The notes under the pieces were generated by a model that was not told the DNA's origin, searched no databases, and saw only the letters and a program-made list of their open reading frames with translations. 36,416 bases of DNA, taken from assembly GCF_001571345.1 (NCBI RefSeq), contig NZ_BCTP01000031.1, forward strand, positions 1 through 36,416, in the 5' to 3' direction. A program made the position numbers and the translations under genes. Origin of the DNA: Komagataeibacter xylinus NBRC 15237. Its GTDB lineage: Bacteria > Pseudomonadota > Alphaproteobacteria > Acetobacterales > Acetobacteraceae. The first letter of the stretch is position 1. Every line of letters begins with the position of its first letter. This document shows positions 1 through 36,416 of this stretch, one piece after another.

Positions 1-1022
1 ACGTATCTGCCGGTTACGGTGAACTGGTGCAGGAATTCGGCGAGAGCATGCTTGCCCGGGCCGCAGTGTGGCTGACAAATCGTGAAAGCAAGGCAAGTTT
101 CACCATTGAAGGCGAGGAGCACCAACTTGACCGGATCCAGCGCTTCAGCCACGTACTCGCCACGAGGACAGGGCATGGGGCAGTCCCCCTGACAGATACT
201 GACCTTGCCGACTTGCAACGCAACATCCTCGGTGACGTCACAATAACCGAGCATTTTGGCTTGCGGCTGTCACCGGTATTCGTTGGAGAATACACGATGA
301 GGTACGAGAATGTTGTTCATTACCTCGCGCCTCCCGCACAAGACGTAGCGGATATGCTTGGAGGATTAAAAATTTTCCTCGACAGGACGGAAGGACAGTC
401 TCCTGTCATGCGTAGCGCCGTGGCAGCCTTCGGGTTCGTCTACATCCATCCTCTTTCTGACGGGAACGGCCGTGTACACCGGTTCCTGATAAACGACGTT
501 CTCAGGCGGGACGGCGCCATCCCCGACCAGATCATCCTTCCCATCTCAGCTACCATCATTGGAGACCCGACGAGCAGGCGAAACTACGACCAGATTCTGG
601 ACAGGGTTTCAAAACCCCTAATGCGACAGATCACGGATCATGTCTCTTTCGATCGTGACATGAAGACCTATCCTGATGGGATAAAATCCAATCTCGACTT
701 CTCGAATCCTGACCTGGCGAAACCGGCCTGGCGCTATATCAATTTCGCCCCCCACGTTATCTATCTCAGCACAGCACTAGAGATGACCATCAAGCACCAC
801 ATGAAAGAGGAAGCCATATATCTCCGGTCGCACCATAATGCCCGGCAGGCACTCAAGGAACTTGTTGAAATGCCGGATATGGATGCCGACCGCATCATCC
901 GGTCATTACGGGACACTCATTTCATACCAAGCGGCAAGATTCAGAAAAAATATCCCATGATCGAAAAATTCAGGCTTTGGAACGCCATCTCTGAGGCGCT
1001 GAGGCGTTCATTCTCTGAATGA
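1..1022 (+). CDS. Fic family protein (5' end cut by window)
   Basis: Fic enzymes transfer AMP or another nucleotide monophosphate to a hydroxyl side chain of a target protein. The frame is open to the left edge of the window, so the true start probably lies outside. The first possible start inside is GTG at 27, giving 331 residues. Numbered from there, the core motif HPLSDGNGRVHR at residues 141-152 has the catalytic His and the phosphate-binding GNGR, and so looks active. Residues 24-29 (SFTIEG) fit the inhibitory helix motif (S/T)xxxE(G/N), whose Glu blocks ATP binding. It sits N-terminal to the Fic core, as in class II Fic proteins, so self-inhibition is expected. No partner gene is visible downstream. 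The target is unknown. It could be a toxin or a regulatory AMPylator. Confidence 0.9.
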   Translation, partial: VSAGYGELVQEFGESMLARAAVWLTNRESKASFTIEGEEHQLDRIQRFSHVLATRTGHGAVPLTDTDLADLQRNILGDVTITEHFGLRLSPVFVGEYTMRYENVVHYLAPPAQDVADMLGGLKIFLDRTEGQSPVMRSAVAAFGFVYIHPLSDGNGRVHRFLINDVLRRDGAIPDQIILPISATIIGDPTSRRNYDQILDRVSKPLMRQITDHVSFDRDMKTYPDGIKSNLDFSNPDLAKPAWRYINFAPHVIYLSTALEMTIKHHMKEEAIYLRSHHNARQALKELVEMPDMDADRIIRSLRDTHFIPSGKIQKKYPMIEKFRLWNAISEALRRSFSE

Positions 1023-1411
1023 TTGCGCGTGGACCGACCGTGATAAGTAGAAAGTTGTCCGTCACCAGATATGGGATCTGAAAAAGGGTTGTCCGAGCTG
1101 AAAAGGCAGGCTGCCCTCGTGAGAGCACAACTTTGTAGTCATCGCCTATGGATTTTCACTGAGAACTGAATTCTTCCACAAGGTGCATAACGCAAGGGCT
1201 TAGGATCGCAATCCGCAATCTGGATTGTATAAAAGGCATCTTTCGTCCGGATTTATCGACGTAACGCCCCGAACTGGATCATGGTCCGGTCAAACAGGAA
1301 CAGCCGCAGTCGGCACCCTACGGCGTAGCGAAGAAGCGCTGCCTTCGTATATTGCCGCGTTCCTGAGCCAGGAGATCGCCGCGCCGCCCAGTCCGACGGC
1401 GCGTTCCCCTT
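1023..1411. other. Intergenic, no gene recognised
   Basis: About 390 bases lie between the Fic gene and the end of the MucR-like gene. A plus-strand reading frame from 1225 runs into the antisense of the MucR gene and resembles no family I know. The 7-mer TTGTCCG occurs twice about 43 bases apart (about 1056 and 1089), which may be debris of an old insertion. I see no convincing promoter, terminator or RNA. Confidence 0.4.
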
Positions 1412-1897
1412 TTAGTGGGCGGCCTTCTTTCTACCCCGGCGGCGTCCTTGCGGCCTGTCAGGCAATGCAGGCTCTGTCGTGCCCTCATCACCAGATTTGG
1501 TGGCAGTGGACGTTATATCCCGCCCCAGTCCAATCTCTCGTGCAAGTTCCGATCGGCGTGCTGTGTAATTGGGAGCGACCATAGGATAATGAGACGGAAG
1601 TCCCCATTTCCGCCGATATTCTTCAGGCGTCATGCCATAGGATGCCTGCAGATGCCGTTTAAGCATTTTCAGCTTTTTCCCATCTTCAAGGCATATGATA
1701 TAATCCGGAAATACGGACCGCTTGATGGAAACGGCAGGTATCTGTTCTTTTACTCTCAAAGTAGTCGGGACGGACAATGAATTGTAAACAGCCCCAATCA
1801 GCCTGATAAGTTCATCCGGCAATATTTTGTTTCCCGATACATAAGCGGTTATGATTTCCACGGTCAGCACCAGCTGTCTTTGTTGTTCTTCGGGCAT
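1412..1897 (-). CDS. MucR/Ros family transcriptional regulator
   Basis: MucR/Ros proteins are alphaproteobacterial zinc-finger-like DNA-binding regulators, often compared with H-NS, that silence AT-rich promoters. The 161 residues hold an N-terminal helical oligomerisation region and a central DNA-binding core (about 55-125) with the signatures PDYIICLEDGKK, TPEEYRRKWGLP and YPMVAPNYTARRSELA. The tail GRRRGRKKAAH is basic and AT-hook-like. At the metal site, the Ros pattern Cys-x2-Cys-x9-His-x4-His is here C69, D72, H82, Y87, so two of four classic ligands are replaced. Some MucR homologues fold without zinc, so function may be kept. The ATG at 1897 has an AAGG ribosome site about 8 bases upstream. 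It is the only general transcription regulator in this part of the window and could control the transfer genes. Confidence 0.93.
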   Translation of the reverse strand: MPEEQQRQLVLTVEIITAYVSGNKILPDELIRLIGAVYNSLSVPTTLRVKEQIPAVSIKRSVFPDYIICLEDGKKLKMLKRHLQASYGMTPEEYRRKWGLPSHYPMVAPNYTARRSELAREIGLGRDITSTATKSGDEGTTEPALPDRPQGRRRGRKKAAH

Positions 1898-1960
1898 TGT
1901 TCATCACCTTAACAGACGAAAAAACTGTGGCCCTGTATATAACACCGCTATTGGGAATAG

Positions 1961-1979
1961 TCCTCGACGTTTTCGAGGA
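1961..1979. promoter_or_regulatory. Perfect palindrome upstream of the mucR-like gene
   Basis: TCCTCGA and TCGAGGA, 7-base arms with a 5-base spacer, lie 64 bases upstream of the MucR-like start. On the minus strand the sequence between it and the gene contains a TATATA-like box, so it may be an operator or promoter element. This is inferred from position only. Confidence 0.35.
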
Positions 1980-2140
1980 TCTGGCAGATTGCAGAACAGA
2001 TATGCTCTTGAACTGATATCTATAGGGTCCTGTGCCCGCTCATCTGTATTTTATCTGATCGTCAACACTTCTGGCTTTCTGCCGCAAGCCTGTTACCTGT
2101 TGCCCGCACAGCATCAAGACGCCATATCTGCAATACGAAA

Positions 2141-2365
2141 TCATCTGGAGCCGGTGTCAGCCGGGCACTCAGACACACGTTCCTCCTCGGTCCAGGAAGG
2201 TCTTGAGGCGTGCACATGTCTGGAAGCTTCAGTCGCGCCAATAATGCGCGACAGACTTTCAGGGATCTGTTCACGCACAACATCATTGAACCGGGCACGC
2301 AATTCGTTCTTCAACCAGCAGTCGAACGGATCAGGATCTCCCCGGAAAGACACATCGTCCATCAT
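2141..2365 (-). CDS. NepR-like anti-sigma factor
   Basis: A 74-residue protein. Residues 17-43 (WLKNELRARF, then NDVVREQIPESLSRIIG) match the core of NepR, the anti-sigma factor that holds EcfG in the alphaproteobacterial general stress response until phosphorylated PhyR binds it. The key pattern is LRA-x-(F/Y)-(N/D)-(D/E)-VV-x-E-x-(I/V)-P. The length fits the family. The start is ATG at 2365 or the adjacent ATG at 2362; an AGG sits 4-7 bases upstream. Neither phyR nor ecfG is in the window, so it stands alone on what looks like a plasmid. It may act on a chromosomal EcfG. The C-terminal 30 residues are not recognised. The call rests on motif recognition by eye. Confidence 0.62.
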   Translation of the reverse strand: MMDDVSFRGDPDPFDCWLKNELRARFNDVVREQIPESLSRIIGATEASRHVHASRPSWTEEERVSECPADTGSR

Positions 2366-2522
2366 TAACCTGCTATCTGCTGCTCCCCGCCTGCCTAACG
2401 ATACGCAGCCGACTTCGTTGCGCAAATGACCAAAGCGTGCGTCAGATCTGAGATGTTGTCGCGGTATGGCACACGGTCGGCAGGATCCAGATACGGGTGA
2501 GAACAGCAGAAAGCCGGACGCT

Positions 2523-5500
2523 CTAGCTGGCGGCGCCTGGCGACGCAGATGGCGTATGGTGACGCCTGCCCAGCACCTGGGCGGCCCGCTGGCTCCGAAG
2601 CGTCTGCTCTGCACCCGTCATGACCGCTGGTGCGTTCCTGATCATGACCTGCAGCCTAGCGTCGATCTCGGCCAGACGCGCCTTATGCAAGCGCTCGGCC
2701 AGACGCGCCTGGGTCTCCAGAATAATCTCCCTGCCATATGGGCGACCTGACTTCATCAGTGTCTCCTGCGTGCGCCCAAGCGCGATCAGTTCCCGGATCC
2801 TCGCATCCTGGGCCTTGCGGGTTCGGGCAACCAGATCCGTGCCCAATGATTTATATGGTTTATGCGCCATTTTCTTTGCCACGTGATTCCACAGATCGTC
2901 ACTGGTGATGGGCGTCGTATCCCCGAGCGCCCTCTGGTTCCGGACCGCCTCAAAGGTCGCGGCATCCGAGATCATGGTCCATGTGGTTCCACGCGCCCGG
3001 CTTTCTGCAACGTATGAGGTAAATCCCGTCGCCAGTTCAACGCCTCGCGGCAGGGCGTTGATGTGCTCGTCTGAAGTAAGCCCCTGTGCGGCATCAATCG
3101 TCATGGCATGCCCGAACCCCAGCAGTACCCGACCAGTCTTCACATCACGAAACCGCCGCCATTCAACATCAGCAACAAGCCCGTCCTTCGTGCGGACACG
3201 AAGCCCCGCATCACCATGGGCCAGAACCTCCACCACATCGCCGTTATTTCCGACTGTGGCGCCCTTTCCATCCACGCTGCCCCACGTCCGACGATACAGC
3301 CGAAGCCGGTCGCCCGTAGCGATCGCAAGATCATAGGTCTCGCCACGCTGATCAATGGCCTGCACGGTAATTTCATGTGTCGAGATCTCGCCGCGCTCCT
3401 GCAGGATCCTGCGGACTGCGCGACTCAGATCGGCAGCATCCTGATTGGTCAGCGCCGACATGCTGATCGTCTTGGCCCGGCCTCGCTGCGGGCCGGCCCC
3501 CTCGGCTACCAGGGCATCGCGACGCGTCACATACAGCCGGGCAATATCCTGCAGGACTTCCTCATGGTCGCCGCCGACCAGACGGATCGTTCCATCCGCC
3601 CGTTTCATATCGATCGCATCCCGGACTTCCTTCAGATGGAACCTGTTACGGACGTCGTCATCATTTTCCTCGTCCGTATGCGCGTTTGCCGCAGCTCCCT
3701 TGAACTCGTGGGCTTCCAGATCGCTCTCTTCCGGCTCTGCGCCACGAAACATGTCGGCAATCTGGCGATTTCTCGCAGATACCTGCCGGACACTGGACAG
3801 AAGCTCCGGCATGTCTTCCGGATCCAGAACCCGGCGCAGCATCTCGATGGAGTCCCCTGCCTCGATATTCTGCGCCTGCTCGTGGTCACCCAGCGCCTTG
3901 ACCGTGCAACCAGTATCACGCTGCACCTGTAACAGGCGAAGCATCTGGCGCGGGCCGACCTGACCGACCTCGTCAATCACCAGCACCGTATTCTGGTCCA
4001 CATCAACGTCACCGCGCTCCAGCCGCGCCAGAAAGGGCAGCATCGCGCTTGTGTCAAAGATGCCGGCCTCACGTAATGCGTCCGCCTGGCGCCAGGCATT
4101 GGCAATCCCGATAACCCTGCGACCATTCGTGTCATAACGCGTATCATGTTTCCACGCATCAACCAGCGGAGACAGCAGCGCCGTCTTCCCGGAGCCCGCG
4201 ACACCGGTGAGCATGGAGAGCGCGCCGCCCCGGCCAAGAGCGTAGATAGCGGCCTTCTGGGTCTTTCCATGATCGCTTGCAAAGTCGAGGGATGATCGTC
4301 CGATCGCTTCCGTGATCTGGCGGTCCGACAGCGCCCCGCTTCGGTCTCCTGACGCACGAGCTGCCTGAATCGCGAGGTCCTCCTCGATGGCGATCTGCGC
4401 GGAATTCGTCACCCTCAGCCTGTCGCCGCGCATCTCCTGAATCAGCGAGACCCGTTCCCCGCTGAGTTCAAGACCACGCTGTTCAATAAGGGCCACGACA
4501 TGATCAATGTCCTTCACCCCGCCCTCGATGCCGGTGCCGATCAGGCCCCGGGCCGCATACGTTCGAAGCTTGTCGTGATCGATCACGGCGGCTGTTTCAA
4601 ACTCCCCTGCGAGATGGCGCGCAGCGAAACGATAGGCAATGTCGTATCGTTGTTCCCTGGTGCCCACGGGCGCTGCTGGCGTGCCAAGTAGACTTTTTTC
4701 TTCCCAGCCAAGACGCCTGGCCTGTTCTCGCCATATCTCATGGTCGCTCGTGCCTTTGTCCTTGTCGAGCCGGGCTGCCAGGCCGGCCATGGACAGGATG
4801 CGGCGCTTGCGTTCGATCGGCATATGCGCCCAGTCCGCTCCTTCCGCCGCGGCGTAATCCTTGGCCGCCCTGATGACGTTCCGTCGTCCCTTGCTGAAGA
4901 AATCCGATATATTCTGCGGCACGGCCGAGATGACCGTCGCCTGTTCACTCGCATCGTATTGCTGGGCGATGCCGATCCGGCGCAATTCATCAGCGAGCTG
5001 TGCCTGGAAATATGCTCCAAATTCGTGAACGCGCGATCGCAGCCGCTTCGTGTCGAGTGAACCCACATGCCCCTCTTCCGTAACCACGACATTGAACAGG
5101 GCATTATGGATATGGGCATGGGGATCGCCGCCTGCTGGCGTATCGATCAGATAGGTCTGGCCTGTCGCCGCGTCACGCGCCTCGACCGTCGGGCGCGCGG
5201 TATCATGCCGGAATGACACCCAGGCGACCTCGCCCGGGTCGGCACCGTCTTCGCCCCCGTGACCGCGCCGTGCGAAGCCGATTTCCCGCGCGACATAGAG
5301 CATTGTCGCGTCGTTTGCCCGATCAATGGCGTGCCAGATGGCTGCCCTCTCGGCTTCGGTCGGCGCAAACTCGGCCGCAAGGGTAACTGATTTGTGTGGC
5401 GCCAAAGTCAGATCATAGGCACTGATCTTGCGGGCGTTCCTTGACCAGTCCTCGCCATTTTCGGCCCTCTTTGCTTCAAACAGGCGATTGAGTTGCGCGT

Positions 5501-5741
5501 TCTTCGGTGGTGTCTTCGGATCAATGCCAAGAGCCGCCGCGATCTTGGGCTGCATGTCCGGTCGCCACGAGGCCCGCCCGTCGCGACCGGTGTAATAGCT
5601 GGTCAGTCGGCCACCATCCGCGTCAGGCACTTTTCCGGGCTGGGTACGGAAGTCGTGCTCCGGATCTGGCAGTTCCTGTGTGAAATAGGCAGTAATCAGC
5701 CGACCACTGCTCTCAGCCGAGATTTTCCGGAACGTCATCAT
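2523..5741 (-). CDS. MobF-family conjugative relaxase-helicase (TrwC/TraA type)
   Basis: This enzyme nicks the plasmid at oriT, stays bound to the 5' end and unwinds the strand for transfer. The N-terminal TrwC relaxase domain (about 1-300) has candidate catalytic tyrosines Y19 and Y49/Y50, D110 in YDLTLAPHKSV, and the metal-binding triad H208, H210, H212 in DPHAHIH. A RecD2-like helicase domain follows, with Walker A GVAGSGKT near residue 514 and Walker B VIDEVGQ near 590. At 1072 residues it is full length for MobF. The first tyrosine stands alone (AYF rather than YY) and is about 30 residues from the second pair, farther than in TrwC or TraI. The ATG at 5741 overlaps the upstream stop as TGATG, implying translational coupling. 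The C-terminal 100 residues are basic and helical. Confidence 0.96.
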   Translation of the reverse strand: MMTFRKISAESSGRLITAYFTQELPDPEHDFRTQPGKVPDADGGRLTSYYTGRDGRASWRPDMQPKIAAALGIDPKTPPKNAQLNRLFEAKRAENGEDWSRNARKISAYDLTLAPHKSVTLAAEFAPTEAERAAIWHAIDRANDATMLYVAREIGFARRGHGGEDGADPGEVAWVSFRHDTARPTVEARDAATGQTYLIDTPAGGDPHAHIHNALFNVVVTEEGHVGSLDTKRLRSRVHEFGAYFQAQLADELRRIGIAQQYDASEQATVISAVPQNISDFFSKGRRNVIRAAKDYAAAEGADWAHMPIERKRRILSMAGLAARLDKDKGTSDHEIWREQARRLGWEEKSLLGTPAAPVGTREQRYDIAYRFAARHLAGEFETAAVIDHDKLRTYAARGLIGTGIEGGVKDIDHVVALIEQRGLELSGERVSLIQEMRGDRLRVTNSAQIAIEEDLAIQAARASGDRSGALSDRQITEAIGRSSLDFASDHGKTQKAAIYALGRGGALSMLTGVAGSGKTALLSPLVDAWKHDTRYDTNGRRVIGIANAWRQADALREAGIFDTSAMLPFLARLERGDVDVDQNTVLVIDEVGQVGPRQMLRLLQVQRDTGCTVKALGDHEQAQNIEAGDSIEMLRRVLDPEDMPELLSSVRQVSARNRQIADMFRGAEPEESDLEAHEFKGAAANAHTDEENDDDVRNRFHLKEVRDAIDMKRADGTIRLVGGDHEEVLQDIARLYVTRRDALVAEGAGPQRGRAKTISMSALTNQDAADLSRAVRRILQERGEISTHEITVQAIDQRGETYDLAIATGDRLRLYRRTWGSVDGKGATVGNNGDVVEVLAHGDAGLRVRTKDGLVADVEWRRFRDVKTGRVLLGFGHAMTIDAAQGLTSDEHINALPRGVELATGFTSYVAESRARGTTWTMISDAATFEAVRNQRALGDTTPITSDDLWNHVAKKMAHKPYKSLGTDLVARTRKAQDARIRELIALGRTQETLMKSGRPYGREIILETQARLAERLHKARLAEIDARLQVMIRNAPAVMTGAEQTLRSQRAAQVLGRRHHTPSASPGAAS

Positions 5742-6037
5742 CAGGCATCGGCTCCATCCTCATCGTCGGGCCGGGCGGAGCGGGGCGTCCTCCCCTCCTG
5801 AATGTCGAGCAACCTGCCGGTTGTAAGATCAATACGTCTGAGCATCGGGTTCTGGGCTGCGATCAAGGTCACCAATCGGCCGAGAATTTCATCAAGCGTG
5901 GGCCCGTCGGAATCTTCCGGCGAGAGGATTTCAATGATCAGTGACAACTTGTCCTCAATCGCCCGCAGCCGTTCCCACAGGTCGTCGTCCTGGACTAGGG
6001 ATCTGCTTTGCCTTCTGTCTGCCTCGCGCATTATCAT
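5741..6037 (-). CDS. Small protein coupled to the relaxase, possible relaxosome accessory
   Basis: A 98-residue protein of unknown family. It is charged and largely helical, with a probable short coiled coil around residues 18-65 (LWERLRAIEDKLSLIIEIL and the region after it) and an acidic tail (DDEDGADA). Its stop overlaps the relaxase start by one base (TGATG), so the two are surely cotranslated. A gene of this size directly between oriT-like DNA and the relaxase often encodes an oriT-binding or relaxase-loading protein, but nothing in the sequence proves that. Start ATG at 6037 has GGGAA 3 bases upstream; a second in-frame ATG is two codons later. Confidence 0.72.
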   Translation of the reverse strand: MIMREADRRQSRSLVQDDDLWERLRAIEDKLSLIIEILSPEDSDGPTLDEILGRLVTLIAAQNPMLRRIDLTTGRLLDIQEGRTPRSARPDDEDGADA

Positions 6038-6127
6038 CGTTTCCCATGTGAGGACCGAGGGAAGTGTGACGTGGCATCACGCGACTTTACTGATTTTCTT
6101 CTGCCCGAGGCATCCTTCATCGCCCGC

Positions 6128-6157
6128 GCCTGCGCAAAAGGTGACATTTGCGCAGGC
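6128..6157. other. Inverted repeat, candidate oriT element
   Basis: Arms GCCTGCGCAAA (6128-6138) and TTTGCGCAGGC (6147-6157) are perfect over 11 bases with an 8-base spacer. The spacer overlaps AAGGTGACA (6138-6146), and the same 9-mer recurs at 6241-6249. The site lies about 90 bases upstream of the relaxase operon, where MobF plasmids keep oriT. The nic site itself cannot be assigned. Confidence 0.5.
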
Positions 6158-6280
6158 CGGAACAGCAAATCAACATGTGCTCCCGGGTTACGACCTGCAC
6201 CTGCCGCATCCAGACGGATCCCGCACTTGTCGACGCTACCAAGGTGACACCACGGGTTTGTCTGACGAACTGATTCCCCG

Positions 6281-6316
6281 CGACGTTCACGCGGTAATGG
6301 CTCCGTCCGAACGTCG
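6281..6316. repeat. Inverted repeat CGACGTTC / GAACGTCG upstream of the relaxase operon
   Basis: Perfect 8-base arms at 6281-6288 and 6309-6316 with a 20-base spacer. The inner 7 bases (CGACGTT / AACGTCG) also form the palindrome at 36337-36355. It may be an operator or part of oriT. Confidence 0.4.
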
Positions 6317-6486
6317 TGTTTAGGCAGTAGTCATAAGATGTCACTTGCTACATCGACAACCCAATGCTTCCCCTGCCAAAAAGATGGGGAAGCCATGCCC
6401 AACTTGGTCAACGATGATCACCATGTCTTATTACGTGAACAGAGCCTGTTGTCCGGATAAGATTCAGATTCTCGGCAGTCGGCGTG

Positions 6487-6686
6487 CTATTCTTCCAGCT
6501 CCACCAAAATCGCCGGGTTAATCTCCAGAGCACGGGCGAGACGAAGAGTTGCCAGAAACGTGGGATTGGACTTGTAAACGGGGTCGGCATCCCACCAGGC
6601 GTATAGGAAAGCATCATCCTGCTCGTCTGAATTCCGCGAGCATCGCTCTCATCGTCAGACGCATATTCCGTTTGGTAGGGCGACAT
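6487..6686 (-). pseudogene. Frameshifted remnant, possibly of an XRE-type regulator
   Basis: On the minus strand, ATG at 6686 opens MSPYQTEYASDDESDA and then the frame turns to low-complexity nonsense. In a neighbouring frame the same strand reads FLYAWWDADPVYK, SNPTFLATLRLARALEIN and PAILVELEE, then a TAG stop at 6487-6489. The last part resembles the final helices of XRE regulators (NPT-x-x-TL-x-x-A-x-AL). Joining the two parts needs one frameshift. It could be a dead antitoxin or regulator next to the toxin-antitoxin genes. I could not trace a complete helix-turn-helix, so the family is uncertain. Confidence 0.35.
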
Positions 6687-6716
6687 TTTTTCGCTATAAA
6701 GTGACCAGTTTAATGG

Positions 6717-6729
6717 TTCGGAGCCCGAA
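6717..6729. promoter_or_regulatory. Short palindrome over the vapB ribosome site
   Basis: TTCGG and CCGAA flank AGC, and the right arm touches the antitoxin ATG at 6730. The GGAG inside it is the ribosome binding site. Antitoxins commonly repress their own operon by binding palindromes here. A TATAAA box lies at about 6695. Confidence 0.35.
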
Positions 6730-6972
6730 ATGCAGACCGTCAACCTGGTGGAAGCCAAAGCCCATCTCAGTCGTCTGGTTGATCTGGCGAAGGAAGGAGA
6801 GTCCGTTCGTATTCTTCGTCGCGGCAAGGTCGTCGCACAACTCGTCAAGGCGGAGCCAGTACGTAAACCCATTGCAGTGAGTGCTCTTCGTTCACTTACC
6901 AGCATTATGACGCCGCAAAGGGAACCTGCTGCAGAAACTGTTCGCGCGATGCGTGATGAGGCAAGGTATTGA
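6730..6972 (+). CDS. Phd/YefM-type antitoxin (VapB partner)
   Basis: An 80-residue antitoxin. The N-terminal half (VNLVEAKAHLSRLVDLA, then VRILRRGKVVAQL) is the classic Phd/YefM DNA-binding fold. The C-terminal half is charged and should wrap the toxin. It would neutralise the PIN toxin encoded immediately downstream and repress the shared promoter. The toxin start (TTG 6969) overlaps its stop by 4 bases. A GGAG site lies 6 bases before the ATG. Confidence 0.9.
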   Translation: MQTVNLVEAKAHLSRLVDLAKEGESVRILRRGKVVAQLVKAEPVRKPIAVSALRSLTSIMTPQREPAAETVRAMRDEARY

Positions 6973-7394
6973 GTCTTTATCTCGATACATCGGTTCTTGT
7001 GGCGGCTCTGACCAATGAGGAAGAGACAACCCGGATGCAGGACTGGCTTGGCGCCCAGGCACCTGAAGATCTTTCCATCAGTGACTGGGTTGTCACCGAG
7101 TTTTCTTCAGCCCTGTCGATCAAGCTTCGCATGGGCCAGATTACCGTCACAGATCGAGCAAACAGCCTGGCCATGTTCACCCGTCTTCGCACAGAAAGCT
7201 TTGGTGTCATGCCTGTGACCAGTCAGAACTTCCGGACGGCGGCAAGATTTTCCGATCAGTATGCTCTGGGTCTGCGTGCCGGAGCCGCCCTCCATCTGGC
7301 AGTTTGTGCGGATCATGGCGCGACATTATGTACCCTGGATCGTCGTCTTGCCGAAGCGGGGCCCCAGGTCGGTCTGGCGACTACGCTCCTATGA
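6969..7394 (+). CDS. VapC-like PIN domain toxin with a missing catalytic Asp
   Basis: PIN toxins are Mg-dependent RNases, often cleaving tRNA or rRNA. The 141-residue protein has D6 (LYLDTS), E44 (VVTEF) and D124 (CTLDRR) of the acidic active site. The usual third acid, found in the motif LRAGDALHLA, is replaced: residues 102-111 read LRAGAALHLA, with A106 where Asp is expected (codon GCC). The rest of the fold and the C-terminal strand are intact. The toxin may be weakened or dead while still binding its antitoxin. The start is TTG at 6969, chosen because it gives the normal VapC N-terminus and a 4-base overlap with the antitoxin. Confidence 0.9.
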   Translation: MSLYLDTSVLVAALTNEEETTRMQDWLGAQAPEDLSISDWVVTEFSSALSIKLRMGQITVTDRANSLAMFTRLRTESFGVMPVTSQNFRTAARFSDQYALGLRAGAALHLAVCADHGATLCTLDRRLAEAGPQVGLATTLL

Positions 7395-7647
7395 TCGATC
7401 CTTGATTGAGGACCATTGGAAAATATCGCGAATTTACGATTGCGGTTCCAGGACGCATTACGATCGCATGCAGTCACACATTTGCTTTATCCCCGGACTG
7501 ACACGCAGGCTGCATCGATTACGGGTCAGCGCCCTGACATGATACAGGTAGGTCATATTGGACTGAGGACACCGCTTAGTGGGACCGGACGTAACGGCCG
7601 AAGCCGTTCATCAGATAGCCCACCGTCCTGCCCTCAAAATGAAATCC

Positions 7648-8004
7648 TCAGGATGATCTCTGCAGGAGATGCTCCAATTGAGCGATCAGGGCAGGCAAAG
7701 CCTCTTCTACCGTACGCCAAACAATCCCATAATTGATCTCGAAATAGCCGTGCGCGATCCGGTTCCGCATTCCGCGCATTTGCCTCCACGGAATATGCGG
7801 ATAACGCGCTACGTCATCCGGGTAGGCAGCCATAACTTTGGTCGTCGCTTCCCCAAGGATAAGCAGGCTCATGACAACGGCCTGCTGGGTCCTGCGATCC
7901 TTCAGAAAATCTTCGACCGCCATGCCTTGCACGAAGGAGCGGGCGTCGGTCGCTGCCTCGTGCATATGTCCCAGATAGTCAGTCAAACGAAAATGACGAC
8001 TCAC
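7648..8004 (-). CDS. hepT: HepT-like HEPN ribonuclease toxin
   Basis: A 118-residue HEPN-domain protein of the HepT/DUF86 family, the toxin of MntA-HepT modules. It has the RNase signature R-x4-H-x-Y exactly, at R80-H85-Y87 (RNRIAHGY). All residues needed for RNA cleavage appear present. Its start overlaps the stop of the nucleotidyltransferase antitoxin by 4 bases (8001-8004), so both are made from one message. In characterised systems MntA adds AMP to the Tyr of this motif (Y87 here) to silence the toxin. It converges on vapC, with 253 bases of apparently empty DNA (7395-7647) between. Confidence 0.9.
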   Translation of the reverse strand: MSRHFRLTDYLGHMHEAATDARSFVQGMAVEDFLKDRRTQQAVVMSLLILGEATTKVMAAYPDDVARYPHIPWRQMRGMRNRIAHGYFEINYGIVWRTVEEALPALIAQLEHLLQRSS

Positions 8005-8291
8005 AAGGCACGCGCTTCAGACAGAACCTCATCCCGGAAGGCTAAGGGCAGATCTTCGGGCGTCCGGAGATCAACTGCTAGTCCCAGAAGATCTTCGAGA
8101 TCGCTTTGCAGTCCGCCCAGGTCAAAAAGGGTGATTCCCTCGGGCGCATCAACCAGCAGGTCCAGATCACTTCCATCCCGATCCAGGCCATGCACAACGG
8201 AGCCAAAGACCCGGGGATTATCGAGTTTCCATTGCCGGGCCAGTCCAATGATGGAGTGACGATGCAGGGCAACGGCTTCAGACGGACGCAT
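8001..8291 (-). CDS. mntA: MntA-like nucleotidyltransferase antitoxin
   Basis: A 96-residue minimal nucleotidyltransferase that uses ATP to modify and inactivate HepT. The signature GS-x10-D-x-D is complete: residues 30-44 read GSVVHGLDRDGSDLD, with a third Asp in AVDLRTP. The ATG at 8291 is preferred over a GTG two codons earlier because AGAGG lies about 5 bases upstream. Length and order fit the family. Upstream, at about 8330-8345, the minus strand is AT-rich and could hold the promoter. Confidence 0.9.
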   Translation of the reverse strand: MRPSEAVALHRHSIIGLARQWKLDNPRVFGSVVHGLDRDGSDLDLLVDAPEGITLFDLGGLQSDLEDLLGLAVDLRTPEDLPLAFRDEVLSEARAL

Positions 8292-8297
8292 GAACAC

Positions 8298-8637
8298 CTC
8301 TCCCTTTCCACAAAGCGGTTTATTCTATCAGATCGCTATACTCACCCCAAGGGCGCAAAGATTACTTTATATCTTTTTTTCGGCCTCAGATCGTCGCTAC
8401 GGAACGTCCCGCACCAACGGTGCAATGGTGTATGAAGAGCCTCTATCAGGCCGGGTCCGACCCGGTTCCAAAGGTGGTACCGGTCCCACCCCGGGCAGGT
8501 GCCAAGACGTCGTTGAAATGGGTCCAGTGGGGGTTCATAAAGGGTTCGTACCGGGACCAAAAATGCGCCACCCGACGTCCACACAGCGATTACCTCACAC
8601 CGGTACAGCCACTGACACGGCCTGCAGGAGAAACGAC
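8298..8637. other. Non-coding region before the tra-like operon, several GGTCC repeats
   Basis: No gene is seen in these 340 bases. GGTCC or its complement GGACC recurs at about 8455, 8483, 8522 and 8562, two of them within TACCGG(T/G). A perfect hairpin CCGGGT-ccg-ACCCGG lies near 8452-8466. The region precedes a TraK-like DNA-binding protein, so these repeats may be its binding sites or part of a stability or transfer site. An AT-rich stretch at 8360-8375 could hold promoters. Confidence 0.4.
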
Positions 8638-9231
8638 GTGACGGAAATGGACTCACAGGCAGGCGGAAACCGTTTCATCCGACGCGTGGCCGGAGAAAAA
8701 ATTCGTGGTCGGCAAGGACAGAAAGTCTCGCCACTTTACCGCTGGATGATGGAGAATTTCGAGGACATCTCGGAAGCGCGTCAGACAATCCGCGCTTGGG
8801 ATATCTTCATCGAGATCGCACACGAGGATGGGATAACCGGAACGGTCGAGAACAAGGAAATCACCCGCAAGACGGCCGCCAAGACATGGGCTCGAGTCCG
8901 GCGTGCCTATGCCGGGCGATCCCACGATATCGTCCGAAAAAACCAGAAGCAGCTCCTGCCCAGTCGACAGTCTAAAGACTGGAAACCCGATATCATTGAC
9001 GGGAAACACGAAAGCCTACCTCTTGCCGAAGCAGCCCTGCCGGCAGAAATTGCTTCCCTCCAAAAAAAGCCATCCCAGGTCGCATCATTACCACCGACCA
9101 TTCCCGAGGCGTCAGTAGCAGACCTGGACGAGGAAGAAATCCGTCGCCGGGGTCGCGCACGGGCCGAAGAGATCATTCGGGATCTGGAAAACCGGCGACG
9201 GTTGCAGGAACCCGGCTTTCATCAGGAATGA
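8638..9231 (+). CDS. TraK-like putative oriT/DNA-binding protein
   Basis: A 197-residue basic, helical protein. The segment from about residue 30 to 90 (YRWMMENFEDI, AWDIFIEIAHEDG, TRKTAAKTWARVRRAYAG) resembles the pattern in RP4 TraK, an oriT-binding protein, in which a helix, a G-rich turn and an S/T-x-x-T-(F/W)-x-x-(V/A)-RR helix follow each other. The C-terminal half is proline-rich and then charged (DEEEIRRRGRARAEEI), possibly coiled coil. The GTG at 8638 is chosen because GGAG stands 7 bases before it; an ATG three codons later is possible. It is followed after 3 bases by a ParA-like ATPase and then a membrane protein, the same order as traK-traL-traM. Similarity is by eye and moderate. 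Confidence 0.65.
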   Translation: MTEMDSQAGGNRFIRRVAGEKIRGRQGQKVSPLYRWMMENFEDISEARQTIRAWDIFIEIAHEDGITGTVENKEITRKTAAKTWARVRRAYAGRSHDIVRKNQKQLLPSRQSKDWKPDIIDGKHESLPLAEAALPAEIASLQKKPSQVASLPPTIPEASVADLDEEEIRRRGRARAEEIIRDLENRRRLQEPGFHQE

Positions 9232-9234
9232 AAC

Positions 9235-10062
9235 ATGACGGCACGCGAACCGAAGACCGCGGCGAAAGAGACCGTAAAGGCGCAACCGACCCTCATGATG
9301 GCAATCGGACGCCAGAGGGTTGGAAAAACGACATTCCTCAAGGTCCTCACGGAACTGACCCAGCAGCAGGGAGGCCACCCGGAAATCTGGAATACGGATT
9401 CACTCAACAAGTCCAATACCATCGCCTCTCTGGGTGATTACGTCCTGGAACCTGCGACCATAACGGCCAAGGGACAGGCGGCCTGGCTGGAACAGAGGAT
9501 CGAGCAGCTGGTGGAAACCCAGAACGACGCGATTCTTGACATCGGTGGCGGCTGGACGGCGGTTCATGAACTGGTAAAGGCCTCCCCGCTCGTTGCACAG
9601 CTTGAGGAACTCGGGATCAATCTTGTCACGGTTTTCATGATCGGCTCGGAACATGCCGATATCGACTATCTTGAAGACCTGCAGGCAAACCGGGGCTTTA
9701 TTCCCAAGAACACCGTCATTGTCATTAACGAGGCCCTGCTTAGCGGGCGCGTCGATGCTTCAGAGGAAATCCGGCATATCCTCCAATATCCCGCAATCGA
9801 GGGCGCACTTGGCCGCGGGGCTGTCTACGGGGTGTTTCCTGCGCTTGACGGGATAAAGCGTGTCTCGGACCGGGGGCAGTCTTTCATGGACTTTGCGGCG
9901 AACAGGCCGGTCCACGGCTTCCCGACAAGTTCGTTTTTCGACCGGTGTCGCGTCAGCCGGTGGCTGAGGCGCGACGTGCCGAAGTTTCTTGCAGCACTTG
10001 GCCCCGATTATCTGCCGCGGATGCCCGCAGGCCTGCCAGAAGTTATGGGGGTTGGTGTGTGA
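9235..10062 (+). CDS. ParA/StbB/TraL-like P-loop ATPase
   Basis: A 275-residue nucleotide-binding protein. The P-loop GRQRVGKTTF (residues 23-32) is followed by a region like that of TraL/StbB (GGHPEIWNTDSLNKS, LDIGGG near residue 100, and a hydrophobic strand LVTVFMIGS). These are the features of ParA-related ATPases that position plasmid DNA or the transfer machinery. The Walker A lacks the second, deviant Lys of true ParA. ATG 9235 has AGGA 7 bases upstream. Its stop overlaps the next start as TGATG. By analogy with RP4 TraL or R388 StbB it may link conjugation and plasmid positioning. Confidence 0.8.
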   Translation: MTAREPKTAAKETVKAQPTLMMAIGRQRVGKTTFLKVLTELTQQQGGHPEIWNTDSLNKSNTIASLGDYVLEPATITAKGQAAWLEQRIEQLVETQNDAILDIGGGWTAVHELVKASPLVAQLEELGINLVTVFMIGSEHADIDYLEDLQANRGFIPKNTVIVINEALLSGRVDASEEIRHILQYPAIEGALGRGAVYGVFPALDGIKRVSDRGQSFMDFAANRPVHGFPTSSFFDRCRVSRWLRRDVPKFLAALGPDYLPRMPAGLPEVMGVGV

Positions 10063-10556
10063 TGACAGCGCCGAACGAAATCGAAGACGCGGATCGTGCG
10101 TTTGCCGAGCACGTCGATAACCTGCGGCGGGTTGCCAATCAGTGGATTTCCCGCCCGATCGCACCCGAAGCGGAAGTGATCTCCGCGCTGATTGTCACGC
10201 TGGACCAGATTGGCATGCTGGCCATAGAGGCACGACGCGCGTCGATCCGTTCCGTCACGGAAGCCAGGCTGATCGCAGAGCAGCAGCGCAGGGCACTCGC
10301 CGACGATACCGTGGTCATCCGCGAGCAGTTGCGCGACGGGATTGAAGCCGTGCACACGCTGCGCACCATCAACGAAAAGCTGGTCGAGAAAAAACTCCTC
10401 GCGATCACCGCGGATATGACGAAAGGATTAAGGGGCGCCATCGAGAGCCAGGCCACGGCCATGACCAGACGGTACAACCTGGAGACGGCCTTTCGCATCC
10501 TGGGCTACAGTTCCATCGTCCTGATAGCGGGATTTGCGCTCGGACGGATGCCCTGA
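10062..10556 (+). CDS. TraM-like membrane-anchored coiled-coil protein
   Basis: A 164-residue protein, helical and charged over residues 1-140, ending in one predicted membrane segment (ILGYSSIVLIAGFALGRMP) at the extreme C-terminus. The bulk should face the cytoplasm. It starts at ATG 10062, overlapping the stop of the ATPase gene (TGATG), so the two are translated together. In RP4 the third gene of the traKLM cluster is likewise a small protein following a TraL-type ATPase. No catalytic motif is seen. It could anchor the ATPase at the membrane near the secretion channel. Confidence 0.7.
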   Translation: MTAPNEIEDADRAFAEHVDNLRRVANQWISRPIAPEAEVISALIVTLDQIGMLAIEARRASIRSVTEARLIAEQQRRALADDTVVIREQLRDGIEAVHTLRTINEKLVEKKLLAITADMTKGLRGAIESQATAMTRRYNLETAFRILGYSSIVLIAGFALGRMP

Positions 10557-10666
10557 GCATGTCTGCAACGGGCACGCTCAGGACCGGAACAGAAACGCCG
10601 TACGAAGTACTGACACAGGTCGCATGATGCTGGCCGATCCTGTCCGCCTCGCAACAGGAGGCCAAG

Positions 10667-11479
10667 GTGATCCGGCTCCCCTTTCCATGCCGCCGCACGG
10701 CGCAAGCGACCGTGGTCCTTGTGACGTGCGGCCTCGTCGCTCGGCCGATCGGGCACGCACAGACAGTAAACGTGCCGGGCGGGCTCCCGACACATGTCAA
10801 CGCAACCTATCAGGAACCAGGGCTCGGTGGCTGGACCCCGGACACGACGGGCACAGCCCAGGCCACCAGCGGAAGCGGCGCCATCCCCCAGACAACGACA
10901 GCGGACCCGTCCGACAGCGATGCGCTCGAGACCCTATACCAGCAGTCATGGGGCTATGCGGCAGCCCAGAACGCCGAGGCACTGGGCGTCAATCCATCAG
11001 CGCTTGCCGCGACCTGCGTGGTGGAATCCGGCTGCCAGAACCTCTACACGGCCGGAAACGGCAGTACGATCACCGGCGCATTCCAGATGAGCAACGGGAC
11101 CTACAGCCAGACCCTTGGAGAGGCACTGGCCGCAGACCCCTCGCTGGCCTCATCCATCACCAGCGGCACGGCGGGCCAGCAGGATCCGGCGACACAGGCG
11201 GTGGCTGCAGCGCAGTATCTCAAGGATGCCGCAACCAGTCTGCAGCACAGTGGCATCAGTAACCCGACAGCCCTTGATGCCCGGGCCTATTATAACTTTG
11301 GCCCGAGCGCTGGCGCTGAAATCGCGACGGCCAACGACAGCAGCCTCATGTCGTCCTACATATCGAGCACGGCGATGTCGGGGAACAATATCAGTTCAAC
11401 CACCACGGTCGGCCAATGGCGCGCGGCAGTCGCAGCAAAAATGGGCAGTGCCGCGTCCAGTTCGATCCTGACCGGCTGA
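10667..11479 (+). CDS. Exported lytic transglycosylase (VirB1-like)
   Basis: The 270-residue product has an N-terminal signal (RR-x6-VVLVTCGLVA, cleavage probably near AHAQ-type residues 29-32), then a Thr/Gly/Ser-rich linker (45-85), then an SLT fold. The catalytic Glu is E120 in ATCVVESGCQN, followed by GNGSTITGAFQMSNGTYSQTL, the usual goose-type lysozyme pattern. C117 and C123 could form a disulfide. The enzyme cuts peptidoglycan, and in conjugation operons it opens the wall for the secretion channel. The GTG at 10667 has a perfect AGGAGG 5 bases upstream. It follows the TraM-like gene by 110 bases. Confidence 0.9.
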   Translation: MIRLPFPCRRTAQATVVLVTCGLVARPIGHAQTVNVPGGLPTHVNATYQEPGLGGWTPDTTGTAQATSGSGAIPQTTTADPSDSDALETLYQQSWGYAAAQNAEALGVNPSALAATCVVESGCQNLYTAGNGSTITGAFQMSNGTYSQTLGEALAADPSLASSITSGTAGQQDPATQAVAAAQYLKDAATSLQHSGISNPTALDARAYYNFGPSAGAEIATANDSSLMSSYISSTAMSGNNISSTTTVGQWRAAVAAKMGSAASSSILTG

Positions 11480-11492
11480 CGAGGAGTCCAGC

Positions 11493-11900
11493 ATGAAGTT
11501 TTCCCACCGGGCCGCGATCCTTGCGGTCATCACCTGCAGCATCAGCCATCCGGCCTTCGCGCTGCACAGAACCCCGATGCGTGCGCTCGACGGGTACAGA
11601 TGCATGGCCCTTGATGCGCCGGAGCGGGTCATGATGGATTTCCGGCATCCGGTTCCACTGCAGAGCGAACCACGGGACGGTGCTCCGAGCATTGCTCCTG
11701 CGCTGGCGGTACTCCCGGTCGCCACGGACGCACCGCCTACGAACGGCTACGTCCGGAGCATGACCCTCGCATTGCGTCCCGGCTGGGTCTCGACAAGATG
11801 GCTAAAAGCCTACGACGCGGTCCATCCCGGCATGACCTGCACGCCCTACGTCATGAATGACGGCAAGCTTGGCTTCGTGTTCGGCAGGGCGACACAGTAG
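11493..11900 (+). CDS. Small exported protein of the transfer operon
   Basis: A 135-residue protein with a clear signal peptide (MKFSHRAAILAVI to SHPAFA, cleavage after about residue 23). The mature part has three Cys (one as YRCMAL, one as MTCTPY) and an SMTLALRPGWVSTRWLKAY segment. I do not recognise the family. It begins 13 bases after the transglycosylase stop with GAGGAG upstream, so it belongs to the same operon and probably acts in the periplasm or outer surface during transfer. Confidence 0.8.
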   Translation: MKFSHRAAILAVITCSISHPAFALHRTPMRALDGYRCMALDAPERVMMDFRHPVPLQSEPRDGAPSIAPALAVLPVATDAPPTNGYVRSMTLALRPGWVSTRWLKAYDAVHPGMTCTPYVMNDGKLGFVFGRATQ

Positions 11901-11939
11901 GTTTGTCATCTCCACAATCCGGCATGCTGCATGACCGAC

Positions 11940-12183
11940 ATTGTTTTTCATGGGAGCGGAACAGGGAAGGCCGCTGCCCGCCGGGAGGGCCGCGAGGCGC
12001 CCGGGTCAAGCCTGAGGGCATGCCCCTGAGGTGAACCGGGTTGCCCGGAGCGCGGGGCACCGCCCTGCGATCCGGGCGGCCCTGTTCACTGAAAGGGGCG
12101 TGTCCTCACCGCGCGAAGCGCGGCGCGCAGCGGGCTTGAGGCGGGCGCCTCGCGGCGACATGCTGGTTTCAGGGCATTTTTTT
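11940..12183 (+). ncRNA. Candidate structured RNA with an intrinsic terminator
   Basis: A GC-rich non-coding stretch folds almost completely. P1: 11990-12003 pairs with 12142-12155, 14 perfect base pairs. It is followed by a symmetrical 3x3 loop and 6 more pairs (12007-12012 with 12133-12138). P2: 12013-12027 pairs with 12094-12108 over 15 positions, two of which are G-U only if the RNA is plus-sense. Then GTGAAC/GTTCAC, CCGGG-ttg-CCCGG and CCGCCC/GGGCGG hairpins. P3: CCGCGC-gaa-GCGCGG at 12109-12123. Four bases after P1 comes a small stem (12160-12177, with two bulged G) and seven T. The 5' end is a guess. It could also be the 3' tail of the upstream transfer operon. Confidence 0.6.
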
Positions 12184-12216
12184 GCAAGCACAATGGCGAC
12201 CCCGGACACCAGAAGC

Positions 12217-12239
12217 AGGAACCCGGTTTCCGGGCTCCT
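12217..12239 (-). terminator. Hairpin just after the 100-residue gene, no U-tract
   Basis: Minus-strand AGGAGCCCGG-aaa-CCGGGTTCCT forms ten pairs, one of them G-U only in the minus-sense RNA. It begins 13 bases after the stop at 12253. There is no T-run, so it is either a factor-dependent end or a stabilising 3' hairpin. Confidence 0.4.
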
Positions 12240-12252
12240 GCGGCGTGGTCTC

Positions 12253-12555
12253 TCAAGGCGTCGGATCGTCGGGCCACCAGGGGTCGGGAGCGTCCGCAAT
12301 CTCGCGCGCTTTCGCTTCGGCTGCGGCGATGGCTGCGGCCCTTGCGGCCTCGGTCGCCTCCCGCCATGCGTCAATGCCGTGGTCGGCAATAAAGTCATGG
12401 GCGCCGTCATCTTCGGGGTGCGGCATTTCCGGGCCATGATAAAAAGGATTGCGATGCCAGACGTCCCGGTCCGTCAGGACCCATGCGTGGTCGGGCGCAG
12501 CACGCGAAAGCGCAAGGGCCTCGTCGCGGTCTGCCATGGATTCATATTCGCTCAT
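12253..12555 (-). CDS. Hypothetical acidic plasmid protein
   Basis: A 100-residue acidic protein of no family I know. It has an N-terminal MSEYESMADRDEALAL, a WVLTDRDVWHRNPFYHGPE segment with aromatic residues and His, an Ala/Glu helix (residues 65-87) and a Trp-Pro-Asp tail. AAGGA stands about 11 bases before ATG 12555. It lies 70 bases downstream of the next minus-strand gene and is probably cotranscribed with it. Confidence 0.7.
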   Translation of the reverse strand: MSEYESMADRDEALALSRAAPDHAWVLTDRDVWHRNPFYHGPEMPHPEDDGAHDFIADHGIDAWREATEAARAAAIAAAEAKAREIADAPDPWWPDDPTP

Positions 12556-12625
12556 GCGGGTCGATCCTTGCGGAAAGGTACCTTGCCGTGGGTGGCCGGA
12601 CCCGCCGTGGGTCCGGCCGGGTCGG

Positions 12626-13306
12626 TCAGAAGCCGAGGGCGTCCATCTCGGCGGCTGCGGCCCGCTGGTCGATGGTGCGGGCGTTGCTGGCCGTGTAGGG
12701 CTTCCACGGGGCGCCGATCATGTCCTCGTAGGCGGCAAGGGCCCCGCGGGCGGACGCGACCAGGGCGGCGGCCTTGATCCCCTGCTCGGCTGCGAAGCGG
12801 CGGGCGTTGGCCGCCCTGTTTTCCAGCCCGTCGACGCCCATCCGGTCCTCTTCGCGATATTCGTTGAACTGTGAGGACAGTTCGCGGGCCTGCGCGCGCT
12901 TGGCGTCATAGAACTGGGCGGCCCCGAAGGCGGACGCGACAGCGGCACCAGCCATGCGCTGGAGGTGCATTTCCAGCCCCTTGTCGTTCTGCTCCCCGTT
13001 CCATGTGGTCACGACCAGCACGGGCGAGAGGCTGCGGGCGATGACGGTGAAAGCCTGCCGGGCCGTTTCCGCGAGGGCATCGGCGTCGAAGTCCTCAAGG
13101 CCGAAATGGGAAACGATCTTGGTGATCTGGTCGGGAACGGGGATCAGGGCTTCGGCGGCCTCGATGGTGATGACAGGCGCGCGCCGGGCCGCTTCCTCGA
13201 AACGGCGGGCGGCGGGGGCCTTCTGACCCGCTTTTGCCTTGCTGGCGGCTTTCTTCTCTTGCGCGGAAGCGAGGGCGGCGGTCATTGTGTTGGTAGCGTT
13301 GGACAT
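12626..13306 (-). CDS. Hypothetical Ala-rich plasmid protein
   Basis: A 226-residue protein, strongly Ala-rich and helical. The first 40 residues are Lys/Ala-rich and probably disordered. The rest contains ITIEAAEALIPVPDQITKIV, a central LVVTTWNGE strand, and long Ala/Arg helices ending in IDQRAAAAEMDALGF. No domain is recognised. The ATG at 13306 has AAAGG about 8 bases upstream. The leader (13325-13371) carries CCGGTG-ttccag-CACCGG with extra pairs, and upstream DNA at 13385-13540 is AT-rich, so transcription likely starts there. Confidence 0.72.
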   Translation of the reverse strand: MSNATNTMTAALASAQEKKAASKAKAGQKAPAARRFEEAARRAPVITIEAAEALIPVPDQITKIVSHFGLEDFDADALAETARQAFTVIARSLSPVLVVTTWNGEQNDKGLEMHLQRMAGAAVASAFGAAQFYDAKRAQARELSSQFNEYREEDRMGVDGLENRAANARRFAAEQGIKAAALVASARGALAAYEDMIGAPWKPYTASNARTIDQRAAAAEMDALGF

Positions 13307-13329
13307 GAAACTTGACCTTTCTGTCTGGC

Positions 13330-13365
13330 GTCAGCCCTGTCCGGTGTTCCAGCACCGGGCGGGGC
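13330..13365 (-). promoter_or_regulatory. Leader hairpin of the 226-residue protein gene
   Basis: CCGGTG and CACCGG pair perfectly around a 6-base loop, with CCC/GGG pairs outside small internal loops. It is in the 5' leader about 25-60 bases before the start codon, between AT-rich promoter-like DNA and the gene. Its role is unknown. Confidence 0.4.
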
Positions 13366-13384
13366 GTCTGTGGCGGGAACCATT

Positions 13385-13545
13385 TCCCTTTCCACAAATA
13401 AAGAATAGTACAGACAGAATATAAATACAATAAAAAAGATAATATATTAGAAATAAACATTAGTTTATTACTGTTTTTATTCCCTTTATTTCCTTATTCC
13501 CATTTTATTAATCGCAGTATTATCAGGAATCTCATAAGCATTCAT
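13385..13545. promoter_or_regulatory. AT-rich region, probable divergent promoters
   Basis: About 160 bases of very AT-rich DNA in an otherwise GC-rich window. On the minus strand it contains AATAAAAACAG (complement at 13471-13481), close to a motif also seen before ssb and before the 51-residue membrane protein gene. On the plus strand TATTAT at about 13518-13523 could be a -10 box for the RNA candidate downstream. An origin-type unwinding element is an alternative, but no iterons or initiator gene are seen. Confidence 0.45.
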
Positions 13546-13690
13546 CCTGAAGAACCCCAGGGCGAGCGGTCGAACCGTTGCGCGAAAGCGTGGAGACCCC
13601 GCAGGGGGCTCCAGTGAGGTTAGCGGCGCAGCCGCTTAGCGAACCAGAGTGAGAGAACCCCGAAGGGGCCGCCCCTGATTTTCTTTTTTT
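13546..13690 (+). ncRNA. Candidate multi-hairpin RNA ending in a U-rich tract
   Basis: In order on the plus strand: CGGT-cga-ACCG (13567-13577); CGC-GAAA-GCG, a GNRA tetraloop hairpin (13581-13590); GGAGACCCC-gca-GGGGGCTCC with one mismatch (13592-13612); GGTT/AACC enclosing AGCGGC-gca-GCCGCT (13618-13645). Then the GGGG at 13665-13668 can pair either with CCCC before it (13658-13661) or with CCCC after it (13672-13675). The second choice gives a stem followed by a T-rich run to 13690. This is an intrinsic terminator with a possible alternative fold. No coding frame fits. The start is inferred from the AT-rich DNA upstream. Confidence 0.5.
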
Positions 13691-13829
13691 CCTGTTGAAC
13701 AGAGATGTTTCCCGGACCGGCCCTTTCGGGAGAGGAAACCGTATCCAGACGCCCTGTACCTGCGCCGCGTTTTGCGGCCATGCGCTGCAGGGCCACAGCT
13801 CCCGTTCGTCTGTGACCCGCGACATTCCT

Positions 13830-14264
13830 TCAGATACTCTTGATGAAGCCGGAAGGCGTGCCTTCGGCAGGATCGACAAACACCACGTCATCCGGTGCCC
13901 GGCGCGGTGTGTCGATGGCAAGAAAAGTGACAGGATCACGCAGGATACGCGGCACCGCATGCACCGCACGCCGCGGAAAGACCAGCAGGTGCCCGGGAAC
14001 AAACGGCGCTTCCTCAGCCGGGTCATCAATCCAGAAGGTCCCTTCTCCGGAAAGCACATGGAGGACTTCATCACACTGGGTATGATAATGCGGCGGCACG
14101 TTCCGATAGATCCGGAACACCCTGATACTGGCTTCAGGCCTGTCGGTCAGATAGGTATCCAGCAGCATCGTATCCGCGGTTTCCGGGAACGCCGCGGCAA
14201 TCCTGTTGAGATCGAACCGTCCACCGGTACGGTTCATGGTCATCAGATGCTCTTCATCAGTCAT
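13830..14264 (-). CDS. Cupin domain protein
   Basis: A 144-residue single-domain cupin. Cupin motif 1 is PPHYHTQCDEVLHVLSGEG, with metal ligands His, His and Glu. Motif 2 is FVPGHLLVFPRRAVHAV, with the last His as ligand. Such proteins are metal enzymes or sugar/phenolic-binding proteins, and the substrate cannot be told from sequence. The ATG at 14264 is chosen over a GTG at 14291 because a GGAG lies upstream at normal distance. It follows the oxidoreductase gene on the same strand after 65 bases, so the two may form one cargo operon under HxlR control. Confidence 0.85.
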   Translation of the reverse strand: MTDEEHLMTMNRTGGRFDLNRIAAAFPETADTMLLDTYLTDRPEASIRVFRIYRNVPPHYHTQCDEVLHVLSGEGTFWIDDPAEEAPFVPGHLLVFPRRAVHAVPRILRDPVTFLAIDTPRRAPDDVVFVDPAEGTPSGFIKSI

Positions 14265-14329
14265 GAGGCCTGTTCTCCGCCCATGTTCCACACCATGTCT
14301 CGACGAGCGCTTTCATGGTCTTTTCCATT

Positions 14330-15349
14330 TCAGCCAGGAAAACCTTCGAGCACGATCTTGCCCTTTGCCTGACCGCTCTCGATCAGGGCATGGGCCTGCC
14401 GCAGGTTCGCCGCCGTGATCAGGCCGAGGTTCCTGCCAAGCGTGGTGCGAATACGCCCGTCATCCACGAGGCGTGAGACGTCGTTGAGAATCTCGCCCTG
14501 TCTGCCCATATCGGCTGTGCCGAACAGCGGGCGGGTGAACATCAGCTCCCAGTGCAGCGACAGGCTTTTCTTCTTCAGCGGCAGGGCGTCGAGCGCGGCC
14601 GGGTCATCAATCAGGCCGAAATGCCCCTGGGGCGCGATCAGCTCGACAATCTCTGGCATATGCCGATCGGTCTGTGTCGTGGAAAAGACGAAGCCGGGAG
14701 CGCCGGTCGGAAGGGCGGCGACCTGCGCGGCAAGAGGCCTGCTGTGGTCCACCACATGATGTGCCCCGAGGGATGTCACCCAGTCGCGCGTTTCTGGCCG
14801 GGAGGCGGTGGCGATGACCGTGACATCGGTCAGGACCCGGGCCAGCTGGATGGCGATGGAGCTGACCCCGCCAGCGCCGCCGATAATCAGCACGGCTGGC
14901 TTCACGCCGGGGACGGACCGACGGATATCCAGGCGATCGAACAGCATCTCCCAGGCGGTGATCGCTGTCAGCGGCAGTGCCGCGGCTTCAGCCCAGTTCA
15001 GGGAACGGGGCTTACGGCCGACAATCCGCTCGTCGACCAGGTGGAATTCGGCATCGGTTCCCGGGCGATCGAGCGCGCCAGCGTAGAAAACCTCATCCCC
15101 GATGGCAAAATCCGTGACTTCAGGCCCGGTGCCGACAACGATCCCGGCGGCGTCCCAGCCCAGAACCCGCCATTGACCCGCATCCGGCGTGGCGCTGCGA
15201 CGGACTTTTGTATCGACCGGATTGACCGACACAGCCCTGATTTCCACCAGGAGATCCCGCCCTGAAGGGACCGGCTTCGGCAGATCGATGTCCTGAAGGG
15301 ATGCGGGATTGTCGATCGGGAGAGGCGTCTGGTAACCGACGGCGCGCAT
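14330..15349 (-). CDS. Zinc-type alcohol dehydrogenase-like oxidoreductase (TIGR02817-like)
   Basis: A 339-residue MDR-superfamily NAD(P)H oxidoreductase of the quinone-reductase-like branch. It has a GroES-like N-terminal domain (VNPVDTKVR, GWDAAGIV) and a Rossmann domain with VLIIGGAGGVSSIAIQLAR (about 153-171). The catalytic zinc Cys/His of true alcohol dehydrogenases are not seen, as usual in this subfamily. The probable role is reduction of reactive quinones or enones. AGGAG sits about 9 bases before ATG 15349. It is divergent from an HxlR regulator, the standard arrangement for an electrophile-inducible reductase. Confidence 0.92.
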   Translation of the reverse strand: MRAVGYQTPLPIDNPASLQDIDLPKPVPSGRDLLVEIRAVSVNPVDTKVRRSATPDAGQWRVLGWDAAGIVVGTGPEVTDFAIGDEVFYAGALDRPGTDAEFHLVDERIVGRKPRSLNWAEAAALPLTAITAWEMLFDRLDIRRSVPGVKPAVLIIGGAGGVSSIAIQLARVLTDVTVIATASRPETRDWVTSLGAHHVVDHSRPLAAQVAALPTGAPGFVFSTTQTDRHMPEIVELIAPQGHFGLIDDPAALDALPLKKKSLSLHWELMFTRPLFGTADMGRQGEILNDVSRLVDDGRIRTTLGRNLGLITAANLRQAHALIESGQAKGKIVLEGFPG

Positions 15350-15429
15350 GATGTCTGCTCCTGTGTTGATGAAGGAGAACAGTGAGCATTATGCTGGGTT
15401 CGGACAAGAACGCACTTTTAACGCCCATA

Positions 15430-15445
15430 GTATCGGAAATGATAC
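15430..15445. promoter_or_regulatory. Candidate HxlR operator
   Basis: GTATC (15430-15434) and GATAC (15441-15445) form a perfect inverted repeat with a 6-base spacer. It is 5 bases before the hxlR-type start and in the 100-base gap between the two divergent genes. Short spaced palindromes like this are typical of HxlR-family sites. It would also cover the hxlR ribosome binding site. Confidence 0.5.
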
Positions 15446-15449
15446 CGTC

Positions 15450-15863
15450 ATGGCCCGTATCCGGCATAAATCACTTGATTGCAGTCCCGGCTGTGCCGTT
15501 GAAGCGACGCTTCAGCTGATCGACGGGAAATGGAAAGGAGTGATCCTCTACCACCTGCTTGAGGGAACCCTGCGCTTTAACGCGATCCGCAGGCGCCTGC
15601 CCAATATCACCCAGCGCATGCTGACAGCCCAGCTCCGCGAACTGGAACAGGACGGGTTTGTGCTGCGGACAGTCTACCCCGAGGTGCCCTCGAAGGTGGA
15701 ATACAGCCTGACCGCACGGGGACGGACCCTGGAGCCGGTCATCATGGCCCTCAAGAAATGGGGGGACGAGAATACCGGGTTCAGGCGGGATCCTGAATCC
15801 TCTGCGGACCTGGACGAGCCTGCCGCCGATTGTCCGGTCTCCTGCGTTCAGGCTGGCGGGTAA
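15450..15863 (+). CDS. HxlR family transcriptional regulator
   Basis: A 137-residue winged-helix regulator. The core reads CAVEATLQLIDGKWKGVILYHLLEG, LRFNAIRRRLPNITQRMLTAQLRELEQDG, and a wing YPEVPSKVEYSLTARG, the HxlR consensus throughout. Cys residues at 9 and 13 (DCSPGC) could be redox or electrophile sensors as in YodB. A second CPVSC is near the C-terminus. ATG 15450 gives the usual start; an ATG 27 codons earlier is possible. It probably represses itself and the divergent oxidoreductase through the palindrome at 15430-15445. Confidence 0.93.
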   Translation: MARIRHKSLDCSPGCAVEATLQLIDGKWKGVILYHLLEGTLRFNAIRRRLPNITQRMLTAQLRELEQDGFVLRTVYPEVPSKVEYSLTARGRTLEPVIMALKKWGDENTGFRRDPESSADLDEPAADCPVSCVQAGG

Positions 15864-16017
15864 GCGGGCACTGTTGGTGATCCGCATCCACGCTGCAGAC
15901 ATGTACCCGGCCCCTCACCCGGAACATAGACGGTTCCCAGTATTTCCTGCCCCAGTCGCATGACGGACAGATATACGGGACACGCTATCGGGCCATGGAA
16001 CCACAGGGGGAAACTGC

Positions 16018-16623
16018 GTGGTAAGACTTCGACGTCGTCGCGTGAAGCCTCCCGACAGGTGCCGGCTGACGGCCCATGAGGCGCAGGTCTGGCGGTCCTT
16101 TCGCGCCGCCATCCAGGGCGAGAAAGGAGAGAGCGCCGTAGCCCATGTGCTCGACCGGAGCGGCCTGGCCGTGCTGCACGACGCCATGCTGCCGGCAGGT
16201 GGCGGCAGGACGACCCAGATTGACCACCTGTTTCTCAGCCCGAGGGGCATCCATGTCGTGGAGACAAAGCGGTATGGCGGCGAACTGACCGGACACCCGG
16301 AAGATGAACGGTGGCGACAACGTTTCGCGGGCGAGGCGCCCGACGCCCCACCCCGACTAATTTACAGCCCGGTGATGCAGAATGCCGCCCATTGCCGCGC
16401 CGTCTACGCGCTGGCCCGCCTCGTGGACCCGACCATCCAGGTCTTCAGCCACGTCGTGATGACGGGAACTGCGGTCCTGTCACCTGCGCTTGTCGCCTGC
16501 ACCCTTTCCCTTTCCGGGTTGGAAACCCTGCTGCACGATCTTGAGCGCAACGTGCCGCGGGGCACACTGACTGACGCATGGCGGCGCATCGGGCTTGCCT
16601 GCCATGCCAGCGGGCATCAGTAA
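16018..16623 (+). CDS. NERD (nuclease-related) domain protein
   Basis: A 201-residue protein with a NERD domain in residues 33-150: GEKGESAVAHVL, then TTQIDHLFLSPRGIHVVETKRYGG with D69, E82 and K84 forming the restriction-endonuclease-like active site. It ends in a helical region with no other domain. NERD proteins are thought to act on DNA, and are often linked to helicases. A UvrD-type helicase gene lies 560 bases away on the other strand. The GTG at 16018 is preceded by a GGGGGAAA stretch. Its stop overlaps the convergent gene by 7 bases. It could be a defence or repair nuclease. Confidence 0.85.
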   Translation: MVRLRRRRVKPPDRCRLTAHEAQVWRSFRAAIQGEKGESAVAHVLDRSGLAVLHDAMLPAGGGRTTQIDHLFLSPRGIHVVETKRYGGELTGHPEDERWRQRFAGEAPDAPPRLIYSPVMQNAAHCRAVYALARLVDPTIQVFSHVVMTGTAVLSPALVACTLSLSGLETLLHDLERNVPRGTLTDAWRRIGLACHASGHQ

Positions 16624-17051
16624 GCGGCCTCCCTGTCGAGAAAATCGAGCAGTTCCGCGATTTCCCCGGTTGAAAGCATGCGCCCACCACAGGCCTCACC
16701 GTCGCGGGGAAAGTCGAGCGGCTCGCCGCCATGATCACGGTTGCCGGCGCTGATCCAGAGTACCCGCTCCGGCTCCTCGGGATCATAATCGAGGCGAACC
16801 CCGAGGCCATCTCCAAGGTCGATGAAATCGGAGAACAGGTCGTCCTCACACCGCAGCGGAAGCGTGCCGATTTCCACACCGACCCATCTGTCGGGAAATC
16901 TGGCCCGGAGAAGGTCGGCGAGCTGGCGCGTATGCAGCCTGAGGTCCGTCGGGTCCCGGACGGGCGGCGGTGGCTCCAGAGGCTGCAGGAAACCCGCCTC
17001 GTCATCATCCCAGTCATCGGGCTCAATCGGCGGCACCGGCTTTTTCGCCAT
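16617..17051 (-). CDS. Hypothetical acidic protein
   Basis: A 144-residue acidic protein, unknown family. A disordered acidic and Pro-rich N-terminus (residues 1-35) is followed by a compact domain with LRLHTRQLADLLRARFPDRW, VGVEIGTLPLRCEDD and a C-terminal helix LSTGEIAELLDFLDREAAY. It ends inside the 3' end of the NERD gene (7-base overlap on opposite strands). It starts 130 bases after the helicase stop on the same strand, so it may be the last gene of that operon. Confidence 0.72.
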   Translation of the reverse strand: MAKKPVPPIEPDDWDDDEAGFLQPLEPPPPVRDPTDLRLHTRQLADLLRARFPDRWVGVEIGTLPLRCEDDLFSDFIDLGDGLGVRLDYDPEEPERVLWISAGNRDHGGEPLDFPRDGEACGGRMLSTGEIAELLDFLDREAAY

Positions 17052-17181
17052 AAATCAGACGTCCTTCGACCAAAAGAAAAGCAATTTAAGACCGAAGCGT
17101 CGGGCGGAACCAGCCTGTTTGGTGCAATGCCCCGGCCGCGCGAACGCATGTCGCCGCTGCCGGAGCATGCATTGTCCGCAT

Positions 17182-19233
17182 TCACAAGCCAAGCGCATTC
17201 AGTTCCTGATCAACCTGCCTCCAACGACCGTCAGACTGGCGTGGTTCGTTCCTGCCGTGATTCCAGCTGCTGACCCGGTTCTCGAGTGGAATTTCGTCAA
17301 TGAACCGGCTCGGACGGGAAGATCCGCCCTGGCGATAATCACAGAACGTGATCGTGGCCTGCTCCATAGCCCGGGTCAGCGCCACATAGGCAAGGCGACG
17401 CTCCTCTTCGGGATTGCGCGACATCGCACCGGGGAAAATCGCCTCTTCCCACGCAGGAAGAAAGACGTGCCGGAATTCCAGTCCTTTCGACCGGTGCATG
17501 GTCATAAGCTGAACGCGATCACGACCTTTTTCTCCAGGTGCTCCGCCTGCCAGTGCCGCATGCTCCAGGAGGTGTTCCACGCGCCGGAAACCCTGGGCCA
17601 GTTCGATCAGTTCCGCGAGGTTCTCCCGCTGGGTTGCGGCTTCATCCGAATCATCAGCCCGCAGCATGTCCAGATACCCTGTTGCCTCGAGCAGGCCGGT
17701 AAGGCGCTCCCCAAGGCTTTCCCCTTCCCGACATCCGATCTGTCTGAGGATCTGGACGAATCCCTGCAGCGCCATGGCACATTTCGGGGGCAGCCGGGTC
17801 CGTGTGGCCGCCGCGCATAGCGACAGACCACCCGCCGAAGCCTCCATCTCGATTTTCCCCAGGCCCCTGGCGCCAAGGCCCCGCGGGGGCCGGTTGGCCA
17901 TCCGCCGAAAAGCTTCATCCGACCTGCGCTCATCAGGCCATGCGCAAAGCGTCAGCAGGGCCAGAGCATCCTTGACGGCAGTACGCTGATAGAAACCCAC
18001 ATCCCCGATGATCTCGTACGGAATGCGAGCGTGGAGCAGTGCTTCCTCCAGCGTTCGGGAGAGCCTGTTCTGGCGGTAAATGATAGCCATGTCATGCCAG
18101 GCGACGCCGGTCGCCGCGCGGCGGCCAATCTCCCGGGTGATCGCCGCAGCTTCCTCGGTGGCGTAGGAGAACCCCAAAACCTCGATCGGGAGGCCCTCGC
18201 CCCGACGTGTAAACAGTCTCTTTTCGATCCGCGACGGGTCAAATGAAATCACCGCGTTCGAAGCATCAAGAATATGGCGGGTGGAACGGAAGTTCTCCTC
18301 CAGCTTGAACATCTTCGCATCAGGAAACTCATGCGGGAAGTTCCGCAGGAAGCCGACTTTCGCCCCGCGCCAGGAATAGATGCTCTGGGAATCATCACCC
18401 ACGCAGAACAGTTCACCAGACGTCCTGCTAAGCAACGTGAGCCACAGGTACTGGGCGCGGTTCACATCCTGAAACTCGTCCGCCATCACGGCCGTAAAAC
18501 GGGCGGACCATCGGCGATGGTATTCTGCATCATGCAACATCGCGAGGGTCGGCCACATCAGCAGATCACCAAAATCCGCCGCGTTCTGCTCGCGCAAGAT
18601 CGCCTGGTAACGACCATACAGCCCGACCACAAAGCGCCAGCTTTCATGATCCACATGGAGATTCGCCGACTGTCGCCTGCGGATCAGGCTTTCAACATGC
18701 GCGAAAGCAGCCACCGGTGTGATCAGATCCTCTTTCAGCCGCGCAATCCGCTCGGCCATTTTTTTAATCTGTCTCGCGTCTCCTGGCGCTCCTTCCTGCG
18801 GCACGGGAAGCTTTTCCTTCGGGACAGTCCTGATCAGGCGGCGGACAATGGCGAGACTGTCCTCGGCGTCACGAATGTCAAAGCCGCTACGCAATTGCGC
18901 CACTTCAGGCTCGGCCCGTAGCTGTCGGGCAGCCAGGGCATGAAAGGTTCCAAGCCATGTCGGTACCGAGTACGGCCCAAGAACGTCTCCGATGCGCTTG
19001 CGCATTTCCTGGGCGGCCTTGTTGGTAAAGGTTACACAGAGAATCTGGCCAGGAACCATGCCATGCAGTTCGACGCGGGTTGCGACCCCGGCTGTCAGGG
19101 TTTTGGTCTTGCCGGTGCCTGCCCCTGCCAGAACCAGAACATATCCCAGCGCCATCGCCGCACGCCGCTGTTCTGGCGTCAGACTGTCAAGGACGGGCGC
19201 AAGAGCGCGTGGAACGGGAAGATCACCGATCAT
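17182..19233 (-). CDS. UvrD/Rep-type superfamily 1 helicase
   Basis: A 683-residue 3'-5' DNA helicase with all motifs: I GAGTGKT (37-43), Ia VTFTNKAAQEM, II DEFQD near 251, III VGDDSQSIYSWRGA, IV EENFRST, V TMHRSKGLEF and VI YVALTRAMEQATI. It is shorter than housekeeping UvrD (about 720) and lacks an obvious UvrD C-terminal Tudor region. ATG 19233 is preferred over one 9 codons earlier because it makes a 4-base ATGA overlap with the preceding gene. It probably works with the coupled 185-residue protein and possibly the Toprim protein in plasmid DNA processing or defence. Confidence 0.95.
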   Translation of the reverse strand: MIGDLPVPRALAPVLDSLTPEQRRAAMALGYVLVLAGAGTGKTKTLTAGVATRVELHGMVPGQILCVTFTNKAAQEMRKRIGDVLGPYSVPTWLGTFHALAARQLRAEPEVAQLRSGFDIRDAEDSLAIVRRLIRTVPKEKLPVPQEGAPGDARQIKKMAERIARLKEDLITPVAAFAHVESLIRRRQSANLHVDHESWRFVVGLYGRYQAILREQNAADFGDLLMWPTLAMLHDAEYHRRWSARFTAVMADEFQDVNRAQYLWLTLLSRTSGELFCVGDDSQSIYSWRGAKVGFLRNFPHEFPDAKMFKLEENFRSTRHILDASNAVISFDPSRIEKRLFTRRGEGLPIEVLGFSYATEEAAAITREIGRRAATGVAWHDMAIIYRQNRLSRTLEEALLHARIPYEIIGDVGFYQRTAVKDALALLTLCAWPDERRSDEAFRRMANRPPRGLGARGLGKIEMEASAGGLSLCAAATRTRLPPKCAMALQGFVQILRQIGCREGESLGERLTGLLEATGYLDMLRADDSDEAATQRENLAELIELAQGFRRVEHLLEHAALAGGAPGEKGRDRVQLMTMHRSKGLEFRHVFLPAWEEAIFPGAMSRNPEEERRLAYVALTRAMEQATITFCDYRQGGSSRPSRFIDEIPLENRVSSWNHGRNEPRQSDGRWRQVDQELNALGL

Positions 19234-19787
19234 AGCTCTTCCAGCCCTTCCGCCACGCAACCCGGGGTGGTGGTGATCTTACCGGTCGAGAGCAGGATCG
19301 TCGCCGGACAGAAAAGATCCCAGTTCCCAAGCCCGCGTTCCCAGTGTCCATCGATAACCAGGCCCACAGGACAGCCCGGCCGCTCGTACAGGCGGACTGC
19401 ACTTTGCGGTATCGGGGGATCATCTTCTGCCTGCGCCAGACGCTGGCGCAGGTGGCGGTTCCAGATGCTCCGGGCCGAGCGCGACCCGGCAAACGTCCGC
19501 GAAAGGTCTGCCTTCATCGCCAGACGCGCAATCCCCAGATCCGCATAGTCTGAAACATATCCCATGACCCTCTCCTGTGTGAGATGATCCTGCGCGCAGG
19601 ACCGTTTGGCGCCCACCTCTGTGGCACGCCAGCCGTAAATGACGATCATCCCGTGATCGTCAGTGAAGGAGGCGATGCGGCCTGCCAAGTCCCGGCCTCG
19701 AGCCATGGAGGCCGCGCGTTGCCCCGCAATCGACGAGCCACGTATTTCCGCATATCCATCGCCACCCTGGCAGAGCCGTTCGGGCAT
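19230..19787 (-). CDS. Unknown protein coupled to the UvrD-type helicase
   Basis: A 185-residue protein with no family I recognise. It has a mixed domain with IASFTDDHGMIVIYGWRATEVG, a basic middle (SARSIWNRHLRQRL) and a hydrophobic strand-rich end (PVGLVIDGHW, then NWDLFCPATILLSTGK). Its stop overlaps the helicase start (ATGA), so dosage of the two is tied and they may form a complex. It lies 82 bases downstream of the Toprim gene. No good ribosome site precedes ATG 19787, so the start is tentative. Confidence 0.75.
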   Translation of the reverse strand: MPERLCQGGDGYAEIRGSSIAGQRAASMARGRDLAGRIASFTDDHGMIVIYGWRATEVGAKRSCAQDHLTQERVMGYVSDYADLGIARLAMKADLSRTFAGSRSARSIWNRHLRQRLAQAEDDPPIPQSAVRLYERPGCPVGLVIDGHWERGLGNWDLFCPATILLSTGKITTTPGCVAEGLEEL

Positions 19788-19869
19788 GCGCGCGGGCCTG
19801 CAGATATCTGGACAAAGCCTGCACCTCGTGATGCCGTCTGTCCGGTGATCCCAAAGGATTTACGCTGGT

Positions 19870-21069
19870 TCACAAGGACATCCCCGGCGATGAACCTAGC
19901 CGTGGTCCGGCAGGCTTCCCGACAGGTTCAGACGGAGCAGGCAATGAGGCGTCCGAAACCCGCAGCGGCCGCTGCGTGCCGTGCGCCTCGGCCTGACCCA
20001 GCCATGACGGAGATACCGTCTCCGGCTGCGCTTTCGCCCCTGAACCCAGGACTTCGGACAGACGGCACAAGGGCGCAACGGGAACAGAACCTGCCTGCAT
20101 TCCTTCCCTGCGGGTCCTCAGGACCGCGTTCCAGTCCTCTCCCGGCCCTTTCGGAGATATCCGCCCAGACCAGAGACCGACGTCCTGCGCCATCGCAGCG
20201 AATTTCCCGGCATAACGATCCCCCTGCAGGTCGTTATCAACGGCAACAACCAGTCGCGCTTCAGGCTGGGCGGCGACCTGCGTCATGACCCGCTTCAGGT
20301 TCGCTTCGCTCTCTGGGCTCATGCCGCCACCCGTCGAGGTATAGAGCGTTCCTTTCGGAAAGCGATCGAGTGCAGCAAAGGACAATGCATCAATGGCCGC
20401 CTCGGTGACGACAAGGCGCGTCACCGGTTCTTCTCCCCCGTCGGCCCGGAAACCAAAGAGACGCTTGCCAACCCCGCCCGTCGAAAACCCCTTGTAATCC
20501 GGCCCCCGCATTTCCATGCCGGTGAACTGCCCGTCCGCATCCCGGTGGCCGAACCAGGCAGTTCCGTGCGGGCCTTCCTTCAGCGCCCCCTGCTGTCCGG
20601 CAATCGCGACAAGATGGTCGGGCAACCCACGGATCTCCGTCAGATAGCGCCATGCAGCCGTCCCCTGTCCAGGTGCGGCACGACGGTTCCACAGTTCAGC
20701 GGGATCGCGCCGCGGTCTGTCATCGGCTCCCTTCGTACGCTCGACAACTTCGAGCGTCGGGCTCCTGCCGATCAGGGCGCGAAGTTCCTGCCTGACATGA
20801 CCGAGGTTCTTCGAGGGATCGAGATACTGGACAAGCTTGAAGACATCACCTTTGCCGTCGCCCTTGGGGTCCCACCAGCCCTTGCCATCGTGATTGACAA
20901 TAATGGCCTCACTGTCACGGCGAAATTTCAGGTTACGTGCGGAACGCTGCGCGGTGGCCTGCCGATCCAGCCGGAACCCGGCTTTCTCCAGCACAACGGC
21001 GCAGTTTACAGCATTGCGAAGCTCATCAAGTTCTCTTTGCTGTGCTTCTGGGGAAGACGTGTAAGCCAT
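19870..21069 (-). CDS. Toprim domain (DUF3991-type) primase-like protein
   Basis: A 399-residue protein of the plasmid DUF3991/Toprim_2 group. The N-terminal domain (about 1-105) holds NHDGKGWWDPKGDGKGDVFKL, the primase-like segment. The Toprim fold follows with E223 in VVTEAAIDALSF and the Asp pair D278, D280 in VVAVDNDLQGD, the metal-binding acids. A CHC2 zinc finger is not visible. ATG 21069 has GGAG 8 bases upstream; a GTG three codons earlier lacks one. The C-terminal 70 residues are Pro/Ser-rich. Its likely job is priming or processing the transferred strand. Confidence 0.9.
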   Translation of the reverse strand: MAYTSSPEAQQRELDELRNAVNCAVVLEKAGFRLDRQATAQRSARNLKFRRDSEAIIVNHDGKGWWDPKGDGKGDVFKLVQYLDPSKNLGHVRQELRALIGRSPTLEVVERTKGADDRPRRDPAELWNRRAAPGQGTAAWRYLTEIRGLPDHLVAIAGQQGALKEGPHGTAWFGHRDADGQFTGMEMRGPDYKGFSTGGVGKRLFGFRADGGEEPVTRLVVTEAAIDALSFAALDRFPKGTLYTSTGGGMSPESEANLKRVMTQVAAQPEARLVVAVDNDLQGDRYAGKFAAMAQDVGLWSGRISPKGPGEDWNAVLRTRREGMQAGSVPVAPLCRLSEVLGSGAKAQPETVSPSWLGQAEAHGTQRPLRVSDASLPAPSEPVGKPAGPRLGSSPGMSL

Positions 21070-21257
21070 GAAAGACACTCCTTCACGAACAGCATGGGTT
21101 GTGTTTCAGACCGCTCCGGTATTTACGGTGAGTATTTGAGATGATCGTGCGGAAACATCCGACAACCTCTGTATGGTTCGTCGAGATATTGCGTCCTGAT
21201 ATTCCGCGTTGAGGGTTTTTATTCTGCGTAACCTGCAAAAGAATACAGGACGCACGA

Positions 21258-21410
21258 ATGGCTGCAGTTTACGCGCGGCAGCAAACGGCATGTGCCCGCG
21301 CCACTGCGCGCGCATTACCGGGACTATGGATGAGCGGGCACTCACGACGCCAGATACTCCCTGTGGAGGATCCCGTCTGCGCCCACATCATGCGACTGAC
21401 GAAAAAATAA
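21258..21410 (+). CDS. Possible small protein
   Basis: A 50-residue frame (MAAVYARQQTACARATARAL to MRLTKK) with AGGA 7 bases before the ATG, in an otherwise empty 580-base gap. It has two Cys and a basic end. No family is recognised. It may be chance. Confidence 0.28.
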   Translation: MAAVYARQQTACARATARALPGLWMSGHSRRQILPVEDPVCAHIMRLTKK

Positions 21411-21608
21411 GGTTCACGAACCCGCTTAAAGGCCGATGGAGAAACAGGAGAGACACAGTTCATCCCCGATGTGGACGGACGACCGGCGTTCCGATATCGG
21501 CCGACAGGCTTTCCCGACCGCCCGCGCCATCAGGTCGAACAGGCCTCATAAGTATTCATGACGAGAACTGGCGCGGCAAAAGCCGCACTTTCTTCTCCCT
21601 GAACAGGC
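21411..21608. other. Intergenic, nothing recognised
   Basis: The gap between the Toprim gene (upstream end 21069) and ssb (stop 21650) spans about 580 bases. Apart from the possible small frame at 21258 and the hairpin at 21609, I see no repeat, promoter pair or RNA with confidence. The Toprim operon promoter should lie in 21080-21230. Confidence 0.4.
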
Positions 21609-21637
21609 AAAATGCTCCGGGTCATTGACGACCCGGA
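21609..21637 (-). terminator. ssb terminator
   Basis: Minus-strand TCCGGGTC-gtcaat-GACCCGGA forms 8 perfect pairs 13 bases after the ssb stop and is followed by GCATTTTGC. The U-run is short, so it may be a modest terminator. Confidence 0.55.
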
Positions 21638-21649
21638 ACATCGCGCGGC

Positions 21650-22120
21650 CTAAAACGGGATTTCGTCATCCACTTCCTGCGCGTTGGAAGTTGCGGCAGG
21701 AACGGGGCGCTGTGCAGCGCTCCGCGAGGGACGCTCTTCATCAAAACGTCCATCGCCCGTGCTTCGACCATTGGCCAGCACCTTCAGGTTTCCATCAAAC
21801 CGATCAATGATGATCTCGGTCACATAACGGTCCTGTCCCTGCTGATCGGTCCATTTGCGTGTCTCGAGATGGCCTTCGACATAGACCAGCGTTCCCTTCT
21901 GGCACCGACGTTCGATCACGGCCGAAAGGTGATCGTTGAAAGAGACGACACGGTGCCACTGGGTTTTTTCCCGGCGCTCGCCGCTCGCGCGATCGGTCCA
22001 GGTTTCACTTGTCGCCACGCCGAAGGATGCGATTTTGCCCTCCCCTTCCCTACGTGCGGCAAGCTCCGGATCCCTGCCCAGGTGACCGATGACGATGGCG
22101 CGATTGACTGACTGGCTCAT
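21650..22120 (-). CDS. ssb: Single-stranded DNA-binding protein
   Basis: A 156-residue SSB. The OB fold (1-112) has NRAIVIGHLGRDPE, TSETWTDRASGERREKTQWHRVV and YVEGHLETRKW. A short Ser/Pro linker leads to the acidic tip DDEIPF, which docks partner proteins. Plasmid SSBs coat incoming single strands after conjugation and damp the SOS response. AAGGA lies about 9 bases before ATG 22120. The leader is unusual: a 26-base near-perfect stem with inner hairpins (22155-22351) separates the gene from AT-rich promoter-like DNA. Confidence 0.97.
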   Translation of the reverse strand: MSQSVNRAIVIGHLGRDPELAARREGEGKIASFGVATSETWTDRASGERREKTQWHRVVSFNDHLSAVIERRCQKGTLVYVEGHLETRKWTDQQGQDRYVTEIIIDRFDGNLKVLANGRSTGDGRFDEERPSRSAAQRPVPAATSNAQEVDDEIPF

Positions 22121-22154
22121 GGTCTTGTTCCTTTTTTCCTTCCTGGTCGTCTCC

Positions 22155-22351
22155 GGCCCCTGCCGGATCTCTGACCTGGTGCGGTCGCGCGGAAGCGGGC
22201 CACAGGCGGCGGGCGCAACCTCTCGGGGCGGCAGTGGTGCGGAAGCCGCGCATGCGGCTTCACGGTGCCGTCCCGACCGCAGGCCTGGGGGTTGCGCCCG
22301 ACGACGACCGCTTCAGACCGCAAAAACCAGGTCAGAGACCCGGCAGGGGCC
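22155..22351 (-). promoter_or_regulatory. Highly structured ssb leader
   Basis: Arms 22155-22180 and 22326-22351 pair over 26 bases with one mismatch. In the ssb-sense RNA that mismatch becomes G-U. Inside, GCGGTC/GACCGC (22181-22186, 22316-22321) continues the stem after four bulged A. Further in are GGGCGCAACC/GGTTGCGCCC (22211-22220, 22290-22299, perfect) and GAAGCCGC-gcat-GCGGCTTC (22242-22261, perfect). The structure ends 34 bases before the ssb start. It may control ssb translation or message stability, or act as a DNA cruciform. Confidence 0.65.
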
Positions 22352-22359
22352 GAGGTCAT

Positions 22360-22470
22360 GCTTTTGGATTTTGATTTCTGTTTTATTTTCCTATTTCGCT
22401 CATAATCGTGTCATTTATTCTTGTACAATTATGATAGTCGTCCTAGAATTTCCCTGTCTCTACATTGGGA
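22360..22470. promoter_or_regulatory. AT-rich divergent promoter region between ssb and the 170-residue gene
   Basis: AT-rich DNA follows directly on the ssb leader structure. CTGTTTTATTT at 22378-22388 is identical to 25623-25633 and close to 13471-13481, each upstream of a minus-strand gene. On the plus strand TTGTACAATTATGATAGTC at about 22421-22439 could hold a -10 box for the gene at 22478. Confidence 0.45.
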
Positions 22471-22477
22471 GTTCATC

Positions 22478-22990
22478 ATGGCCGTGATTACTGCGTCGGA
22501 AGGCCGCATCACCCTGAAGGCCGACTTTCATCCCGAACTGGCAATCCAGGCCCGACGTTACAGGGGACGTTTTCTCGGCAAGGAAATCGGCTGGTCCTTC
22601 CTCCCCGAACACGAGCCGGCGATCCGCCAGATCTGCCAGGCCCTGTATGGCGTGGATGGCACGCCAGATGCGTGGCATGACTGCTGCACCGTGCAGGTCG
22701 AAGTCGACGAGCAGGATGTCAGGGCACCGCTGTGGCGCCAGTTCAACGCCGATATTTACCTCGGTGGCCGTCACGTTGTCGGTGTTTTTGGTCCCCGTCA
22801 GGCAGTTCGAACCGGCAGGGGCATAAAATTCCTGCGCGGCCAGCCGCATTGCGCTACCCGGATTGGCGCCTACCACATGGAGGTACCCACCGGCAGCATT
22901 CTGGAAATCCGGAAATATCCGCGTGCCGCACTGGCGTTCCTGGGCAGGTGCCTCGACGGGCATGGCTCCTGGCACGTGGCCCAGGGCTAG
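22478..22990 (+). CDS. Hypothetical plasmid protein
   Basis: A 170-residue protein of unknown family. The N-terminus (ITLKADFHPELAIQARRYRGRFLGKEIGWSF and LPEHEPAIRQICQALYG) looks like a small alpha-beta domain in which a Trp strand compares a value with a template, as in HARP-like modules, but that is only a resemblance. The C-terminal half is strand-rich (VVGVFGPRQAVRTGRG, ILEIRKYPRAALAFLG). GGGAG lies 6 bases before ATG 22478. The leader GGAGTTCATCATG is identical to that before the gene at 24258. Its end overlaps the convergent minus-strand gene by 4 bases. Confidence 0.75.
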   Translation: MAVITASEGRITLKADFHPELAIQARRYRGRFLGKEIGWSFLPEHEPAIRQICQALYGVDGTPDAWHDCCTVQVEVDEQDVRAPLWRQFNADIYLGGRHVVGVFGPRQAVRTGRGIKFLRGQPHCATRIGAYHMEVPTGSILEIRKYPRAALAFLGRCLDGHGSWHVAQG

Positions 22991-23493
22991 AGCAGCCCGA
23001 GTTGCACGGTGGGCACGGGTGCATCCGCTGACGTCGCTGTTCCGCCATGCTTTGCCTGCAGACGGGCCAGCTCCACTTTCTCGCGCGCAACCTGTTCCTC
23101 GCGGGCACGGCTCGTCCATACCTCGACCAGCAGGTTTTCCCGGACACGCTTCCCGATTTCCTTCTCTACATCCGACCAGACAAAAGTCGGGTCGCCCCAG
23201 CAGGGATATCGCGCAACCTGATCGAGGAAATCGCGCCGTGTGGCTGCATTTTCGAACCATGTCTGCGCGAAGCCGGTCCGATTATAATGCGCGATAAATC
23301 CGAACATATTGCTCAGCCGGTTATACAGGGCCGGGGTAAATTTTTCTGCAGGCATTCCGAGTGCGATGAACAGCAGGATCGCATTACCAAGCTTTGCCTT
23401 TTGCTGGGCCGTCGCCCATTGGGTGGGTTTCAGGACAACCGGGTCGAAAGGCGGGATCCGAAGCCGCTCGCACAGGATCGGCCCCGCCGTCAT
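22987..23493 (-). CDS. Hypothetical protein, last gene of the ardC cluster
   Basis: A 168-residue protein, unknown family. Residues 25-90 are helical and aromatic-rich (TPALYNRLSNMFGFIAHYNRTGF). A long charged coiled-coil segment (VWSDVEKEIGKRVRENLL, then VAREKVELARLQAKHGG) follows, and the tail VPTVQLGLL looks like a QLxL-type clamp motif, which is only a suggestion. ATG 23493 is preferred because it overlaps the stop of the preceding mini-gene (ATGA) and has GGAG upstream. An ATG six codons earlier is possible. Confidence 0.75.
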   Translation of the reverse strand: MTAGPILCERLRIPPFDPVVLKPTQWATAQQKAKLGNAILLFIALGMPAEKFTPALYNRLSNMFGFIAHYNRTGFAQTWFENAATRRDFLDQVARYPCWGDPTFVWSDVEKEIGKRVRENLLVEVWTSRAREEQVAREKVELARLQAKHGGTATSADAPVPTVQLGLL

Positions 23494-23585
23494 GACACCT
23501 GGCTCCGGCATCGATAGCCGTTATGAAAGCGGTTCACATCCGGCAGATCCGGAGAATACCCCTCGCCCAGACTCTCTTCACTCAT
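23490..23585 (-). CDS. 31-residue mini-gene with overlaps on both sides
   Basis: Reads MSEESLGEGYSPDLPDVNRF then HNGYRCRSQVS. Its ATG overlaps the stop of the 98-residue gene (ATGA at 23582-23585) and its stop overlaps the start of the 168-residue gene (ATGA at 23490-23493). Two such overlaps in a compact operon are unlikely by chance. GGAAGG lies directly before the ATG, so translation probably depends on reinitiation. Function unknown. Confidence 0.55.
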   Translation of the reverse strand: MSEESLGEGYSPDLPDVNRFHNGYRCRSQVS

Positions 23586-23878
23586 CCTTCCAGATAGCGC
23601 ACTGCCACGGTCACACGGCGCGCATTGGCGAGGCTGCGCAATACGACCAGATCCGAGCGGCCCCGCATATAACGGTCTTCCCAGAGACCGGTGACGGGGT
23701 TCTGCGCAGCCGCCCCCATCGTGCCGTTCAGAAAGCATTCCACGATCCACGGCCGGGTCCGATAGGGACGTCCTGAAACAGGGGCCGGAAGACGGAAGAT
23801 GGTGCCACTGGCAATGGTCCCGACCCGGAGCGGATTATTACCGCCCTGGAATGGAGACGTATAATACTGGCGGATCAT
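23582..23878 (-). CDS. Hypothetical protein of the ardC cluster
   Basis: A 98-residue, basic, strand-rich protein (GTIASGTIFRLPAPVSGRPY, then RTRPWIVECFLNGTMGA) ending in a helix and strand (RSLANARRVTVAVRYLEG). Unknown family. Its start overlaps the previous stop (ATGA at 23875) and GGAG stands 7 bases upstream. It belongs to a tight operon of small genes behind ardC. Confidence 0.75.
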   Translation of the reverse strand: MIRQYYTSPFQGGNNPLRVGTIASGTIFRLPAPVSGRPYRTRPWIVECFLNGTMGAAAQNPVTGLWEDRYMRGRSDLVVLRSLANARRVTVAVRYLEG

Positions 23879-24258
23879 GCCACGTCTCCTTTGCAGGACG
23901 CCATGTTTCCGGTTTCGGCTGCGGATCGTCCATGCAGGATCCGCGCGCCATCAGCGTCGTTATCGACCATGAGAACCCATCTGTCGGTCCCCAGGGCGCC
24001 AGTGCGGTAAGCCGCATCAAAGCCACGTGGCTTACGATCGCCCCGACGGATATGCACAGTGATGGAAAACGAGCGCCCGGGATGCGCGCCGGCGGTCCTC
24101 TCACCGTAAAGCGTTACGGCAGTCGAGATTTCCGCGAGCGTCCGGGCTTCTGTCATCCCCCGTGCACCAAGGTGTTCCATCGGCAGCGCCTGAAGGATGG
24201 CGCAGCCGTCGGAACGGATGCGCACGGCGGGAGTGGCAATCAGGGCAAAGACAGGCAT
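23875..24258 (-). CDS. Hypothetical protein with a Toprim-like VDNDADG motif
   Basis: A 127-residue protein. Near the C-terminus, RWVLMVDNDADGARILHG resembles the second Toprim motif (D-x-D in V-x-x-DNDxxG) but the first motif (E) is not clear, so it may be a degenerate Toprim remnant. The N-terminal half (PVFALIATPAVRIRSDGCAIL, MEHLGARGMTEARTLAEIST) is not recognised. ATG 24258 has GGAG 6 bases upstream; another ATG four codons earlier lacks it. It overlaps the next gene by 4 bases. Confidence 0.72.
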   Translation of the reverse strand: MPVFALIATPAVRIRSDGCAILQALPMEHLGARGMTEARTLAEISTAVTLYGERTAGAHPGRSFSITVHIRRGDRKPRGFDAAYRTGALGTDRWVLMVDNDADGARILHGRSAAETGNMASCKGDVA

Positions 24259-24315
24259 GATGAACTCCATCGCTTAGCGCGCCCATGCGGGCGCACAGGT
24301 TTTCAGGGGTAGATT

Positions 24316-25215
24316 TCAGGCGGCAGAAGCCACGTACTCGACGGACAGCCGACGTGTCGATGAGCTGAAAATGTATTGGGCCGCGGCTGAAGCAGCACTC
24401 GCTGCGGTGAAAATGGCGCGCTTGTCAGCCTTCAGCAGTGCCAGCCAGTTCCCGATGTAATCCGCATGGCGGACCGTCGGCTCGATCTGCAGTTCCGCGC
24501 ACACGAAAGCTGATGTCATCTCTGCGACCAGTTCCTCGGCCGCGTAGGCATGGTCACCAAACCGCTTGCCAAAGGTGCGCGCCAGCCGGATTTCGGACCC
24601 GGTCCAGTGTCCGATCTCGTGAAAGACGGTTCTGTACCAATCGATCTGGTTTAAATAGGACTGCTGAGGCGGAACCCGGATGAAGTCCCCGTCCGGGGCA
24701 TAAAATGCCTTGTCGCCGCCGATACGGATGTCCGCCCCGGTTTCGCGCATCAGCGCTTCCGCGTGCGGCACGATTTCGCGTTCCGGCAGCGGCGCGGTCG
24801 GCGCGACCATGCTCTCCGGCAGGTTCTCGCACTGGTCAAGATTGAATACCGTAAACCGCTTTAGAAACGGGATCTGGCGTGGCTCGTCGGAACCCGCTTC
24901 CGATTTTGGCGTGAAACGGTCAGCATAAAACACCGTCGTTCCCTTCTCGCCTTTCCTGACATTGCCGCCCTGCGCATGCGCCTGACGGAACGTCAGCCAT
25001 TTCTGGGTAGAAAACCCCTGCATCTCTACCGAACCCCACAGCATCAGGATGTTGATCCCGGAATAGGCCCGATCGGTCGCGGCATTACGCGGCAGGGCAA
25101 TGCCGCATTTCGCGCGGCTCCACGGGCAGACCCACGGCACGGTTCCCGCTTCAAGTTCGCGGATGATGCGGTCAGTGACGGACTGGTGAATATCGGTACG
25201 TTCGGTTCTGGCCAT
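24316..25215 (-). CDS. ardC: ArdC-like antirestriction protein
   Basis: A 299-residue protein. The N-terminal ArdC ssDNA-binding domain (about 1-130) carries TDRIIRELEAGTVPWVCPW, YSGINILMLW and VRKGEKGTTVFYA. The C-terminal zincin-like metallopeptidase domain has HEIGH at 199-203 and a Glu in AEELVAEM (226-233) as third ligand. ArdC family proteins protect incoming single-stranded plasmid DNA from host restriction and may cleave host proteins. GGAG lies 7 bases before ATG 25215. It follows the 51-residue membrane protein gene by 72 bases. Confidence 0.95.
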   Translation of the reverse strand: MARTERTDIHQSVTDRIIRELEAGTVPWVCPWSRAKCGIALPRNAATDRAYSGINILMLWGSVEMQGFSTQKWLTFRQAHAQGGNVRKGEKGTTVFYADRFTPKSEAGSDEPRQIPFLKRFTVFNLDQCENLPESMVAPTAPLPEREIVPHAEALMRETGADIRIGGDKAFYAPDGDFIRVPPQQSYLNQIDWYRTVFHEIGHWTGSEIRLARTFGKRFGDHAYAAEELVAEMTSAFVCAELQIEPTVRHADYIGNWLALLKADKRAIFTAASAASAAAQYIFSSSTRRLSVEYVASAA

Positions 25216-25287
25216 GATCAGTCTCCAGAAAATGCAGACGCCGCCCCGAAGGGCGGTGCGAATGGGCAGCGGATGGCGAGGGTGGTG

Positions 25288-25443
25288 TCACCGGAGATCG
25301 ATGATGCCCGTGCACGGATCGAGGAAGACGTCGGGCAGCAGGAGGAAAGTGACCATGGAGGCCGTCCAGAGGAGCACGATGACGACGAATTTGGCAATTT
25401 CGACGGCGGGGCGGGACGGCGGCGCGATGCGGTTCTGTGCCAT
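25288..25443 (-). CDS. Small single-pass membrane protein
   Basis: A 51-residue protein: a short basic N-terminus (MAQNRIAPPSRPAVE), one membrane helix (IAKFVVIVLLWTASMVTFLL) and a short tail DVFLDPCTGIIDLR. AGGA lies 7 bases before ATG 25443. No family is known to me. It is the first gene after repeat copy E3 and lies immediately upstream of ardC, so it may act during plasmid entry at the membrane. Confidence 0.72.
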   Translation of the reverse strand: MAQNRIAPPSRPAVEIAKFVVIVLLWTASMVTFLLLPDVFLDPCTGIIDLR

Positions 25444-25503
25444 TTCCAGATCCTTTTTTCGGGGGTTTCGACCCCTTCCGGCGACCGCAGGGCAGACTGG
25501 CGG

Positions 25504-25584
25504 GCAAGGGCGCCGCACAGCGGCGGCACCGGAGCCGCGCACAGATGGCGCAGCCATCGCGCACGGCGAGGAGCCACCCCTTGC
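25504..25584 (-). repeat. 81-nt structured repeat, copy E3
   Basis: Closing stem GCAAGGG/CCCTTGC (25504-25510, 25578-25584), first hairpin CGCCGC-aca-GCGGCG, second hairpin GATGGC-gca-GCCATC on a GCCG/CGGC base. It lies 61 bases upstream of the 51-residue membrane protein gene, with a small GGGGT/ACCCC hairpin (25462-25476) between. AT-rich DNA follows at 25615-25680. Same length as E1 and E2 and differing from them by paired changes. Confidence 0.8.
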
Positions 25585-25614
25585 GCGGCAGGCTGGACTG
25601 TGGTGCACGCCTCC

Positions 25615-25680
25615 TACCTTCACTGTTTTATTTATTTATATATTTTGTTTTTATTGTATTTTTATTCAGATTGGGCCTTT
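25615..25680 (-). promoter_or_regulatory. AT-rich promoter-like DNA inside the DUF3085 gene end
   Basis: A run of A and T with few G or C, unusual in this window, lies across the last codons of the DUF3085 gene and upstream of repeat E3. On the minus strand it includes TACAAT and AAATAAAACAG (complement 25623-25633, identical to 22378-22388). It is the likely promoter for the 51-residue protein and ardC. Confidence 0.45.
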
Positions 25681-26177
25681 CCAGAGCCGCCATCCGGTCG
25701 TCCGGATCGGTTTTTTTGCGGGGATGCCAGATAGGGGCAACTGATCCGCGCAGGCGTGACATCAATCCACAAACGACTGCCCACAGTCGCCTCCAGTGCC
25801 TTGCGGATGGTGTCGGCAGAAAGAAATTCCGCGCCATCGTCACCGCCAAACGACGCGCGTTTGACATCGTACCAGTCGTCAGGACGTGTGCGCGGGTCCG
25901 CTTCGACAGCATAGGCGACAAGGTTCGCCTGACCCTCAGCGTCACTGAAGCCCGGATAACCATTCGACATCAGGTACACCCCATGATCGCCAACCAGCAT
26001 GAGACCTGCCGGTATCTTCGCACGGTCGACATCCGCACCGGCCGGATGGCGCGACGACACGCCAGCCTTGAGAAAGGCCGGGTCAACAAGCTGATCATAG
26101 GTAGGGGGATGTTCGCTCGCGGCTTGCGCATGAGCAAGAAGACGCGCCACCAAGGCGTGGTCAAAATGAAGTTTCAT
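25662..26177 (-). CDS. DUF3085 domain protein
   Basis: A 171-residue protein of the DUF3085 family, found on plasmids and in phage-like elements, function unknown. The family pattern is clear: HFDHALVARLLAHAQAASEHPPTYDQLVDP, KIPAGLMLVGDHGVYLMSNGYPG, VAYAVEADP and RASFGGDDGAEFL. The last about 25 residues are basic and low-complexity and run into AT-rich regulatory DNA. ATG 26177 has AAGGAA 8 bases upstream. A strong intrinsic terminator stands only 37 bases upstream with no room for a promoter, so expression probably depends on read-through. Confidence 0.9.
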   Translation of the reverse strand: MKLHFDHALVARLLAHAQAASEHPPTYDQLVDPAFLKAGVSSRHPAGADVDRAKIPAGLMLVGDHGVYLMSNGYPGFSDAEGQANLVAYAVEADPRTRPDDWYDVKRASFGGDDGAEFLSADTIRKALEATVGSRLWIDVTPARISCPYLASPQKNRSGRPDGGSGKAQSE

Positions 26178-26213
26178 TGCAGTATTCCTTCGTGTGATTC
26201 CTTGCGAGGACAC

Positions 26214-26245
26214 AAAAAAGGCGGAACACCGAAGTATCCCGCCTT
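26214..26245 (-). terminator. Strong intrinsic terminator or attenuator before DUF3085
   Basis: The minus-strand RNA forms a 12-pair stem, AAGGCGGGAUAC with GUGUUCCGCCUU (two G-U pairs), closed by a UUCG tetraloop and followed by six U. It lies after the DUF5983 gene stop (26299) and 37 bases before the DUF3085 start. It ends the transcript coming from the PAPS-reductase-like genes, or attenuates DUF3085. Confidence 0.85.
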
Positions 26246-26298
26246 AAGAAATAAGAACCGGCGCCTCTGGCCCGAGGGACGCCCGATGCCGTTGCCGG

Positions 26299-26607
26299 TC
26301 ATTCATCTTCATCGTCATCAAAGAAACGAAGCGAGGCATCGACCGGGCCGTCCGCATCAAACAGGACGTAATCACAGTCGTGATTCCGGGCCAGGGCAAG
26401 AATGGCCCGCAGTGATCGCGACCCCGGCCAATCATGGGAGTATGGATCCAGCGGGACATGGACAAACCATCCGTGTGGGCCGGACAGGCAGGTCAGCCCA
26501 GAAGAACCACCTGACCTTGCATATCTCTCAAGGTGTCCGCGGTCCGACAGGGGGAGGTGGCCGGTGCTCAGGTCGAGGAATTTCCGGATCTGGAACGGCG
26601 CTAACAT
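26299..26607 (-). CDS. DUF5983-like protein
   Basis: A 102-residue protein. FLDLSTGHLPLSD at the start, HGWFVHVPLD in the middle, and ILALARNHDCDYVLFDADGPVD near the end match what I recall of the DUF5983 family of plasmid proteins. The tail FFDDDEDE is acidic. Function unknown. GGGAG lies 7 bases before ATG 26607. It follows the PAPS-reductase-like gene by 31 bases and is the last gene before the terminator. Confidence 0.78.
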   Translation of the reverse strand: MLAPFQIRKFLDLSTGHLPLSDRGHLERYARSGGSSGLTCLSGPHGWFVHVPLDPYSHDWPGSRSLRAILALARNHDCDYVLFDADGPVDASLRFFDDDEDE

Positions 26608-26638
26608 CGGGTTTCTCCCTGCTGGAGGATGAGGCGGG

Positions 26639-27664
26639 TCAGACCGGCCCGGCGCTCTCGCCGAATGCGCCAGCGGGCAGGACCCATTGTTCGGGGGAGG
26701 TGAGGACACGGCCACGCCAGCGGCGGCAGAGCGCGCGACGCACCAGACTCGGGTGCTGGCGCACGGGGCCGTAGACCGTGCCGCCGCTGGCCAGCGTGCC
26801 GAGGTCCCGGTCGCGTCGGATGGTGCAGCCAAATGCGCGTTCCCACTCACACAGCCGGGCGAACCGATCCGGGTCCACGTGCCGCAGCGTTGCAGCCTGA
26901 TCAGCAGACATGAATACACATGTCAGGCAGGACAGACGGCCAAACCCGAGCTGATAGGGAAGCGGCGGGATCACGCCATGCCGACGCAGGATCTGCCAGA
27001 CAGCCGCTTCACTCCAGGCATGTACCGGCCGCCAGTGATCGATATGCCGTCGGATCCGACCATCACGACAGTCTGCCCGGTGCCGCTCAAAGACAGCGTA
27101 ACGGGCACGGTTCGCGGATTCCGCCGCGCGTTCTCCGGTTACAAACAGGGTCCGGGCATGACTGAAGCGCGCCTGGTTCCGCAGGGCGCCATCCGCAACC
27201 ATGATCTTGGCGTATGGGGAACACCAGCGGACCGACAGGTTCGCCGAAACCTGCGGGAAGCGGCGGCGTGTATTGGGCGGTCCCTTGCCACCGACAGTGA
27301 CCCGCCCTGTCGGCGTATCGAACCAGACCGGTGCGGTCGGCGCATTCTCGCGCAGCATTTCCCGCACGATCCCGCCCTGGCGCGCGGAGAAATACAGCCT
27401 GACGCCAAGGGCTGCAGCCAGATGCCGCCCGTAATCGGGCACATGCGGCCAGTCAAAAACGTCCCCGTCATCGTCCACAAGATGGTGCCACCACTCGATG
27501 CGCTGGGGCGCCACGCCCTTTTCGAGCAGGTGCAGGGTACTAGCGAGGGAATCCTTGCCAAAGGAACAGGCGATGATGACGTGATCATAACGCGCCAGAT
27601 CAGGTATCTCTCCGGGCTCCGGCGGGACAGTTTCCTGGCGGGATGACAGGCTTGCGGTCGCCAT
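26639..27664 (-). CDS. PAPS reductase-like PP-loop ATPase
   Basis: A 341-residue member of the phosphoadenosine-phosphosulfate reductase family. The PP-loop is CSFGKDS (33-39), which in this fold adenylates a substrate. Further family-like parts are PPNTRRRFPQVS and RWCSPYAK. Cysteines C148, C246 and C249 (SCLTC), with C199 or C272, could bind an iron-sulfur cluster or act as thiol carriers. Plasmid and phage members are not sulfate-assimilation enzymes. Relatives include IbrA and DndC, linked to gene regulation or DNA phosphorothioation. ATG 27664 has GGAG 7 bases upstream. Its leader holds the structured element at 27699-27796. Confidence 0.88.
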   Translation of the reverse strand: MATASLSSRQETVPPEPGEIPDLARYDHVIIACSFGKDSLASTLHLLEKGVAPQRIEWWHHLVDDDGDVFDWPHVPDYGRHLAAALGVRLYFSARQGGIVREMLRENAPTAPVWFDTPTGRVTVGGKGPPNTRRRFPQVSANLSVRWCSPYAKIMVADGALRNQARFSHARTLFVTGERAAESANRARYAVFERHRADCRDGRIRRHIDHWRPVHAWSEAAVWQILRRHGVIPPLPYQLGFGRLSCLTCVFMSADQAATLRHVDPDRFARLCEWERAFGCTIRRDRDLGTLASGGTVYGPVRQHPSLVRRALCRRWRGRVLTSPEQWVLPAGAFGESAGPV

Positions 27665-27698
27665 GGACATTCTCCTTGTCTGAATGTCTTCTGGCGGT

Positions 27699-27796
27699 CC
27701 GAAGGGGTATCGCGGGTCAAACGCGGCGCGTGCGCCGGCATCGCAGGCCCGCGGAGCGGGACAAGAGCCACCGTTTGAGGCGCGATGGCCCTTCGG
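27699..27796 (-). promoter_or_regulatory. Structured leader element E4, relative of the 81-nt repeat
   Basis: Three stacked perfect stems are separated by symmetrical 2x2 loops: CCGAAGGG/CCCTTCGG (27699-27706, 27789-27796), ATCGCG/CGCGAT (27709-27714, 27781-27786) and TCAAACG/CGTTTGA (27717-27723, 27772-27778). They enclose two hairpins: CGGCGC-GCGCCG (27724-27737) and CCCGC-gga-GCGGG (27748-27760). The order and the unpaired GCAtCG and GAGCCAC match the 81-nt repeats, while the stems differ. It ends 34 bases before the PAPS-reductase-like start. On the plus strand a T-run follows it (27801-27806). Confidence 0.65.
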
Positions 27797-27827
27797 GCAT
27801 ATTTTTTCCTGTGTCTTCCTGCTTTTC

Positions 27828-28241
27828 CTATGCGTCCGCGTTCAGGTATTCGTGCAGATACCGGCGCAGCACCATGCAGGCTGCATGGGTGTCCCGCTCA
27901 CCGTCATCCGCAAGGACACGATCCATCACTCTGGCGAGAACGGCGGCTGCCTCTCGGCCCGGGCTGAAAACAAGGGAAAAACCAAACTGTCCCTGCAGCA
28001 CGCCGGTCCCGGCATCGTGGACCATGGCCACGATCTCGCCATGGACGACTTCCTCGACCTCAAGGTCCACTTCCTGGCCGTCAGGCAGAATGGTGGTCCG
28101 GATCCCGTCAGAGTCCACACTGTCGGGGACCGCATTGAGGACGATCCGCGCAGCCGCCTCGGCGTCCGTCGCCGTGACCCTGAAATCGCCGGCATCGGCT
28201 TCAAACAGGCGCTCAACCAGCGTGACACGAAAATCAGGCAT
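27828..28241 (-). CDS. Hypothetical protein
   Basis: A 137-residue acidic protein of unknown family. A strand-rich N-terminus (MPDFRVTLVERLFEADAGDF, then RVTATDAEAAARIVLNAV) resembles the small domains of plasmid DUFs that sense amino-acid strings, and the C-terminal helix holds VLARVMDRVLADDGERDTHAA. Its ATG overlaps the end of the upstream gene by 8 bases and has a strong GGGAGG inside that gene. It precedes the structured leader of the PAPS-reductase-like gene. Confidence 0.78.
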   Translation of the reverse strand: MPDFRVTLVERLFEADAGDFRVTATDAEAAARIVLNAVPDSVDSDGIRTTILPDGQEVDLEVEEVVHGEIVAMVHDAGTGVLQGQFGFSLVFSPGREAAAVLARVMDRVLADDGERDTHAACMVLRRYLHEYLNADA

Positions 28242-28572
28242 TGCCGTCCTCCCTTACCAGGACAAATTCGCTCAGTGTCTTGGCTTCCCGCCATGGGCAG
28301 TGGCACACCATCACGTCCTTTCCGCAGATCTCGACGACACAGCCACGCTCTCTCAGCCGGGCCAGCTCGGCCGACGTGACTCTGGGAACCGCCGTGAAAG
28401 CGGAAAATTCGACGACTGCCGCCTCCACGCTCTCATAGGGTCCCCGCCATCGGCGGGCCGCGGGCGGATAGATTTCAGGCGTCCGGATCAGAACCCCACC
28501 ATCCGGGTGGAAACCCAGTTCAACCACATACCTGCCGATCAGACGCTTTTCCGTCACGTATTCATGGGTCAT
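28234..28572 (-). CDS. Hypothetical protein
   Basis: A 112-residue protein, unknown family. It has an N-terminal strand pair (RLIGRYVVELGFHPDGGVLI), YESVEAAVVEFSAFTAVPR, and a C-terminal VEICGKDVMVCHCPWREAK with three Cys and a His that could bind metal. ATG 28572 has GGAG 7 bases upstream; a GTG one codon earlier is too close. It overlaps the next gene by 8 bases. A folded element stands between it and the ParB-like gene. Confidence 0.78.
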   Translation of the reverse strand: MTHEYVTEKRLIGRYVVELGFHPDGGVLIRTPEIYPPAARRWRGPYESVEAAVVEFSAFTAVPRVTSAELARLRERGCVVEICGKDVMVCHCPWREAKTLSEFVLVREDGNA

Positions 28573-28671
28573 CACGGTTCTCCTTCGCCGACGCAGGTGA
28601 ACGCGTAACCTGACGTTCTGGCTAAGCCCGGTTGGGGCGCATCGCAGAATTTCGCGGTCGACGTCCTGCCT

Positions 28672-28752
28672 GAGGCAGTTGCTGGCTCACCGCCCGACGT
28701 CACCATGGGGGCGACGGGCCGTGAGCCAGAGCCTTACGGCGGCAACAGCCTC
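28672..28752 (-). promoter_or_regulatory. Folded element between parB-like gene and small gene pair
   Basis: GAGGCAGTTGC and GCAACAGCCTC (28672-28682, 28742-28752) pair at 10 of 11 positions. Immediately inside, TGGCTCAC/GTGAGCCA (28683-28690, 28721-28728) is perfect, with CGCCC/GGGCG within. It begins 3 bases after the ParB-like stop and lies about 100 bases before the next start. It may end one message or lead the next. No U-tract is present. Confidence 0.5.
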
Positions 28753-28754
28753 GC

Positions 28755-30680
28755 TCAGCTGAAACCTACAAACTCAACATGCGTCCTGAGGAATTCTTCA
28801 GGTGTCTGCGATGGCGGCGCCAGGCTTTCCGCCCTGCCGTGCGGCACGTCATCCTCCTGATCTGCCGCCAGGTCTGGGGATGCACCAGCCACTTCATCGA
28901 GCTCAATGCCCGACGCGGCAGGATCATCGGTTCCCGGGCTATCCGCCAGCGCACCAGCATCCGCGTCGTCTTCCAACTCGGTATCGTCGTCATGCGCCAA
29001 GTCCCCATCATCGTCATCCGCTCCGGATGGCGGGACGAGTCCTTCCGCGAAGGTGGCGTTCAGCGCTGCGACATCGACCTGGAAACGCGCTGCAGGATGC
29101 ACCCAGATCCCCTGCCCGACATGGTCCATCAGGGCGCGGCGCATTTCCTTGCCGGTATTGCGCGGCAGGATGCCTTCCGCCTTTATGGCCTTCGTGATGC
29201 CGGGCTTGCTGAGCGTTTTCAGGAAGTCTTCATCCGCCATGGCGGGCAGATGGTCGTCCGCTTTCACGATATGGCCGACCAGGACACCCCAGTCGCCGCT
29301 ATTCGTCGCGTTCTTCTCGCAGGACAGAACGGCTTTGAGCACGTCGACAGCAGCGCCACGCAGGAGCGCCTCGTCCAGCGCCATCTCGCCATCCTGGAAC
29401 AGTCCGGCGGCGGCCACGAGCCGGCGTGACGGACGGCGCTGCGGGTAGTGTGCGTTGGAATCCCCATCCACCCGGACATTCTGCGCATTGAGGGCCGCGA
29501 TCATCAGCCCGACCAGGACCCATGGATCGGCAGAGCCCCGCATGCCGTCCAATGCGGCATGCAGCGCCTGGGTGCGGAAACTGCCGATCATGTCAAAACC
29601 GCGCCCCGAAATATCGGGCCGTTCCCTCGGCCCTTCTGGCAGGGCTTCAATGACGGCGGATGGCGTCACGCGACCTGCCGCCTCGCTGCCCGGCAGGACG
29701 CACCAACCCTCGCGAACCTTGAGGCGATGATCAAGCCAGAAGAATTTCGTGGCGCCCTCGCGCTGCCAGTAGATCCGGACCATGCCGGGTTCGAAAACCG
29801 GCTCGCCGTTCTCGTCGCTCTGCACGATCAGTGCGTCTTCAGGCGTGTTCTGACCCAGCCACTGGCGCTGCGCCTTCTCATAGGCGAAGCCGTCATCGGT
29901 ATAACGACCGTCCTTCCCGGCTTCACCGAACAGATCTTCCTGCCAGGCGATCCGGCAGCTTTTTGCAATGGCGTCATCGAACGAGGCCTCGTTTGCATAA
30001 AAACGGTCCTGCCGCAGGGCAGATGCAATCCGGTCCCAATCGGGGATGGCAGCACCGGGTTCCCAATTTCCGTCGGGCAGTTGCTCGCCCTCATCTTCGC
30101 AGGCTTCGACATCCTCGGGCGGCGACGAGCCAACCAGAAACCCGAAATGGCCCCAGACCTGTTCCTGCAGCGCGGTGGACGCAAGGGCGATACTCGCCAG
30201 TTCACGATTGCCGGGACCTTTGCCCGCCTCGATCCACGCCAGAATCTCGGGCAGGATGGCAGACAGGCGGCCGATCTGCTTCAGCTGCACCGGTGTGAGC
30301 ATCAGCGCCTTGCAGATCGCGGTGTCATTCCACTTTTTTTCCTCCCGAAGCCTGGCGACAACCCGCCACTGTTCAACCTGGGTCATGGGCTGACGGATCA
30401 TGTTCTCCGACGCGGCACGCATCCGGTCCAGTTCCACATCATCGCCTGCCACCGTCACCTGAATGGTTTTCAGGCCGGCCTTGACCGCGGCACGCCGGCG
30501 GCGATGCCCTGCAACGATCATCAGGCCGCCCGGGGTTTCGCGGACCAGAGGCGGGTGGATGATCCCGACGGCCTTGACGTTCAGCGCCAGCTGGCGCTCT
30601 TCCGCCTCATTTGGGATGGATTTCCGCGGGTTTTCGGGGTTGTCGAGCAGGGTTTTCGGATCGACTTCGCGCAGTTCCAT
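28755..30680 (-). CDS. Large ParB/Spo0J-family protein
   Basis: A 641-residue protein with an N-terminal ParB domain: NPRK (17-20), GHRRRRA (58-64) and SENMIRQPMTQVEQW (91-105) are the CTP-binding boxes. A helix-turn-helix follows (about 115-140, WNDTAICKALMLTPVQLKQIGRL). The remaining 450 residues are not recognised and end in a long acidic stretch (about 555-620). It is much larger than partition ParB (about 300) and has no parA beside it, so plasmid partition is unlikely. ParB-like proteins of this size recur in plasmid establishment regions next to methylase-helicases and ArdC. GGAG lies 8 bases before ATG 30680. Confidence 0.9.
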   Translation of the reverse strand: MELREVDPKTLLDNPENPRKSIPNEAEERQLALNVKAVGIIHPPLVRETPGGLMIVAGHRRRRAAVKAGLKTIQVTVAGDDVELDRMRAASENMIRQPMTQVEQWRVVARLREEKKWNDTAICKALMLTPVQLKQIGRLSAILPEILAWIEAGKGPGNRELASIALASTALQEQVWGHFGFLVGSSPPEDVEACEDEGEQLPDGNWEPGAAIPDWDRIASALRQDRFYANEASFDDAIAKSCRIAWQEDLFGEAGKDGRYTDDGFAYEKAQRQWLGQNTPEDALIVQSDENGEPVFEPGMVRIYWQREGATKFFWLDHRLKVREGWCVLPGSEAAGRVTPSAVIEALPEGPRERPDISGRGFDMIGSFRTQALHAALDGMRGSADPWVLVGLMIAALNAQNVRVDGDSNAHYPQRRPSRRLVAAAGLFQDGEMALDEALLRGAAVDVLKAVLSCEKNATNSGDWGVLVGHIVKADDHLPAMADEDFLKTLSKPGITKAIKAEGILPRNTGKEMRRALMDHVGQGIWVHPAARFQVDVAALNATFAEGLVPPSGADDDDGDLAHDDDTELEDDADAGALADSPGTDDPAASGIELDEVAGASPDLAADQEDDVPHGRAESLAPPSQTPEEFLRTHVEFVGFS

Positions 30681-30748
30681 GATTTTTACTCCGTGTTCTC
30701 AGGACGCCTTTCCTGATGCACTCCGGCGGCCAGCACCGGGCTGGCGGG

Positions 30749-30829
30749 GCAAGGGCGCCGCGCAGCGGCGGCACCGGACCCGCGCGCAGGCGGCGCAGAC
30801 GCCGAGCACGGGGAGGCGCCACCCCTTGC
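30749..30829 (-). repeat. 81-nt structured repeat, copy E2
   Basis: Closing stem GCAAGGG/CCCTTGC (30749-30755, 30823-30829), first hairpin CGCCGC-gca-GCGGCG, second hairpin with GGCG/CGCC on a CCCG/CGGG base. It lies 69 bases upstream of the ParB-like start and 28 bases after the methylase-helicase stop. A perfect GGCAGCC/GGCTGCC hairpin overlaps that stop codon. See copies E1 (36111) and E3 (25504). Confidence 0.8.
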
Positions 30830-30857
30830 GGCGCCTGGCCGGAGATGGCAGCCCTTC

Positions 30858-33800
30858 TCAGGCTGCCACCTCTTTTTCCTTCTCCCTGTCCTCGGTGTCG
30901 TCATGCGCCGGGTCTTCATCGGTCGCGGTCGCCGCCAGATCGTCTTCCAGCGCTTTCAGCTCAGCGCGCTTTTCATCAAGCATCGCCTGTTCCGCGAACG
31001 GCAGGCCCAGACGGGCGCGGTAGGATGGCAGGCGATGCTGCGCTTCCTCCCGCATCCGGATTGCGTCATGGAGCGCATCATCGATCCGAAGCAGCGCATG
31101 TTCGAGCCGCGAGGTCAGCCCAAGGCCCTTCGTGTCGTCCTCGACGGCGATTTCAATGCGGCCTGAGCGCGCTTCCACAAACAGCGTCACGTCGACCGCG
31201 CGCTTTTCGCCGCGCATACGACGGCCTTGCCCTGCTTCACACATGACGGCGAACCCACCGATGCGTCCGAGGTTCCAGATCCCTGCCTCACCGTTCTTCG
31301 CGGCCAGGCGGACCTGGGACAGGAGCCATGACCCGGCCTTCTCGCGCTCGCTGACGTCCCCCTTGTCCCGACGCAATACGAACGCATCCCCCTTCGTGGG
31401 CTGACGGCTGGCAATATCCGCCTCGATAAGCGGGATCTGGCGCTCCGCGCCCGCAATCTCACGCTCGGCCCGGTCGATGGCACGTTTTACGGCGAACTGG
31501 TCGTCATAATGGGCGGCCGCGAGTCTCTCGAGCCGCGCAAGATCGGCCTCCAGCCCGGCTTTGTGCATCAGCCGGGCATCGCCTGAGGCGAGCGCCTTGG
31601 CCATGGCGAACTGGTTTCCCCCTTCCCCGCCAATGTCCTCAATCCGGCGGATGGAACGATCACCTGACATCGCAAGGCCAATAAAGCGCTGCTTGCGTTC
31701 GAGGAGCTGCCAGTTGGTCGCGTCAACGGAACTCTGCTGGGCGTAGGCGTAGAGTTCGATTTCCGCGTGCTGGTTGCCCTGCCGCTCGATGCGACCCTCG
31801 CGCTGGATGATGTCGGAGACCAGCCACGGCACGTCGAGATGGTGCAGAGCCTTGAGGCGCTGCTGGGCGTTGACGCCGGTGCCCATGGTCGCCGTCGAGC
31901 CGATCAGGATCCGCTTGCGGCCGGCATTGAGATCACCGAACAGCTTCTGCTTCGCCGCACTCTTCCTGTAGTGCTGCATGAACGCGATTTCCGCGCGCGG
32001 CACGCCCAGGCGGATCAGTTCATCGCGGATCCACGTGTAGGCGGAAAAACCGCGTGTCTCCATCGCGCTCTCGGTGCCCAGATCCGAAAAGATCATCTGC
32101 ACCGCCCCCGGCAGGTCATACGGTCGACCGGTTTCAGGATCGCTGTAACGGCATTCCGATGTCTCCTGCCATATCCGGAACACGTTCCCGATCATCAGGT
32201 TCAGCTTCGATGTGTCGTCATTCGCGGCGAGAGGGGCGACGAAGCGCAGGTCGATCGCGGCATGACGGGCATCCGTGATGACGGACAGGAGGATGTCATC
32301 GCCCTTCTGGGGACGCCCCTGGCGTGCTTCGATGGCGTTGATGCGGGCCGCCAGCGTCTTCTGGTAGGCCCTGAAGTTATCGTTTGTCGGCGCGACAATA
32401 ATCTCGCGACGTCCGCCCCGGATTGCTGGCAGATTCACGTACTGGCGCAGGTCATCGTGCTGCACGACATCCGCGAAGTCGCGATACATCGCCATGAGGT
32501 CGGCGACGTTGACGAACTCGGTGAAGCGCGTGACCGGCTTGTAAAGCCCGCTTGGCTGCAGTTCCAGTTCGGTACGGGTTTCGCCGAAATTGGCTGCCCA
32601 GGCATCGAATTCGTGCAGGTAGCGCTTCTGCAGCGCCTCAAGATCCATATAGCGGCTGACCGTCCACATCTCGGCCAGCGTATTGGTGATCGGGGAGCCG
32701 GACGCCATGATCAGCGGGCGCTCCGGATTTTTTGCCGCCAGGTAGCGCGTCTTCACGAAGAGATCCCAGGCCCGCTGCGAGCCGTTCGGATCGACCCCCT
32801 TGAGGTCGGACTGGTTGGTTGCAAAACTCAGCTTCCGGAACTGCTGCGCTTCATCGACGAGGATCTGGTCGATGCCAATCTCTCCCAGATGCACGAGATC
32901 GTCCTTTCGAGCGGCAAGGCCTTCCAGCTTCGCCTGCATCTTCTCCTTCATGCTCTCGACCCGCTTGCGCGACAGGCGGTCGGCCGCGTCGACGCTTTCC
33001 AGCACGTCCTCGTAAGACGCGATCTGCGCCTCGATCATCTGGCGTTCGAAATCGCCCTCTACCGGGATGAACCTGAATGCGTCATGCGTGATGATGATCG
33101 CATCCCAGTTTCCGGTCGCGGCCCGGGCGAGGAACCGCTGGCGCTTTGCCTTCACGAAGTTCGTCTCGTCAGCGACAAGGATCCGTGCGGTCGGGTAGAG
33201 CATGAGGAATTCGCGGGCCATCTGGGCGAGGCAGTGACCAGGGACGGCAATCATCGCCTTGCTGATCAGGCCAAGCCGCTTCTGCTCCATGACGGCCGCA
33301 ACCATCGAGAAGGTCTTTCCGGAGCCGACCGCGTGCGCGATATACGTGCCGCCTGCGGCGATGATCCGCCAGATGACCCGTTTCTGGTGGGGGCGCAGGC
33401 TGATCGTGGTACTTGCACCGGGCAGGCGCAGATGGGAGCCATCAAACGCACGTGCCACGAGGTTGTTGTAGGTGTCGTTATACAGCCTGACCAGCCTCTC
33501 GGCCCGATCGCCATCCTGCCAGACCCATGTCTCGAACGCACGCCTGATCGCCGCCAGTTTTTCCTTTGCGGCTTCCGTCTCCTGTGTGTTCAGTTCGCGG
33601 TGCTCATTGCCATCGCCATCACGCCAGACATCCCATATTTTTGGCGATGCCTGCGTCAGGGCATCTTCCAGCAGTTCGCCGGCATGTCGCCGTTCCGTTC
33701 CCCAGACTGACGTTGCCTCGGCCTTGCCCATGAATGCCCGCTTCTCCACGGTCCAGCAGGCGACCGCGGGCGCGTGATAGATGGTCGTTTCGACCCCGAG

Positions 33801-35948
33801 CACCTCGGCGGTAAAGGCGATGATGTCGCTGACCGGCAACCACGGAGCGCCAAGGCGCGCGGTGATCTCAGACGGACGTAGATCGGCTGGCTGGACGGCT
33901 TCCAGCGCCGTGACGTTCCGGGCGTAGCGCCCATCGATCCGGGCCGCATCGCGTGCCTCTTCCAGCTTGGTCCGCACGGTGCCGGAGAGCATTTCATCAG
34001 CCGTGACCCAGACATCGCGACCATCCACGCTTCTTACCGGATCGAGATAGACCGCATCCCCCAGTGCGGCTGCGACCTCAGCTTCGGACTGCCCCATGAG
34101 TTCCGCGATCCGCGGCATTTCCACGCCGCCTGTTTCATGCAGGCAGACGGCCAGGGCGTCATGGGCGGAATGGATCTCGGGTTCGACAGGCGCATGAATG
34201 ACGCGCTCCGAGAAAATCGGTCCCATCCGGCCTTTCTGTGTCGCCTCGTCGTATTCCTCGATGGACGAGACCAGCCAGACATCGGGATCATCATAAAATG
34301 GCGTCAGGTTCGGTCGCCGCTGGGTTTCGTTTTCAACCCCGGTTTCCGGATCGATCCTGACTGTCACATTCATCAGGTTGATCGGCCCGAACTGTCGGAC
34401 AAAGCTGAAATAGGCACGCTTCAGATCACCCTGCAGGCGTCCATAGGGCAGGTTCTCCATCTGCGCCCGCAGAACCGCGCGTGCCGCATCCCGGACGGGT
34501 ATCAGCGCGGTAATGATCCGGGCATGTTTCTGAAAGAGGCCGTCCTTCTGATCCCCTTTCCTGATGGCGACAGTGGTGACCTGTCCGTCGCAGATCTGTT
34601 GCAGGACGCCTTTCGTGACGAAGTAGGAGCCCTCTTTCAACTGGGCGCCATCGGCAGCCGTGCCGACCAGCACACCGGCTCCTATCGGCCGTACAATGCG
34701 CTGGTCCAGGGGTTCCGGAAAGCGCACGTCCTGCCCGATCCGGCTCAGGGCCTCGGGCAACTTCACATCGAGCCTGAATCCGTCAGGCGCGTTGCACGTG
34801 TAGTCGGGACCGAACTGGGTGGTGGTCCAGCCGTGATGGCCAAGCACCTGCTCCGGATGGTCGAGGAAGTAGCGATTGACGAGGAGCGGACCGTTACCCA
34901 GGTCGCTATCTGCAAGGGCGCCGGTTTCCAGCCAGGTCTCATCGTCGACCACGTCGCCAATCATGCGCTTGCGGAACACCAGCACGTCCACCACCACGTC
35001 CGTGCCGGCGTCATCGCGCATTGCCCCGGCCGGAAGCCGGACCGCCCCCACGAGGTCAGCCATGTCGGCGATGGTTCGACGCGCGGTGCTGTCCGTCTTG
35101 TCCAGCGTATGGCGGGACGTGACGAAAATTGCGATGCCGCCCGGGCGGAGTGCTTCGATGGATCGGGCAATGAAAAAATCATGCAGGCTCAGGCCAAGCC
35201 GTCCCAGACCTTCCGGGCCACGCACGGTGCGATTGGAAAAGGGTGGATTACCGATCGCAAGGTCATACCCGTCTGCGAGCTTCGCTGTCGTGAGATCCTC
35301 GCTGCGGATCCACTGGTTCGGATAGAGCCTGCGCGCAATCCTTGCCGTAATCGGATCATTCTCGATCCCGGTAAAGGCGATGCGTCCCTCGAGCCTTTCC
35401 GGTCGGGCCGCGATGAAAAGACCGGTCCCACAGCCGGGTTCAAGCACGGAACCGCCTCTGAAGCTCATCTGCAGCACTTTGTTCCAGAGTGCGTGCACGA
35501 TCAGTTCAGGGGTAAAGTGCGCATATTGTGTCGCGCGCTTCAGTCCTGCCCTTTCCACGTCTGTTGTGGAGGCATGGATCGCCTCGCCAATCTCTTCCCA
35601 GCCTGGGCGGGCGCTATCGCTTCCGGATGGAAACAGGTTGTTCGCCAGTTCTCCTGCTCCAAAGCCAATGAAGCGTGACAGGATGATCTGTTCGGGGGAC
35701 GAAGCGTTTCGGTCTGCTTCTTCAATCTCCTTGAGCAGCGCGATAGCCAGTGCATTGTCACGAGCCCGCTGTTTCCAGGTGTCAGCGAGGCCTCGGTCGG
35801 CCACCATATGAAAGTCGATCTTGGGAAGGGCCATCGCGGCCGGCAAGACAGGGGGCGAGCCATCTTCGCCTTCAAGTTCGCCCCAGAAAAGGTCGTTCTG
35901 GGTTTCTGCGAGAGCGGTTGTGCCGAAGAGGTTGAGCTGGAACGACAT
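30858..35948 (-). CDS. DNA methylase-helicase fusion (polyvalent establishment protein)
   Basis: A 1696-residue protein. The N-terminal N6-adenine methylase domain has the SAM motif VLEPGCGTGLF (168-178) and catalytic NPPF (234-237). A superfamily 2 (SNF2-like) helicase follows: HAVGSGKT near 873, DEAQQF near 1031, and the C-terminal lobe IGSTATMGTGVN and QREGRIERQGNQ near 1386. A coiled-coil and charged end closes the protein. Such giant fusions travel with conjugative plasmids and phages and, like P1 DarB, are thought to guard incoming DNA against restriction. GGAG lies 7 bases before ATG 35948. It is the first gene of the minus-strand series, preceded by repeat E1. Confidence 0.93.
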   Translation of the reverse strand: MSFQLNLFGTTALAETQNDLFWGELEGEDGSPPVLPAAMALPKIDFHMVADRGLADTWKQRARDNALAIALLKEIEEADRNASSPEQIILSRFIGFGAGELANNLFPSGSDSARPGWEEIGEAIHASTTDVERAGLKRATQYAHFTPELIVHALWNKVLQMSFRGGSVLEPGCGTGLFIAARPERLEGRIAFTGIENDPITARIARRLYPNQWIRSEDLTTAKLADGYDLAIGNPPFSNRTVRGPEGLGRLGLSLHDFFIARSIEALRPGGIAIFVTSRHTLDKTDSTARRTIADMADLVGAVRLPAGAMRDDAGTDVVVDVLVFRKRMIGDVVDDETWLETGALADSDLGNGPLLVNRYFLDHPEQVLGHHGWTTTQFGPDYTCNAPDGFRLDVKLPEALSRIGQDVRFPEPLDQRIVRPIGAGVLVGTAADGAQLKEGSYFVTKGVLQQICDGQVTTVAIRKGDQKDGLFQKHARIITALIPVRDAARAVLRAQMENLPYGRLQGDLKRAYFSFVRQFGPINLMNVTVRIDPETGVENETQRRPNLTPFYDDPDVWLVSSIEEYDEATQKGRMGPIFSERVIHAPVEPEIHSAHDALAVCLHETGGVEMPRIAELMGQSEAEVAAALGDAVYLDPVRSVDGRDVWVTADEMLSGTVRTKLEEARDAARIDGRYARNVTALEAVQPADLRPSEITARLGAPWLPVSDIIAFTAEVLGVETTIYHAPAVACWTVEKRAFMGKAEATSVWGTERRHAGELLEDALTQASPKIWDVWRDGDGNEHRELNTQETEAAKEKLAAIRRAFETWVWQDGDRAERLVRLYNDTYNNLVARAFDGSHLRLPGASTTISLRPHQKRVIWRIIAAGGTYIAHAVGSGKTFSMVAAVMEQKRLGLISKAMIAVPGHCLAQMAREFLMLYPTARILVADETNFVKAKRQRFLARAATGNWDAIIITHDAFRFIPVEGDFERQMIEAQIASYEDVLESVDAADRLSRKRVESMKEKMQAKLEGLAARKDDLVHLGEIGIDQILVDEAQQFRKLSFATNQSDLKGVDPNGSQRAWDLFVKTRYLAAKNPERPLIMASGSPITNTLAEMWTVSRYMDLEALQKRYLHEFDAWAANFGETRTELELQPSGLYKPVTRFTEFVNVADLMAMYRDFADVVQHDDLRQYVNLPAIRGGRREIIVAPTNDNFRAYQKTLAARINAIEARQGRPQKGDDILLSVITDARHAAIDLRFVAPLAANDDTSKLNLMIGNVFRIWQETSECRYSDPETGRPYDLPGAVQMIFSDLGTESAMETRGFSAYTWIRDELIRLGVPRAEIAFMQHYRKSAAKQKLFGDLNAGRKRILIGSTATMGTGVNAQQRLKALHHLDVPWLVSDIIQREGRIERQGNQHAEIELYAYAQQSSVDATNWQLLERKQRFIGLAMSGDRSIRRIEDIGGEGGNQFAMAKALASGDARLMHKAGLEADLARLERLAAAHYDDQFAVKRAIDRAEREIAGAERQIPLIEADIASRQPTKGDAFVLRRDKGDVSEREKAGSWLLSQVRLAAKNGEAGIWNLGRIGGFAVMCEAGQGRRMRGEKRAVDVTLFVEARSGRIEIAVEDDTKGLGLTSRLEHALLRIDDALHDAIRMREEAQHRLPSYRARLGLPFAEQAMLDEKRAELKALEDDLAATATDEDPAHDDTEDREKEKEVAA

Positions 35949-36110
35949 GGCCGTGCTCCGTACAAACGCCGGCGCCCGGTGCTGCTTCTGCAGGCCGGGA
36001 TGTTTCCGGGTCAGGTTTTCGGGATGTCAGGAACGGGCGTGCTAATCAGGTTGTGTCGCCTGATTACTCTTTCCTTCAGCTCTCATTGCAACCGGGTCGG
36101 GCGGTGCGGG

Positions 36111-36191
36111 GCAAGGGTGCCGCGTAGCGGCAGCACCGGACCCGCGCGCAGGCGACGCAGACGCCGAGCACGGGGAGGAGCCGCCCCTTGC
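36111..36191 (-). repeat. 81-nt structured repeat, copy E1
   Basis: Closing stem GCAAGGG/CCCTTGC (36111-36117, 36185-36191), first hairpin TGCCGC-gta-GCGGCA, second hairpin with GGCG/CGCC on a CCCG/CGGG base. It lies 163 bases upstream of the methylase-helicase start, with AT-rich DNA beyond it at 36210-36290. Same orientation as E2 and E3 relative to the following gene. Confidence 0.8.
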
Positions 36192-36204
36192 GGCGTGCTG
36201 GTCG

Positions 36205-36300
36205 ATCTGGTGCTTTTACATACTGGCTTATATTTCTATTATGGCTTTTTATTCTCGGTTTATTAGCTTTTGGATTCTCGAATCTAAATCATATCCCTAA
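36205..36300 (-). promoter_or_regulatory. AT-rich promoter-like DNA before the methylase-helicase gene
   Basis: The minus strand here is A-rich (AATAAAAAGCCATAATAG and TATAAGCC). It could hold -10 boxes for the long minus-strand series. As at 25615 and 22360, the AT-rich part is followed by the folded GC-rich leader and then the gene. Confidence 0.4.
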
Positions 36301-36336
36301 AGGGGTGTTTCTCGATTGGTGTAGTTGCAGAGATTG

Positions 36337-36355
36337 CGACGTTAATTCAACGTCG
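36337..36355. repeat. Palindrome CGACGTT-aattc-AACGTCG at the right end
   Basis: Perfect 7-base arms with a 5-base spacer, flanked by ATT/AAT. The arms equal the inner part of the inverted repeat at 6281-6316. A direct repeat AAGCTGCT(T/G)CTT follows at 36359-36370 and 36381-36392. The rest of the last 220 bases holds no gene that I can support. Confidence 0.45.
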
Positions 36356-36416
36356 AATAAGCTGCTTCTTCAAGGGGGGAAAGCTGCTGCTTACATACCG
36401 GAAGGTAATGCGTCTT

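Follow-up and report, generated by a model that had tools for sequence, protein, structure and literature searches.

A folded DNA element ahead of early genes on alphaproteobacterial plasmids as a candidate single-stranded initiation signal

A 36,416-nucleotide (nt) stretch of DNA from Komagataeibacter xylinus NBRC 15237, referred to as the window, raises the question of why one structured repeat should stand, in a constant orientation, ahead of several genes encoded on the opposite strand. The fold of this element, its covariation, strand preference, loop types, placement and orientation, and taxonomic spread were computed here. An initial annotation of the window had described three equally oriented copies of 81 nt, located 60 to 165 bases upstream of minus-strand genes. 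All three are real (Table 1), and a repeat search recovered them as the top-ranked repeat of the window (90 nt, same orientation), the other two being 83% and 93% identical to the middle copy. Start codons were found 60, 65, and 159 nt downstream of copies 1, 2, and 3, within the range claimed. The count was too low, since there is a fourth copy, with a PAPS-reductase-like gene 43 nt further on, and 81 nt describes only the core of a longer structure, to which a basal stem (P0) adds about 20 to 25 nt on each side; with P0, copy 1 spans about 25480 to 25611. Copy 1 precedes a 50-amino-acid (aa) open reading frame (ORF) and then ardC, and copy 2 sits in a 177-nt gap between the stop of the methylase-helicase gene (30858) and the start of the ParB-like gene (30680). 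The element had therefore been observed correctly, and its extent understated.

Table 1. Element copies, genes, and other features of the window
Feature	Positions	Strand	Basis
Element copy 1, core P1-P2-P5-P3-P4	25501-25588	+	R1 76.1 bits, R2 78.1 bits, fold
Element copy 4	27714-27782	+	R1 50.3 bits, R2 56.1 bits, fold
Element copy 2	30746-30833	+	ORF list, repeat search, R1 model, fold
Element copy 3	36108-36195	+	Repeat search, R1 model, fold
50-aa ORF downstream of copy 1	25288-25440	-	Within frame 25288-25623; start from annotated homologue
ArdC anti-restriction protein	24316-25215	-	Pfam ArdcN 4.6e-42, MPTase-PolyVal 1.3e-51
PAPS-reductase-family gene downstream of copy 4	26639-27670	-	ORF and annotated homologue
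ParB-like protein downstream of copy 2	28755-30680	-	Pfam ParB_N 5.8e-11
Large methylase/helicase-type protein downstream of copy 3	30858-35948	-	Pfam Helicase_C, ResIII, SNF2, each below cut-off
ssb gene	21650-22120	-	Pfam SSB 2.1e-28
Long imperfect hairpin, about 200 nt, directly before ssb	22154-22352		Inverted-repeat search, z -9.06
MOBF relaxase (TrwC/TraI type)	2523-5741	-	Pfam TrwC 3.6e-41
Perfect 11-bp inverted repeat upstream of relaxase operon	6128-6157		Candidate oriT hairpin, weak

The large protein downstream of copy 3 is labeled lactate dehydrogenase in related records, and its counterparts at the same place are annotated as DEAD/DEAH helicase or N-6 DNA methylase. The long hairpin before ssb is a separate structure of a type different from the element.

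Four base pairs of the 81-nt element had been reported to change on both sides, and hand indexing bore this out for each of them: copies 1 and 2 share C-G at pair 8-22, where copy 3 has T-A, and copy 1 differs from copies 2 and 3 at pairs 31-64 (G-C versus C-G), 42-54 (A-T versus G-C), and 43-53 (T-A versus C-G). Three copies alone are thin evidence because copies 2 and 3 are closely related, and it is the wider family that settles the matter. When single copies of the + strand were folded as DNA and compared with shuffled sequences, z scores of -3.50, -0.74, and -0.80 were obtained for copies 1, 2, and 3. Since only copy 1 beats its shuffles, the case for structure rests on comparison and not on energy.

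The element forms a three-way junction atop a longer basal stem: P0/P1 make up that stem, P2 is a short hairpin, and P5-P3-P4 form a long arm. Among 95 distinct copies, two-sided changes occurred in 21 of the 25 pairs, 92.0% of the paired cells could pair versus 77.6% in shuffles, and the covariation score was 0.289 versus 0.090. In a second set, whose 66 distinct rows come largely from other taxa, the values were 95.9% versus 83.6%; there the P3/P5 part is invariant, since the loci were picked by a core string. Against a tree-aware null, a purpose-made substitute for R-scape, 19 and 15 of the 25 pairs reached an uncorrected p of <0.05 in the two sets, six being at the floor in each. In P1 the sequence drifts while pairing stays, as in GCAAGGG/CCCTTGC, GGGTCAAAAG/CTTTTGACCC, and GCAACAG/CTGTTGC. 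P0 varies from gene to gene and is part of the fold; its mean pairing score was 22.9 versus 12.3 with swapped flanks. These data support selection on structure, as the initial annotation had claimed; chance similarity of the copies is rejected by their top repeat ranking together with the covariation in 95 copies. As a side observation, the identity of the cap within a plasmid was 0.68 versus 0.55, and that of P1a plus P2 was 0.81 versus 0.76, weak differences that were not used as evidence. Comparison with Rfam, likewise proposed at the outset, assigned the element to no family: release 15 gave no match at gathering score in the window, one weak match outside the element in positions 21500 to 36416 (E 1.7), and two weak matches in nine relatives, both again outside the element. 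A known Rfam RNA is rejected on these grounds.

Models built from the window copies detected the element in 83 of 397 Acetobacteraceae genomes, and a 20-base core string was present in 62 genome stretches, nearly all of them alphaproteobacterial by title. Random scans outside Acetobacteraceae yielded 2 of 385, 2 of 299, and 2 of 337 genomes, with the own genome counted each time; these scans rate few candidates in each genome and are weak evidence of absence. A 7-kb element-bearing record labeled bacteriophage was considered as a single-stranded DNA (ssDNA) phage and set aside, its frames looking plasmid-like by eye (ParA-, ArdC-, and Fic-like).

Of 40 copies that could be scored in annotated plasmids, 36 precede, or overlap the start of, an opposite-strand gene: 35 lie 32 to 317 nt before it, one more overlaps an annotated start, and the remaining 4 have no such position. 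The folded strand is thus the template strand of the downstream gene. Genes next to the element include ardC, ardA, ssb, and those for ParB-like and methylase-helicase proteins, and the downstream products comprise ArdC, ArdA, SSB, ParB, DUF6878, and DUF2958. Large plasmids carry up to six or more copies on one strand, most of them 32 to 72 nt before differing genes; in small plasmids the element is 140 to 317 nt from the next gene, and four of these (13, 25, 9.7, and 20 kb) have one or two copies loosely placed relative to start codons. Neighboring elements within 25 kb share a strand in 34 of 35 pairs. Inverted pairs were found in Shinella (two equal-scoring copies on one plasmid), Siccirubricoccus, Bradyrhizobium STM 3809, and an Aurantimonadaceae genome. 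Placement ahead of gene starts, noted at first for three copies, therefore extends to the wider family, and the data fit the suggestion of a common control of establishment genes and of activation after plasmid entry.

We found that the evidence favors folding of just one DNA strand rather than a symmetric cruciform or an mRNA leader, because G·T exceeds A·C, P2 is rich in GNA triloops, and the template strand folds more strongly as DNA; the initial annotation had left open an RNA or a DNA cruciform. On the element strand, 33 G·T versus 9 A·C pairs were counted, or 28 versus 8 after clustering at 80% identity, both counts omitting the two outermost P1 pairs, with which the former becomes 47 versus 9. 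For P5 plus P3, left unpaired by the alignment model, the ratio was 25:8 (clustered, 20:7). In the P1 core, G·T and A·C were equally frequent (1:1), and in P3 the excess of G·T was slight (9:5). Strand-biased mutation might add to the preponderance of G·T. P0 gives no evidence on the strand, because its pairing exceeded the 95th percentile of swaps in only 43 of 95 copies and its G·T to A·C ratio was 1.75 versus 1.47 in swapped flanks. The P2 loops were GNA triloops in 62 of 151 cases, GNRA in 1, and UNCG in 0. With DNA energies, the element strand folded more strongly in 131 of 150 comparisons (2 ties), versus 92 of 150 with RNA energies and 61 of 150 for control flanks; for window copy 3 with its flanks, both strands fold equally well.

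Which strand is transferred is suggested by the gene arrangement. The element-bearing genes of the window point toward the MOBF relaxase, and those of three plasmid lineages point to mobF; on this arrangement only, the element strand would be the transferred strand (T-strand) in MOBF plasmids. An RSF1010-type nick core lies on the element strand in Acidisoma and Jeongeuplla plasmids; in Rubellimicrobium rubrum, it is opposite in strand to the element in both contigs holding both, so that, of three species whose nick site is recognizable, two have the element on the nicked strand. Upstream of mobF, no conserved oriT was found beyond one close relative: the 11-bp inverted repeat of the window also occurs in K. 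saccharivorans and is absent from the compared G. thailandicus and Roseomonas stretches. The element itself was rejected as an oriT, given that its P1 sequence is not conserved, large plasmids have several copies, and nick cores lie elsewhere, as in Acidisoma, where a separate RSF1010-type core stands beside the mob genes, 3.3 kb from the element.

Thus, we reasoned that the element is probably, at a probability of about 0.57, a folded ssDNA signal on the T-strand of alphaproteobacterial conjugative and mobilizable plasmids that starts early-gene RNA synthesis. The best reading is a new family of ssDNA initiation elements that resemble Frpo/ssi in role, with no kinship to them implied. We infer promoter activity, with RNA synthesis starting at the element and RNA polymerase as the enzyme. 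As the T-strand enters the recipient, each copy would fold into P0/P1, P2, and P5-P3-P4 and offer a double-helical landing site to an enzyme of the host, RNA polymerase being the most likely one. Synthesis would then run toward the 5' end of the T-strand and yield the mRNA of the leading gene tens of bases on (ArdC, ArdA, SSB, ParB-like, or methylase-helicase); this RNA may additionally serve as a primer for the second strand. Conversion of the plasmid to double-stranded DNA would abolish the fold and silence the signal.

Frpo of F is the precedent for an ssDNA promoter (PMC9849209, PMC11541004, PMC7690428). Like Frpo/ssi of F and ColIb-P9, the element is repeated before early leading-region genes, including ssb and anti-restriction genes, and single-stranded template DNA folds; this agrees with the 36 of 40 copies whose folded strand is the template and with the direction toward mobF in three lineages. 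In contrast to the one long stem-loop given for Frpo in a 328-bp region, the element is a three-way junction with a conserved cap; it has no recognizable -10 box, is alphaproteobacterial, and occurs also on small mobilizable plasmids. The element is set apart from Frpo/ssi by description, and no sequence relation was seen. No conserved -10-like hexamer or TATAAT-like box was visible by eye in the element alignments; TTGnC is common in P1b and -35-like, and may be merely stem sequence. A sigma-70 consensus scan of the window found 2 sites versus 1.9 expected, which is chance level, and the double-stranded -35 and -10 boxes that characterize the Frpo/ssi fold were not found within the element. 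A 2024 survey began with five known Frpo/ssi sequences and similarly shaped candidates, and its main text does not contain the word Alphaproteobacteria. A class-wide non-Frpo ssDNA promoter is put forward only tentatively: with a three-way junction, a conserved capped arm, GNA triloops, and no -10 box, it would be recognized by the transcription or priming machinery of Alphaproteobacteria, serve many early genes, and be silent in double-stranded DNA.

Other explanations share part of this evidence. The element might act in priming only, in the manner of ssi or sso, converting the T-strand or another single-stranded intermediate into double-stranded DNA, with its position near genes being secondary. 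The loosely placed copies of the four small plasmids are as expected of a priming site. Inspected by eye, these plasmids have no common gene outside mobility, replication, and partition, so that a host factor should suffice. The sso of rolling-circle plasmids is comparable in that each small plasmid has a single folded site that works on one strand. Frpo RNA acts as a primer for DNA synthesis in vitro, and sso is named as comparable to ssi (PMC7690428). We nevertheless consider priming alone unlikely, since large plasmids carry up to six or more copies, most of them before different genes, where a single site would do, a multiplicity that also distinguishes the element from sso. A structured mRNA leader, i.e., a 5' untranslated RNA acting as attenuator, readthrough block, or RNA-protein site, appears improbable. 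It would account for the position shortly before start codons, the mRNA strand also forms hairpins, and EGeRS1-B of pLS20, when natively oriented, is reported to prevent readthrough (PMC8708921); several structured, GC-rich EGeRS1 repeats likewise stand before ardC and other establishment operons in the pLS20 family of Bacillus. However, G·T/A·C counts and folding disfavor the mRNA strand, RNA-type tetraloops are rare in P2, upstream consensus promoters in the window are not beyond chance, and the element-gene distance is greater in small plasmids. EGeRS1, compared by description, also differs in its length of 420 to 750 bp and in that the transferred strand is the non-template one in pLS20, whereas the element strand is the template, its T-strand identity being partly inferred.

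If the copies were operators or promoters that a shared plasmid repressor controls in double-stranded DNA, comparable to CUP or to EGeRS2 of p576, zygotic induction would need no ssDNA. The regulon logic would be identical, and MucR-family regulators are encoded on three large plasmids. CUP elements of IncN plasmids (pKM101/R46) are similar repeats that precede the leading-region genes forming a regulon, and they differ in being double-stranded, repressor-controlled promoters. An operator would keep its sequence, whereas the stems of the element drift with pairing kept over long distances; a sequence-specific operator is thereby rejected. As the small element plasmids, by eye, also have no common regulator, we regard this explanation as very improbable. 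We give least credence to spread between genes as a mobile or recombination element, such as a MITE, REP, or attC-like site. The copies are repeated and intergenic, Shinella holds an inverted pair of equal score, and attC sites likewise act as a folded single strand. An inert palindrome or MITE is rejected by the shared strand of 34 of 35 neighbors, and the narrow start-codon distance in large plasmids and the gene-specific basal stem that belongs to the fold also speak against mobility.

So far, ssDNA promoters have been best studied in enterobacterial plasmids. If the element is a true ssDNA promoter, a whole bacterial class would use a different DNA fold for early gene expression, and the element would mark unknown downstream genes as likely establishment or anti-defense genes; its covariance model is ready for annotation of leading regions. 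Even without a promoter role, selection on one-strand folded DNA in a bacterial mobile element would be strongly supported.

A repeat search identified the three 81-nt copies as the strongest repeat family in the window, and the four compensated pairs described in the initial annotation were all present when the window sequence was read directly. A fourth copy was detected with R1, a first covariance model of the element with two helices, built from 13 sequences. The 301 bases around the middle copy matched ten plasmid records (nine Komagataeibacter, one Novacetimonas) at 96.7-99.0% identity and, judged from its sequence, the window is part of a Komagataeibacter-type plasmid. The setting was read from the K. 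saccharivorans plasmid map and Pfam. Genes for methylase-helicase, ParB-like, PAPS-reductase-like, DUF3085, ArdC, SSB, DUF3991-TOPRIM and UvrD-type helicase proteins point to the MOBF relaxase gene, with a few genes of opposite orientation interspersed; this layout is that of a leading region. Several Komagataeibacter records label the methylase-helicase-type protein lactate dehydrogenase, apparently in error. The same genome carries a second element set on contig C22. All coordinates are collected in the table.

Coordinates of element copies and associated features
Feature	Record	Position (strand)	Remark
Copy 1	window	25501-25588 (+)	
Copy 2	window	30746-30833 (+)	
Copy 3	window	36108-36195 (+)	
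Copy 4	window	27714-27782 (+)	
Inverted repeat	window	6128-6157	perfect, 11 bp; upstream of MOBF relaxase operon
Inverted repeat	window	11989-12156	24-nt arms, 92% complementary, 120 nt apart
Imperfect hairpin	window	22154-22352	about 200 nt; about 33 nt before ssb
Second element set	contig C22 of the window's genome (L018, L019)	28401-41774	four copies; a different cap type is common to those at 28404 and 32751, whose flanks are nonetheless similar to window copies 1 and 2
Methylase-helicase-type protein	NZ_CP117859.1 and relatives	8842-13941	
Two inverted, equal-scoring copies	Shinella plasmid (L191)	3054-3140, 7767-7853	around a partition and toxin-antitoxin segment
Strong copy (75 bits)	phage-like IMG/VR contig (L169)	5154-5231	terminase- and tail-like frames by eye
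Copy	MT837352.1 (L196)	6803-6884	record labelled bacteriophage
Nick core; element	Acidisoma	4704 (+); 8036 (+)	

Divergent copies were found by sequence search in Gluconobacter and Roseomonas plasmids. R1 matched 42 of 200 genomes of the window's family (E up to 0.05), and R2, a second model with 25 pairs, matched 83 of 397 genomes and 31 of 102 genera in an overlapping sample; the family was taken as Acetobacteraceae in both samples from the plasmid-record matches. Random genome scans outside this family yielded almost nothing, a result not to be read as absence elsewhere. The exact string GAGCATGGCGAGGACCCACC was present in 62 stretches of species genomes, titled Rhodobacteraceae, Hyphomicrobiales, Kiloniella, Acetobacteraceae and other groups, which we take to be Alphaproteobacteria groups, apart from one titled only Proteobacteria. 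One copy is on a viral contig; MT837352.1, in which ParA-, ArdC- and Fic-like frames were noted by eye, resembles a plasmid fragment.

In its commonest form, the + strand reads P1a, a short hairpin P2, GG(G/C)-A-CC-G-GA-GCCA-C-GC, a variable hairpin P4, GC-A-TGGC-GA-GG-A-(C/G)CC, AC and P1b. Further cap types occur, including a short one in Roseomonas, and many copies have an additional stem, P0, outside P1. By eye, a possible extra small hairpin, P6, lies between the element and the ribosome-binding site in the 5′ flanks of many copies (for example L107 and L015), its sequence differing per lineage.

In a first alignment set of 95 distinct rows out of 103, 92.0% of cells paired versus 77.6% after shuffling, two-sided changes occurred at 21 of 25 pairs versus 13.3 in shuffles, and pairing dropped to 37-45% when the structure was slid by 1-3 columns. 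The P1 and P2 result was repeated in a second set (66 distinct rows out of 72), in which choosing loci by the string left P3 and P5 with almost no variation. Against a tree-aware null, in which each column's changes were redistributed over a FastTree tree, 19 of 25 pairs in the first set and 15 of 25 in the second had uncorrected p<0.05, and six pairs per set reached the smallest value the test could return; these probabilities are rough, given the relatedness of the rows and the fact that the models to which the alignments were fitted already contained these helices: P1 and P2 in the first set and all five in the second.

Departures from Watson-Crick pairing, read on the element strand in distinct rows, comprised 33 G·T versus 9 A·C with the two outermost P1 pairs omitted (47:9 when included). 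The ratio was 28:8 after clustering at 80% identity, 25:8 in the helices left unpaired in the alignment model, and 11:4 in the second set; by helix it was 7:0 for P2, 16:3 for P5, 9:5 for P3 and 1:1 for the P1 core. A strand-biased mutation pattern could mimic part of this excess. Folding was compared in 152 copies, two of which were removed for missing flanks. Of the remaining 150, the element strand formed the stronger fold of the two strands in 131 under DNA energies (2 ties; mean difference 4.2 kcal/mol) and in 92 under RNA energies. Control sequences taken from the 5′ flank had no such preference (61/150 DNA, 76/150 RNA). Of 151 P2 loops, 62 are GNA triloops and a single one is a GNRA tetraloop; the 120 loops on the P4 side include 21 GNA, 1 GNRA and 3 UNCG. 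In DNA, GNA triloops with a C-G closing pair have unusual stability. Taken together, the G·T excess, the DNA folding preference and the loop types point to a single DNA strand, namely the one that serves as template for the downstream genes.

Within annotated stretches, all R2 matches with E of at most 0.05 were scored for placement, 26 in a first batch and 15 new ones in a second, where one match repeated a first-batch copy; one lacked an annotated neighbour, leaving 40 scorable copies, and six further matches in one Acetobacter record fell outside the annotated stretch and were left out of the count. In 35 of the 40, which are not independent because several plasmids are close relatives, an opposite-strand gene begins 32-317 nt from the element's 5′ side, and one more copy overlaps such a gene's annotated start (DUF3768, Paracoccus albus). 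The four exceptions are two copies in G. sphaericus, one in Shinella and a weak match in Cereibacter sphaeroides. Where a contig holds more than one copy, neighbours up to 25 kb apart lie on the same strand in 34 of 35 cases. By Pfam, the downstream genes tested encode ArdC, ArdA, SSB, ParB-like, DUF6878 and DUF2958 proteins; for two more downstream proteins no Pfam family was found. The motif AQPYD of the ArdA-like protein occurs in eleven of the reading frames listed; the frames were chosen by length and not by a gene finder, and Pfam was run on one of the eleven (L107).

Element-bearing genes point to mobF, the MOBF relaxase gene, in K. saccharivorans, G. thailandicus and Roseomonas plasmids, so the element strand would be the T-strand (the strand transferred in conjugation) if oriT adjoins the relaxase operon, with the relaxase gene last to enter. 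For a direct test, an RSF1010-type nick core was sought on the same replicon as the element. Core and element share a strand in Acidisoma and in Jeongeuplla (both -), and lie on opposite strands in two contigs of one Rubellimicrobium rubrum genome; in the search of 49 genomes the core was present in 12, together with the element only in the Rubellimicrobium contigs. Two of three species support, but do not prove, that the element strand is the T-strand. The 11-bp inverted repeat, a candidate oriT hairpin, also occurs in K. saccharivorans; no counterpart was seen in the stretches compared from G. thailandicus and Roseomonas.

The long hairpin before ssb (DNA fold -89.6 kcal/mol, z -9.06) is kept at about 98% in two Komagataeibacter relatives and resembles the long stem of Frpo more than the element does. 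Acetobacter ascendens (z -3.8) and a Roseomonas plasmid (z -5.4) likewise have a strong fold ahead of ssb, but two ssb genes in G. thailandicus do not (z -0.9 and -1.1).

Among the open-licence papers listed for single-stranded promoters, leading regions, CUP repeats, candidate structured RNAs and Komagataeibacter or Rhodobacter hosts, none describes the element in its title or abstract opening; one broad listing covered 15 of 3,483 papers. According to the available parts of PMC9849209 and PMC11541004, Frpo folds so that promoter boxes are rebuilt and is required for early expression of the F leading genes; the available part of PMC7690428 adds in vitro priming of DNA synthesis. Among the regulon concepts in the sources covered, the closest is EGeRS1 of pLS20, in which, as far as the available part of PMC8708921 describes it, readthrough is blocked and the transferred strand is the non-template strand, whereas the element lies on the template strand. 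Like Frpo, the element is a fold of the template strand a short way ahead of early genes, and that strand is probably the one entering the recipient. No -10 box is visible in it, so that a feature by which Frpo is defined is missing and the element is not classed as Frpo. By analogy, its anatomy is that of a single-stranded promoter such as Frpo, and priming may be an older or parallel role, as suggested by the small plasmids, where its one or two copies lie some way from a gene.
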